Origin: Eutreptiella sp. 'Long Island Sound 2002'
Lineage: Eukaryota; Euglenozoa; Euglenophyceae; Eutreptiales; Eutreptiaceae
NCBI GenBank assembly: GCA_964036045.1
Contig: OZ038387.1
Span: 22,257,637 to 22,321,636 of the forward strand
Reading direction: 5' to 3'
Length of the DNA stretch: 64,000 bases
Shown here: positions 1 to 64,000 of the stretch, in pieces
How positions within the stretch are numbered: the stretch's first letter is position 1
Layout: every line of letters starts with the position of its first letter
Position numbers and translations under genes: made by a program
Notes under the pieces: model-generated
Databases searched by the model: none
Told to the model about the DNA's origin: nothing
The model's input: the letters and a program-made list of their open reading frames with translations, nothing else

Positions 1-251
1 GCCGTCAAGAGGGCGGACGCACAGCTGCAGCACCGCGTCCAAGTATACACACAGGAAGCACAACATACATCCCACAACCGCCGCACGTACTATAATCTCC
101 TCATCCACTACCAACACGCGCAACCTAGCGACTAGCCACACGCACGGGCCCGCGGCAACAGCCAGGCACCTACCGTAGCACCGCCCGGAGCACGCGCGCC
201 CCCCTCCCCTGTAGTGGCCCGATCGTCCTGCGAACGACACCTCTCCTCAGG

Positions 252-1161
252 ATGCCCGAAGGTGAAGCACCGCATCCACAGCCGGTGAACCCATGCGGGG
301 TCTGCATGGAGGTGAACGACGACGACGGCAACCCCCTTCGCGGGCATGACCTCGGCTGCGGCGGCACGGAGCAGCTGCACTGGTTCTGCCGCCCGTGCAT
401 CGCGAACTTCTGGTCGTGCTCACTCTGCCGGCGACCGCACCGACTCTGCAAAGCTCCGCCGCCGCGCGAAACGCAAGACGGAGACCTCACACTCCAGACG
501 CTGCGGACTCTGATCCGGCAAAATGTCTGGAACGACGGCGCGGGGAAGGGCAGCCCCGACGTCGAGTGGTTGGACGTCCTCACCGACGAGGACCGAGCGA
601 CACCCCCCCCCCCGCCCCCCCTGGCGCGCACCAACCTGGGCGCTGCCAGACCCGGACGCGGACCCCACGGTTTACGTCCCAGACCACGAGGACTACAACG
701 ACGCGCCACGGGGCAGTCTGCCCCCCATTGGCAACCTGCCCGGCAGTTGGGACTACGTCAGCCCCACGAACCAAAATAACTACCGCAACATCGTCGTCAC
801 CCTCATCACCCGCCTCCGAGTCGCCTTCGGCTGGCTGGTGGGGGACGCGGAATGGGCGATGGGCATCGCCCCCGGCGCCCATGGCGCCGAGTGGGGGGAC
901 TTCTTCCACCGCGGCGGAGCCATGACCCCGGTGGCGACCGAGAGGCTGATGGCGGCCTACCTCACGTGGAGGGGCATACCCCCTCCACGCAGCCTCGAAT
1001 CCCTGATACAGCGCACCCTGCAGCCGCACGTCCCGCCACCACAACCGGGCACATACGGCAATGCAGCGGTGGCCAGGATGATGGCCAGAGGTACCCGGCT
1101 CGACGGCTCATCCTACTCCCCCCGGAGAACCATCGCAACCATCACCAGCCCCCCGCCCTGA
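252..1161 (+). pseudogene. RING-finger protein, LINE ORF1-like, frameshifted
   Basis: The frame opening at ATG 252 encodes CGVC about 15 residues in, then LGCGG, LHWFCRPC and CSLCRR, which gives the C-x2-C, C/H, C-x2-C, C-x2-C spacing of a RING zinc finger. RING fingers bind zinc and often act as E3 ubiquitin ligases; whether this one does is unknown. The frame is lost at the C-rich tract at 601-620. The natural continuation is the frame containing YVPDHEDYNDAP through to the TGA that ends at 1161, about 300 residues in all. The second half has no recognised domain. The poly-C position of the shift makes either a sequencing error or an inactivating indel possible. Cys-rich N-termini occur in LINE ORF1 proteins of several protists. 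Confidence 0.55.
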
Positions 1162-2430
1162 TCTCGCGCCACGACAGCGACTAGGGCCACGAACGTACGG
1201 GCCCGAACGTCGGCCGCGACGTCCTCCACATCCCCCGACCCATCCACCTCCGCCCCCCCCACACCCGCCGCCGAACCACACCAACAACACGCCGCCGACG
1301 CCACGCGGACTACAGGTGGCTTGGCACCATCTGGGGCCGGCGCACCACAGAGCCCCCGACAAGAGCGTGCATCCAAACGGGCGGCGCAACGACAACCAAC
1401 ACAACACCACGCGGCCACAGGGAGCCGGGGACACCTAGCATCACCTGCCAGGAGCGGAGCCCTACCCGGCCCCACGAATACGGGGGCAGTGGGTACCCAG
1501 CCCGGGCAGCCCCCCGGCACCGCACACCTGCACAGGGTACCGGCCGCGAGCCCCACAGGGAGCCCGCAACCCCTAACACCACCCGTCACGCCTGCGCACG
1601 GCCCACGGCCGGCAGTCAGCCAAGCGGCAACAACACAGGACCACCCGGAACTCGCCCGCACCATGGCGCACCTGACCGGCCGGCAGCGGACCCAACGTAC
1701 ACGCCGACCGACAGCCTTCCCACACGGACACACACCGCTACCCCGACCGACGCCACCACCGCCTGGCCCTGCGACGCCGGGCACCCCCACACCCACGGCC
1801 CGACTGGGGGCCTAACCCCCCGGGCTTCGGCAACGTCCGGCACGGAGGACCTACTGGCCACAACGCACGGCGGGTCGGTGCCCCAGCAGCACCACGCCCC
1901 ACCAACCAGACCACCGGCACGACCGGCAGAACCGTCATCTCCCATCCACCCGGCCCCCGGCCCAGGCCCGGGCCCGCATCCACCACGCACCGCCGCCCCG
2001 GCGGACGCCCCGCAGCCCGCGGACCCGGGGGGCCTACTCGAGCCGCCACCCGTGGCAGGAGGCCACGCCCGGGGGGCACCGCAGCCGGCGGACGCTGGCG
2101 CCGAACCGCCTACACCGCCGACCCAACCGCAGCGCGACGCGCCCGCGGTGGGCGCGGAAGGACTGCACAGACCCCTGCAACGAACGCCGACACCAGCACC
2201 AATGGGGGAACCTAGCGGGGAACGGACCAGACCTCAGTGCGGAGTGCCGACCTGACGAACGACACGGCACACGGAGGAGACGAGGCATTGGCAGATGGCC
2301 AGCCTGACCCGGAACCCGAGGGGCCAACTCCGGACACCGGGTGTGCGGACGGCCCCCACCGGCCCTCGACCGCGGAATCACGCGGGCGCCGCCCACCCAC
2401 GCGCACCTGGCGGCCCGCGCGGACACAAGC
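1162..2430 (+). other. Low-complexity Pro/Thr/Ala/Gly-rich region
   Basis: Open stretches on the + strand (for example 1321-1815 and 1878-2255) translate to Pro, Thr, Ala, Gly and His with no recognisable domain. Opposite-strand frames are equally open, as expected from the high GC. This may be a disordered linker between the RING ORF and the next ORF. I see no independent gene. Confidence 0.4.
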
Positions 2431-3813
2431 ATGCCAGGGGAGGCGCTGCCGCGAGATCCACCGGAAACCAGCGCGGGGTCAGAGGCCCGGGAAACCACAC
2501 CCGACACGCCCCAGCGCGCGGACGAAGGAGGAACGTCACCCAGCAGGCACAACCGCGACGACGACTCCTTCGATGCCTTCATGGACTCCTCCAGGGACGA
2601 CCCCCGGGCAGTCCCAGCACCGGAGATGCCACGCGTCCACCCGGAGCCGCAACGCAAGCAGACGGACGATACGCCCCTCACGGTGCCACGACAAGCGCAC
2701 CTCCAGCGCGACTACACCACCCTGGGGCAGATTGCCGCTACGGGCGAAGACCTAAGCTTCTGGATCCCCAGGCTTGTCACAGGGGAGCAGCTCGAACTGG
2801 CGGTCCGCATACGATGGGTACTTTCTTCCCGGTCCCGCCACCTCGCGGAGGGAACACACACCATGGCAGACGTCACGTTTGGTCATCGGACACGGCACAC
2901 GCCCCCTGCCACCATGGACCGCCCCGACCAATGGCGCTATGTGGCCACCAGGCTCATGGCGCATATGGGAGCCTACAGCCCAGATGAAATGAACGGACTG
3001 CACTGGCGGTGGCACCAGCGCGCCGCCCTGCGCATCCGGGCGGCCATGCAGGACCATAATATCTGGAACATCCCTGGATCACCGGGCCACCAGGGACACG
3101 CCTCAGGCCACCGGCGGCCGCGGTCCCAAGACGTGCCGGAGCCCGCCAGACAGGCGGCGCGCCGAAACTCACCGGAACACCCACGGGGTCCACCACCCGG
3201 TAGGGGTTCCCCCTCTGGCACATACGGCAGCCCCCTGCGGCCGTTCGCCCCACGGATGAGCCCCGGCAGTCCCCACGCCTCGAGGGAGCAAGGCGACACG
3301 CCGGAGCAGCGCCAAGAAACGAGGCGCCCTGGCCGATCCCGTCGCCGCAGCCGCACGCCGCCCCCCGCAGCGCGACGAGTCGTCTTCAATGAGGATATGG
3401 AGAGGGACCACGGGGGCCCCCGCGACCCCCAAGCTCGGCGAACATCATCGACCTCCGACCCCAGACGCCGGTCCAAGAGGCCCCGCACCGAGCGGACGCA
3501 CATCCCCACCATTCTCACGCCGGCCGAGCGCGAGCGACAAGCATCGCTTCAAGCGGACCCTCGCCAGACGGCGGGCGAAACGTCCAGCTCATCTGCCGCC
3601 TCCCTCCCGGGGTCAGCGGCCGATCCGCTACCCAGAGGACCACACGCCACGGACACGCGACCAAGGGAGCCCGCGCCCGACCCCAGCCCTACGCAAGGGG
3701 CGGGGGGGCAGCCCTCCCCGCAGTCCAGAAGCCGCCAGGCGGCAGAGGGCACATCGCGGCAGCCGGGACACGGCACCTCCGTAACGTCAACCCCAACAGG
3801 CTTTTCGCCGTAG
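2431..3813 (+). CDS. Hypothetical Pro/Arg/Ser-rich protein of LINE-like element
   Basis: From the first ATG at 2431 the frame runs 460 codons to TAG; it is open further upstream without ATG. The N-terminal 80 residues are acidic and disordered (DDDSFDAFMDSS). A more ordered block follows around residues 70-180, with FWIPRLVTGEQLELAVRIRW and WRYVATRLMAHMGAY. The C-terminal half is strongly basic and Pro/Ser-rich (RSRRRSRTPPP), which is compatible with nucleic-acid binding. I do not recognise the family. Its place after the RING ORF and before a Ulp1-like fragment suggests it belongs to a long ORF1-type polyprotein. It is the longest uninterrupted frame in the left element. Confidence 0.45.
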   Translation: MPGEALPRDPPETSAGSEARETTPDTPQRADEGGTSPSRHNRDDDSFDAFMDSSRDDPRAVPAPEMPRVHPEPQRKQTDDTPLTVPRQAHLQRDYTTLGQIAATGEDLSFWIPRLVTGEQLELAVRIRWVLSSRSRHLAEGTHTMADVTFGHRTRHTPPATMDRPDQWRYVATRLMAHMGAYSPDEMNGLHWRWHQRAALRIRAAMQDHNIWNIPGSPGHQGHASGHRRPRSQDVPEPARQAARRNSPEHPRGPPPGRGSPSGTYGSPLRPFAPRMSPGSPHASREQGDTPEQRQETRRPGRSRRRSRTPPPAARRVVFNEDMERDHGGPRDPQARRTSSTSDPRRRSKRPRTERTHIPTILTPAERERQASLQADPRQTAGETSSSSAASLPGSAADPLPRGPHATDTRPREPAPDPSPTQGAGGQPSPQSRSRQAAEGTSRQPGHGTSVTSTPTGFSP

Positions 3814-3848
3814 TCCCCCTGCCACATGCCCCGACAACCCAAATCTTT

Positions 3849-4750
3849 GTGCGACAGCTCCAGGCGCTCGTCACCCCCGGGACACAGGTCTCTGACGACC
3901 TCATTGAAGCGTGGATCTGGTGGTTCAACACCCACCAACCGGCCCAAGGGGGCGTGTGGGTCCCACACCTGGGCTGGGTACACACGCTCATAGCGCCACC
4001 GACGGACCCCAGGCCCACCCCCGCCACCGGAGGCCGGGAGCAGGCCGCCCCACCACCGAGACCCGACAACCTCCGTATCCCACCGCACGAGGGCCTGGAG
4101 GCATGGGAAAGCTAGACTGCCCGTAGCAGGGGGCACAACCTCACGAACCTGACGGCGCACTACCCGGAGACGACGCGCGCAGCACCCCCGCCGCGCGAAC
4201 GTGACCCCGGTACCATCGCCATGATCGTGTTTTGGAGAATGGCCACTACTACCAGGTGCGGATCATCCTGCACCCGCAGGACAACCATTGGAGCCTGGAG
4301 GCCGTCGACTCCATGCTCCGGGCGACCACGGGCCTGCCGGACAACCCTACCCCCCTGCTCCCAAACCAACCCCCGGACCCCCTGACGGCCATTGTGTCGG
4401 GGGCGGCAGGCACCTGGCACCCAGGCCACGCCCTCTACTGCCTCTGGCGGTGGGCGCGGCGGCGCTGGCCGCACACCAGGGCGTGGTCAGCGGCGTGGAG
4501 ATTGTACCTCGACGGCCGGCAGCAGATGGAGGCCATCCCGGAACCGACGGCGGAAACCCCCACTGAGCCCAACCTATGCCCCGTCTTCGCGATCCACCAG
4601 ATCCAGGCACTGGCGCTGGGTGGGCAGCTGCAGCCCGCCATCCGCACTGAGACGGAGGCCCGGGCGGCGCACGCGGCCCTGGTGCACGAAATCTTCAGTG
4701 CCGTCCGCAGCGCCCTTGTACGACGTGCGGGTAACCCCCCAGGGCCCTGA
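3849..4750 (+). pseudogene. Possible Ulp1/C48-like cysteine protease fragment, frameshifted
   Basis: Two frames make up this block. The first, 3849-4115, reads VSDDLIEAWIWWFNTH and later HLGWVHTLI. The second, roughly 4190-4750, has HPQDNHWSLEAVDSM. Ulp1-type (C48) proteases usually show a D-[DE]-x-I-x-x-[YW] entry segment, then HW with an Asp about 15 residues on, then Q and DC. The entry-like segment and the HW are visible; a catalytic Gln-Cys pair is not clearly present. C48 domains are known in some LINE and DNA transposons. The assignment is weak and rests on two short motifs. The break near 4116-4190 needs at least one frameshift. Confidence 0.25.
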
Positions 4751-6689
4751 CCTGCGACCAACCACAGGACCTGCAACGACGACGCACGGCCGCACGCGCG
4801 CGGCACGAGTCCCACAGCAGCCACGCGCAGGGAAAAAACGGCGCGGCGGACCCGGGACCGCCCCCTCCCACCAGAGGACCGGACGATGACCGACATGCCA
4901 GCGGCAGCAGGATCGGCCACGAACCACAACAACCCCGACCGGGCAGACCTCGCCAAACACGACCCCTCGTACAACCCAGCAACGCGCAGCCGCGCAACAT
5001 GCTACGGCACCACCCGTCGACCGGACACACCAGCGGGGACGGCGTCCACCTGCCCAGCACGCACAACGGACACCCAAGGAGTGGAGGCTAGCCTTGGCAG
5101 CCAACGGTGCCGGACACAAATACAACGCCAACGACCTCTTCCCACATCCCCCGGATGAGGGCCGCACTTCCCGGATCTCAGCGACCCGCCTGCAACCAGG
5201 AAAGGGGGCAGCGCCGCACCCGGGACCGCCATCCCACCTGACCCTCCTCTCCCACGTAACGGGTCCGGGAGGGGCCGGGCAAAGGGGCCCGCCAAACACG
5301 CGGAGCCCACGGCCGAACCGATGGCCGAGGGAGTGTTGTCGAACAGCGCACGCCACCGGATCCGGGCGCTTGCGCTGGGCGATTGACAGCAACCCGCCGT
5401 CTGCACTGAGGCGGAGACCCGGGCAGCACGCCCAGCCTTTGTGCACGCAAACTTCAGTAACATCCACAGCGCCCCAGTGCGACGCATGGGACGCCTCCCA
5501 AGGACCCTGAGCCGCGCCTGGCGACAGGTCCTACCGCGACGACCCGGTGGCACACAGCCACGCAACACACCCCAGCAACACCTGACGGTCCGACGAACCG
5601 ACGAGACGGACGTCAACATGCCCGACACATGCAACAGATGCCCGGAGAGTGGAGGCCAGCCTTCGCAACCCGTGGTGTCAAGCACGCACGGAAACCCCAC
5701 GACTTCCTCCTACAACCCCCCGGGCGAGGGCCACGCTTCTCGGACCCCGCGACCCACCTGCAGCAGGGAACGAAGCGGCGCCACACCCGGACCCGTCCTC
5801 CCGCCTCACCCTCCTCTCCCGCGAGCCGGATCCACAAGGGGCCGGGCAAAGGGCCCGACCAAATACGCGGAACCCGCGGCCGGGCCAATAACCACAAGAA
5901 CGTTAACCAACCACCGGCCAGGGTATTACCGTCCAGGGCGAGCATCCGGAGATAAGTGCACTGCAGGTGCCAGCGCGCACCTCCGCCGGGGAGTTGAGCG
6001 CCTGGGACGCGTAAGGTTACGACACGTATAACCTATGCGAATGGTACGAGGGGCACACCCCCCGCAGACACTTAACAGCGTACATGAGAGGGAGGGGGGC
6101 TGCAACACTACCCGGTACTCCTGTCCTCCACAACCCTACCCGGGGCATGCGGGGGGCCACAAGCTCACCGCACGGGGCCGCGCCGACCCCCCTGCCAACA
6201 GGCACGGGTGTGTTACGCCGAGCCCAACCCGCCACGTCGGACGGAGCGTCCCGACACCACAGCACAAGCCGAACCACCCTAACCATTCTAGCCACCACAC
6301 CTGGCGCCGTGACACAGACACGCCACCCGAATGACCCAAAACGCACGACACCAGAAGGCGCACGGCAGACAGACAGGCACGAGCACGAGCACAGCACCAC
6401 CGAGCTGGAGCAACGCGTTGGGGCTCCCATGGGGAGCACAGGGACACAACGAGGGGGACCGGCGGGGCCTTGCCACCGACAAAGGTGTACATATGAGTTG
6501 CACAAGCGAAACTGGAAGTACGGCTACGGAGCACCACGAAATACCGGATAATGGATTGTGCATGCAACACTGCCAGGGCGGGGCAGGGAGCAGGGCACCG
6601 ACAGGGGGAAAAAAAGTTTTACAGCGGTCCAACCGCTTGTCATGGCTTTTATCCCCCGCGGCGCGCGGGCGGCGCACAGTACAAACGTA
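4751..6689. repeat. GC-rich non-coding stretch with two degenerate ~560 bp tandem units
   Basis: Segments around 5080-5320 and 5644-5882 align by eye. Both run from a GTGGAGGC-type start through GAGGGCC and CACCTGACC/CTCACC to CCGGGCAAAGGG and a GCGGCCG-like end. The blocks at 4590-4725 and 5353-5480 also match each other, so the repetition includes the end of the preceding ORF. The spacing is about 560-760 bp. No convincing gene is seen; the frames present are short and without domains. Confidence 0.45.
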
Positions 6690-8210
6690 CCGTGCCGACC
6701 CCACACACCTGGCACCGACCAACATCGCAATAAGCGGCACACCTGCGCACAACAAATCCGACTGCGCGAACATCCGCTGCGACAACAAGGAACGAACGCC
6801 GAACAAGCCAACCAAGAGGCGACTAACACGACCACACACCGCAAGAACCACTACAGCGGACGCAACGTGACCGTGAACAGACCGCGCGCGCACCGACCAG
6901 CGCCAAGCTGGCCGGGCATGCATGGGCCGATGCGAGAGCGACGACCAACGAGCTAGCGACACCGTAGCAAGCCGCGCCCCCCGACCACCATGGCCACAAG
7001 CACAGAGGAATACTGCGACTCTACCGCTGCGGACGCGGCCCACGAACGTTCCCAAACTACACTACACACACTCGTACAAACCAAGACGCCACAAACCGAC
7101 GCAGACACAAACGTGCTGGCTAAACGGGCAGGGTTCGACGATAAGACTACCGGCAGCAGCGCAACGGAACCCGCACAAACACGGCCGACCATGAGATGGC
7201 CACGACAACCGCGCACCAACCACACCACAGCTGCAGCCACCACTTGACCGTAAACAGACCACACGCAAGCCGGGCAAAGCGGAACCAGCCAGGCGTACAC
7301 GGGTCGAAACGGAAACGGCGCCCAACAGGTTGGCAACACCGTGGTGCGCCACGCCTGCCGACGACCATGCCCACGAACACAGCAGAACACCACAACGCTG
7401 CCAATACAAACGCGACCAACCAACGGTAACAAACTACACAACACTACACTTGGACAGACCACGACGCCACTAACCAGCACCGACACGGACATGCCAGCTG
7501 CATAAACAACATGCGGCGGAACGACCACCAGCAGCAGCGCAATGGAACCCACGCAAACCAAGCCGACCATGAGGCGGCCAAGACGACCGCGAACCAACAA
7601 CACCGCAGCTGCAGCCGCCACTTGACCGTAAACAGACCACGCGCAAGCCGGCCAACACCAAACCAGCCAGGCGTGCACGGGTCGAAACGGGAACGGCGTC
7701 CAAAGGGTTGGTGACACAGTGGTGCGCCGCGCCCGCCGACAACCATGCCCACGAAGTCAGCAGAACACCATAACGCTGCCAATACAAACGCGACCAACCA
7801 ACGATAACAAACTACACAACACTACACTTGGACAAACCACGACGCCACTGACCAACACCGACACGGACATGCCAGCTGCGTAGACAAGATGCGGCGGAAC
7901 GACCACCGGCAGCAGCGCAACGGAACCCACGCAAACCAAGCCGACCATGAGGCGGCCAAGACGACCGCGAACCAACAACACCGCAGCTGCAGCCGCCACT
8001 TGACCGTAAACAGACCACACGCAAGCCGGCCAACACCAAACCAGCCAGGCATGCACGGGTCGAAACGGGAACGCCGTCCAAAGGGTTGGTGACACCGTGG
8101 TGCGCCGCGCCCGCTGACGACCATGCCCACGAAGAAAACTTGGCTCTACCATCACGCAACCGACCAACCTACATTACCAAACTACACCGCAACCGTACCA
8201 TACGACCGAC
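6690..8210. repeat. Tandem satellite, ~378 bp unit, about four copies
   Basis: Landmarks recur at a constant period. GACCGTAAACAGACCAC or its variants lie near 6866, 7248, 7625 and 8003, and CCGACCATGAG lies near 7188, 7566 and 7944. The spacing is 377-382 bp. The last two and a half units are nearly identical, while the first is the most diverged. Long hydrophobic frames on the - strand through this array are products of the repeat, not genes. The array sits upstream of the 3' end of the LINE-like element. Confidence 0.8.
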
Positions 8211-8693
8211 CAACCGACCACAACAACCTACTTCGAACCCCCGGCCCCCCGGGAGAGCGCAAGCTCGACCGAGTCAGGAGGTGTGAGTGTGCGCCACGGC
8301 ATGCGAGTCCCGTAGCATGTGCTTCTTCAAGTCGCCTTACACCTACTGAAAACCAACCCAGGTGGGGGTGCCTGCAGGACAGGGCCTATGGCCTGGCTCC
8401 GGCCCCCTGGGCCCCAGAATCCGGAGGTTGATGAGGATGTGCGGTGGGACCCTCCCCCATGTATTATCCGCCCGAAGGAGAGGAATGTGAGACTTCGGTC
8501 GAACATGGGTTACCTCTCTGGGCAGAACCCGCTGTAGGGTACTGCTCGTAGCGACCGCGCCCTTCCCCCATGTGGGGGAGCCGCTTTGTGGGGGCACGTG
8601 AAGTAGGGCCGTGGGTGGGTGAGCAAAAGCTTCTTGGTAAGTCCCCCCTGCGGGGCAACCCCAGTCCCGAGTCGACCTACCTACCTACCTCCA
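8211..8693 (+). other. 3' non-coding end of LINE-like element with (CCTA)n tail
   Basis: No gene is present. The stretch ends with ACCTACCTACCTACCT at 8675-8690, preceded by CCCGAGTCG. The insertion at 13938 shows the reverse complement of nearly the same end (CGAGTGCACCTACCTACC). Two independent insertions ending in the same microsatellite support this as a LINE 3' tail. Composition drops from GC-rich to mixed immediately after it, where DIRS-like sequence begins. Confidence 0.5.
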
Positions 8694-9612
8694 TAGCCCT
8701 GGCCAGCCTGCTGCACAGTAGCGCAGCAGCAGGACCGTAATCAGCAAAGAAAATTTGCTGTGGCCTCTGCACCATGAAACAAGCACAGGCACAGGGCATT
8801 ATGAAATCATTGTGGTATCTAAATGTACATGGTATGAAGTGATGATCATGCGCAAATAGCAACAAGTATGCAACAATTAATATATCTATGTATCCGTGAT
8901 GCGAACGCGCGCGCTTGTCCGGTTACACCATAACCGAACTTGTGAGCCAATTGAGTGAAAGCCATCAAATGATTGGTGAGCAGTCTCAAACCCGGAAAAT
9001 AAACCCATAGACCTCCAACCGTTCCAAATATGGAACTTGCGGCACGTAGAGACGGTTGATCACGAGTAACCAATTGACAAAGCTTCTTCCTAAGGCTTTT
9101 ACGCTTTCTATCGGGAATACTAACAACGCCACGTTCAAAGTCGGCTTCGGCCCCCTAAAATTCGACAACGTTTGAAGGCTCAAAAGAAGATTTTTCAGTG
9201 TGAACCAGAAAACCAGCCTCTTCCGACGTTGAGCAAACGACGGCCACGGAGGCACGGCATTCGGCATATGTGGATCCGAGGATCATGATATCATCCATGT
9301 AAACGAAGACCATTAGGCCATGCTCTCTCTAATGCCTAGAAAGGACGCGCATAAAAGAACAAATTATTTGAAGCGAGGCGTTAAACCCAAATGGCACTGA
9401 AAACGATAGAGAGAGCCATCAACTTCCACGCCTACATAGCGAGCAAAACTACTCGAAAGTAGGATGTGAAAGTAAGCATGCCACAAATCAACTTTTGCCG
9501 CATATATTCCTTTACGTAACATTGGAAAAACGATGCCCAAATGATCTAACTTGAAAGGCGAACAAGTAATGAACTTGTTTATGGGTCTCATGTTGGTAAT
9601 GAAACGGAGTTT
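8694..9612 (-). pseudogene. DIRS-like reverse transcriptase/RNase H, 3' part
   Basis: Reading leftwards from 9612, the protein begins with LRFITNMRPIN, followed by KVDLWHAYFHI (RT motif A) and, after a frame change near 9360, VYMDDIMIL, the YMDD catalytic site, at about 9280-9310. Downstream come SIPDRKRKSL and LRAASSIFGTVGGL, which match the connection between RT and RNase H in DIRS/Ngaro-type elements. Several frameshifts are present. The downstream tyrosine recombinase expected for DIRS elements is missing, because the sequence meets the LINE tail at 8693. The 5' part lies at 22152-23640, separated by the inserted TIR element. Assignment to DIRS rather than another RT class rests on these motifs. 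Confidence 0.65.
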
Positions 9613-9633
9613 CTTAGCCCACGCAAACTGCAC
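9613..9633 (+). repeat. Left terminal inverted repeat
   Basis: The end reads CTTAGCCCACGCAAACTGCA plus C, preceded by the 4 bp direct repeat GTTT at 9609-9612. It matches the reverse complement of 22126-22146 with one mismatch (C/G at the tenth base). A second short match lies about 25 bp further in. Confidence 0.85.
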
Positions 9634-10706
9634 CCTGTTTTGCGCGCCGAACGCGCAGAAAAGGACTGGTTCGCAACAGGGCAAAAAAACTAATTTTTTT
9701 GAATGTTTGATGAACGTGATTTTGGGCGTAGTGAAATAAATTGCTTTTTTAGTGTTGTGCAACTCCGTGTTGCTCAATGTGACGTTTTTTACATTTCTCT
9801 GGCGTTCTGAGTGCGCGAGGCCTCATGCACTCAAGATATTCAAAGTAGAGTTTATTAAGAAACCTAAAAACCCGTAAGGACTGGCGTTTGCGGAAATACG
9901 CAGCTCCCACACGGTATTAAAACTAAGATTGTGTTGACCAAGGAGCATCAGAAGTGTATGACTGTCCGACTTCCCATGTTAGGGGAAACACATATACTGT
10001 AAAGTGAAAATGAAATACAAATTTCGGCATCCGGAGTGCGCGAGGCCTCGCGCACTCAGGTCACGTTATGTATTAATTTCCGGAATGGATATGACGCGTA
10101 CAATGGCAGGTACAATACCAGACAGACGAACACATTTGGCTTTTCCGGTGTACGTGTGTGTAGACAACGTGTTGGTCAGATATAACACGGTATAGAACAT
10201 TGTCCCACGGAAACAATCAGTGCGTGAGGCCTCGCGCACTTGAACCACGCAAGAAGATGAAAAAGCAGGCAGGTCAGGCTACGCCGGTATTTACATTCCC
10301 TTTCCCGGCTACCACCTGTGACAGTCGATTATACATCGGTAACCTTCGTCATATTTTTCAGGGGATCAGGGGAATGATTTGCTTTTTTTCCAACAGCCAG
10401 TCAATGGCAGACATGTCCTGTTCTAATAGCGACCGTAGCCTTCGCTGCCCGATAGATAGGGCTTTTTTTTCCAACTGGGTTTAAAGACGCAAACAGAACA
10501 GGAAATTGTGGTTGCGCAAACGGTTTTCGGTTACTGGGAACGGAGCGCACGCAGACACCAAATACAAATTGCGGTGGCAGCACGCGCACCAGAAATGACG
10601 ACAGGAAAAGGCCAGATGTTTTCGAACACACTTTTTTTAAAGATCGCTGTGCAAAACGATAATTGAAATATGTGCGCAAAGTTAATTCAACAGAGAAGGA
10701 CGCAAA
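9634..10706. other. Left non-coding part of TIR element with three palindromes
   Basis: No gene is supported here. Three copies of the element's palindrome lie at 9809-9832, 10034-10057 and 10219-10240. The second is a perfect 24 bp palindrome containing GTGCGCGAGGCCTCGCGCAC; the others have one or two mismatches. T-runs occur at 10380-10390, 10465-10475 and 10630. The stretch probably holds the promoter of gene 1, but no clear TATA box was found. Confidence 0.7.
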
Positions 10707-12697
10707 ATGCCACTTCGAGCCAGAAAATCCGTAACGCATCGAATGATTGCAGAAGTAAGCAAAGGAGCAGCAGCACTACGAGAGGCAAGCGCGGCAGAAC
10801 GAGCATACCAAACAGCAGACGACTTGTGCAAAGGACTGAAACGAAGCGACCTGGCGGCGCAACTGGTGTTAACATTTGCACAGCGAGTCAGGTTCCACAA
10901 AAGAACGCGCCACAGTTTATCAGCAGCTAAGAGGCAAGAGGACAAGCGCTGGGTGCGCATTATGCGACAGGAGGCCTGGAACCTGTACCTGTTGATGCGT
11001 CAACGGGCAGTACCAAACAGGAAAAAACCGGGGGAAACAACAGGGTACCTAACTTAAACCGAAAGACGAACAAAAGTACGACTTGGGCAAGCAGAGGCTG
11101 CCGCAGATACAGTGGACGAACAGGCAGCAGCAGCACTGAAAGCAACATGGTCACTGTTGCTTTCATCGTGTTGCGTGCTGTGGATCGACACCTGGTACCG
11201 GGCACAATACACCCAGACAAAAGTGACCGGTCGCAAAACTGTACTGCAATGGCAGTACTTCAACTGAATTAGAGGCCCACGTGTTGGGCAGGACATCCAG
11301 CCATTGAGGATCTGGCAGCACGGATAACGACAGTTGCAAGGGCTCTGCAACAGCGTGAACGGAGAATCCCCCAGACTTTGCCTGACATGGGGTATGCGGA
11401 TGGGTGTGTACCAGACACGAGAAACTTGAGAGCACCGTTGAATGCGAGGAGGGATGCAGGGACTGTGCAGGCACCGGTGTGGCGCCCGTTTGCCCTGTCC
11501 ACAGAAATGATAACTGGTGGTATTGGTCTGTTAAACTTGTTACACTTTGCAAAGGACACAGCACAACAGACAAACAGAGTTCTACCGCTGTTGGTTGACG
11601 AAAACATACACTACAGGATACTAAAGTTGTTGTACGGTGCCAAGAACCAACGATGGAACATGCCTGCGTACCTGCGTTATGTGCCTGTGATTTACGGTGT
11701 TTGGCATGCCTACAAGTTTGTTGTTACTCATACTTTTCGGGTGTTCTGGCCTATTCTAACCTACCTACCGAAAGGTCTGCTACACCCTGGATCAACCATA
11801 CTATCATGCCCCGAACTGATAGTTACGGAAAAAACTATTGCTGCGCTGATGCTTGCCACACCCAGAATACTACGCCCGTATCGTCGCAAGGCACAAGCTG
11901 CAACTGCAATCAGTGGTTGTGACACTGCGCATGCCAAAAGGGCAGCAGTGGAAATCGCAGTCTTGCATTTGTTGTCGGAATGGTGCCCATTGTTGTTGTA
12001 CTTGTTTCACCTGGTACAGGAATGCAACTGGTCGGGGGAAAACAACGGTACAGGGTAACGAGCTCAGGAGGTGTTGCAGTTGAGTTTGTGTCTGTTGCGG
12101 AGGCTCTGTCGAGGACGGTGTGACACCGTACTGAAGTATGAACGCACAATCATGTGCACATTGTTGTACAACAGCAAGTGGCACCAGGACCTGCCCGGTC
12201 AGACACACTCAAAGGAGTTTGGAGCAGGGATGTTGAGCAGGCTGGTGCGGGACAAGGCGAAAAACACCGCTTCTGTTACTGTTGAGGAGGTGGAAAACCA
12301 TTACTTGTGGCTAAAAGTTGGTCCTGGTGGCAAACGCGTGGGTGTGCAAAAAGTTCCCCAGAACCTGGTACACAGGATGCGACAATGCCTGACAAGATTT
12401 TTGGCGACAGACCAGATTTGCATGGCCCATGTGGAATGGGAGTCTGACCGATTCAGCACCGTTGCAACTTCCTGGCCGCGGAGGTTACCGAGATTTCCAC
12501 CCTCAGCTACACAACCCTCTGGTTACGACCACTACCGGCTACTTGGTCACAGCGTACTGGATGCCCTGATTGACGAGAAAACAAATCCCACCAACCAACT
12601 GAAACGGAAACTGGATGCTGTTGTGGGGCGGAGAACAGATATGGATGCCGACAGACAGGAAGCAGCAACACGCAACGTGCGGCAACGCTTGCGGTAA
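10707..12697 (+). pseudogene. TIR-element gene 1: conserved unknown protein, broken
   Basis: ATG at 10707 begins a basic segment (MPLRARKSVTHRMIAEVSK). The coding continues with LLSSCCVLWIDTWYRAQYTQ, LLVDENIHYRILKLLYG, VPVIYGVWHAYKFVVTHTFR, LFHLVQECNW, YERTIMCTLLYN, WESDRFSTVATSW and a basic end. The full product would be about 660 residues. Lesions visible are TAA at 11055, TGA at 11265 followed by a frameshift before 11273, and TAA at 12056, after which the same frame continues. I see no intron and no palindrome inside the coding part. I do not recognise a catalytic domain. I recall similar proteins being common in dinoflagellate genomes, but cannot give a function. As the first gene of a TIR element it is a candidate transposase, by position only. 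Its last third is repeated at 17606-18080. Confidence 0.6.
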
Positions 12698-12946
12698 CTG
12701 ACACCCGCAGTGCGCGAGGCCTCACGCACTAAACGTTACGAAAAACAGGTCTGTAATGCGATGTGAGTGCGCGAGGCCTCCCGCACTGAGTAGGTCGCTA
12801 AGTCCGAGAGAATGAGTCACAACAAAGACGGTTGTGGAACAGATTTGCAAAACCGACCTGCAAAATACCGTGTCGACTGATTTCGGAGTTCAAATGACCG
12901 TCTTTCATATCATGCCATTTGCCCTTTTCAGGTAGTTTTTGGCATC
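12698..12946. other. Gap between gene 1 and gene 2 with two palindromes
   Basis: This non-coding gap holds palindrome copies at 12709-12730 and 12765-12787, starting 12 bp after the gene 1 stop. Their position suits a role in 3'-end formation or as a spacer. No other feature is visible. Confidence 0.6.
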
Positions 12947-13709
12947 ATGAGTCAACCAGGGTCGCCAGAACGTCCAGCACCAGACGTAGAAGCCATGGAG
13001 TTGTCACCAGGGACCGACCAAGGGGACTCGCCGAAGAAAGGACGCGGGAGGAAGGAAACCAATACCGGCGATGAAGCTCACAGTCGACGTGCAACAGTGG
13101 CTGCGGAAGGAGAATGGTAAAGCGGTGAAGGTAAACATTACTGATTTGCAATTCGACAAGACCAAGGAGCGAGAACAGATCTGATCCATCAACTATGACG
13201 ACGTTGCCAAGAAGGTGACGGGATATCAAGCAATGCCACCACCTGGACCCTTGCGCGTAACGGCATGGGAGGGTAGTGGTATGACTCGCTTCGCGTTCGA
13301 TCAAAGACATTTCTTCTCTTTGCTGCAGTACATGATTCGCTTTGCAGATGGCTCGCTTTACGTTCTGAATGGTCAACATGGCACAGAAACATGTAGAAAG
13401 ATTCAGGAACTGCGGCTCGCAAAAGGCAAGGAATTGGAGGAGTGGCAGGAGTTTTGCTACGTTGACATTCTCAAGTACGAAACACCTTGAAGGATCCAGG
13501 ACAAGGTTGCAGGATTGCAACAAGCTGGCAGCCAGTCTGTGACGTGGATTCCGCTGTCCGAGGCGCTGGACAACATATTGTTGTACATTGAGGACCAGAA
13601 GCGGGAAAAAGAGCCACAAGACGTCGAACGGTTCAAGATTGCTGTTGTCCAGGCTGCCGTCAACTCTGCGTTTCTTGCACGTGAGGCTTTGGAGGAAGCA
13701 GAACACACA

Positions 13710-13782
13710 GTATGTATTCGTGTATCGCACGGTTATAGTGCGTGAGGCCTCGCGCACTCCATGACACCGTTTTCCCTCGCAG
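13710..13782 (+). other. Intron 1 of gene 2 copy A with palindrome
   Basis: The intron begins GTATGT after ...CACACA and ends CCTCGCAG before GACTCG; it is 73 bp. Splicing keeps the frame (EHT to DSTFKNW). The palindrome (AGTGCGTGAGGCCTCGCGCA plus CT) fills 13737-13758, the middle third. Confidence 0.8.
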
Positions 13783-13937
13783 GACTCGACATTCAAGAAC
13801 TGGAGGGACATCTTCCCCCTGGCGTATTACTGCGGCCGTGAGGCGGTTACTGGTATGAAGAACCTCGAGAATAAGAGCAAGAAAGAGGACGTTACAAGGA
13901 ATGCCTTCAAGAAGCTGGAGGGGCTGCATCTACCAAG

Positions 13938-14700
13938 GTAGGTAGGTAGGTAGGTGCACTCGGTCGTGGAGAGGCGCCCCATGGTTCCCCCTGGCGTCGC
14001 CCCTGTGACGGACAGGAAGAGGTTCCGCGCGTGAAGAGGGGATGTGGCTTACTTCCCGCTAGACCTGACTGGTGGCCCCCAACAAAGCGGCCCCGGGCAA
14101 CACCGGGTCGGCTGATCGCCGCCAGCGTGACTGCTTGTCATGCCGGGAGGGTGGGCCCCCGTGCTTGCGCACGTCCCCTTCGGGTTCACCGGACTTCCTG
14201 GTGTATCCCGTTCCTAAGGCATGCATGCATGTTCTTGGTACTGGGGTTCCGAGGTGCTTGGGTGTCGCACGCTCCGCCTCCAGTCCCAAAGCAGCGCAGG
14301 CCTTAGGATGCAGCCTTACCCCCGGTCTCCGGATCTCGTTTGGCCGGGTCACCTGCATGGCACGGGCTGCCTCAGTGCCCGGGCTATGGACACTGGGTTT
14401 CCTACTGTTGCGTGGCGCTTGTGTTTGGGTCTGGGTTGTGGTTGGGTTCGGGTTTCGGCTACGCCCCACCACTCTTGCCTGGGGTGTTGGGGTGTGTGTG
14501 CGCTTGTGTGTGTGCTCCGCTTGCACCCAGCCAGTCCTGGCACGGGTGCGCGGTGTGGGTGTGTGTATTTGGGCTCGGGTTTCGGCTGCGCCCCGCCATT
14601 CCTGGCTCGGGTGTTGGGCTGTGTGCGTGCTCCGCTTGCACCCAGCCACTCCTGGCACGGGTGCGCGGTGTGGGTGTGTGTGTTTAGGCTCGGGTTTCGG
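13938..14700 (-). mobile_element. 5'-truncated LINE fragment in gene 2 exon 2, 126 bp target duplication
   Basis: The insert begins GTAGGTAGGTAGGTAGG next to the exon, the reverse complement of a (CCTA)n LINE tail, so the element points leftwards. The exon segment 13812-13937 is repeated at 14701-14826, 126 bp each, with a few substitutions. Copy B has the segment once. No coding region is visible in the 763 bp. Near the right end are tandem ~115-127 bp units marked by GGGTTTCGGCT at about 14450, 14577 and 14692. Confidence 0.75.
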
Positions 14701-14975
14701 CTTCTCCCTGGTGTATTACTGCGGCCGTGAGGCAGTTACTGGTATGAAGAACCTCTAGAATATGTGCAAGAAAGAGGACGTTACAAGGAATGCCTTCAGG
14801 AAGCTGGAGGGGCTGCATCTACCAAGCTTATTGCAGAACGTCTGTGCGCACATGAACCTGAAGGACTCGACCTTACGCACCACCCAGAACTATATTGACG
14901 CGCTGATTACGGAACAATGGGTTATTTTCCATCTTGACCATCCGGACAATAAGCCGTATGTCAACCAGACCGCAG

Positions 14976-15046
14976 GTATGCGTCAGGGTCGCAGCTTCAG
15001 TGCGCGAGGGCTCGCGCACTCAACCACCTTTTTCACATCTGTACAG
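14976..15046 (+). other. Intron 2 of gene 2 copy A with palindrome
   Basis: The 71 bp intron runs from GTATGC to TGTACAG; splicing reads NQTA to AADAKI. The palindrome with centre AGGGCT instead of AGGCCT is at 14999-15020. Confidence 0.8.
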
Positions 15047-15744
15047 CTGCCGATGCGAAGATCCGACCAGAAGTCGCAGCGCTGGGCACAACGCAACTGA
15101 AGATTGGGCTGGGAAATTGGGGTTATTGGGAGGACGCAAAAAGTACGAGGTACCGGTCGCCGTGGCCAAAGTGGAAGACGTTGACCAGTGTACCTCTGTC
15201 GCGAACTGGGGACAAGGGCGCACTTCCATTACCGCAGACGCTGGCCGTGCGGAAACATCTGCAAAGGAAGACTGAGGCACCAGCATCGGCACCAACACAG
15301 ACACAGCTGGGTACTGGCGACGTGATCAATGTCTCCAAGCAGGACGAGCAAGGGAGCAAATTTGCTTTGACGGCATGCCGTATTGAGAATATCGAAGAGA
15401 CACCACCAGCCCGTTTCCGGGATTTGCAGTACCCGTTGTGGGTGATCAACGCTGACCTTTTCGCTGAAAATGACTTTGCAGGATTTGTTCCGAAGTGGCT
15501 GTTCGATGTGATGATGCTGGGGAAGGACGTCATGTTCTATGGCGAGGCTGATGTTGTGCACCGTATTGGCCGCGACATGCAGAGGCTGTGGCGTATGGGG
15601 AAGGACAACGATCCAACCACAGTGCCTTTCTACCATGCCCAGTTGCCGGTATACTCTTGGTTATCGGGTCCCGTGACCAGCAACATGTATCAGTTTGAGG
15701 AGCACTGTATATGGATCAGAACAACGAGTCGCTGGGATAAGCAG

Positions 15745-15841
15745 GTATATCTGCTTCTTTCGAAAGTCTCGATGCCGTTGTGTGCGCGAGGCCTCGCGCA
15801 CTGCTGCCTCCGTTGTTCGTCTTTATTCATCACATTTACAG
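15745..15841 (+). other. Intron 3 of gene 2 copy A with palindrome
   Basis: The 97 bp intron runs from GTATAT to TTTACAG; splicing joins RWDKQ to LPNYV. The palindrome is at 15781-15802 with a perfect 20 bp core. Confidence 0.8.
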
Positions 15842-15959
15842 CTGCCGAACTATGTGACGTATTCCGAAGGACATTTCGAAGAGATGCGGAACAAGAACCT
15901 CGGTGGTTTCATGCCTTTGATTCACTTGCTGTGGTACATGGACAAATATCTTTTGGACA

Positions 15960-16435
15960 TAAGGATGCAGGTTCGAATTCGCACAAATTCGCTCGAATTC
16001 GAATTCGCCCCGAATTCGCACGAATTCCTGGACCACTCCGAACTCGAATTCGCAACTTTGAATTCGAATCCTCCCTGATTCGCTTGATTGAATCCATAGG
16101 CACCTAAAATTTACCTTCTAGGTTGCAATTCACCTGTTTACATATGGGTATGCCACTACCCAGTACCATATCGCATAAAAGATTTCCCAAAAGCTTCCGT
16201 AACCTTGCAATTTTTGTTGTTTGTTGTTGCTTGCATTTACCATGCTGAAACGATTCGACGATTTGACAAAAATAAAGCAAATCAAAACCAAGAATTCCAA
16301 AGTTCCTTGCTTCTCTCAAATGCCTTTTGGAAAAGAAGCAGCAACGAAGCATGCAAGATCACCAATCCACACACAAACCATCACATGTGAACCACTTGTT
16401 GCCCTTATTGGGCCTTCATTCATTGAATTCTTGAA
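15960..16435. mobile_element. 476 bp AT-rich insertion in gene 2 exon 4, 7 bp TSD
   Basis: Copy B reads straight through this site. In A the exon word TTGGACA occurs at 15953-15959 and again at 16436-16442, flanking the insert. The first 120 bp are dense in GAATTCG words; the rest is AT-rich and without coding. No terminal inverted repeats were found. It may be a SINE or MITE-like element; the GGTTCGAATTC near the left end resembles a tRNA B box, but no A box lies at the right distance upstream. Confidence 0.65.
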
Positions 16436-17232
16436 TTGGACAGTGGGCATGCTGATGCAGTTGTTGTGGATGATACCCCTGCCATGGCCGCAAAGATTGC
16501 GATGTCGGACGAGTCGGGGAGGACTAAAGTGGCGTTTCTGGCTGTGTCAGCGATCAAGCAAAAGGACCTTGCGAATGCCGTTGGAGGTGTTCTGCAGCAT
16601 GCGATCATCATGCGGTACATGTTGGAGGCCGATCAGACGGAGCAGGAAGCAACAGCTGCAACTTGGGAAACTCAAGAAGAGTGGCTTCTGCGTGGCATTG
16701 CACTGTGGGCTTTGGACAGCAACCGAGGGTATGAAGGGCACCAGAAGGTGCATGCTGCGGAAACCGTCCAGGAAGAGGTCGTGACTGAGGCCCCCGCTGA
16801 CGACACCGAGCCTGTTGCGCCTGCACCTACCTTCCCAAGCCAAGCCAAGATGAAGAAGACTGCCAAAGTTGTACCAACCCAGGGTAGGGCAGCCGGAAAA
16901 GGAACCCCCTCGAGTAGCAAGAAGCAGGGGAAAGCAAAAGAGAAGGAATCAGACAAGCCTGGAGAATCAGACGACGACGATGCCAACGAGGATGAAGAGG
17001 AACAGGATCCAGAGCAAGTACTGGAGACCCAGCCCGAAGCTCGAATCTGGTAAGGACCTGCCGAGGAAGAAAGCGAGGACTGCTGCGAGTGCTAGGGCAG
17101 AGTTCAACCCGCCCTCGCGTTCTGGTGCCCAGCCGTCTCGTGGTACCGTTGCCTCCCCAAGTGGGACAAGTGCGGTAGCAAGAAACCGTGGGTTCCAGGT
17201 TGGCTAAGGTTGCTGGACCGAAGAAGAAGTAA

Positions 17233-17605
17233 GTCACCATTAACCCAAGTGTTTCGCCTCTTTTTGCAGCCATGTGTCCGCGAGGCCTCGCGCACTCGCC
17301 TTCGACGCGAATGCAATTTTATGCCCTTACGGGCTTGTACATTTTTGCCGAGCTTTTATTTCAGTGTTCGTATGTTGTGCACTTCGTGTCCTGTTTTTGT
17401 TGTCTTCCGTGCACAATTGTTTCCGTGACTTTGAGTGCACGAGGCCTCACGCACTCAGGGACATAAAAAAGCAATTTATTTCTCAGGACAAACATAGGTG
17501 CAACTGGAGACCCGCGGAATGTCATTTTTGAAAATGAGCTCATGAAACGGCACGCCCTAGTTGGTTTGCGAAATACAAAAAGGAAAAGATTGGTAAAACA
17601 CACCC
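17233..17605. other. Downstream region of gene 2 copy A with two palindromes
   Basis: No gene. After the TAA at 17230 comes GTAAGT...TTTTTGCAG (a possible short intron overlapping the stop), then palindromes at 17275-17296 and 17433-17456 about 160 bp apart. Copy B has the same arrangement. Confidence 0.6.
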
Positions 17606-18080
17606 GTCGAGAACCGTGTGACACCGTACTGAAGTATGAACGCACAATCATGTGCACATTGTTGTACAACAGCAGGTGGCACCAGGACCTGCACGGTCAG
17701 ACACACTCAGAGGAGTTTGGAGAAGGGATGTTGAGCAAGCTGGTGTGGGACAAGGCAAAAAACACCGGTTCTGTTACTGTTGAGGAGGGGGAAAACCACT
17801 TTTTGTTGCTAAACGTTGGTCCTGGTGGCAAACGTGTGGGTGTGCAAAACGTTCCTCAGGCCCTGGTACACAGGATGCGACCACGCCTGACAACACTTTT
17901 GGCAACAGACCAGATTTGCATGGCCTATGTGGAATGGGAGTCTGACCGAGTCAGCACCGTTGCAACTTCGTGGCCGCGGAGGTTACCGAGATTTCCACCC
18001 TCAGCTACAGAACCCTTTGGTTACGACCACTACCGGCTACTTAGTCACAGCGTACTGGATGCCCTCATTGACCAGAAAAC
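17606..18080 (+). pseudogene. Gene 1 C-terminal fragment at start of copy B
   Basis: This repeats the last ~160 codons of gene 1 (CDTVLKYERTIMCTLLYN to HSVLDALIDQKTS) with about 90% similarity by eye. It has no gene 1 N-terminus because the duplication starts inside the gene. At 18080 it runs directly into gene 2 sequence equivalent to 13233, so about 640 bp found in copy A are deleted. The fused frame ends at TGA about 20 codons later. Confidence 0.75.
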
Positions 18081-18563
18081 AAGCACTGCCACCACCTGGA
18101 CCGTTGCGCGTAACGGCATGGGACGATGGTTGGTATGACTCGCTTCGCGTTCGATCGAAGACATTTCTTCTATTTGCTGCGGTACACGATTTGCTTTGCA
18201 GATGGCTCGCTTTACGTTCTGAAGGGTCAAAATGGCACAGAAACATGTAGAAAGATTCAGGAACTGCGGCTCGCAGAAGGCAAAGAATTGGAGGAGTGGC
18301 GAGAGTTTTACTACGTTGACATTCTCAAGTACGAAACGCCTTGGAGGATCCGGGCCAAGGTTGCAGGATTGCAACAAGCTGGCAGCCAGTCTGTGACGTG
18401 GATTCCACTGTCTGAGGCGCTGGACAACATGTTGTTGTACATTGAGGACCAGAAGCGGGAAAAAGAGCCACAAGATTTCGAACGGTTCAAGATTGCTGTT
18501 GTCCAGGCTGCCGTCAACTCTGCGTTTCTTGCACCCGAGGCCTTGGAGGAAGCAGGACACACA

Positions 18564-18636
18564 GTATGTATTTGTGTATCGCACAGTTATAGTGCGTGAG
18601 GCCTCGCGCACTCCATGACACTGTTTTCCCTCGCAG
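18564..18636 (+). other. Intron 1 of gene 2 copy B with palindrome
   Basis: 73 bp, GTATGT to TCGCAG, same length as in copy A; palindrome at 18591-18612. Confidence 0.8.
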
Positions 18637-18940
18637 GACTCGACATTCAAGAACTGGAGGGACATCTTCTCCCTGGCGTATTACTGCGGCCGTGAGGCGG
18701 TTAATGGTATGAAGAACCTCTACAATAAGTGCAAGAAAGAGGACGTTACAAGGAATGCCTTCAGGAAGCTGGAGGGGCTGCATCTACCAAGCTTATTGCA
18801 GAAAGTCTGTGCGCACATGAACCTGAAGGACTCGACCTTACGCACCACCCAGAACTAAATTGACGCGCTGATTACGGAACAACGGAATTTTCTCCATCTT
18901 GACCATCCGGACAATAAGCAGTATGTCAACCAGACCGCAG

Positions 18941-19011
18941 GTATGCGTCAGTGTTGCAGCTTCAATGTGCGAGGGCTCGCGCACTCAACCACCTTTTTCA
19001 CATCTGTACAG
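18941..19011 (+). other. Intron 2 of gene 2 copy B with palindrome
   Basis: 71 bp, GTATGC to TGTACAG; palindrome at about 18964-18985, slightly degraded on its left arm and with centre AGGGCT as in copy A. Confidence 0.8.
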
Positions 19012-19182
19012 CTGCCGATGCAAAGATCTGACCAGAAGTCGCAGCGCTGGACGCGACGCAACTGAAGATTAGGCTGGGAAATTGGGGTTATTGGGGGGAC
19101 GCAAAAAGTACGAGGTACCGGCCGCCGTGGCCAAAGTGGAAGACGTTGACCAGTGCACCTCTGTGGCAGACTGGAAACAAGG

Positions 19183-20001
19183 TTTGAGGTTTGAGGTTTG
19201 ATTTTGCGGGTACTAGACGCCTTTCGGCCCCGGGGGGCCACCTGGTCGGGCCAGGTGATATCCTCCCCACCAGGTCCTAGTGGGGGGCCCTCCAAGACGC
19301 ACCTCCTGCCTGGTGGCGCAGTCCCCCAGGTTCACAGGGCTCGGAGCCCCGTCCTTCCCCGGCTTCCCCGTTTCGCCACTCCCCGGTCAGTGCATCAATT
19401 CGCAGCCGTGGCTGCGGGCACTTACCCACCGCCTCGCCCCCCTAATGCGTGGTCACCCGGGGCGCCGGCGCCGCCGGGCCCGTGCTACTGGCTTGTCGCC
19501 AGTGGGACCCCCTTGGGCTGGCGCGGAGGCTGCCTAGCCTAGAAGTTGGGGCGTGGCGCTGTGCGCCACTACTGCCTTGGCGGGTGCAGTGCCCCGTCTG
19601 TGTGTGCGCGGCGCTCGCGGCCGGTTCAGGGGGTTCGGGCCGGTACCTGGCGTCGTGTTTCTCTCGTTTCCCCCTTCCCGCCCTACGTGTTCCGCGCTGC
19701 GTGTGGCGGGCCGTCCCGTCCGGGTGTCCCTTACCCTCGCTCGCTGGTACGCCATTCCACGCGGTCTGTGCGTTCCGCGCGCTCGGTCCGGTTGCCCTTC
19801 CGGTAGTCCCCAAGTGTCCCTTTCGTGTGTGTGCGCTCGCGCTCTCGCGGTGTCCGCTCCCCCCCCCCCCTGGATGGTGTGGCGTGCGCATCTCGCGTGG
19901 TCCCGGCACTGGGCGCTGGTAGGGCCGTTCCACGTGGTCCGTGCCCCTCCGCGTGTCCTGCCCCGGTCCCTTGCTCCGTCTGGCGTGCTTGGGGGGGGGC
20001 G
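19183..20001 (-). mobile_element. 819 bp GC-rich retro-insertion in gene 2 copy B
   Basis: Copy A reads through this site uninterrupted. In B the exon words GACTGGAAACAAGG (19169-19182) and GACTGGGAAAAAGG (from 20002) flank the insert as an imperfect 14 bp target duplication. The insert starts with TTTGAGG repeated, the reverse complement of a heptanucleotide 3' tail, so it points leftwards. The body is GC-rich, with poly-C at 19859-19870 and poly-G at 19991-19999, and has no recognisable domain. A truncated LINE or SINE is likely. Confidence 0.6.
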
Positions 20002-20542
20002 GACTGGGAAAAAGGGCACACCTCCATTACCGCAGACGCTGGCCGTGCGGAAACAACTGCAAAGGAAGACTGAGGCACCAGCATCAGCACCGACACAGAC
20101 ACAGCTTAGTACTGGCGACGTGATCATCGTCTCCAAGCAGGACGAGCAAGGGAGCAAATTTGCTTTGACGGCATGCCTTATTGAGGATATCGAAGAGACA
20201 CCACCAGCCCGTTTCCGGGATTTGCAGTACCCGTTGTGGGTGATCAACGCTGACCTTTTCGTTGAATATGACTCTGCAGGAGTTGTTTGGAAGTGGCTGT
20301 TCCATGTGATGATGCTGGGGAAGGACGTCATTTTCTATGGCGAGGCTGATGTTGTGCACCATATTGGCCGCGACATGCAGAGGCTGTGGCGTATGGAGAA
20401 GGACAAGGATCGAACCACAGTGCCTTTCTACCATGCCCGGTTGCTGGTATACTCTTGGTTATTCAGTCCCGTGACCAGCAACATGTATCAGTTTGACGAG
20501 CACTGTATGTGGATCGGACCAACGAGTCGCTGGGATAAGCAG

Positions 20543-20639
20543 GTATATCTGCTTCTTTCGGCAGTTTCGATGCCGTTGTGTGCGCAAGGCCTCGCGCACT
20601 GCTGCCTCCGTTATTCGTCTCCATTCATCACATTTATAG
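20543..20639 (+). other. Intron 3 of gene 2 copy B with palindrome
   Basis: 97 bp, GTATAT to TTTATAG; palindrome at 20579-20600 with one mismatch (GCAAGG for GCGAGG). Confidence 0.8.
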
Positions 20640-21580
20640 TTGCCGAACTATGTGACGTATTCCGCTCGACATTTCGAAGAGATGCAGAACAAGAACCTCG
20701 GTGGTTTCATGCCTCTGATTCGCGTGCTGTGGTACCTCGACAAATATCTTTTGGACAGTGGGCATACTGATGCAGTTGTTGTGGATGACACCCCTGCCAT
20801 GGCCGCAAAGATTGCGATGTCGGACGAGTTGGGGAGGACTAAAGTGGCGTTTCTGGCTCTGTCAGCGATCAAGCAAAAGGACCTTGCGAATGCCGTTGGA
20901 GGTGTTCTGCAGCATGCGATCATCATGCGGTACATGTTGGAGGCTGATCAGACGGAGCAGGGGGCAACAGCTGCAACTTGGGATACTCAAGAAGAGTGGC
21001 TTCTGCGTGGCATTCGACTGTTGGTTTCGGACAGCAACCGAGGGTATGAAGGGCACCAGAAGGTGCATGCTGCAGAAGCCGTCCAGGAAAGGTCGTGACT
21101 GAGGCCCCCGCTGACGACACTGAGCCTGTTGCGCCTGCACCTACCTTGCCAAGCCAAGCCAAGATGATGAAGACTGCCAAAGTTGTACCAACTCAGGGTA
21201 CTGCAGCCGGAAAAGGAACCCCCTCGAGTAGCAAGAAGCAGGGGAAAGGAAAAGAGAAGGAATCGGACAAGCCCGGAGAATCAGACGACGACGATGCCAA
21301 CGAGGATGAAGAGGAACAGAATCCGGAGCAAGTAGTGGAGACCCAGCCGAAGCGCAAGCAGGCACCAGCCGCTCACTTTGATGCAAGTCCTGAATCTGGT
21401 AAGGACCACCCGAAGGGGAAAGCGATAACTGCTGCGAGTGCTAGTGCAGAGTTTAAGCCGCCCTCGCGTTCTGGTGCCCAGCTGTCTCGTGGTACCGTTG
21501 CCTTGCCACTTGGACAAGTGCAATGGCAAGAAACCGTGGGTTCCAGGTTGGCTAAGGTTGCTGGACCGAAGAAGAAGTAA

Positions 21581-22125
21581 GTCACCATTAACCCAAGTGT
21601 TTCGCCTCTTTTTGCAGCCATGTGTCCGCGAGGCCTCGCGCACTCGCCTTCGACGCGAATGCAATTCTACGCCCTTACGGGCTTGTACATTTTTGCCGAG
21701 CCTTTATTTCAGTGTTTGTACGTTGTGCACTTCGTGTCCTGTTTTTGTTTTCTTCCGTGCACAATTGTTTCTGTGACCTTGAGTGCGCGAGGCCTCACGC
21801 ACTCAGGAACATAAAAAAGCAATTTATTTCGCAGGACAAACATAGGTGCAACTGGAGACCCGCAGAATGTCATTTTTGAAAATGGGCTCATGAAACAGCA
21901 CGCCCTAGTTCGTTTGCGAAATACAAAAAAGGCATGATTGGTAAAACACACCCTTCAAATCAGACAAAATAATAGTTTGTTTTAATAACCAAAAACTGGA
22001 AAAAAGCAGCAAAGTGGGTAAAATTGTATTTTTTTCGGTGGTATCCGGGTCATATGTGCTGCAAATGTCGGAAAGGAATAGTTTTTCGGGCTGTCGTTTT
22101 TTGGGTCCTTCTCTTCCAAAAGGGC
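21581..22125. other. Right non-coding part of TIR element with two palindromes
   Basis: Palindromes lie at 21623-21644 and 21781-21804. After the end of copy B at 21953, the last 170 bp are unique and AT-rich, with T-runs near 22030 and 22085. No gene. Confidence 0.65.
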
Positions 22126-22146
22126 GTGCAGTTTGCCTGGGCTAAG
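22126..22146 (-). repeat. Right terminal inverted repeat
   Basis: Read on the - strand, this is CTTAGCCCAGGCAAACTGCA plus C, the partner of 9613-9633. One extra C at 22147 lies between it and the GTTT duplication at 22148-22151. Confidence 0.85.
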
Positions 22147-22151
22147 CGTTT

Positions 22152-23640
22152 GATGGAGCCGGATGGCTCTACTTTTGACACCATAAACCTAGGTACAGAA
22201 AATTGCAACTCAGAAAGAGAACAAGGCTCGATCGCCCCTAAAGACAAATACTCTTGAATGACTTCGCGAGCAAATGCTAATTCCTCAACCGAGTGCGCCA
22301 CCCTTGCCCTTATCACGAAGGATGGGAGTGACAAACGTGGAAAAACGCCATGTTGCAAAATATTCACCAACCGTCTCGGAACGTTCGAACGCCATCAAGA
22401 AATGCATGCACGCAAACGATCGGGGATGGCAAGCCCATCCAATGCACTAATGACCCCACTACGGACCTTCGGTTGACTCTCCACGGGTCGGGCTTTTTAG
22501 AATTGCCACATTGGCGGTTGGGATTGCCTTTGTAGCCACCTCCTCCTTGCGGATTGCGGTTGCGGTTGTGATTGTTTCGAAAAACGATCCCGACGATAAC
22601 CCCCAAACCGCCCCGAATTCTCTTGGTTCATTTCAGAAGAAGAACCCTTAGAAGAACGGAAAGGCCGTTGCTTGTTAATATCATTGGCGTGCCGAGCAAG
22701 CGCTAGATCCCCCTGAGAAAAAAGGGGATTCTTAGGCGCAATAGCATTGGGTATGGAACGTCCCTTGCGATATTCCTGAATTCGAAGACTCATGTCAAAA
22801 ACCATGGAAAAAAGGCGTTCACACAAATCCTCGGGTTCTAAATCGGAATCACCACCGGGTTGCAAAGAAACGTCCAATTGGACCAATAACCTTAAGGCTT
22901 CATAAATTTAATTCTCCCATGCACGGTGCACACGCTCTGCGGGGAAAGAGGAATCACGATGATGATTATTGATGGGAGCATGGGAACATCACGCAAAGGG
23001 CGAGCTCGGTCCGCATCCTCCAGAGAATGCTTCAAATTACCCATGATACGTTTGTAGGTCTCTGGCAAAGGAAGCATGGACAAAGCCGATGGCATGGCTA
23101 CCGGGGTTTCCTCACTATCCTTAGGAACCTCCTTAAGTTTTTCATCATCTTCTTTAGTTAGGGATGCACAAAAAGCAAAAGCCGTGTCTTTAGCCTCTCT
23201 TTCTATAATAATAGGCATGTCTTGGCCTTGCCAGTATTCAGCCAAGGCAACCAATATAACGTTGCGATATGCATTAAAGCTTGATGCCAACACCCCACGG
23301 CCGCATAAATCGAAAATCAATCTACTAAAAGTAAAAACTCCATATCCGCGGCCTTCCCAACGTTGACTAGCAGTAACGACGGACTGCCGGAGCTCAATAG
23401 GCACCAGCCTTGAAAGTTTCCGGAAAATCGGCCATAAAAGCCTTCCAGGCGGCATCCAATAGCATAATATCTTCTGCCCCCAGATGGGCCCATGTCCAGG
23501 AAGAGGAGGACGACGACATAACGAAGAATAATAAAAGTTTCACGGAAGTTGGCGTAGCGAAACCAAATAAATCTTCTGAATTGATTTGATAAGACAGGGC
23601 CAACCGCCAACTGCCGGCAACAAAACCTTAACAAGCCGGC
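22152..23640 (-). pseudogene. DIRS-like element, gag-like ORF and RT N-terminus
   Basis: Reading leftwards, the region begins with MSSSSSSWTWAHLGAED and continues, with frame changes, through FTFSRLIFDLCGRG and a Gln/Arg-rich segment (QSQPQPQSARRRW). After an in-frame TAG near 22497 it has RLRACISWW, LSLGAIEPCSLSEL and SVPRFMVSKVEPSGSIK at 22155-22370. The last part is the start of a DIRS/gypsy-type RT, and the frame resumes exactly at 9612 (LRFITNM). The first part is in the position of gag. At least three frame breaks are present. The left half of this element is at 8694-9612. Confidence 0.6.
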
Positions 23641-23953
23641 AATAAGAAGCTATTGTCCAAGCACTTGCTGCGGAGCCGCCGACTCTCGGCGCGCCTCCAA
23701 CAGCACGGCGGCGGCACAACGCCTCTCTTCGAGTACTGGGGGAGCTAGGTGGGTATCCTAGAAGTGGTGGAAGGAAGTACCCTCATATGGGTATATCTTG
23801 GGGACCCAAAAAGCTCATATGGGTATGTTTTGGAGGGGATGGTGGAGGGCTTTTGTGACTTGACCCGGACCTGAGGAGTGGCAAACCCAACCTTACACAG
23901 ACAACCTCTGAAAGCATGGAACATAAAAATCAGACATCAAATGTGAATTGTCC
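23641..23953. other. No gene seen; short repeated word
   Basis: The stretch is non-coding as far as I can see. CTCATATGGGTAT occurs twice, near 23793 and 23812, with similar surroundings. Nothing else is recognised. Confidence 0.4.
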
Positions 23954-25092
23954 TTACTTCCTCGACACTTGAGCACGCCACTCCAAAAAATGCTTACACT
24001 GATGCAACTCAGCTGGCAAAAGTTGTTCACGACATGCAGTCCGAGCATACAACTGAGCCAAGTGAGTATCAACCTGCTGAATCATCAGAAGCATATCACT
24101 TGCAACTTGTGTGGGAGCTTGTGTGGATGATGGTGTAGGAACGGGAGGAGGTGGGGGTTGAGTGGCTTGTTGGGCAACCGGTGGTGTCACATCTTGCACA
24201 TCTGCTGGGGTAGCTTGTTGTGCATGTATCTTGTTCCGAAAATCATGGGGGTTCTTGAGTGCTACACGATTACGTGGATTTAAGTCATACTGCAAACCCT
24301 CAAACCAACCATCCGCCTTGAGAACATTGTTCCAGAGAAGTGTCATTTCGGGAAAATCTACCGAGTCACCTTTGGGAAAGCGAGGAGCAAGGATAGAAAA
24401 CAATGCTTTCTCGGAATCATTGCACTTGAGGCGTGTGACGAATTGCTTCTTAGAATGCAAATATTCTGTGGCACTCACCTTGTTTTTTGCTTTCTTACCA
24501 TTGGCGTCTGCCTTCTCCTCTGCCGAAAGAGTGTTGTGAGGACATTTTTGGAGGAGATTAACCCCTATGTCACCATCATCCTCATCCACAATGGCCTCCA
24601 TGTTAGCCGGATGAACACCTTCCAATGCATCACGCGCGAGTGTGTATTCGTCATATTCCGTCACATTCTCTGCAGCAACCTCAAGCAATGCATTGGACTC
24701 AGAACCGCCCAAGTCAGCGTTCAGAACAATACCACAATGCACACCCTTAGTAGGTTTTAATTTGGCCAAATGAATATCCATTACATGACAATCCATGGGG
24801 CTCAAAAGAGGATCCCTCAGCAAATGTGGGCAAATGCGGTCAAAGCGAATCTCATTGATGGACCGGTCTTTATATAGCAAACAAGCGTGAATTATAACCA
24901 TGCAAAAACATTCCAAGCAATGCTTCTCCTAGTGCTACACCAACCTTGCCGAAAGTACAGCTTGCTTCTGAGCACAATGCAAGATTTCATCCAGTTGTGA
25001 ACCCACGTAAAAGCAATCAACAGTGCATCCAGCACGAACATGACCAAGCATGTTTTTAACCTCACGGCATAAATCACCACTAGCCGTCGCAC
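23954..25092 (-). pseudogene. Unrecognised gene, C-terminal part, Pro-rich linker
   Basis: A 320-codon frame runs from 24916 to 23954 (with MDCHVMDIHLAKLKP, GIVLNADLGG and DFPEMTLLWNNVL), then a Gln/Pro/Thr-rich linker (QPPPPPVPTPSS), then a helical end. Coding similarity seems to continue upstream in other frames to 25092 (VKNMLGHVRAGC, CFYVGSQLDEIL), so the annotated part is the C-terminal portion of something longer. The coding stops exactly where the LTR begins at 25093, which suggests the LTR interrupted it. The protein family is not recognised. The Leu/Asp-rich N-terminal block might belong to a transposon, but no catalytic motif was found. Confidence 0.4.
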
Positions 25093-26076
25093 TGTTGAAT
25101 TCCCACTTTACATCTCATTCCTCTATTGGAATAGTCTTTGTATCCTCTGGTTGCACTTGCTTTAGTGTTTGTTCCTGCTCCATTTCAGGTACTCAAAGAT
25201 TTCAGTGGAAAATAAAACCAGAGCAAGACTCCAAGACGAGCAGAGCTGGGATCAATAAAACAATGAGGAACTTGATGGGGCTGTACAACGAACAGACAAA
25301 CAATGGGTGATGTTGGGCCTTGTGTTCGCTCGTATGCATGCATGTATGCATCAGGACCACTCAGGACTTCAGTCTGCACTAGGTCACAGTGGCCAGTGAC
25401 TTCAATTCAGTGCAAAAATGGTTTATCTCAGAAATCAAGCTTCCTGCAGTGATAGTCAAACAGACGAAAGAAAAATGGTTTAAAAATGATACAAAATGAG
25501 AGAAAATCACTTCAAATGTCTTCCTGGATTTTTCTGTAGCCCAGGAAACAATTCATTCGTGACTGCAGAACTCAGTAGGAACTACCCTGATGACCTCAGA
25601 ACTCAGTAGGTTCTGCCCATAGTGGAAGCGGCGCGCTCACGGGGCAAAAATGGCCAAAAAAATGAAATAGTCTTATGACCACTATATAGATGCGGGTTTT
25701 TATGCTGATTCTGAAAATCATATCATTTTTCTGTGAAACGACCATATATTGGAGAAAAATGCAGATTACTGAACAGCTCAGCCTCAATGAGACTAGCCAA
25801 AAAAAATAGATAAAGCAAAGGCCAGCACCCATGTTGTGCTCTAATACAAATAGTGTTCAAAGAAGAAACAATGGAATAACAAACAATAACTCATGGAATA
25901 TAATACAATAGATAAACCCTCTCTTGAATTAAAGTTAGGCCACTCAGTGTCTTTCACCCATATTGGAAGTGATCAAGCTCCATGGATAAAATTTCACCCA
26001 ATGTCCCAACCAAACTCCAATAAAGAATAATATCATTGTCCCAGATGAAACCAATGTTTTGAGAAATTGTTGTCCA
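25093..26076 (-). repeat. Left (3') LTR of Ty3-1
   Basis: It starts TGTTGAATTCC and ends TTGTCCA in + orientation and aligns throughout with 34551-35533, with scattered substitutions. CTATATAG near 25684 could be the promoter TATA box on the - strand. 984 bp. Confidence 0.85.
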
Positions 26077-27210
26077 ATCGTACTAAAAGTTGGGAGTAGA
26101 ACCAACCGTAAATGACCAAATGTAGACCAAGAGGAATCCTTCAAACGGTCTCCCGATACACGAATGTCGTCCTCATACGCTAACGTAGTCGTGAACAATG
26201 TTCCTGGTCGCTGTAGTCAGAAATCAAACTCTGATCCAGACGCTTGACCCAATAAATGTCAGCAAATCCAATCAATCTGGGCAGATGAACACAGTAATTG
26301 AGCCATAAATTCAGTGAAGTAGGCACCTTACATATCAGGCCAGTACCTCAGCTGTCAGGTGGTCGTAGGTGTCGCTAGGGGCCTGCACTTGCAGCCATGA
26401 AACTCCAGCATATGAACTTGAGTTCCAGATCCCACATCATAAATGTACCAGGATGCCCCATTCCAGCCACATGAATCAGCCTGTCATAACACAAATGGCA
26501 GGGCATGAGGACTCAGCTCCTCGCTGAACGTGTACAACGGCGCGTCCAGACTTCTAACGCGTTGCTTTACGTGTTTGCCTCAACATGTAGACCACTGGTT
26601 CAAGTCAAGTTGGTGCCCTGGGAAAAACTCCCTCCGAAACCCCAAACCTCAACTTGTAGTTACTTAAACTTGGCTTCAAGTTGACCATAGGTGCTGCGAA
26701 GTAAAACCAGGACCAAGTAATATTCAAAGTACTTTCCAACCATGAACTAACCAACATTTTTGGGAACCTCAATAACCCCAGGTTCCTTGATACTTGGCTC
26801 CCTCCAACTCAACCCCCTCCAGAACTTGTCGTAACTCCAGAACTTGCTGTTATGTCAGTCATATCCACCTTTTACAACTGTTCAATATTTGACCTTGAAA
26901 CTTCTTCCAATTTCTTTCTTTCTGGTTCCCAAAATTGTCCTGCAGACCTTGCTGGCGGCGCGAGCGTCTCAGAGCGCAGAAGTCCGGCAGTCCCTCCGAA
27001 ATTCCCACGAGGAATAATGGAGTCCAAATAAGGTGTGGTCTTTTCCATGCCTTAAACTGAACTTGTCCGGATATATTCTGAACTTCAATAATTGTTCTGC
27101 AGAATGAAGCGAAGTTCTGCAGGTTTTCTCCTTGGTCCGCCAGTGGACGCATAAGCAGGATGAGAACTGACTTCAAGGTACTCCTTCCTCCTCAGGCTCT
27201 TGGTAATAAT
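26077..27210. other. Between LTR and pol of Ty3-1, no gene seen
   Basis: This 1.1 kb between the end of pol and the 3' LTR shows only short frames. Words built on AACTTG/CAAGTT recur between 26590 and 27070. A purine run (GAGGAGGAAGGAG on the - strand) lies near 27185, just after the pol stop, but is not adjacent to an LTR. Confidence 0.5.
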
Positions 27211-28827
27211 TCAAGGTAACCAGTCTTCTGCCATACCACCAACTGTAGGCTCGTCTGTACGTCGCTGCTTGCCTCCGCGCTGCTGTGAGACCTTCTTGTT
27301 ACTCACCTCTCCTGCTTCCTTGTTGTCCGTGGCAGTCTCTTCGTTGGGTTCCTCCGCGCTGGACTTCTTCTTCAGTGTACTGCTGATCCGCAGAGCCTGC
27401 CTTAGCGCTGTGTCAAAGCGAGGTGCGTGTGCCAGCCAGTAGTCAACAAACACATGATTTAGCTTTCCATCATCATGCACGAATGCATGGACTGGTTCCC
27501 AAGTACTCTCACTCGTACCATAGCTTTCCCACTTCATCAAAAAGCGCCAGCCTTGCCTATATTGTCCTCTCAGGATCTGTTCAACGTGATAAGCTCCAAT
27601 TCTCTCCATCTCAGTCTGATTGTGGAATGGTATATCCTGCTCATTTGCCACGATGTCCTGTTCATCAGCCAACGCTGCTCGCTCGTCGTCATTCAGCATG
27701 TCTGTGTCTCCTTCTTCGATCGTGTCTTCGCCATAGTCATCCACCAGGTCAAATGGGAACCGCTTCTTGAACTCAAAGGCCACAGGTACTTCGCCGCCCA
27801 ACGTGGGACTGCAACGCGCTGTAATAGCGCCGCTGCTGACTCCAGTAACCAGGTAGGGACCATACCACATAACATCCTTCGAGGCTCCCTTAGGTACCTC
27901 CAATTGCTTGAACCTCCGTCTGCTCACAAGCACGTAGTCGCCAACATTGAAAACTGCAGGTTTCCTCCTTCTATTGACGCGTTCAAACCGACTCGCTCGT
28001 CCCTTCCTCAAGTGGGCTTGAACAACTTGGGCAATCTTGTTTTGTTCCTTGACCCAGTCCTGCACTTGAACGTTGCCTTCGTGTGGAAAGGGTAGATCCA
28101 AACGTAGAATAGGCCTTCCATGGAACACATCTCCTCGTGAATAGCCAGATTTTCCTCGCTTCTTGTGGTTCATACATATGACCACGTAGTCGTTCAACTG
28201 GACCCAATTGCTGGTTTTAATACTCTGCCTCAAAATACGGAGCTCTTCCTGGTACTCATCATTCATACGCTCGCATAGTCCGTTTGATTGTGAACGATAA
28301 GCTTGTGAGAACGATACCTCCACCCCCATTGCAGCATACCAGCCATAGTCTCCCTTGAAGCGAATATCCTTGTCACTGTGGATGCGTACAGGTGGACCAT
28401 GGAAACGAATCCAATGGTGTTTGATGAGCTTCAGCACGCCTTCTCCATCGATAGTCTTCTTGCATGGTACAACTTGGCAGAAAGCACTCAGAGCGTCCAC
28501 AATCATCAAGGCATAGTCGTAGTTATGACACTTGGGTCTGTCAATGAAGTCCACATACAACAGTGCATTAACCATGTGTGGCAGTGGCAGGACACCAAGT
28601 AGACCTCGGTTGCTGGGTCGGTTCCGCTTGCTCGTGTTGCACTCCTTGCATGTCCCGTGCATGTCCTCAATTTTATGTGTCAACTCTGTGTCAGGCACGC
28701 GAGTGTGGAACATCTTCTCGAAAGCCCAGAGCCAGGAATCCGGTCCAGGATGACCGACAACGTCGTGGGTCCACTGTAAAGCCACGCCCAGCGCCTTCTT
28801 GGGTATGCATGTTTGCACTTGCTTCCT
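27211..28827 (-). CDS. Ty3-1 integrase with chromodomain
   Basis: A 535-codon frame. THDVVGHPG and CKECNTSK form the HHCC zinc finger. The catalytic D, D, E are in LLYVDF, IHSDKDI and CERMNDEYQEELR. A basic/SH3-like part (VFNVGDYVLVSRRRF, WYGPYLVTG) follows, then YHVEQILRGQYRQGW and MKWESYGTSESTWEP near 27590-27460. This last is a chromodomain, which in chromoviruses directs insertion to marked chromatin. A Lys/Glu-rich tail ends at TAG/TGA 27211. All key residues are present, so this is the best-preserved part of Ty3-1. Upstream TGA 28828 separates it from RNase H in the same frame. Confidence 0.85.
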   Translation of the reverse strand, partial: RKQVQTCIPKKALGVALQWTHDVVGHPGPDSWLWAFEKMFHTRVPDTELTHKIEDMHGTCKECNTSKRNRPSNRGLLGVLPLPHMVNALLYVDFIDRPKCHNYDYALMIVDALSAFCQVVPCKKTIDGEGVLKLIKHHWIRFHGPPVRIHSDKDIRFKGDYGWYAAMGVEVSFSQAYRSQSNGLCERMNDEYQEELRILRQSIKTSNWVQLNDYVVICMNHKKRGKSGYSRGDVFHGRPILRLDLPFPHEGNVQVQDWVKEQNKIAQVVQAHLRKGRASRFERVNRRRKPAVFNVGDYVLVSRRRFKQLEVPKGASKDVMWYGPYLVTGVSSGAITARCSPTLGGEVPVAFEFKKRFPFDLVDDYGEDTIEEGDTDMLNDDERAALADEQDIVANEQDIPFHNQTEMERIGAYHVEQILRGQYRQGWRFLMKWESYGTSESTWEPVHAFVHDDGKLNHVFVDYWLAHAPRFDTALRQALRISSTLKKKSSAEEPNEETATDNKEAGEVSNKKVSQQRGGKQRRTDEPTVGGMAEDWLP

Positions 28828-31335
28828 TCAAGTACCACTTGAGGATGGCGACCACAGCTCCTTGTTCACCAGTGCATAGGATCCATCCCCTAGAGCTTTC
28901 AAAATATCTCCATACTCCTCCACATAGTCCGACTTCCGCAGAGAACTGAGTAATTCAGCTTTGCTCATAGTGAGATCCAAATGGACATCCATTTTCTGGA
29001 AAGCTTCTCGAGAGGGGGCTTCAGAGCTTGCAGAAATTTTCTCATCGAAATTTTCACGTGAGAGCCAATCACATAGCTCATTTTTTAGTCCTGCTACCCT
29101 GTAGATGTTGAGCTTCAGCTGAGCCAAAAACGTCCACCAACGTCTGAGCTTTCGGTTTTCAGGAGGGGCCCCCTTGAGAAACGTCTCCGTGGACTCCTGA
29201 TCACATAACCACACCACAGAATTGCTGCCAAACAGTCTGCTTTGTCCAGAGATACGCAAAATTCCGGAGAGTAATTCACGTTCGTACGTGCTGTAGTTTG
29301 CTCTTGTTGAGGACCATTTGCAGTTCCAGTGGCCAATGGGTACGAGATGGAATTCCTGCGGATCGTAGTTGTGCTTGAGTGAACCGTCACGATTGACTCT
29401 GACTGTCCTCAGTTCATCTGCTATTCCCCTTGCAGCCACTCCTGGAATTCGTTGCCACTGCAGAAGCGTACCTCCACCTCCCACAAGAGAAGCATCAGTG
29501 ATGACCATGAACTCACCGTCAGGTGCAGGTGTGCCCAGCAGCCTCAGTGAACTCAGTTTTTCCTTGATCTTCTGAAACTGAGCTTCATGCTCTGGTGTCC
29601 ACTTCCAAGGTACAGTCTTCGAGGTCAAGTCCGTGAGAAGGTGACTGCTGTAAGTGAAAGTGGGGATGTGCCTCCTGTAAAAATTACAGGATCCCAGGAA
29701 AGGTCTGATGTGCTTGACGCCACGGGTCTTGTCATCACGAATAGAAGCCTTTAAAATTGGGGCAACTTTTTCCTTCACCGGTTGCCACCATCTCCATCCA
29801 ACTTGGAAACCCAAGTATTCAATTTCCTCTTGCATGAATTCACATTTTTCCAATTTCACGCGGGTATTGCATTCTTCACAAGTACGTAAAAACTCCTCCA
29901 CCCAACGTAAATGATCATCAGCGTCATCGGTCCCCAATAGGACATCATCTATATATACCTCAATGACTGCCCCCTACTTCAGTAGTGCCTGCACCGTAGG
30001 TTTCAACTTCATACGGGCCACCACCTGGTTCATGAGCTCCTGAAAAGTTGCTGGCGCATTCGTCAACCCAAACGGCATAACCTTCCATTTGAACACCTGA
30101 CCATTAGGAGCAATAAAGGCTGATAGATCCTGCGCTCGTTTTGTTAACTCCACTTGCCAGAAACCACTGCGCTTATCCAATTTGGACTTGAAACGGCAAT
30201 GAGCAGCTCTTTCCAGCGCCTGTTCCAAACTTGGTAGACTCCCGGAACGTTTATTTGTGAGTTTGTTCAACTTCCCGTAATGGACAGCCAGTCTTTTTGC
30301 GTTGCTCCTTGGTTTGTCTACCAAGAAGCATGCAGAGCAGTGTTCTGGAACCTCTGCTTGCTCATATTTTTCCGCGAGGTCGGCTGCAATGAATTCGGTG
30401 ATTTGACGCATTATCTCCTCACTGTCGGCCTTGCCTGCTGGAAATGGCTTTCAACGCACTGTGGTATTCTTGTGCTCATCCATCAATTCCAAATCCATGG
30501 TAACCAGCTTTCCACATGAACCATGTGCCATCAACGGTCCAAAAGCCACCTTCCTTCGACGTAGGACTTCTTGAATTTTGGTCGGCAAATTTTTGATCTT
30601 CTCCTCTAAATCATCTGCGGCTGCCAAATTCGATTTCCCATACTCATCCCTGGATACAGAGTAACACTCGCTGAGTAAGGCCGAGACATCCAGATAAACG
30701 TCATTGCCATCCACGATAAAGCGGTCGTCATCCAGATATTGGTAGTACAAATCTGTTTCATCTCCGTCAACACTCCTGCTCGTGAACTCATTGTAATGGC
30801 TCTTCCATCTGTCCTTGAGCTCTAGCCTTTCTTGTTCCTCAGATATCTGGAAGATTCGAAGCTCAATGTCCTCCTTCAAAGAGCGTAAGTCGTCCTTCGA
30901 GACCGGCCATCCGCGTGGGTTGGCAATTCTTGCCTTGTCCTCCTCGACTTGCATGGTCACGCCATACTCTTGCATAGCATGTAGGGCCAGACACGACATG
31001 GTAAAATTTTGTACACCTCCCAGAACTGAATCTTCGAGATCGACTTCGTTCAGTAAATCCTCCATCCGGTCCGAAAAATCTTCGTGAATGCTTGGGAATG
31101 GGTCGTACTTCAGAGGCTGAGCGATATTGACATCCGCCAAATAACCATCTTCACTGACTTCATCCCATTGCACTTCTGCAGGTTCTTCGCTGACGTCTTC
31201 CCACTGAATGTCGACCTTGTCAACTTCAGCATCTTGAACGCCAGCGTCCTGTTCTTCATCTGATTCCGTTGGAGGGTGAATTTCTGGGACTTCAGACTCG
31301 TCCTTCGGTGTTGTTGCAGGTGTATCGTGCCCGTA
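28828..31335 (-). pseudogene. Ty3-1 reverse transcriptase and RNase H
   Basis: After TGA 31336 the frame continues as an acidic linker (EVDLEDSVLGG, LKEDIELRIFQI), then the RT. Visible are PEHCSACFLVDKPRS, KSKLDKRSGFWQVEL (motif A), FGLTNAPATFQELM (motif B) and VYIDDVLLG (YxDD, 29943-29965). The connection and RNase H follow, with NFYRRHI, FMVITDASLVGGGGTL, NYSTYERELLSGIL and WLCDQESTETF, giving the D-E-D set. In-frame stops are TGA near 30451 (Cys in Ty3-2, Arg in Ty3-3) and TAG near 29974 (Arg in Ty3-2). The region ends at TGA 28828. With stops ignored, the domain order and motifs are complete. Confidence 0.75.
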
Positions 31336-32274
31336 TCATTTCAGTAAATCAGACCGTTTTAAACCATGGTTCACACGATGGAGAAACTTGACCACTTGGG
31401 GATTCAGTTCATCCAACGAAATATCACAATCATTCTCATCGATGAGGGATGCACTGGTTTCCCAGCGTGGGGCTGGTAATGGGCTGGCCGCCCCATCTGG
31501 GAGATAGAGGGGTACATCTGGGATAGGAACACGAACCTTCGTCATGCGGTCCAAAAATGGTCGCCATGCGGCAGCTTTCCCGGTTTGGCCCCAATCAGGA
31601 CAAATAACCACGACTTGCGCTCGGTCGAGCACAGCTTTGGTGACCATCTTCTCGAGGTGTGACCAAGAAGGGTTGGCCCAGCATAACTGAAAGTCGTGCT
31701 GACTGTAAGCATAACATGAATTGAGAGGAGTGCAATACAACGGTTCGGTAAGATTCTTGGGGTTGGCATACAAGTCCACGGTGGGTCTCAAATCGCCAAC
31801 GTCAATGAGAACTTGCTCTCTCAGTGAGGGTAACAAACTGTAGGCTTCTCTCCGGGAAATTCTCAGAGACGATGGAGCAGGTGGCAACCCGTTTCCTCCT
31901 TCCTTCTGACAGGTCTTCTCAGATAGCGATGCCAAGCATAATTCATCAGTCTCTGGATTCTTGACAATGAGTCTCGATAGCGTAAATATCAAACCCAGAA
32001 TTGCATTGGCGTTTTGACGGATGAAGTTCATACCCAGGCAGACCTGAAAAGCTGAAGTCTCCATGACGATACAAACATGAGGGAGACTGAAGGTGCCCAT
32101 GCACACATCCACGGATTTCTCTCCTCCACTGTACGTGTAGTGCCCATCTCCCACCTTGACTGCACAGTAGCCCCTGCGATTCAGATCTGACACCAATGAT
32201 GAAGCCACAATGGAATCGGTTGCACCAGTATCCAAAACGGCGTCACACGTCTCCTCCTTAGAAACCACGGGTAG
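31336..32274 (-). CDS. Ty3-1 aspartic protease and methyltransferase-like domain
   Basis: This is in frame with gag after TGA 32275. VLDTGATDSIV is the retroviral-type aspartic protease site, about 15 codons into the segment, and VCLGMNFI is the flap-distal hydrophobic element (usually G-x-D-F). From about 31790 to 31440 comes a second domain with TVDLYANP, LCWANPSWSHLEKMV, VVVICPDWG, RPFLDRMT and PDVPLYLPDG. Matching domains in Ty3-2 (AYANPPF, VMCTPDW) and Ty3-3 (AYGNPRF, LCSPDWG) show a conserved N-P-x-[FW] and C-x-P-D-W pair. The N-P-P-[FY] motif is the catalytic motif IV of N6-adenine methyltransferases such as the Dam-like domain of DIRS elements; here it is NPSW. The identification is inference. 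The segment ends at an in-frame TGA. Confidence 0.7.
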   Translation of the reverse strand, partial: LPVVSKEETCDAVLDTGATDSIVASSLVSDLNRRGYCAVKVGDGHYTYSGGEKSVDVCMGTFSLPHVCIVMETSAFQVCLGMNFIRQNANAILGLIFTLSRLIVKNPETDELCLASLSEKTCQKEGGNGLPPAPSSLRISRREAYSLLPSLREQVLIDVGDLRPTVDLYANPKNLTEPLYCTPLNSCYAYSQHDFQLCWANPSWSHLEKMVTKAVLDRAQVVVICPDWGQTGKAAAWRPFLDRMTKVRVPIPDVPLYLPDGAASPLPAPRWETSASLIDENDCDISLDELNPQVVKFLHRVNHGLKRSDLLK

Positions 32275-32277
32275 TCA
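32275..32277 (-). other. Gag/protease border stop, UGA-CUA
   Basis: The stop between gag linker and protease reads TGA CTA, followed by the open protease frame. UGA-CUA is a known readthrough context in plant and animal RNA viruses. The other two Ty3 elements have a stop at the same border. Confidence 0.5.
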
Positions 32278-34359
32278 CAACGTCAGACCGTCCTTGACAG
32301 GGGTTCGAAGCAGGTCCACGATTTTCTCAACCTCCGGAAATGCCAGATCTCTCTTCCTCTTCTTGGCTTGACTCTCAGTGTCCTCCTGCATCGGTTTGGT
32401 CTCTGCTGAGGGGGCGCCAGCACCAGCACTTGCTGCGGAGGGGCCAGATGCATCTTTCATTCTTGGGCCAGCTTTTGGTCCCTTTTGCTTCTGGTCCTTC
32501 CATTTCTTCTTGGCGTCTTCCACCGCCTTTTGGGCTGCCTCCTCACTGAGACCGGATTGGATCAGGAAGGTCTTGACTCAATCCTCTTTCTGTTTTCTTT
32601 GGATCTCAAAGCAGTGATCGCTATAATGGTTGGTTTTGCCAGAGTGTTTACACTGTATGCGGGCCTTGAATTCTGCGATCAGCGCGTTGGGGTCCATCTG
32701 TGCTTTGCCTCCTCTACCTCCTTGGCCTTTTCCTCTTCCACGACCTTTTTCTTTGCCAGAACCTTTTCCTCCTTTGTCACCTTTGCCTTCTCTCTCAGAG
32801 ACTCTTAGCTCTGCAATCATCGAGTGGCATTGGGAGAGGAGCTCGGAGATGTCCGCCTTGGGAGCTGAACTTCCAGACGATGGTCCTCCAGAGAAAGAGG
32901 TGGCCTTTTCCTTATCTCTCTGCTTCTCCTTGTATCGACTCGAAGTAGTGCGCCCGGACGTAGAGCCACGAGAGGCCGCAAGATGCTTAAACCCGACAGA
33001 AAGTTGTGCGCGCTCCTTCATGACATCCTTCAATGAACCATAAGAGTGCATCCTTGCAAAAAGGTTACCGTCCTTCGTCCATTCAACGAAAAGCTTATCA
33101 TTTACTTTCGAGGAAAGTTCCATGAGCGTGCGCTCCTCCGTCATAACCCCCAGGTTCAACTTATCGAACAGCCTTTCCAGTGTTTCGAACAATTTGACCA
33201 CTTGCTCCGGCTTCGCGTCGTAGGGTAAATGGCACACCTTCCAAATTTCACCCAGAATTGAGAGGTCCGTCTCCAGCGTAGGATAGAGGTCTTGGAGTTT
33301 TTTTAGAAAGTCTTCAAAGCTTGCGGCTGATTTGAGCAACTTGGAGACTCTTTCGTGAAGTTCAGAATCCTTGGAGCCCTGAATGATGAGGTTAGCTTTT
33401 ACCCGCTCTTTCCCTTTGGTCTTGCCAGTGAGCACCAGGTATCTTCCAAATTTTTCTGCATACTTCTCAACGTTGCGCCCATCGAAGGGCGGAATTTCCA
33501 TTTTCAGCGCGTTAGTCTTATCTCCTTCACTGTCATCCGACCACTCATATTTGTTCACACCTCCACATACTTCGGTGAGCGTTGCAAAAGCCGATGATTC
33601 TCTCATAACAAAGGGACTCTTGGTAGGTGGTGAATGACTGGAGGTAGGCATGCGCCGTACATCTTCGGGCGTCTTGGAGATCTTCTCGTTCATCCGATCA
33701 ATGCGCTGAAGCACCTTCGAAAGAAGAGGGTCATCCGTCTCCAGGATTTCTTCCTGAGAATCGGCGGAGAGACTCTTGTGAAATTGAATTTTGGATTTTC
33801 CCTTACGTGTCTTACGCGTACGCTTCTCTCGTACTTCGGTAGCTTTGTGCTTCATTTTCTCCCTGAGATCCGTCAATAAATAGTCTTCCAGTCAGCCACT
33901 CATTTCTTCGTGCCCCTCCTCTGTAAGTTCGCCAATTTCATCTTTTAGCTCCTTTGCAAATTTTCTCTCAGGTAACTCGTAAGAACCTTCAGAGAAATCA
34001 TGCCCAACTTCGGAACTCGACGTCCAAACAGGTACTCTTTGATCGTCTCCTGAAATGTGATCCTTCGACGTCGACGTAGGTTCCAGAATAATTGTCGGCG
34101 GACTGAGAGGAACAGGTGTCGTAGTAGATCCTGACGGGAAACTCGGCGAACTCATACCTGGAATCGAACTGGTCAAGCGTCTGCGCGCCTCGCTCTCTCG
34201 AATTGAAGCTGCGGTCTTGTTGAAAACCAGCGTCTCTTGTAAATAAAAGAAATTCTGCATGTTCTCTTCTTCGACGCATAAAACACGCTCGCGTTCAACC
34301 AAGCCAAACAATAATAAAGCATATGGATTGCCAATAGAATCCAGTTCTTGTTTTCCCAT
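32275..34359 (-). pseudogene. Gag of Ty3-1, with in-frame stops
   Basis: ATG at 34359 (MGKQELDSIGN) opens a 155-codon Ser/Thr/Pro-rich N-terminus ending at TGA 33892; the same frame goes on as LEDYLLTDLREKMKHK. The main 432-codon block has NVEKYAEKFGRYLVLTGK, YPTLETDLSI and LARMHSYGSLKDV-like gag core helices, a Gly/Lys/Arg-rich segment (GKEKGRGRGKGQGG) and CKHSGKTNHYSDHC. That last motif is a CCHC zinc knuckle whose second Cys is Ser. TGA at 32578 is followed in frame by a Lys-rich linker up to TGA at 32275. The core matches the gag of Ty3-2 and Ty3-3 in order and motif (ENFGRFLRLTGQ-like). Confidence 0.7.
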
Positions 34360-34537
34360 GGGTTGGCAACTTTCATATGATTGAGATAAAGGTTGCTTTT
34401 CTTGATTAGCCCCATTGTCTTCTTGTGCTCCGTGAACAAAAGACCCCAGTGACGCTTGTGGATCGTCGACGTTGCTAGAACTCGCGAGATCGACGCTTCA
34501 ACGTGTGGAATCGATATCGTGCACAGTAGCATCCATA

Positions 34538-34549
34538 CCTCTGCTACCA
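34538..34549 (-). other. Primer binding site of Ty3-1
   Basis: Read on the - strand it is TGGTAGCAGAGG, one base inside the 5' LTR. It resembles the TGGTATCAGAGC site that pairs with the 3' end of initiator tRNA-Met in many LTR elements. TGGTAGCA also follows the left LTR of the TRIM at 36703. Confidence 0.65.
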
Positions 34550-34550
34550 C

Positions 34551-35533
34551 TGTTAAATTCCCCCTTTGCATCTTGTTCCCCTATTGGAATAGTCGTTGTA
34601 TCCTCTGGTTGCACTTGCTTTAGTGTTTGTTCCTGCTCCATTTCAGGTACTCAAAGATTTCAGTGGAAAATAAAACCAGAGCAAGACTCCAAGACGAGCA
34701 GAACTGGGATCAATAAAATAATGAAGAGCTTGGTGGGGCTGTACAATGAACAGACAAACAATGGGTGATGTTGGGCCTTGTGTTCGCTCATATGCATGCA
34801 TGTATGCATCAAGACCACTCAGGACTTCAGTCTGCACTAGGCCACAGTGGACAGTGACTTTAATTCAGTGCAAAAATGGTTCATCTCAGAAATCAGGCTT
34901 CCTGCAGTGATAGTCAAACAGACGAAGGAAAAATGGTTTAAAAATGCTAAAAAATGATAGAAAATCACTTCAAATGTCTTCCAGGATTTTTCTGTAGCTC
35001 AGGAAACAATTCATTCGTGACTGCAGAACTCAGTAGGAACTATCCTGATGACCTCAGAACTCAGTAGGATCTGCCCATAGTGGAAGCGGCGCGCTCACGG
35101 GGCAAAAATGGCCAAAAAATGAGATAGTCTTATGACCACTATATAGATGCGGAATTTTATGCTGATTCTGAAAATCATATCATTTTTCTGTGAAACCACC
35201 ATATATTGGAGGAAAATGCAGATTACTGAACAGCTCAGCCTCAATGAGACTAGCCAAAAGAAATAGATAAAGCAAAGGCCAACACCCATGTTGTGCTATA
35301 ATACAAATTGTGTTCAAAGAAGAAACAATGGAATAACAAACAATACCTCATGGAATATAATACAATAGATAAACCCTCTTTTGAATTAAAGTTAGGCCAC
35401 TCAGTGTCTTTCACCCATATTGAAAGTGATCAAGCTCCATGGATAAAATTTCCCGCAATGTCCCCACCAAACTCCAATAAAGAATAATACCAATGTTCCA
35501 TATGAAACCAATGTTTCGAGAAATTCTTGCTCA
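34551..35533 (-). repeat. Right (5') LTR of Ty3-1
   Basis: It starts TGTTAAATTCC and ends TTGCTCA; 983 bp. It carries the same CTATATAG and the same CATGCATGTATGCATC block as the left copy. Transcription of Ty3-1 would start in this LTR and run leftwards. Confidence 0.85.
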
Positions 35534-36498
35534 TTCATGGACTTTTAACACGCACTATACAAGTTTAGGCGAGAGGGTGTCACAACAGCATTTAGCATTG
35601 TAATCATTTCTTTCTCTTTGTTGGTACGCGAACTCGATGCACGCGTTCTCTCGTTCCGGACACCGGAGCCACGGAAGACATCGGCGACGGCTTCACGATG
35701 GTCCGCGGAAAATGGCTTGGATTTCGGAAAGGGCTTGTTCCATCTGGCAAATAATGCAAGCAATGACAATGTGTGCATACAAAGATAGAAGTGAATCATT
35801 TTCGCTTTACAAATACAAAGCAGAGGACAGCGTGGGCTTTGTCGAGCTTTGCTTGAACGGTTTTTCCTGCTTTGGCAAACGATTCTTGTATTTCGTCCTT
35901 CTCTTGGCAACAATTGTCTGAATGCCACTCCAAATTGCTGTGCACATTGGGCCGCACGGCAACTTCTTCCACCTAATGCAAACCAATAAACATTGTCAAA
36001 TGATGATGTAGAATAAAACAAACACTGTAAGGATTCGCCTACATACTTGTGACACTTGGGCGGCTTGTGTTCGAGTGAATGCTCAACTAATGACAATGCC
36101 GGCTTCGTTGAGGATTTGGTAAACTCCTTTCCGTTGAGGTGCATAATGTTTTCCTTGCTTGGTGACGATGAATTTCACTCTATTGACCGTCATGTCCGCC
36201 GAGCACTTGTCTGTACCCATCATTGCCATGTGCCAAAAGTAGAAATCTTTGTACGGCTCCAAATGTTGCAAAACATTTTCTTTGATTATTGCCTGTCATG
36301 GGACGTACATGTAATATTCGAACTTGATAAACTCCGGATACGGAATTTCTTGGCCCAAGAAAAATGCGCGGTGCTCCGCTTCTGTGTGTGTCATGGTGAA
36401 GTTCATTTGGAACTCCAACCTTTTCCTCAACCACTCTTGCCTTTGGGTTTCCAAGATATCTTGTTGAATCTTGGAGACTGGTGTCCCGTTCACGCAAG
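35534..36498 (-). pseudogene. Unrecognised gene, 3' part, interrupted by TRIM
   Basis: Reading leftwards from the TRIM edge the protein is VNGTPVSKIQQDIL, RQEWLRKRLEFQMNFTM, HRAFFLGQEIPYPEF, a TGA near 36296, then LEPYKDFYFWHMAMMGTDK and NRVKFIVTKQGKHYAPQRKG. Coding then becomes patchy, with frame changes to about 35560 (KRKK-type end). The N-terminal side continues in frame on the other side of the TRIM (AFTKRLKDFVIAAC). The family is not recognised. It may be an old transposon ORF, but no catalytic triad is evident. The far end abuts the Ty3-1 LTR at 35533. Confidence 0.45.
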
Positions 36499-36702
36499 TG
36501 CAGGAGGTCACAGGCACAGGTAAGCGCAGATAGTCGCAGATGCATTGCGCCTGTGGGATTTGCGATTATTTGGGTTTCATGTTTTCGATATTTGCTGTGA
36601 TTGGCGGTTGTTGTATGTTTGTTTGCGTTTATCATTATTGATTACTGTCATTTCAGGGTTTGTTTGTATGACATGGTTTGCTATTGTGCGCGCTCTGTTT
36701 CA
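36499..36702 (+). repeat. Left LTR of TRIM
   Basis: 204 bp, TG...CA. It contains a strong 5' splice site (CAGGTAAGCG, near 36519) and a 3' splice site (GTCATTTCAG, ending at about 36655), so most of the LTR could be spliced out as an intron on +. Confidence 0.9.
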
Positions 36703-38825
36703 TGGTAGCATCGTTGAGTTCGTGATTGCGTCAATGTGTGTTTGATGACGGCAGTGTGTGTCAGTAGGAGAGGAGCCCTGTCCCAGGTTTTTGGTTTCTG
36801 TGGTCGCATTTCTCATGAATTCAGTAACAGACAGCGCCGAGCAGTTTACCGAGTCCGAGCAAGTATTCTGTGGTGCTGACATTGAGTGCACCCTGCCTTT
36901 AAGTTGTGGTGTCAAGAGCACGTGGTGCAGGGGCTCAAACGTTTTTGGGAGACTGTAAGAATTGTTGGGACTGTCGACTGTCGCTACGAGAGGCAGTTGA
37001 GGAATTCGGAGCAATGCTGCCGCGTTCAATCTTCATTTCGCCGTCAACTCTTAAGTGTTTGCTGTACGAAGAGTCGTGCAAAGCCGTCGTCAGCTACTTG
37101 AATTGCCGTCAACAACTGCAGCTGCTTCGACGTCGCGCCCTTCGCTGTATGCATTCAATGTCAAAGTGTGCTTTGAGGACAGTTGCAATGTTGTTCGATG
37201 TATGTTGTCCAGTGAACCAATTTGGGGACTGAAAAGCTGTGACGCGTATTGCTGACTCAGGGGAAGTTTTTCCGCCTAGACCGGCGTGTATTTCGCTGCT
37301 GCCAACAGCGTGATAGGGCGAGGGCGAGTGACAGTTTCAACGTTGAAGTCGGCGAGGGTTCCGAAAGGTCAGCGCAAGCCCTGTCAACGTGTTTGCGCAA
37401 AGCAAGGTTTGAGAGCTTACTGCGACCTGCGTCGAGCGCGACAGCTCTTCGAAAAAACAAAGCAGCGCGCCAAGGAGCGCTGATGTTGATGTGGCGGAGG
37501 GGAAAACCGCCCAGGCTTTGCCCTGAAGAATTCCCACTAAGCTCTGCTTTCCTGCCTTCCCACCCTCTGTTTGTTTGTACCACATTCGTGGTTGAGATTC
37601 TGATTGAATTCAGATTCATGTGAAAAACAGGTATGGCCCTGACGTTCCAGAGGACTCCGAAGTGTGCCCTTTGGGCCTGCCTGGGGCGCACTGATGTGTG
37701 CCTTTGCTTTTGTTTGGCGATTTGTTTTGGTTATTTGCGCTTTTGTGTGATAACAGTTTTCTCACATAACAGGAAGTGCATGCTAGTGAGTATATATTGA
37801 CGTCGATGTCTGTTGCAGAGCGCTCAGCACAGTGGCCCTTCAGGCGTAAGCGCACTGCTGCTATTGAAAAATGTGTGTACTCTGCACTTTGTAGATGTTG
37901 CAGTGGTTTGCACGTTGCTTGGGGACACACAAAGAAACACAGTGTGCTTCTGCTTTTGCACTGTGATGTGTGTACCTTGCCTGCTGTTTTTTTTTTGTTT
38001 TCCAACTTTTCAAACAGCAGGAAACCAAGCAGAGGAAAAATCGTTGCAGGGAGCTGTAGTTTTTACAGCACATTTTTATATATGTAGTGCACACATTTTG
38101 AAAAAAAAAACAGGTTTTGCTAATAGTAGAGTCCCTAAATGGCTAGCCCCACGAATTCACCGCGTAGAAATAGCCCTCACCTCACCCTCGACCACCAACC
38201 CATAGCCGTGCCAGTAGTCAGTGGGACAGACACTGTAGTGATTTCCTGATTTTTCTGATTCACGCGTCCTTTGTTGAGGTGAGAGTATGTCAGAAAGCTT
38301 GCATAGCAGAACAAATCTCAGTTCAGTGCATTGGTGTGAAACTGCACCACATGATGATTGTTTTGTTGGACTTCAGACCAGCACGACCCACAGCTGGTTT
38401 CTCCACCGGAGTGGGGGGCTGATGGGGTGTACAGTGCATGAATATGGCCTGAGATATCATTGTAGTATGAAAATTGATAGCCCTGAGGCACTTGAGTGCA
38501 GCTTGATGTTGAATATACTCTGACGCAATGATGCTGACACATTGATTGTTATATGCTGGTTAGCATCCAGGCACAGACTTATGGTATGTTGTTCAGATAT
38601 GTAATTTCATGTCATGTTGAGCCCATTTTTGATATTGTGTATGTTTGAGCCCATTCTGTAAGTGTTCCTGCTGAAGTATCCCACTCAGAATGTAGGTCAA
38701 CCTGAAAAAAGATAGGTGGACCATGGCCTTAAAAGAGTGGTCCGGGGGATTGTACAACAGATTATATATCTATGGCCTGTGCCTCCAGGTCCAATTTTCC
38801 GGCCTCAGATGGCCTACGAGGGGGG
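36703..38825. other. TRIM interior, no coding seen
   Basis: It starts with a primer-binding-like TGGTAGCATCG and ends with the polypurine tract at 38818-38825. Poly-T at 37988-37999 and poly-A at 38100-38110 are present. No protein domain is recognised in any frame. Confidence 0.6.
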
Positions 38826-39029
38826 TGCAGGAGGTCACAGGCACAGGTAAGCGCAGATAGTCGCAGATGCATTGCGCCTGTAGGATTTGCAATTATTTGG
38901 GTTTCATGTTTTCGATATTTGCTGTGATTGATTGCTGTTGTATGTTTGTATGTGTTTATCATTATTGATTACTGTCATTTCAGGGTTTGTTTGTATAGCA
39001 TGATTTGCTGTTGTGCGCGCTCTGTTTCA
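38826..39029 (+). repeat. Right LTR of TRIM
   Basis: 204 bp, TG...CA, differing from the left LTR at only about a dozen positions by eye. It carries the same splice-site-like signals. GAGGGGG at 38818-38825 precedes it. Confidence 0.9.
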
Positions 39030-39242
39030 GCAAGCCGCGATCACGAAGTCCTTCAAGCGCTTCGTGAACGCGTGCTTCGCGCTGTGTAGAAAAGGATAAA
39101 ATTCTAGTCCTTCTGTCCAAACGGTCAGTGTCTTGGGTTCGACTGTGCAAGTGGCCTTTCGGCATTTCAAAAATCTCCTCCGAAGGTACACGGGCCCGCC
39201 TAGATCATACGCCAAACAATCACGCCATTGGTTCAAGTGCAT
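39030..39242 (-). pseudogene. Unrecognised gene, 5' part, interrupted by TRIM
   Basis: The frame from ATG 39242 reads MHLNQWRDCLAYDL, LRRRFLKCRKATC, VWTEGLEFYPFLHSAKHAF and KRLKDFVIAAC, and then meets the TRIM. Without the TRIM it continues as VNGTPVSKIQQ on the left side. The bases upstream of 39242 end in AG on the - strand, so this may be an internal exon rather than the true start. Family not recognised. Confidence 0.45.
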
Positions 39243-40049
39243 CTCGTGATCACATCCTTAACACTTCAAGTAAAAACCAGTCACTGTCATGTCTTTCTAG
39301 GAGGGCTTGATCCAGGCCAAGCCCCCCTTCAAACCCTTTTGTTGATGCCAAGACTTACTTAAGTATTTTTATCTCTCTTTTCAAGCTTAGAGTACACTTT
39401 CTCAAAGTAACTAGGGTTATAACCCTAGCCCCCCATGAAGTTCACCCCTACCACTCAACTGAGCGGAGGTATCTTCCTTCATGGAGGTTATACCGAAATG
39501 AAATAGGCATTTCATGCCTAAGGCCTTGGAGTTAAGCCTAGTGGTCCCCCACCCAAAGACCCCTATACTCCATTGTTTCTACCACTTATTGTGGTTCTAC
39601 GTTTTAACTGTTTCTCAATTCAGTTGCTTGGCCAAGTCATATTTTGTGTCTGGCCTAACTCCTTTGCCCCATATTCCCAACCAACACCATTTCATCCAAA
39701 CGAGTGCACATGAAGTGCTTGATGCTAACTTGCAGGCTAGGGTCAGGCCAGTTTTTACTTAAAATCATTTCTTTTATCCATTTGTGACTGAATCTTTGTA
39801 TTTAAGCCTGCTTTGTCTATCTGCAGCCCTTCTGTGTTACACTGGATTTCAAAACTATTCATTGATTCAATCCATATCCTGTTCTTGCTCTACTTGCTGC
39901 TTTCGTTTGGGTTTTCAACATCAAAACCTGCAGGACTTCATCAAAATAATCAGGGCACTAATCAAGGACATCTTTCCAGTAGCAGAGGCAACCCTTGAGA
40001 ACCTTTCGAACCGACTCTGAGAAGTACACAAGCCAAAACCAGAAACAAA
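39243..40049. other. Upstream region of Ty3-2, probably leader or decayed LTR
   Basis: AT-rich and without coding. The stretch 39790-40020 (TTTAAGCCTGC, CTGCAGCCCTTC, GCTCTACTTGCTGC, CAACATCAAAACCTGC) shows a weak collinear match to 48640-48780 upstream of Ty3-3, so both may be leader sequence of related elements. I could not find a matching repeat downstream of Ty3-2 that would prove an LTR. Confidence 0.35.
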
Positions 40050-42248
40050 ATGTCCACACCATCAGTACAGATGTCTGCCAGGACCTGGCCAATTTGGAGT
40101 GTACAAGTACAACTTGGCAACAGTGGGCCCGTCTCAATGAGTGAGCTCAAGCTCAGAGCCACATCTGGGTCTCAAGAAGATCCAGTACACAGAAGGGCGG
40201 AACAACAAGCGCCCAGATTAACCACTGAGGCCTTAGCGGCCCGTGGTGACAGCCTTCAGCATCTCCGCCGAAGATTTGCTGTGTCAATCTCCAGATTGGT
40301 ATGCCCTGCTTCTTCTTCAATGGCTACCCCAGCTGGAGTACCTGAGGAAGAAGGCGAATTCAGAAGGAGAATCAACGAATATATTCTCCACGACGAGTAC
40401 TACAAGTCCGTCACAGGCAAAGATGGAGAGGAACCACTAGACGCCTTGGGATCCCCACCGTACACGGACATGGGTTCCTACCCTTACTCCGGCCCACCTA
40501 CGGACCTCGCCGACACAGTGTCTCTACCCAGGCAACCTAGAGGGCCAGTATGGCGTCTGGAGTGCCAATCACTAGCAGGAGCCCTGAAGTGTGCCCCGCA
40601 TATGTGAAAGCTCCCTATCTACCAGAGGCAACTCATGGGGCCCTGGACCGTACGGCCGAATTACTGGCCAAATTACCGTCTGGGTCCGAAGACCCTGATG
40701 TGACAGCCCTTTCTGATGCTGTCAAAGCTAAATTGGGTATAACTGAACCCTTACCCCAGCCAGCACTGGCCTCACCCTCACCCGGACTGAGCACGTTGGC
40801 TGATGATCTCAAAAGATCAAGGGTGTGCAGGTTGCTACCCAAGGTCACTTGCCCCAGTTATTTTCATCCTCGCGCTAGGACAGTCCCTATTGCTGAACTA
40901 CAGGACGTGCCTGTGACAGAGACTGAGAAGAGAGGGCTGTCAGCCCTGGCACCCCTCGCCGGCGTACCTCCCCCCCCTTCAGGACTAAACCCAGGGGGTG
41001 GGAAGAGGGCCAGACCTATTGCTTAGGCGAACATCCAGCTGGAATTGCCGGAGTTCGACCCGAAAAATGTGCCCGAATGGGCAGAAGAATTTGCAGAGTT
41101 TCTTTTGCTAACTGGTCAATCCCATGTGGATGTGGCCACTAAATGCTCACTGCTGAAACGCTCATGCAAAGAGAAATTTTTGCAAAAACAGCCAACAGAT
41201 TGTGAAAACCTGTTCAACATGGGCCGAGGTGCTCCAAAGACTGGAGAAATCTTTCCCGGTCTATGAGACTGACCTCAGTGTGCGCACACAGATAGAGGAG
41301 CTACCTATGCTCCCTGAGTTTCCTTCCGCTGCGCGAGTCTCTGAATACGTGTGCGACCTAGAGTATCTGTTTTCACGGATGAACGTGGGTTCCTACCGAG
41401 CCACAGAGCCCCACCTGTGGCTCATGATTAAGATCCCTTCACATACATGGGATGATTGCCGCAATACCCCTGAGAGGAAGAGTCGGACCCACACGTACGA
41501 CGACCTGCTGGACCTGCTGATCGAGCTAGCCCTTGAGAGGGAGAATGACTCACACATGGAGAAATTGCTCAAGAAACACTTGGGTCGAGGTGGTACCCCT
41601 ACCCCCGAACGTGGCGAAGGAAAAGGGCCTAAAAATCCCACTAACGCCAACCACGGTGGTGGTAAAGGAAAGGGTAACCTGCGTGCCATCGATGAGGTTA
41701 AACCTGAAGCAGGTACACCCCCTCTGTTCTACTGTAAACCTGTCAATGACAAGGGGGGACCCTGTCATGAGCCTGACTGCGACCACCGTAGTGGTTGTAT
41801 GCTGCAGATGAAAAGACAGCAGCACACCAAAGATGGATAAACTGTGACCCATCAGGACCACTTTAGGTGTACCATCACCTGTGGTGACTGTGGCAAACGT
41901 CGTCACTACGAGGACGAATGTCACATAAAAAGACGAGAGAGTGATAAACACAAGCGGCAGGAGGCTGAACGCCAGAAGACCCAAACACCCACCAGAACTC
42001 CCCAGAATGGGGATAAAGGTGGTAAAGGAGGTGGCAATGGGGGTGGCAAAGGTGGAACCCCTAACCCCCAGAGGCGCTCATCAGCGCCCGTTACTTCTCC
42101 CTCTCCTGCCGAAGGTGACCCCAAGAAGCGCCCACAGGGGGATAACGGCTCCCCTGAGGGGAATAACTCCAAGAAGAGGAGACTGGCCTGGATGGCCAAG
42201 TCCCTCATGGCTGCAGGAATGGATGTCAAATTCCCTGCTGAGGAGTAG
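40050..42248 (+). pseudogene. Gag of Ty3-2
   Basis: ATG 40050 (MSTPSVQMSARTW) opens a Ser/Pro-rich N-terminus. Frame changes occur near 40560, 41035 and 41215. The core has LPEFDPKNVPEWAEEFAEF, LLTGQSHVDVATKCSLL, YETDLSVRTQIEELPMLPEF, LWLMIKIPSHTWDDC and ALERENDSHMEKLL, the same order as in Ty3-3. TAA at 41838 interrupts the frame just before CTITCGDCGKRRHYEDEC, an intact CCHC zinc knuckle. A Gly/Lys-rich tail follows and the frame ends in FPAEE at TAG 42246. Confidence 0.7.
42246..42248 (+). other. Gag/protease border stop, UAG-AGG
   Basis: FPAEE-stop-RGGS here aligns with CPAEF-stop-RGRS in Ty3-3. The protease frame continues without shift. Confidence 0.5.
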
Positions 42249-43190
42249 AGGGGCGGCTCCGAAGAGGAGGACTTGGTTTTCTGGATCCTCGTGAAAATCG
42301 GGGATCAAGTTTTTCGAGCAATGCTTGACACCGGCGCAACACTTTCTATAGTGGCCCGGCACCTGCTAAAGACTTTGAACAAAACTAAGACAGTAGCCAT
42401 AAGAATAGGGGATGGGCGGACCATCCATTCCTTGAAGGGAGTCGATGTGACTATTTGTCTTGGCGACGAAACTGTGACCCAACGCTGCAGAGTGTTGGAC
42501 ACTGACTTCTTTGACATCGTCATTGGTACCGACTTCCTGCAAAGAAACCCCCAGGTAAAAATGCTGTCTGTCCAGAGCCCCTATTCTCTGCACTGCGACT
42601 TTGGCAGAGGGCTCTTCTCCGTACCTTTGGATCTGTCAGGAAAAAAAGAGTCTGGGCTGCGCTACGCAGCCAAGACTAACTATCGTACTGAAAACTACCA
42701 ATTGGCCCGTCACGTTCTTGAAAATGGACTGGCGGTCCTTCAGGTAACCCTGGATGAGATCCAGGTGGAATTGTTCACGAGCCAACAACAGCACATCATG
42801 CAAGTGTATTGCTCGAAACATTTGAACAACAACGCTTTTCGTTTCTTCTGGAAAGCAATGGACCTAGCGTATGCTAACCCTCCCTTCTCCCTGCTCGCGA
42901 AGGTTCTAATCAAAGTCGCTTATGAGGGAGGAAGGGTTGTCATGTGCACCCCTGACTGGAGTTGCTCAGGTGAGCACGCTTATTGGCGCCGTGTGCTAGA
43001 CCGAATGACCGTGGGAACAGTGCAACCCCCCGACGGTCCCATTTACGTGCCTGATGACTCAGACACAGCTATGCAGGCCCCTGAGTGGGCCAGTTTCTTA
43101 TCCATTGTCGATGGATCCCTCAATCCTGTACCCCTGTGTGATCTGGATCAGGTGCTACTGAAAGAGGTCATGGCCGAAAATCTGGCCTGA
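42249..43190 (+). CDS. Ty3-2 aspartic protease and methyltransferase-like domain
   Basis: In frame with gag after the TAG. MLDTGATLSIVARHLL is the protease active site and VIGTDFLQRN the G-T-D-F element. From about 42760 to 43110 lie VELFTSQQQHIM, YCSKHLNNNAFRFFW, AYANPPFSLLAKVLIKV, VVMCTPDWS, YWRRVLDRMT, DGPIYVPDDS and WASFLSIVDGS. NPPF is the canonical adenine-methyltransferase motif IV form, and this is the only one of the three copies that keeps it. No AdoMet-binding FxGxG motif was identified, so activity is uncertain. The frame ends at TGA 43188. Confidence 0.7.
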   Translation, partial: RGGSEEEDLVFWILVKIGDQVFRAMLDTGATLSIVARHLLKTLNKTKTVAIRIGDGRTIHSLKGVDVTICLGDETVTQRCRVLDTDFFDIVIGTDFLQRNPQVKMLSVQSPYSLHCDFGRGLFSVPLDLSGKKESGLRYAAKTNYRTENYQLARHVLENGLAVLQVTLDEIQVELFTSQQQHIMQVYCSKHLNNNAFRFFWKAMDLAYANPPFSLLAKVLIKVAYEGGRVVMCTPDWSCSGEHAYWRRVLDRMTVGTVQPPDGPIYVPDDSDTAMQAPEWASFLSIVDGSLNPVPLCDLDQVLLKEVMAENLA

Positions 43191-45294
43191 CGCTTTCTGA
43201 TCTCAAAAAACGATCTCCTGAGCACCTTTCTGCCACACTTACAGGGTGTGAATCTCCCGATGGCTATTTGGAACCTGCAGCTGTAAAGGAGGATGCTGAC
43301 GACCAACTGTCTGAGATCACCAGCACTTTTTCTCCTGTTGATCCCAGCTGTGTTGAACTAAAACACAGTGCCTTCCTGGCCCAGCTGTTCCCGGAGGAGG
43401 TAGATCTAGAATCAACCTCAGAATCAACTTCCCCTGTTGGGAAACCGGTGCTGCACATGCAGCATATGCCCTCAGGTGAACCCGTGGCCCAGAGTCCTGA
43501 TGCTCTAGCGCGGCCTGCTTCTAATAACATGCCACTGTCTGAGCATGACACTCAGGAACTCCGACGGCTGTTGTACCTGAAGGCCGAAGGTATTGAGCGC
43601 CAAGAGGGGCTACAATACCTCAGACACACCTGGAAATCCTCCATCTGGTCTGAGGAGGACGATGATTCCCACACGCTGCCTGACCCTGAGATACCCCTAG
43701 TGTATTCTCTGCACTATGGGCAGCAGTGTCCCCCTGAGTGGAATGATGGTTCAGTACCTGCCGAAACTGCCCATCGGCAGAAAAAGGAAGAGCATGGAAA
43801 GAGCAACCTCCATGCTGAGGAGGATTTCCTGCAGAAAATTGAGAGTCTTAACCTTGACTTCCGACTGAAGAAACTGCTGCTAACCTATGAGGAGGTGTTC
43901 GGCGACCTGCTGCCTCCCCTTTCCTGTAAGAAACTGGTCCAGATGGACCTGAAACTGAAACCTGAGTTGGAGAAGACGCAAGTGAGGTGTCGTCCCTACC
44001 CCGCTCCTCAGGAACAGGTTGAAGAAATCGAGCGCCAGATCCAGGAGTGTATTGATGCTGGCCTCGTAAAAGAATATAAGAAGGGGGACTACCCTCATCA
44101 CTGCAGTCCCTGTTTCCTGGTTGCTAAACCAGGGTCGACTGCCCTACGATTGGTTGTTGACTATGGTGAGGTCAACAAGAAAACCCAAAACCACTCAGGG
44201 AGTATTCCTAACATGGAAAATACCCTGGGGCTTATTGCCAAATGCCGGTACAAGACGAAAATAGACAAACGCAGTGGTTTGTGGCAGGTAGACCTACCGC
44301 CGCAGCTCAGGAACTGCTGGCTCTTATAACCTGTAAGGGTCGTGTGATTGAGTGGAAGGTCATGCCTTTCGGGGTGGCTAATGCCCCAGCCCTCTTCCAG
44401 GAACTAATGAACAAAATTTTGTACATACTGAGGCGCAGACCTCTAGTACAGGAGTTGATTTCTCGAGGTGCAGAAATGGAGACCCACAGCGATGACGTGA
44501 GTTTGGGTACCAATACCCAAGAGGACCGTGTCCTTCTCCTCCGTGAACTTTTCATTGTTCCTCAGGAAAACCATCTCCGAATCAAACTCGAAAAATGGGA
44601 GTTCATGAATGAGAAGATGGAGTATTTGGGTTTCGACGTGGGGTATGGCTGGTGGGAACCAGCCGCCTCTAAGATGCAGTTCCTGCAGGACATGCAGATT
44701 CGCGATGACCCTAAGAAGGGTCTACACGACGTGAGGAGTTTTGTTGGCGCCTGTAACTTCTATAGGCGCCACATCCACAATTTTACCTACTCTCCTGCCC
44801 CTCTCACTGGCCTAATCAAGAAAACTACTCCCTGGAGGTGGACCGCCAGAGAGGAGGAATGTTTCCAGGAGTTGAAGAAGAAAAATGCCTCCTCCAACTG
44901 CCTGGGAGTACCCCGCCCTAAGGGCGAGATAGTCCTGATCACTGATGCCAGTGATGTAGGGGGGGGCTGGAACGATCTACCAATGGCAGGAGCTTAACCC
45001 AGCCGAACTAACCCACTGCCATTATCGTACTAGCGAACTGAACCGTGATGGCTCCTTGAAGCATGACTATCCTACCAGTGAGTGGCGACTTGTGCCACTG
45101 GGACACTGGAACTGGAAATTGAACCAAGCGCGTTCCAATTACAGCACCTACGACCAGGAACTCCTGGCCGTTATGTTGGTGCTCTCATCACAGTCCCGAC
45201 TCTTGGGATCTAACCCTATTGTCTGGCTCTGTGACCAAGAACCGGTGAAGTCTTTTCAGAAGGGCCCACCACCGGAGAAAGCGAAACTAAAGCG
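43191..45294 (+). pseudogene. Ty3-2 reverse transcriptase and RNase H, frameshifted
   Basis: A linker and RT frame runs 43268-44329 (PHHCSPCFLVAKPGS, LVVDYGEVNK, TKIDKRSGLWQVDL). It shifts near 44296 and continues 44242-44997 (VMPFGVANAPALFQELM, NFYRRHI, ITDASDVGGG), then breaks at a G-run near 44960 and resumes at 45056 (SNYSTYDQELLAVML, WLCDQEPVKSF). The YxDD catalytic box reads THSDDVSLG, so both Tyr and the middle residue are changed. This copy could not supply an active RT even with frames repaired. Confidence 0.75.
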
Positions 45295-47013
45295 GTGTAC
45301 TGGACTTACCTGAGCCTGTTCAGGCTGACAGTTCATCATATCCCTGGTATAAAAAAAGAACTGTTTGACTATATATCGCGCAATAACTTCGATGCGCTTA
45401 TAGGTGAGAGCTCTGACGCACTCCCCAAAGAGGCTTTCCAACGTATGGATGTCCAGCTTGACCTGTCCATGCGCACTGCTGGAATCCTCGAGGCTTGGAG
45501 CCTAACTGACTATCAGTCAGAGTATAAAGAAATTCTTCAGACCCTCAGCACTGGTCTCGAACCCCGTGTCGTTGACGGGCACCGGTGGTATAAAAACAAC
45601 CAGTACCTCTACTACGAGGACCGTATTGTCGTACCTGAGGCCCGACTTGATTGGTGCCTACAGTGGTCCCATCTCAGCTCAGGTCACACTGGCGCTAATC
45701 GCTCAGTGGACTTCTTCCGCGAGTGTTTTTACTCTAGTCCAACCCTGACTGAACTGAGGTCTCGTATGCAGACCATTGTGGATGCTTGTGGCTGTCATGC
45801 CAGCAAGCAGAGCGACAGTAGGGATAGGGGACTGATTTCCAGCTTACCCATACCCTATTGTACTAACTCTCTTCTCTATGTGGATTCCAATCACGGCCTA
45901 CCTCGCTTCGGCGGCTATGATAGTTGCCTAGTGGTCACCTGTGGCCTGTCTCGCTTCACCCGTGTGTTCCCTTGCAATAAGAAAATCACAGGTGAGCAGA
46001 CTGTGAAAATGTTGGTCCAACATTGGTTCGAACCCTATGGAGCACCTGAGCAGGTGCACTGTGATGAGGATGTACACATCCGCAATGACACTGGGTGGTA
46101 CAAACGAGTGCTGAATGCCCTCAACGTTGAGGTAACCACTGGTGTGCCCTATACCCACACGTCTAACCCTCTTTGTGAGAGACAAAACCGTGTGGTGGAA
46201 CAGAACCTGAGAATCCTGATGAAACAAGAACGTACCAAAGACTGGGTACGCCTAGTGCCCTGGGCAGTGCTGACCATGAGCTCTCAGAGGAGCTTTTCTA
46301 CGGGTTTCACCCCCCACGAGCTGTTCCATGGAGGACGACCTGCTTGGTTCTTCAAAACCCCCTTTCCTGAGGACTTCAAGAGCCCCGTTGGGGATTGGCT
46401 GGAACACAAGCAGTCTATGGCTAACCAGGCTGGGACTAACGTGAGACATATCCGTGACCGTGAACTGAGCCGACGGAATCGCCTACCGCGACCTGCCAGC
46501 TTCAAGGTTGGTGACCTTGTTTTGGCTCACCATTCACGCCTACCGTCCTGGCCTCGTAACTGCCTACAGGACCCCTATTTTGGGCCCTATCGTATCATCA
46601 GGATAGATGGATCTAGGATCCATGTCAGGTGCAGTCCAGGTCTAGGTGGTGAACTGCTTTGTGCGGCTAAAAAGTTGAGGCACTATCACTCCCCTGACGA
46701 TTTGTTCTGGGATGAGTGGCGCCTCAGCGACAGTGAGGTCGAGCGTATCGACCTAGAGAACGCTGCCAGCCCAGAGGAGGCAGACGAACTCGAAGAGATG
46801 ACTGCCGATGAGATGGCAGTCGATGGCTACTACGTGGTTGCAGGTATTGCTCGCCACAAGTATAAACAGGGCTGGAAATTCCTTACCCTGTTGGATGGCT
46901 ACGGGCTATCTGAGGCGACCTGGGACCCATGTCCGCCTTTATACAACCAGATGGGAGTATCAACCCCATCTTCCGCTCCTACCTCGTCGAGAACAACGAG
47001 GGACAGCTACTAA
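45295..47013 (+). CDS. Ty3-2 integrase with chromodomain
   Basis: 572 codons, intact. WSHLSSGHTG and CGCHASKQ supply the HHCC finger (spacing H-x6-H and C-x-C, not the usual C-x2-C). Catalytic D, D, E are in LLYVDSNHG, VHCDEDVHI and CERQNRVVEQNLR. FKVGDLVLAHHSRL and FGPYRIIRIDG follow, then YYVVAGIARHKYKQGWKF and GYGLSEATWDPC, a chromodomain in which MKW is replaced by TLL. A frameshift before 45295 separates it from RNase H. The end is TAA/TAG at 47011-47013. Confidence 0.8.
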   Translation: MYWTYLSLFRLTVHHIPGIKKELFDYISRNNFDALIGESSDALPKEAFQRMDVQLDLSMRTAGILEAWSLTDYQSEYKEILQTLSTGLEPRVVDGHRWYKNNQYLYYEDRIVVPEARLDWCLQWSHLSSGHTGANRSVDFFRECFYSSPTLTELRSRMQTIVDACGCHASKQSDSRDRGLISSLPIPYCTNSLLYVDSNHGLPRFGGYDSCLVVTCGLSRFTRVFPCNKKITGEQTVKMLVQHWFEPYGAPEQVHCDEDVHIRNDTGWYKRVLNALNVEVTTGVPYTHTSNPLCERQNRVVEQNLRILMKQERTKDWVRLVPWAVLTMSSQRSFSTGFTPHELFHGGRPAWFFKTPFPEDFKSPVGDWLEHKQSMANQAGTNVRHIRDRELSRRNRLPRPASFKVGDLVLAHHSRLPSWPRNCLQDPYFGPYRIIRIDGSRIHVRCSPGLGGELLCAAKKLRHYHSPDDLFWDEWRLSDSEVERIDLENAASPEEADELEEMTADEMAVDGYYVVAGIARHKYKQGWKFLTLLDGYGLSEATWDPCPPLYNQMGVSTPSSAPTSSRTTRDSY

Positions 47014-47120
47014 CCCGTGCTGAGACTCTGTCCCAGCGTAAAAAGAAAAACTAATTTCACTGTGCCAGTCTACTGACTGTCTTCTAACCTTCCAGGGGCG
47101 GTAAGCACTCTTGTGCAGAT

Positions 47121-47450
47121 ATGCCTGCGTATGTGTGTGAGAGCAGTTGTCACAGTTGCCCCGCATTGCATCGCAGGACAGGACCGTTAGCCCCCCGTGA
47201 AAACCACACCCTGGCCGAAGGCCATTGGTTTTGCTCAGACCGCTGCTTTCAGAGCACTGCACTTACCCTGGCTGTGCCCTGCAGTCCCATGCCTATGGTT
47301 ACCAGCGTGAGCCAGGTGGCCGCTTATCAGGTTTGCAGCCACCCAGCGAGTGTGTGCCTTGTTGACCATGTGTTGCATGGGAACTGCCCTGATATAATGA
47401 CCTGGGGGAGCCAACGAAGAACGGTGGCTTACTACTCCAGGGGGAAATGA
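47121..47450 (+). CDS. Small Cys-rich protein downstream of Ty3-2 pol
   Basis: ATG 47121 opens 109 codons. CESSCHSCPALH and GHWFCSDRCF give a C-x3-C-x2-C ... W-F-C-S-x2-C pattern like MYM/TRASH-type zinc fingers, which bind zinc and often mediate protein contacts. It lies 107 bp after the pol stop on the same strand, so it may be a third ORF of the element. No copy was seen after Ty3-1, and Ty3-3 is truncated before this point, so it cannot be compared within the window. Confidence 0.4.
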   Translation: MPAYVCESSCHSCPALHRRTGPLAPRENHTLAEGHWFCSDRCFQSTALTLAVPCSPMPMVTSVSQVAAYQVCSHPASVCLVDHVLHGNCPDIMTWGSQRRTVAYYSRGK

Positions 47451-48945
47451 CAAGCAAGGTGTTTTGAAGCAAGGTGTGTCTTCCCTCCTTGGGGACAAGC
47501 GTGCCCACAGTTAGGACCCCTGACTGGTCCAGACCCATGGGGCTCTACCCTTCCTTACAGATTTTACGATACCCCTAAGTGTGCTACGTATGTCTGTGTG
47601 TGTCTCACTTCTCTCCCCGTCGTGGCTCCCCGAGACCGGGCTTGGCTGACGTCGGACCGCAGGTCCTAATCAGGTACTATTACCACTCCTATGGCGCCCA
47701 ATTTCTGTGCTGGCGCCTATCCTTGGGGGAAGACGGCTAAAGCCCTACCTACTAGAGGGGAGGCATGGCCATGTGTGCTAAGGGCATACAAAACGCCCAT
47801 TTTTCTAAGGGCCAAAAGCTAACGCACTCCCCTGCCGACGTGGAAAAGCACGCGGGACAGGAGACACCACTACACTACACTCACTAACGCCAGCACCAGC
47901 CTTCGAAGGCAGGGTGAGCACTCATCACTTGCACTCATCACCTCCCAGGCTTGCTGACCCTCACCACTACACACGCTACTTGGGGCTGATGTCAAAGAGG
48001 TCTCAGGCCCTATTGACCCCCCTGTGAAAGAGCAAGAGAACACAGCGCTACAGTAAGAAAAAGTGCTTTTCCAATGCTTTAGGGTATACTTTAGTTGTAT
48101 TAGAGGTGCTCTAAGCACTCGGGCATTTTTATCTTAGTATTGGCCAAACCAAAGGAGGTGATAACACATTTTGACCTATGGAACCAAACACTAAATCAGG
48201 ATGTGGTGTGGAGCCCTTTATCCCCAAGCTATAGGCACTAAAACATCTTTTCCTGGGTTGCTGAGGCACTGACATACTGAAGGCAGAGCCTATGAATTTC
48301 TTTATGTTTTCTCATGAATTCTTAGCTATCCTAGTGGTATGCACCCTAGGGGGCTGGGGCACCTCTTTTTGAGAGGTCCTGGGTTCAATACCAAGTCAGC
48401 CTAGCTGAGTAGCAATATCCCATGTGACATGGCAGTGACCTCATCGCCACAAGCCATGCCACCTCAGCACCTATGGGACCCAGAAACAAAGGGTGCACAT
48501 CTCAAGATGGCACTGTGGATGATAGTGAGCCCTTGGGGCAGTTCTCCAATCAGTGTTTCTCAAACATGTAAAATATTTCATCCTGAGTTGCAATGTATGC
48601 TAATTGCTGCGGTCTATTGTTGATAGTTGTTTTTATCTGACTCTTTGTGACTGCAGCCCTTCATGCTTTGATCCTGACCTTCTTCTACTTGCTTATCTCT
48701 GGCTAGGGTTATCCTGGATTGGTTGTATTTCAACAACGAAATATTTTTCTCATCAAAAAACAAGCAGCAGGAACCCTACACCAGCAGCAAGCAGCAGGAG
48801 AGGCACAACAATCACACAGTGTTGAAATCACTATAAACCCTTCTGGTAGCAAGAGGCAGACTGTCTCTGCGTACCGTCAGCAAATCCGTGCCGTACATCC
48901 AGTGCGCCGAGATCAGTCATATATAAGCAAGAAGGGCGAACGAAT
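47451..48945. other. Intergenic region between Ty3-2 and Ty3-3
   Basis: No gene is supported. It contains a tRNA-like SINE candidate (48323-48392) and AT-rich sequence weakly similar to the leader of Ty3-2 (48640-48780). A TATATAAG at 48920-48927, about 20 bp before the gag ATG of Ty3-3, could be a promoter element but is very close to the start codon. Confidence 0.4.
48323..48410 (+). repeat. tRNA-derived SINE-like head
   Basis: TAGCTATCCTAGTGG (A-box-like) and, 44 bp on, GGTTCAATACC (B-box-like) inside GAGGTCCTGGGTTCAATACC have the arrangement of a polymerase III promoter in a tRNA. The anticodon arm does not fold into a normal cloverleaf, so a tRNA-derived SINE or tRNA pseudogene is more likely than a working tRNA. 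No second copy was seen in the window. Confidence 0.4.
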
Positions 48946-51435
48946 ATGGACACCAAGAAAGAGGACACCGACGTGAAGACGGCGCCTGAGGCACCAGCGA
49001 TGCCAGCACCTGGTGAACCTGGACCTGGACCTAGCGCTGTACCTTCGGAGCCCTTACATGGGCCAGTGTACGTGGCGGAGGATTGGGTGGAAGGACTTCA
49101 GTCCGCCTTCCGGGCCCTCTAAGTCGAGGAGGTGGACAGCCATCCTGTGAAGAGAAAGAGAGAGAGCGAGAGGGATGCTGAAGAAAGCATAGCAGACGAA
49201 GGAGCAGACCAAGGGCACGACCCGACAAATGATCCTACCTTCGAGGGCGCACCAAGCGCTTCTGGCCTCCACGCATCACCCTCCCCTATAACCACCACAC
49301 TCCCAACTCCAGACCCAGCCGCTGCAACATCCACACCCATAACCAATCCGCCTATGGCTGGGGGAATAGGCTTTACTGGTATGCCTCCCTACCCTGCCTA
49401 TGGTGTGAACCCACCTACCACTGCGTTTCCAGAGGCAACTACTACCAGTGAGCCGGTGACCTCCAGTTCTGCGCCGCGATGGTATGCGGCTGACTATCAC
49501 CATCCTCTACCCGCTACGGGAGCCTATGTGGATGTTCCTGGGTATGCGACCTTGAGTAGGTTGAGGAGAGGACCTGAGTCATGCGGGAGCAGGGGTAGAG
49601 GATCGAGGAGATTCTCCAACAGGTCCCTGACGCGGTCGGAGATCAACGAGGTGCTCCGAGGAGCCACCTCTAAAAATGTTGGCGACCTCACTCAAGAGAT
49701 TGGAGATAAACTGGAGCCCCTGATACAGCTTCAAGCGTCACCTACCACGGTGGGAATGTTACTCCATCGAGTACAGGCCAACCACCTGGTGGCAGGGCTG
49801 ACAAACACCCTGGGGAGCCTGAGGAGCCGACCGATGCCGACCCCTGCAGCGATACCTAGAAGCCCTTTCGTGCCGAGGACGGCCCAGCCACCCTACAGTC
49901 ACGTGGGGAATTCTACGAGAGCCGAGCTGGACCGGCTGGGGCTGACAGCCCTGAGGGCAATGGTGGATGTGGACCCCTGCGGCTCCAGTGACCTAGGCGG
50001 AGATCCCTCCGATGATGAACCGCCGTCGATGACTTCTGCTTCGCCCTCGGAGGACGACGACCTGGAGGACCCTGAGAACCCGAGTCGGAAGAAGAAGAAG
50101 AAGAAGCAGAAGACCCGACGCCCTGGGGGACGCAGGTCTCAGGAGGCTAAGGCTATTGCCACCTCCAAGATCGTGGTGAACCTGCCTGAGTTCACAGGCA
50201 AGGACCTCAGCCAGTTCGCTGAGAATTTTGGCCGGTTTCTTCGATTGACCGGCCAAACCCACGCTAGTGGACGGGTCAAGTGCGATCTGCTCCTGCAGTG
50301 TTGCGAGACCAAGTACCTGGACAAGCAGGTCAGACAGATCGTGACTAAGTCCGCCACCTTTGCCGATGTGTTGGTTGCCTTGGAGAGGCAGTACCCGACC
50401 TATGAAACCGACCTCTCCATCAGGGCCGAGATCCAGAACCTGCCCATGCTGCCCAACAACCCCAAACCTGGCAGGGTCTCTGAGCTATTGGCTGACCTGG
50501 ATCACTGGCCTGGACGATTGACGCCCGGTTCCTACAGCAGCGACGACCTGCTTTTCTGGTTGGTGGCTAAGCTCCCTCGAGAGCTGTGGGACGTGTGCCG
50601 TTCAACGGCAGAGCGCAAGGCTGGAGCCCTCCACTACGAGGATTTCTGTGTACTACTCCTGGAGCTGGGGCTGGAGAAAGAAAGCGACCAGCACCTGAAC
50701 AACTACCGTCCTGGAGGTGGAGGCTCTGGAAGCCATGGCAAAGGGTACCAAGGATCCAGACCTGGGCAGGGGACTACCCCCAAACACGCCCATATCATGG
50801 AAAACGTCAAGGGGCTCTTCTGGTGTGACGCCAGAGACGAGCAGGGCCACCTGCAGCACGCCCCTGACTGCGAGCAGCGAGACTGCTTCGTAATCCAAGG
50901 GAAGAAGCAGGTGACCAACACCGGCGCCAAGGCGAAGATGCCGGATCACTACAGGTGTCCTATCACCTGTGCCTTCTGTGGGAAGAGGAAGCACTACGAG
51001 GATGAGTGCTACCACAAGCAGCGCCTGTCGGCGAAGCTGAAGGGTGAGGATCCTGGCAAAGGCTCTGGCAAAGGTGGAGGCAAAGGCAAAGGCAACGACT
51101 CCGGCAAGGGCAAGTCGAAAGGACGTGGACAAGGGCAAGACAAAAGTCAAGGTGGACGAGGAGGAGGCGCTAACCGCCAGCCAGACAAGGACAACAAGAA
51201 CACGGACAAGAACGGAGGCAACCCTAACCCTAATCCAGGGGGGAACTCCGAGCCCTCTGGAGTGCAGTCTGGTCCTACCAAACGCTCGCAGACGCAGGCC
51301 CAGCGAGAACAAGGAGCCAAGCGTGAGCATGAAGGTGGTGATGACGGCAACGCTAAGAAGAGGAGCCCTTTCATGAGGAGGGCCTGCAAATTGCGAAACA
51401 AGGGGTTCGAGGTGACCTGTCCCGCGGAGTTCTGA
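48946..51435 (+). CDS. Gag of Ty3-3
   Basis: ATG 48946 (MDTKKEDTDVKTAPEAP) runs 58 codons to TAA 49120; the same frame then stays open from 49123 to TGA 51433 (about 770 codons). The N-terminal ~300 residues are disordered and Pro/Ser-rich. The core from about 50160 has LPEFTGKDLSQFAENFGRF, LRLTGQTHASGRVKCDLLLQ, YPTYETDLSIRAEIQNLPML, LFWLVAKLPRELWDVC and LELGLEKESDQHL. CPITCAFCGKRKHYEDEC is an intact CCHC zinc knuckle, followed by a long Gly/Lys/Asp-rich tail and CPAEF at the stop. TAA 49120 is the only break. Confidence 0.8.
51433..51435 (+). other. Gag/protease border stop, UGA-CGG
   Basis: CPAEF-TGA-CGG-GGA, with the protease frame open directly after. UGA-CGG is the readthrough context known from tobacco rattle virus. 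It is identical in stop and next codon to the ORF1/ORF2 border of the LINE at 60430. Confidence 0.55.
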
Positions 51436-51858
51436 CGGGGACGCTCCGGTGGCACCCAAGACCTGGTGTTTTGGGTACGTATCCAGCTAGGGGGACGCAA
51501 ATACCTGGGGGTATTGGATACTGGAGCCACCATATCTATAGTGGCCAAGAAAATTTTACCTTGTGGGAGCCTGAAGAACACCCTGACCACCGCGGCTATA
51601 CGAATGGGAGATGGACATGTGGTGCACAGCTGCGGGGACTGTGAAGTGGAGGTACCTATGGGCTCTCGAACTATCGCCCATCGGTTCTATGTGATGGACA
51701 CTGATGCCTTCGACTTTGTATTGGGGACTGACTTCTTCGTGCAGCACTCCCAGATACAATCCCTGACGCTGCAAGCGCCCTACCTCCTCTACGTGGACCA
51801 CGCAGTGGCAGAGAGTCTGTGCCACTGGAGCAGTCGGAACATACCTCAAGCTACCTGA
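51436..51858 (+). CDS. Ty3-3 aspartic protease
   Basis: In frame with gag after TGA 51433. DLVFWVRIQLGGRKYLG leads to VLDTGATISIVAKKIL, the active site; VLGTDFFVQHS is the second conserved element. The frame stops at 51858, but comparison with Ty3-2 (FSVPLDL against ESVPLEQ) places a 1-2 bp shift near 51815, after which coding continues in the frame of 51819. Confidence 0.8.
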   Translation, partial: RGRSGGTQDLVFWVRIQLGGRKYLGVLDTGATISIVAKKILPCGSLKNTLTTAAIRMGDGHVVHSCGDCEVEVPMGSRTIAHRFYVMDTDAFDFVLGTDFFVQHSQIQSLTLQAPYLLYVDHAVAESLCHWSSRNIPQAT

Positions 51859-53687
51859 GGGTATCGAAGGAGGAGCCCTCGAACATGATGGCGCCCTCCA
51901 AAACTGAGGACTATCAACTATTGTGGGAAGTCCTAGACCAAGGTCTGAAGGAGTTCAGTTACCCTAGAGAAGACCTGAGGGTGGAGTTGTTCGCCAGCGA
52001 CAAGCAGCATGTACTTGACCCTTACTGCAGCAAGGTGAAGAACTGCAGCTACAAATTTTACTGGCCCTCTTTTGGGATGGCCTACGGGAACCCCAGGTTC
52101 AGTGAACTGGGGAAGATCTTGACCAAGGTGGCCTTGGAACGTTCCCGTATGGTCCTGTGTTCCCCCGATTGGGGAGCCCATGGGGGCAACGAGTACTGGC
52201 GAAACCTCCTGGACAGGCTGACTATCAGCTCTGTTCGGTTACCTGATGAGGCCATCTACGTGCCTCTGGGGCGTAAGACGCCTATTGGGAAACCCGGATG
52301 GGGGAGTATGCTCAGTGTGGTGTACGGAGGTCTTACCTCCATCCCCTGGGAGGATCTGGACTTGACTCTGGTCCAGGCTATACAACGAGAAAGCGATGGA
52401 CTAACCTTGGGTGACTTGAAGGATCGACTACGACCTCAAGATGCAATTGAGACTATACCCAGAAGAGATGAATACGTCGTGACTAACACCAACGCCCCCA
52501 ACTCTCCCTGCCATGTACCTGTTGCTGATGGAGTCTCTGAGTGTGGACTATCCGAGCTACCTAGCTCTATCCACTCAGATGACGAAACTGAGCACGACGC
52601 CTTCTTCGTGCAGACCTGTGTGGAGGAAGTGGAGAACGCCGAGTACGTCGCCCCACTGAAACCCCTACTCTCCATGAGGGTGGAAGACCCCGTGGACGAA
52701 AAGCTGGACCCTCGATCCAGGCTAAGGGAGTATGTGGACTCCAAGGGGAAGTTGGTGGCGAAAAAGCTATGCTACGCTAAGCCTACCCGCAGCTCATGGC
52801 CACTGAAGCAAGGACGTATGGCGGATCTATCCCAATTGAAGGAGGACCTCGAGCAGAAGATCATCACCTGGCAAAGGGAGGTAGATCTTAAGCTCATGAA
52901 GTGCGTGTGGGGTGCCCATGTGAGGACCCCAGAGGAGGACGACCTCTCGGAGGAATGTGTATGTGAACCCCCTCGAGCGTGCCTATGTTGCCATCGTCCA
53001 TGGGAGATGGTTGAACGAGACCTACTATATGCCTACCAAGGGTTGAAGGATACTACCAAGGGCGAAGAGTCGGTGGAGGATCACCTCCTGACGTCTATTA
53101 CTCAGGGGGCCAGCAACTTACACTCTGACGAGGACATGGAGGACAAGATCAAGCTATTGGACCCGCAGGTGCAGACGCTTATAAGAACCTATCCGGAGGT
53201 GTTCGGAGAACTACCCCCTCCAGCCTCATGTGACAAGCTGGTACACATGGACCTCAAGCTGAAACCCGAGTTCGTGGGTCACAAGATTCGGAGGAGACCC
53301 TATCCAGCTCCTAAAGAGCAGGCCGACGAGATTGAGCGACAGATACAAGAATGTATCGACGCTGGCCTAGTCCTGGAGTACAAGGACGGGGACTACCCCC
53401 AACACTGCAGCCCCTGTTTCCTGGTGGCTAAACCTGGGTCTACAGCCAAACGGCTGGTAGTGAACTACGGAGAGCTGAACAACAAAACGCTGAACCACTC
53501 AGGGTCCATTCCTAATATGGAGTCTATGCTTGAGAAGATAGCCTCCTGTCGCTACAAGACCAAGATGGACAAGAGGAGCAGATTCTGGCAAGTGGACCTG
53601 ACGCCCAACGCTCAGGAGTTACTAGCCTTCATCAGTTATCGCAAACCACACGCCCAACGGTACCACACCCAACACCACCCGCAATGA
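51819..53687 (+). pseudogene. Ty3-3 methyltransferase-like domain and RT N-terminus, truncated
   Basis: VELFASDKQHVLDPYC, YKFYWPSFGMAYGNPRFSEL, MVLCSPDWGAHGGNEYW, LLDRLT and DEAIYVPLG form the methyltransferase-like domain at 51970-52340; NPPF is NPRF. A linker with CVCEPPRACLCCHRPW (Cys-rich) follows, then RT with PQHCSPCFLVAKPGS, LVVNYGELNN, KMDKRSRFWQVDL and LLAFIS. From about 53637 the translated sequence is unrelated and ends at 53687. Motif B and the YxDD box are missing, so the element is dead here. Confidence 0.75.
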
Positions 53688-55470
53688 CACACCATCACCA
53701 CCACCATGCACGCCCACCCGCCACCACACACCCAGGGCCCAACATCAGGGCCGCCCGCCGACACCACAAACCACCAAGCAGTCCAGCCACAACCACCACC
53801 ACCACCCGCCACCGGCCGCCCACAACATCACCAACAACGACCTCCCCCCCGGCAGCATTCACCACGCCGTCGCCAAGCACACCACCATTCGCCCCGCACC
53901 ACACCTTCCACACCCCCACACTCCACACCACCCACACCGGAAACCGCCAACACCGCCGTCCCACCCTTACCACCTGCAGCACCGTCACCATCGACGTCGC
54001 CAGCGGCACCACCATCACGCCCGACCGCACCGCGCGAACGACACGCCCACAACCAGCACCCAACCCCAAACACCCACACCGACACCACCCACGCCGACCA
54101 GACCCCACAACACCCACGCAACGCACACGCCGGCCACGCTCCACCAGACAACACAAATCACCACACGCACGGCAACAACGCACCCGACGCCCACAGACCC
54201 CCCGCAACCCGCGCCACGTACACACCAACACGCACACCCGCACCCAACCACGCCCACCGAGCGCCCGGCGCACCGACCAGCACGCGCACAGGCAACCGCC
54301 CAACGCCGGCACCGACTCCGCGGGCAGACAGGCAGACAAACCACCCCGTCGGCATCACCAACAGCACCATCACCCAAGCCACCACCTGCGGCACCAACGC
54401 CACCATCGCCCGTTGCACCAACGGCAAACCCCCCTCCGGCCCCCCACCACCCGTTCCCAACGCGTCACCTACGGCACACACCGGCCTCACCGTCACCCAG
54501 TGCATCGCCTACGTCACCCTCGCCATCGGCACCACCGACGACACCACCGCCCACAGCACCCCCGGCAACACCCTACGTAGGGACAGTACCAGCGGCGCCA
54601 CCAACCGGCACACCACCTGCAACACCCACATCAACATCGCCACCACCCATGACATCACCCGCAGCGCCCTCTCCATCGACGTCACCGGCAGCACCCTCAC
54701 CGCCGGCATCACCAGTCGCGCCACCACCCACTGCACCACTTACAGCGACCACCGGAGCCGCAGGCCCCCCCAGCGCCCGCCCCGTCACCTATGACACCAT
54801 CAGCGTCATCAACCCCGTCGCCGCCCGGCGCGTCACCCGAAGCACCCACGTCAACAACACAAACCCGTTTCGACGCCTACAGCACCCCCCCCGTAGGCGT
54901 CACCAGCATCTCCTCCACCCATTGCATCGCCCACAGTGCCCCAGCCCAACCCAATGCGCCTTCGGCGCACACATACCCGACACCCACACAAACCAACCAC
55001 GCCCTCACTGCCCACCACCCCATCGGCCCACGCCATGAACACACCCACACGCACGCCCACGCCCGGCCACGCCACCCAGACACTAACCAGGAGCCGCAGC
55101 CACCCACGCAAGCGCCACGCCACCACTGCTGCCAACCACCCGCCGTCAGCCCCCCCTGGACCGGCGCCCTGGGAACCGGAAGCCTGGGGGCCGGCGCACA
55201 CACGGGGACCAAGAGCACAACAGCCACCCGACCCCCGTCCCCCCACGACACCCACGCCCACACCGGCGCCGACACCGGCACACACCCACACCCACGCACA
55301 GCACCCCAGCCACCCCCCCCAAAAAAAACAAAAAAAAAACAAAGCCAAACAAGCCAGCGAAAAGAGAGGAGTAAGGGACAGGCAGAGGAAGGGGCCACGG
55401 GGGGAGCAGACGGCAAACAGACAAGCCCACACACGCGCGCCCCCCCCCCCCCCAGCCAACCCGACCCCGC
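53637..55470 (+). other. Low-complexity 5' region of LINE
   Basis: CACC/CCAC-type simple sequence translates to Thr, Pro and His in any + frame. The run of C, A and G at 55311-55345 and poly-C at 55441-55454 are notable. No domain is recognised and no RING motif like that at 252 was found. Confidence 0.5.
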
Positions 55471-57285
55471 ATGTCCCGCACCCTCCCAGGAACCGCAAAG
55501 CCCAAGACCGCGCCCCAGGCACCACCACAACAGACCACCATGAGGAGCCGCCGGGGACGACACACGACACACCGCCACCAACCACACGGTCGACACCGAC
55601 ACAAGCCCCACCCCCACAACCCGCCGCACCCACCGCTGCGGCGCCCTGACACACAATGGTGCCCCCATGGATGCGGTACACCCCAAAACCCCCTTCAGCC
55701 AGCCGACCAGAGACCACCACGGGACGCACCAAGGGGACGCCGCGGAATACCGCCCCACAGTGAGGCCCCAACAACCGCTACCCGCCGGCAACCTACCACG
55801 GGTCCACCCCACACCCGAGCAAATAGCCCCCCCCCCACCGTGGAAACGATACACCCCAGCCACACACCGCCAGTCACCACCCGCGGGCACCGCACCGGGG
55901 CCACAACACGCCCAAGAAGCCGCGACCCACCGACCCGCGGACCCCGCAAACGCAATACCCCGCACCACTGGGCCCACTCAACGGTGGGCCGACACCCCCA
56001 GGCACCACACGACCACACCCCCCAGGTTGCGACACTCCAGTCCCGCACACCCCGCCCCAGGGGACCCCAGGCCCCACGCCACACCGACCCCGCAGGGCCC
56101 ACGTACAGAAACACGCCAGGAGGACGATCAAGAGACCACGCGGGGCTGCCCCACACCGCCAGAGGACAAACCACGGGCAACAACCCACCCCACCAGACCT
56201 GGACACGGTGCCCCCCCCCCCCCCAACGGGAAGGCCACCACACAGCACAACACCACCATACCGCACCGCACCCCCCTCCCCCACCCGGGGGCACGGGACA
56301 CCACAGCCCACCAACACAGGAACGAAGCCGCGCCCCACCGACTCCGCACCCCACCCCACCGGCACCAGCCCTGGAAACCCCGCACACCTCGCGCCAGCTC
56401 AACACCCACCACCGGCCACAACCCGAACCGCACACAGGGGCAACACCACCGGCCAGGACAGCCACAAGCGTGCAGCCACACACCACAACCACGCCAAACG
56501 GCGCGCCTCACCCGGCGCACGACCCCGCACCGGCCGCCGCACGTGCCCCGAACACCAGCATCACACGCCCACCGTGCCATGAAGCAGCACCCCAGCACGT
56601 GAACACGCACGATGACCCCATGGCCCTGGACATCGACAGCCTGCTAGAACTGGAACTCCAACACACGGAGGACACGGAGCATCATATGGACCTCAGCCCG
56701 CCGGAGCTCGAGCCCACAGCAAGCGGCCCCGCGGACCCCAGCCCGCATACTGCCCCCCCGCAGCCCCCCCCCGCGAGCGGGCGCCCTGGACGCACCTGTC
56801 CAACGCCCTGAGGCGCCTACATCCCACCCACGAAGCCAGCAACGGGCCCGCCGAGTACCGGGCGTCACTCGAGCACGACCTGCCCGACGTCACGGGGCTG
56901 GGACTCCACGGGTACACCACCGTCCCCCCCCCCTCCAGGCACCCCCACACAAGAATGGGAGGACGAGTACGCCGTCGACGTCACCGACATGACGGCATAC
57001 ATGGAAAGCGTGGAGGACCTGGAGCAAGACACCGTCCTCAGCCTCCTCGCCTACCACAGCTGGAGATGGGGCCACCAGGTCACCCTCCACCGACCGCAGG
57101 ACGGGCCCCACCAGTGGTCCCCAGAGCAAACGGCGAAGTGGGACATCGTCCTCCAACTCACCCCCGAGGGCTTCTACATCCTCACGCACAGCGGATTACC
57201 CGACGCCACACCCAATGCACAGGCGCTGCCGCTGGCCCAGCCCCAGGAGGACGATGCAGACGCACCCCCCCCCGGAGGAATGTAA
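55471..57285 (+). pseudogene. LINE ORF1, N-terminal Pro-rich and acidic part, frameshifted
   Basis: From ATG 55471 the frame is 400 codons of Pro/Thr/Arg/His followed by DIDSLLELELQHTEDTEHHM (acidic, helical). Frame shifts at C-runs near 56760 and 56925 lead to YRASLEHDLPDVTGLGLHGY and EWEDEYAVDVTDMTAYMESV, then WRWGHQVTLHRPQDG and LTPEGFYILTHSGLPD. A further C-run at 57265-57272 shifts into the next block. No family is recognised. All breaks are at homopolymers, so the real gene may be intact. Confidence 0.45.
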
Positions 57286-58477
57286 TTGGGACCCCCCCAC
57301 AGCCACCACCGAACGCATGCCGCACCGGCTCACCAAACGTCACCTCCCCCACGACTACCATGCCACCAACGACTCGCGGGGACGCCGCACACTGCCCCTG
57401 CAGTGGGCATCACCCGAAGGCACCTTCACGTGGGGGGAAATCCTCCCCGGCACCGTGGCGCTCACGTACCTGTGGCTCCGGGACGCGGAGACGCACGCGC
57501 AGCCCCCCGGCACACACCTCCTCCTCACCCTAGAGGGAGAGGCCGCCGTCGAAAACGTCCACACAGCGGAGGGAGAGGACTACGTGACGGCAAACGCAGA
57601 CACCGCAGTATGGCTGCACACTCACGAGCACACCACACCCCCCACCGTAGTACCGGGGTCACACCCCTGGCACGTGGTCATCGTGCGACTGCCCACAGGA
57701 GCAGACACAGGAAGCGCCCAACAGGGATGGGCGGACAGGTGGGCACACGTGTGCGCCTCCCTGCACGAAGGGCTGCACAGACCCTCCCTCACCAGTCACA
57801 CCCTCGAGCCGGCCCCCACCACGGCCGAATCCCACACCGGGGCGGCCCCCCCCACTGGAGTCTGGGCCTACACGCGCACCCTCAACCGCGAGGCAGCGGA
57901 AGCCCTCAAGACCGCCATCTCCAACCACCAGGGCCTCGTGCACACCCCCCACGATAACACACAAAAGGGCTACACCCTATGGTGGCACCACCCCGCACCA
58001 GAAGGGGGCCTGCAGCCACCGGCAGACCAGCCTGGCATCGGCCCAGACCTCACAGCGATCGCCCACGCCGTCGCCGCCATGGCCCAGCAAGTTGGGGCAC
58101 CACCCCAGTGGGCACCGTCCATCATCAAGGAAACGGCGGCACGCCACAACCCAGCTTTCACACACTTCCGGGGACGCCCGATTCATCCCACCCTACCGGA
58201 CCTCGACCTCCCCGTCCACGATGCGTGGGCAGTCCACATCCTCGTGCCCCACGACACCGCGCCCAAAACGGGGGACGCGACGGCACGCATCACCAAACAA
58301 CTCCCCAATACCGCACTCCACTACGATATACCAACGCCAAACGTCATCGTCACCCACAACACGGGTCGCGACCACTACTACCTCCAGGCCACGCATGAGC
58401 ACTCCCCCGTCACCATATACACCTTCACCACCTACCCTGGCCTCCAGCCACCGCAACACCACCCGCGCCCGGCATAG
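57215..58477 (+). CDS. LINE ORF1, middle part
   Basis: A 420-codon frame that continues the preceding block after the C-run. Contains LPLQWASPEGTFTWGEILPG, VALTYLWLRDAETH, HPWHVVIVRLPTGAD, NREAAEALKTAISNHQG and VHDAWAVHILVPHD. TAG at 58475 ends it, but the same frame stays open to about 58915. The domain is not recognised; alternating hydrophobic strands suggest a folded region rather than a linker. Confidence 0.5.
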   Translation: MHRRCRWPSPRRTMQTHPPPEECNWDPPTATTERMPHRLTKRHLPHDYHATNDSRGRRTLPLQWASPEGTFTWGEILPGTVALTYLWLRDAETHAQPPGTHLLLTLEGEAAVENVHTAEGEDYVTANADTAVWLHTHEHTTPPTVVPGSHPWHVVIVRLPTGADTGSAQQGWADRWAHVCASLHEGLHRPSLTSHTLEPAPTTAESHTGAAPPTGVWAYTRTLNREAAEALKTAISNHQGLVHTPHDNTQKGYTLWWHHPAPEGGLQPPADQPGIGPDLTAIAHAVAAMAQQVGAPPQWAPSIIKETAARHNPAFTHFRGRPIHPTLPDLDLPVHDAWAVHILVPHDTAPKTGDATARITKQLPNTALHYDIPTPNVIVTHNTGRDHYYLQATHEHSPVTIYTFTTYPGLQPPQHHPRPA

Positions 58478-60432
58478 AAGCATCCCCTACACGTCGCCCC
58501 GACCCCGCGCCAAAGGCCCACCCACCACGCGCCCCCTCCCGCCGACAGCACCGCCCTCCACACCGCCCGCAGACGGGCCGCGGCACACCACCAAGACCAC
58601 CTGCTCCCACGCATTGACGCTGAACCCGCCACCCTCACCGAGGCCACCCACAAAAGCACCTTGAACCTACTGGCTCGCAAGCTACGCCCCAAAATGGCAC
58701 TGGAGTACACACTCTGGATATACTATGGCGAACGCCGCACGGCACGGGTGGCGGACCTCCGCAACATCATCCCCCGCCACATCCAGCGCGCGGTAGGGCC
58801 CTTCACCGTGTACGCGGTACCGCACCCCAAAAACAGCCCCATGCACCCACTGCAACCCTCGGTGCGCGCTGCCATGCGCAGGCGCTCTGCAGCAACCCCT
58901 GCCCACCCCTACCTACAGGGGGGGCATATTCCTCGTCACGATACCCGGGGACCCACACCCCTACCTCCTGCCCGCAGCGGACCGCCACCACGCCATACCG
59001 CTACACCTTGTCGAGCACCTGGCGGTGGGACCATCCCCCTTCCAGAAGCGCCCCCCCCACACCCCATCCGACGGACGCCCGCCAGATGAGCCGACGCACG
59101 CCACACCTGGACCCAAACGCGCCATCGCTCTCCTCACCCTAAAGGCGGAAGCCACCATCCCCCGAGACCTGGAGGGGGAAAACCACCTCATGGTGGAAGG
59201 GCTGACGGAACACGTCCTGATCGCAGCCATGTACGCCACGGCGTCCGCCTCCCGCCTCTGGGAGGACCACCCCTCCCGACCTCTAGCCCAAGCAGCGCAG
59301 GACGCCCCCGACGCGGGCCCCACCGCCGAGGACATCCACCAAATCCTCAACATGCGAGCACCCCCGAAGACCCACCCTGCGGTCCGCCCCATCCAGCTCG
59401 TCAGCTGGGACGCCATGGATGCCCCCCCGACCACCACGGAGGGCCACATCCTCAAACACCGGGACACCTGGTGGACGGTGGAATGGGACGACCACGGCAA
59501 GGTCAGACAGGCAACGGCACACGCCCCCGACGACGAAGTCCCGCCCCCACCACGCGGAGGAGACCGCTTGCGACTCGCCGCACGCATCCCCCACGCCCCA
59601 GAGGCAGCCTGGGAAGCGCTGCACTACGCCCTCTACTGGGCGCAGGGGGCGCGAGAAGGCCCCCTCCCCCCGGAACGCACCCCAGCGTGGACACGCCACG
59701 CCACCCGCTACACGGCCCACATGCGCCGCCACGGGGCAGGCACCGGGCACCGGCTCCTCACCTGGCCCACGGACCCGCCCGACGCCCTGCAGGAGGCAGA
59801 GGAAGTGCTTGGCCTCATGACCAAGCAAGTGTTCCAGCTGAAAGACCCCGTCCCCACGTCCAAGCCTGACGTCCCAGCCGCCCGGGAGCACCCCGTATTT
59901 GCACCGGGCCACGCACCCGTACAGCAGCCCCAGGGCGCACCTCCCCAACGGGGACAACCCGCTGCCCCGCGCCGCCAAGGTGCGCGGAAGCGCAAAGCCC
60001 CCACACAGGCCAAACCCGCGCCAGAGCCAAGGGCCAAGCCGAAGAGCTGGACCAAAGAGGAAGCCGCTGCCCTGTATCCCGAATACGCCATCGGCACCCG
60101 GATGCAGCTGCCCTTCGAGTACCCCACGGCCGCGGGCCCCTCCAAGTGGATATGGGCCGCAGGGGAGGTCAAGCACCGGTACCTCGTCACCGGGGACCAC
60201 CAGTGGTTCAAGATCCACGTCAAGTGGGACCCGGCCACCCCCAACGACAAGAAGCTGGGGCGCACCATCGAACTCGATGGTCCCCATGCAGCTGTGCACC
60301 CCTGACACGGAGCACCTCACCGGCACCGAGTACACGGGCGAAGTCCACAATGCATGGGCCCTACCCCAGCCCCAGAAGCGGAACCGCAAGGCACCCGCAG
60401 CTCAGGGCGTCATCGACCTCCTCGACGCCTGA
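58478..60432 (+). pseudogene. LINE ORF1, C-terminal part
   Basis: In the 57215 frame it reads LNLLARKLRPKMALEYTLW and HIQRAVGPFTVYAVPH. At a G-run near 58918 it moves to the frame with FLVTIPGDPHPYLLPAADRH, AIALLTLKAEATIPRD, HRDTWWTVEWDDHGKV and a basic Pro/Lys-rich segment (ARKRKAPTQAKPAPEPRAK). IWAAGEVKHRYLVTGDHQWF and KIHVKWDPATPNDKKLGR follow. A 1 bp shift at CCCC near 60293 gives the final AAQGVIDLLDA and TGA 60430. The WTVEWDDHGKV and KIHVKWDP segments look like chromo-like or beta-barrel strands, but I would not assign a domain. Confidence 0.5.
60430..60432 (+). other. LINE ORF1/ORF2 border stop, UGA-CGG
   Basis: GAC GCC TGA CGG GGC: the stop is followed in the same frame by ORF2, which has no ATG until 60574. 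This is the same stop and downstream codon as the gag/protease border of Ty3-3. Readthrough expression of ORF2 is possible. Confidence 0.5.
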
Positions 60433-63400
60433 CGGGGCCAGGGCCGGACACGGCCCGCCCCCCCAACTACCGGTCCCCAGAAACTGGCACCTGCGGAGGC
60501 CCACGCCCGCATCAATATCCTCAACGAGCCCGCGGTCACCTACGACTTCACCAAGGCCGCCACACTGCAAGCCATGCCCGGACCGCACCCCCAAGGCGCA
60601 GACCTCCTGGGGTTCCTGGAGAAAGCCCTCCGCAGAGCGGACCAACCCGAACCAGCACCGATCCTGGACCCGGAGGGGAACAAATATCACGCCCACTGGG
60701 AACGGGGGGTACCCCTCTACCACAAAACGTCGGTCACGGTACATGCCCACCCCGACCTCGGAGTGGATGGTCGCCTCAGGGCGTACGAGTGCGTGGGGCC
60801 CGGATGGCAGCTAAACGTGCTACTCACGCACGTCCCATTCGGGGAGGAGACCAAGGACTGCCTGGACACCCTGAGCCTGGCGTACCGCCGACTCTCCCTC
60901 CTGGCACCCACCATCATCATAGGCGACCTAAACGCCGCCCCCACCGACGACGACCGCACCAGCCCACCCACAGCCACCGACACAGCTGTCCGGGACGCCA
61001 TGCACCAACTGGGCCTCACCGACCTCACGGCAGGACTCACCGGCACACCCTCCCATTACCCCCACCAAGCCGGCACCCACCTTTCCCGCATCGACACGTG
61101 CTACGGGGACCCAACCGCGGTGCGCGTCCACGAAGCAGCCTACGGGGACCTCCCGCCCACAGGCACGGGCCACCGACCCCTCTACATCGACCTCATCATC
61201 CCCAACCTACCCCCACCCGCGGCCACCCTGCCAGACGACACCCTCCCACCCACACTGCAGTTCCCGGCCGAGGACGACCACGGCGCCTGGCACAGGTATA
61301 ACAGGGCCCTACACGCCATCCTGCGCCGCCCGGGTGCACCGACACTCACCACCGCCATGCGCCGGGCGGCACAAGCATGCGGCATGGAGCGTGACGACAA
61401 CCACACGGGAGCACCGCCACACCTCAGCCTCCAGCAACTCATCCATGACATCTGGACCACGAAAGGGGAACTCGCCACCCTGCTACGCCCCAGCACACCG
61501 GAGGCACGAGACCGGGACGCCCACCTCCGTGCGCTCCTCACCACCTGCCGCCACCAACTGGAGGAATGGCACGCCCACCGCATAGCGGCCGCAGCCCAAG
61601 AACGCGAAAGATACGGCAGAAACGACACGCCGTACAAGTCCCTACGGTACGTCAGCCGCATCCTGGAGGACACGGGGCGCCGTACCATCCACGCGGTACG
61701 CACCCCCGAAGGAGGCCTCACCAATGACCCCGACGCCGTCCTCCAGGCAGTCCTGGACAGCTTCCAGGCACAACACGGGGACGCCCTCCCCGAGCTCGAC
61801 CTCCACACCAGAAACACCATCCGCGAGCATGTGCCCAGGGTCTTCAACCGGGAACAGCGACGCGCCATCGAACACGACCCCTTCAGCATCTCAGAACTGC
61901 AACGCGCCCTAGACCGCCTGAAGGAGGGGGTCGTGCCCGGCGTCGACGGTTTGCCGGCCGAAGAGTACCAACGTCTCACCCTGCCCGTCAAACGCCGCCT
62001 GGCAGCCCGCCTGTGGGACATCGTCACGGGCGCCACGCCCATCCTCCCTGAGTGGGCCAACCTGGTCCACCCCCTCTACAAAAAGGGGGACTGGGCGCAG
62101 CCGGGGAACTGGCGGCCCATAGTCTGCGCCACCACCGAGGTCAAGCTGGTGTGGACGCTCATCCTAGGCCGCATCGCGCCGGCGGTCTTCGCCCACGTGC
62201 CCGCCAGCATGTGGGGAGCCATGGCCGGCAGGTCCCCCCACGAGGCCATCTTCCTCCAGGACATCCCACTGGACATGAACCCCTACGAGATGATCATCGC
62301 CTCCCTGGATGTCCAAGGCGCGTTCCCCCACGCCCCACACCGGCTCCTCACGGAGGTATGGGATGCCATGGGCCTCCCATTCCTATCCTTCATGACCGGG
62401 TACATCCAGACCCGACTCTACTCCGTCATCACAGCCGCAGGCCTCACCCCCTGGACCGGCACAGACAGCGGGGTCCCCCAAGGAGGCGCCGAAGGCCCCT
62501 TCCTCTACCTCCTCGTCACCCTGCCACTGGCATTCGAGCTAGCACGGGTATACCCGGGGTACGCCCCATACCCGCTACGGTCCCCCCTCATCAACTTCGC
62601 GGATGACAACCTCCTAACCACGGCCACCCGCCACCGCGACCCTGAGAACGCAGGGCTACCAACGACCACCGAACAAGCGTCCGCCATTCTCCAACTCACC
62701 ACAACCTACCTGGACGCCCACCAGCTCCTAGTGCACCCGCGCAAATCGGTCGGGCTGGCCGACGCCGAGACCCCCACCCCCCACATCCGGAAAGGCGAAC
62801 CCCTACACCTGGAAGACACCACAGTCCACCTGGGGGTCACACAGGCCACACGGCACCACCACATCACACTCCCAAGCAAGCTAGAAGAGCGCCTCGCCCG
62901 GCTACCCCAAATTGCCAGGGGGGACCTCCTGTCTACGCAGGGCCTGGCGTACTTCATGGAAGCAGTGCTCAACGCGGCCATCGGGTACCAAGCCCTGCAC
63001 CTCCCGCGCCCCCAAGACGCACTACGCCACGCTCGACAGCAAGTGACGAAGGCATGGGCGCAACACGGAGGCTGGCCCACGTCTTTCCCCAAGGAGGCCA
63101 TGATGGCCCACTGGCGCTACTACGGAGACAATACAGGTGCCCTGGTCGACATGGACTATGCCAAACACGCAGCACACCTCCTACACAGGGTAACACACAA
63201 CCACCAACCAGAAGTTCGCGAGGCGGCAGCCATACGCATAAGAGAAACGCAGATGGCCCGCAACACCTGCCCTCGGTGGATACTGGCGCAACACGGCGTC
63301 TCCACCTCCGTGGGCACTGGCATCTGGGCCCAGCTACAACTCCTCCTACCGCACCACACACACGCCATCCTGACAAACCACCACTGCGATCAACAGGGGC

Positions 63401-64000
63401 CACTCGTGGCCACACACACCGACATCCACCGACGCCCGGCAGGCGAGGTGGACACCCTGCGCCTCGTGGCGGCCACCATCACCATAGTGTATATCACCCC
63501 AACACAGATGAAGATCATTGCCCAATGCGACGCCCACCACGCCCCGTTCCTTTCAGAACCACAATGGCCAGCACGCCACGTCTTCCAGGCGTACCTCCGC
63601 GCATGTGCTACGAAGGCAGGGCGCGACATGCCGGGGCCGAAGGACATCGACACGGCGTACACAGCCTTCCAGCGCCAGCACCCCCGGCCCCGCCCGAGCG
63701 AGCACGAAACCCCCAACGACGGCGCCACAACGCAGGGGGAGCCCACCCCGTCAGCCGAAAGCCGGGCACCACCCACCATCCTGCTACTAGCACCAAACGG
63801 CCACAAACATGCTACCCGCACTGTCCAGCGACACCATGCCCCCTGGTCCATCCCCAAACACAATGCGCCGGACACCGATGTACCACCAGTCAGACACAGT
63901 GACCAGGGCATACCACGCACGTGCTGGCACTGCGGCCCGGCAGCCCTCGACACTCCGTGGCCCCTGCTGCACCTCATCTCCACCCACTACCGCAGCCCCA
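60433..64000 (+). CDS. LINE ORF2: APE-type endonuclease and reverse transcriptase (partial)
   Basis: At least 1189 codons without a stop, running off the window. Endonuclease: VLLTHVPFGEETKDCLDTL, IIIGDLNAAPTDDDR (60922), LSRIDTCYGD and GTGHRPLYI (61168), the GDLN and H-containing boxes of AP-endonuclease-like LINE nucleases. The usual N-terminal Asn and the QE catalytic Glu are not evident, so the N-terminus may be divergent or damaged. RT: VPGVDGLPAEEY (61943), LVHPLYKKGDW, NWRPI, ASLDVQGAFPHAPH (62302), SGVPQGGAEGPFLYLLV (62470) and INFADDNLL (62596), with both catalytic Asp of FADD present. A CWHC at 63922 with HLISTH could be the start of a C-terminal zinc knuckle. It nicks target DNA and primes reverse transcription there. 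First ATG in frame is 60574. Confidence 0.9.

Follow-up and report, generated by a model that had tools for sequence, protein, structure and literature searches.

A putative TIR DNA transposon of Eutreptiella with a palindrome repeated in its predicted introns and spacers

The insertion and its native form

The window, by which we mean the whole 64-kb stretch of Eutreptiella DNA that was analyzed, carries a 12.5-kb insertion with inverted ends that interrupts another gene (Table 1). Both ends match CTTAGCCCANGCAAACTGCAC; when this sequence was searched with up to three mismatches, the ends themselves were the sole two matches in the window, and none appeared in 100 shuffles. Lengthened without gaps, the inverted ends span 30 nt at 87%. 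The end sequence of the element is CTTAGCCC, and the right end has one base extra if the duplication is 4 bp long (CTAAGC versus CTTAG). GTTT lies at both flanks, and rejoining the flanks of this one copy yields a single open frame on the minus strand, reading ...VSKVEPSGSIKLRFITNMRPINKF... The 21-bp inverted ends, the flanking GTTT repeat, and the reading frame restored at the empty site, all proposed in the preliminary description, are thereby borne out. The copy has the terminal inverted repeats (TIRs) and, as read from a single copy, the target-site duplication (TSD) with empty site that characterize a cut-and-paste TIR DNA transposon; both TIR and TSD are known from this copy only. Exact scans with the TIR gave no match in either genome contigs or viral contigs. 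For the interrupted gene, a Pfam search returned no family, and all 27 proteins listed in a comparison with PDB sequences were reverse transcriptases (best E, 0.65); a reverse transcriptase is weakly indicated by its sequence.

Within the insertion, gene 1 and gene 2 are followed by a second partial set, made up of the end of gene 1 and gene 2, that is 91 to 94% identical to the first and lacks a counterpart of positions 12585 to 13215. Judged from this arrangement, the 12.5-kb copy is an element of ~6.8 kb that has grown by duplicating part of itself and taking up three nested inserts; computed without the second unit and without the inserts of the first, the native length is 6,819 bp. The earlier proposal stands as far as a TIR element with a 4-bp duplication in an open frame is concerned, but its size of 12.5 kb is that of a rearranged copy, and the duplicated unit and nested inserts rule it out as the native one.

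Table 1. Features of the inserted element, in window coordinates
Feature	Position	Strand	Basis
Left target-site duplication, GTTT	9609..9612	.	Flank reading
Left terminal inverted repeat, 21 bp	9613..9633	+	Sequence match
Three palindromes (9811, 10036, 10220), stretch of 5' leader	9811..10239	+	
Gene 1, no intron seen; candidate transposase	10707..12697	+	Sequence, relatives
Two palindromes, gene 1-gene 2 spacer	12710..12786	+	
First copy of gene 2 (unit I), with four exons predicted	12947..17232	+	Sequence, relatives
Predicted gene 2 intron 1, 73 nt, palindrome 13738 near center	13710..13782	+	
Nested GC-rich insert, unit I	13938..14700	.	126-nt duplication on its flanks
Predicted gene 2 intron 2, 71 nt, palindrome 15000 near center	14976..15046	+	
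Predicted gene 2 intron 3, 97 nt, palindrome 15782 near center	15745..15841	+	
Nested AT-rich insert, unit I	15960..16435	.	TTGGACA on its flanks (by eye)
Two palindromes 3' of gene 2, unit I	17276..17454	+	
Unit II, internal duplicate of 12108-17605 (gene 1 end and gene 2)	17606..21956	+	
Five palindromes in unit II	18592, 18965, 20580, 21624, 21783		
Nested GC-rich insert, unit II	19183..19998	.	Unit comparison
Right terminal inverted repeat, 21 bp	22126..22146	-	Sequence match
Right target-site duplication, GTTT	22148..22151	.	Flank reading

Two gene families and their relatives

Both genes are decayed in this copy: gene 1 is interrupted by stop codons and frameshifts, and gene 2 of unit I is interrupted by stops and two nested inserts. 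Each belongs to a family present on many contigs, with 207 protein relatives of gene 1 and 173 of gene 2 at E <= 1e-3. The best 120 relatives of gene 1 fall on 98 different contigs and the best 120 of gene 2 on 97, with 42 contigs common to the two sets, where contigs were told apart by size. Open relatives of gene 1 include P0243 (653 amino acids) and P0244 (665 amino acids). Two relatives are ~45% identical and keep a core of the form D-E-N-I-H-Y ... Y-G-x-W-H-A-Y-K; an identity of 46% over 455 positions was measured for one relative. Because gene 1 shows no intron, has full-length open reading frames, and keeps this core in relatives of ~45% identity, we take it as a candidate transposase, an enzyme that in cut-and-paste TIR transposons is of the DDE/D type. 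In addition, P0260, a divergent relative of gene 1, has a tail whose match to the last part of gene 2 covers 150 positions at 25% identity (E, 2e-11 in a single comparison), which suggests that the two genes travel together in a second subfamily as well.

Family searches did not place either gene. Gene 1 had no significant match in Pfam, NCBIfam, or PHROGs, and neither did gene 2 in Pfam, its exon 1 and C-terminal half in NCBIfam and PHROGs, or its exon 1 in PADLOC; for both genes, no transposase or DNA-binding family matched significantly, in agreement with the earlier statement that no transposase is recognizable. The weak matches of the two genes were PCB_OB (0.007 to 0.026), GajB (0.018), and others at 0.03 or above, those from Pfam lying under the cutoffs, and PDB sequence profiles, searched with the C-terminal half of gene 2 left out, returned unrelated proteins only (best E, 0.09). 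The AlphaFold models of gene 1 and gene 2 were useless (mean pLDDT, 34 and 37), and a Foldseek search made with the gene 2 model only gave no match at E <= 0.001 among 136. Gene 2 has a lysine-rich C terminus. A likeness of gene 2 to ParB, seen by eye, found no support: hhalign gave a probability of 0.2% against five ParB proteins, in a comparison of low power (query Neff, 1.6), and none of 12 gene 2 members matched ParB in Pfam. The C-terminal half also looked methyltransferase-like by eye, and this idea was dropped as the family searches gave no match.

A palindrome in introns and spacers

A 20-base palindrome with the consensus GTGCGCGAGGCCTCGCGCAC occurs 15 times in the window with zero to three mismatches, two copies being perfect. 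All 15 lie within the element, and at the same tolerance none was found in 100 shuffles. The preliminary description does not mention this palindrome. In the native element, all ten copies are in noncoding DNA (chance, ~1e-5) and each of the six noncoding intervals contains at least one (chance, ~0.01 given noncoding placement), figures that come from tests designed once the pattern had been noticed. In the three predicted introns, the palindrome sits no more than 1.5 nt from the center. Its confinement to introns and spacers may reflect the difficulty of fitting such a sequence into coding DNA. No match was found by an Rfam search or by an exact 22-bp palindrome scan of viral contigs; a 12-base core of it occurs in one unrelated paper.

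In other copies, conservation is higher in the intron 1 palindrome than elsewhere in the intron, as measured on translated proteins that are open through the intron and not on DNA. No more than 2 of its 8 residues are changed in 68 of the 75 proteins that reach it, and mean column conservation reaches 0.90; the remaining columns of the intron average 0.74 (p = 0.0003), or 0.76 with both 5' splice-site codons included (p = 0.005). The palindromes of the window carry 17 changes, 11 of which are CpG transitions; 10 break a pair, 5 leave a G-U pair, and 2 are central. A DNA site would tolerate changes of this kind.

Affiliation and possible role of the element

On balance, we regard it as somewhat more probable than the opposite that this is a decayed and rearranged member of a TIR DNA transposon family that is present in many copies and is ~6.8 kb long in native form, with gene 1 as the putative transposase and the palindromes as putative protein sites. 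Two co-oriented genes would then share one TIR transposon, and the palindromes would be DNA sites for a dimeric protein encoded by the element, the simplest candidate being the product of gene 2. That product might cover or tag the DNA of the element itself, and this could serve end assembly, expression control, or resistance to silencing. An RNA role is unlikely in our estimation: a hairpin that joins the splice sites or controls splicing would fit the central position of the palindrome in each of the three predicted introns and its appearance in the minimum-energy fold predicted for all three, but 7 of the 10 palindromes are outside introns, the fold z-scores are weak (-1.59, -1.23, and -0.40), and the changes described above argue against it. 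Both genes might instead be cargo of a nonautonomous element mobilized in trans, as the available text on giant Ectocarpus families with genes lacking transposase homology (PMC12477816) and the want of a transposase match for either gene would allow. We find this improbable too, given a native size of only ~6.8 kb, the full-length open reading frames of gene 1, and the indication from P0260 that the genes go together. Polinton/Maverick elements carry polymerase B, a retroviral-type integrase, and capsid genes and have a 6-bp TSD. The present element resembles them in having several genes between inverted ends, but these are two only, neither with a significant match to Pfam or PHROGs, let alone to a virus or polymerase family, and the TSD is 4 bp. 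Two protein scans of viral contigs produced 17 and 29 pattern matches, of which none was confirmed. The virus-like element suggested earlier was rejected on these grounds, and an integrated virus or Polinton-like element has very little probability left. Of two tblastn searches in phages, one found nothing and the other a single match at E of 6.

Among known superfamilies with 4-bp duplications, Sola is the most likely home, a reading in which gene 1 would encode a divergent form of the Sola transposase, a DDD enzyme, and gene 2 would be accessory; we regard it as a minority possibility. In the portions of the literature available, Sola elements have a 4-bp TSD, TIRs from 11 bp, and a size mostly of 2 to 9 kb (PMC10741241), and there are Sola2 elements described with imperfect TIRs of 21 bp and AT-rich TSDs of 4 bp (PMC3627910). 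Judged by these published descriptions, the element is alike in its 4-bp TSD (one copy), short TIRs, and native size. Sola1-1_Ec32 of Ectocarpus is a Sola member, and one giant member is reported to have a ParB-like and methyltransferase accessory gene, according to the part of PMC12477816 available, whereas gene 2 matches neither ParB nor a methyltransferase; nor does the string "palindrom" occur in the main text of that paper, in contrast to the dispersed palindromes seen here. Other groups differ as well, as far as the accessible parts of their descriptions go. The Kyakuja, Dileera, and Zisupton (KDZ) elements of algae and fungi are large and have accessory genes (PMC12477816, PMC12730594), but they duplicate 8 bp (Zisupton and Dileera) or 7 bp (Kyakuja) (PMC12730594) and not 4 bp as here. 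Ginger1 shares the 4-bp duplication but has a CCGG/CCGT target, a TGTNR start, TIRs of 40 to 270 bp, and a Gypsy-like integrase (PMC2836005), whereas the present element has a GTTT target, CTTAG ends, a 21-bp TIR, and no integrase match found. The CACTA/G ends and 3-bp TSD of CACTA/EnSpm (PMC10741241) are likewise absent. No description of the element was found in titles and abstract openings of the literature, with partial coverage, and a so far undescribed family is possible, the 4-bp TSD and short TIRs being compatible with Sola too.

The most far-reaching version of the transposon reading is a new eukaryotic superfamily with its own multisite marking, in which the gene 2 protein would bind the ten palindromes of the introns and spacers and build a nucleoprotein coat over the element, in the manner of ParB/parS, and thereby synapse the ends or keep host silencing off. 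The comparison is one of analogy only, in that ParB-parS also has repeated sites beside the gene of a possible DNA-binding protein, and we consider this version speculative and more doubtful than the alternatives weighed above, the virus-like one aside. If a self-encoded protein does bind the palindromes, the element would exemplify a eukaryotic transposon marking itself from end to end through sites in introns and spacers, and would offer a clear test case for holding ends together or avoiding silencing. Should gene 1 encode a transposase without known relatives, it would represent an additional superfamily; even in a relative of Sola, a palindrome in every noncoding interval would be an unusual pattern.

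Ends, size and genes of the element

The inverted ends, GTTT duplications and in-frame empty site that the preliminary description reported for a TIR element in a DIRS reverse transcriptase (RT) gene are all present in the window sequence for this copy. The two ends are the only matches to their sequence in the 64 kb, and 100 shuffles gave none; if the duplication is GTTT, the right end is one base longer than the left. Joined, the flanks give an open frame containing ...FMVSKVEPSGSIKLRFITNMRPINKFITCSPFKLDHLG.... Among PDB sequences, its product listed 27 entries, all reverse transcriptases, but at E values of 0.65 or worse, and a Pfam search found no family match; the interrupted gene is probably an RT, "DIRS" being the earlier label.

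The 12.5 kb given earlier is not the native size. Self-comparison shows one gene set (unit I: gene 1, a candidate transposase, and gene 2), a partial duplicate of it (unit II) and inserts. The native element measures 6,819 bp once unit II is subtracted together with two stretches of unit I, 13938-14826 (an insert and its duplicated flank) and the insert at 15960-16435. Over six gene 2 exon pieces, the 95 differences between the units, by our own sum, fall about evenly on codon positions 1, 2 and 3 (29, 35 and 31); thus, this copy has drifted since the duplication without visible coding constraint.

Features of the element and of the surrounding sequence
Feature	Position	Counterpart	Remark
Element	9613..22147		GTTT at both flanks
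Gene 1	10707..12697
Gene 2	12947..17232		four predicted exons
Unit II	17606..21956		end of gene 1 plus gene 2
Duplicated pair	12108-12584	17606-18082	all five pairs at 91-94% identity
Duplicated pair	13216-13937	18069-18791
Duplicated pair	14701-15217	18666-19182
Duplicated pair	15201-15959	19999-20757
Duplicated pair	16436-17608	20751-21956
Insert	about 13938-14700		GC-rich, nested
Insert	about 15960-16435
Insert	about 19183-19998		GC-rich, nested; begins with TTTGAGG repeats; may be retroposed sequence
Gypsy-like LTR retrotransposon	25090-35529 (-)		983-bp direct repeats, 94.9% identity; RT, RNase H above cut-off; integrase, chromodomain, protease below
Gypsy-like piece, by reading	40000-47013 (+)		RT match above cut-off, integrase match below
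Gypsy-like piece, by reading	49123-53687 (+)
Similar stretches	43882-44312	53186-53617	73% identity
205-bp direct repeat	36498-36702	38825-39029	94% identity, spacing about 2.3 kb; may be the two ends of a non-autonomous LTR element of small size
Tandem-like array	6789-8134		offsets about 377 and 755 bp, identity 76-83%
GC-rich flanks	1-8000 and 53600-64000		mostly 60-70% GC; long open frames in several frames; six ORFs scanned against Pfam, no match at E<=0.01

The earlier statement that the element holds no known transposase was borne out by Pfam, NCBIfam and PHROGs, where neither gene has a significant match. For gene 1 and for exon 1 of gene 2, PDB searches likewise gave no significant match, and structure predictions for the two genes yielded no usable model, probably because the alignments comprised few, similar sequences. 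In a seven-row alignment (A4) of gene 1, L-S-K-E, D, N, H-Y and Y ... H-A-Y are among the invariant columns and might form a DDE-type core. For exon 1 of gene 2, conservation over 35 rows is highest in columns that include the box Y-x-L-N-G-Q-x-x-T-x-T-C-R, reminiscent of the box G-x-R-R / D-G-Q-H-R found in ParB-like proteins. We do not claim ParB identity; comparison of a gene 2 profile with five ParBs gave no support, at low power (Neff 1.6).

Judged by its ends and the length of its target site duplication (TSD), the element is unlikely to belong to KDZ, Ginger, CACTA or the Polintons. In TSD, TIR and size it would fit Sola; a giant Ectocarpus Sola1 is reported to carry an accessory gene described as ParB-like plus methyltransferase (PMC12477816). 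We class the element as a TIR DNA transposon whose superfamily is unassigned, its ends, duplications and palindrome DNA being seen in one copy.

Palindromes in the non-coding intervals

Allowing up to three mismatches, the window contains 15 copies of the palindrome GTGCGCGAGGCCTCGCGCAC (no mismatch in 2 copies, one in 10, two in 2 and three in 1), always within the element; 100 shuffles produced none. Five copies lie in unit II. The native element thus has ten: the 5' leader carries three, the spacer between the genes two, each of the three predicted introns one and the sequence 3' of gene 2 two. Non-coding DNA makes up 32% of the element and contains all ten (chance about 1e-5), and each of its six intervals has a copy (chance about 0.01 if every copy is taken as non-coding); these placement tests were devised post hoc, after the pattern was seen. 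Gene boundaries in this computation differ by one base from those in the table and the last unit II intron is off by three, leaving the counts unaffected. The predicted introns (73, 71 and 97 nt) start with GTATGT, GTATGC and GTATAT and end in AG, with 27/24, 23/26 and 36/39 nt on either side of the palindrome.

Such a palindrome could be read as a DNA or an RNA site. The 15 copies carry 17 changes from a perfect palindrome, some common to both duplicate units and so not independent; 11 are CpG transitions, and our own count has 5 that retain a G-U pair, 10 that disrupt pairing and 2 at the centre. Fold z-scores for introns 1-3 are -1.59, -1.23 and -0.40, and 7 of the 10 native palindromes lie outside introns. 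Together, these pair-breaking changes, CpG transitions, z-scores and locations favour, without proving, a putative DNA site bound by a dimer.

The intron 1 palindrome appears to be kept in other copies, as judged from translated proteins. Gene 2 exon 1 matched 173 proteins at E<=1e-3; among the best 120, 76 continue into intron 1, and 75 of these extend as far as the palindrome, whose translation, SARGLAHS, has no mismatch in 39, one in 22, two in 7 and three or more in 7. For the 73 proteins that span the stretch completely, mean conservation is 0.90 over the eight palindrome columns, against 0.74 for the other intron 1 columns without the two 5' splice site codons (permutation p 0.0003) and 0.76 with both (p 0.005); positioning rows by the first ten residues alone gave identical figures. 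In a second alignment, of 35 proteins, six palindrome columns reach 0.92, compared with 0.77 in the remaining intron and 0.85 in exon 1. Palindrome translations also occur at intron 2 (P0151, P0185, P0223), after gene 1 (P0067, P0070) and before gene 2 (P0149); a few further listed rows are chance matches within gene 1.

Relatives of the two genes

At E<=1e-3, 207 proteins matched a 261-aa piece of gene 1; in the best 120 of these, identity is 65-89% and query coverage 35-100%. The best 120 matches of gene 1 and of gene 2 exon 1 lie on contigs of 98 and 97 different lengths, respectively, 42 lengths being common to both; apart from P0128, encoded on a 5,581-base JGI contig, all are on 'ena' contigs of 0.13-6.5 Mb. 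Several protein clusters represent 37-77 member sequences each, which suggests that the family may have spread recently, but each such row names one contig.

A gene 1 profile search, with scoring limited to the 7,996 candidates that had the most words in common, returned 208 proteins; the best 120 include P0243 (653 aa) and P0244 (665 aa). Two divergent relatives, P0260 and P0262, show about 45% identity, P0262 having 46% over 455 positions. Over 150 positions the tail of P0260 matches the gene 2 end at 25% identity (E 2e-11 in a single comparison), and this one protein suggests that genes 1 and 2 may go together outside this family as well.
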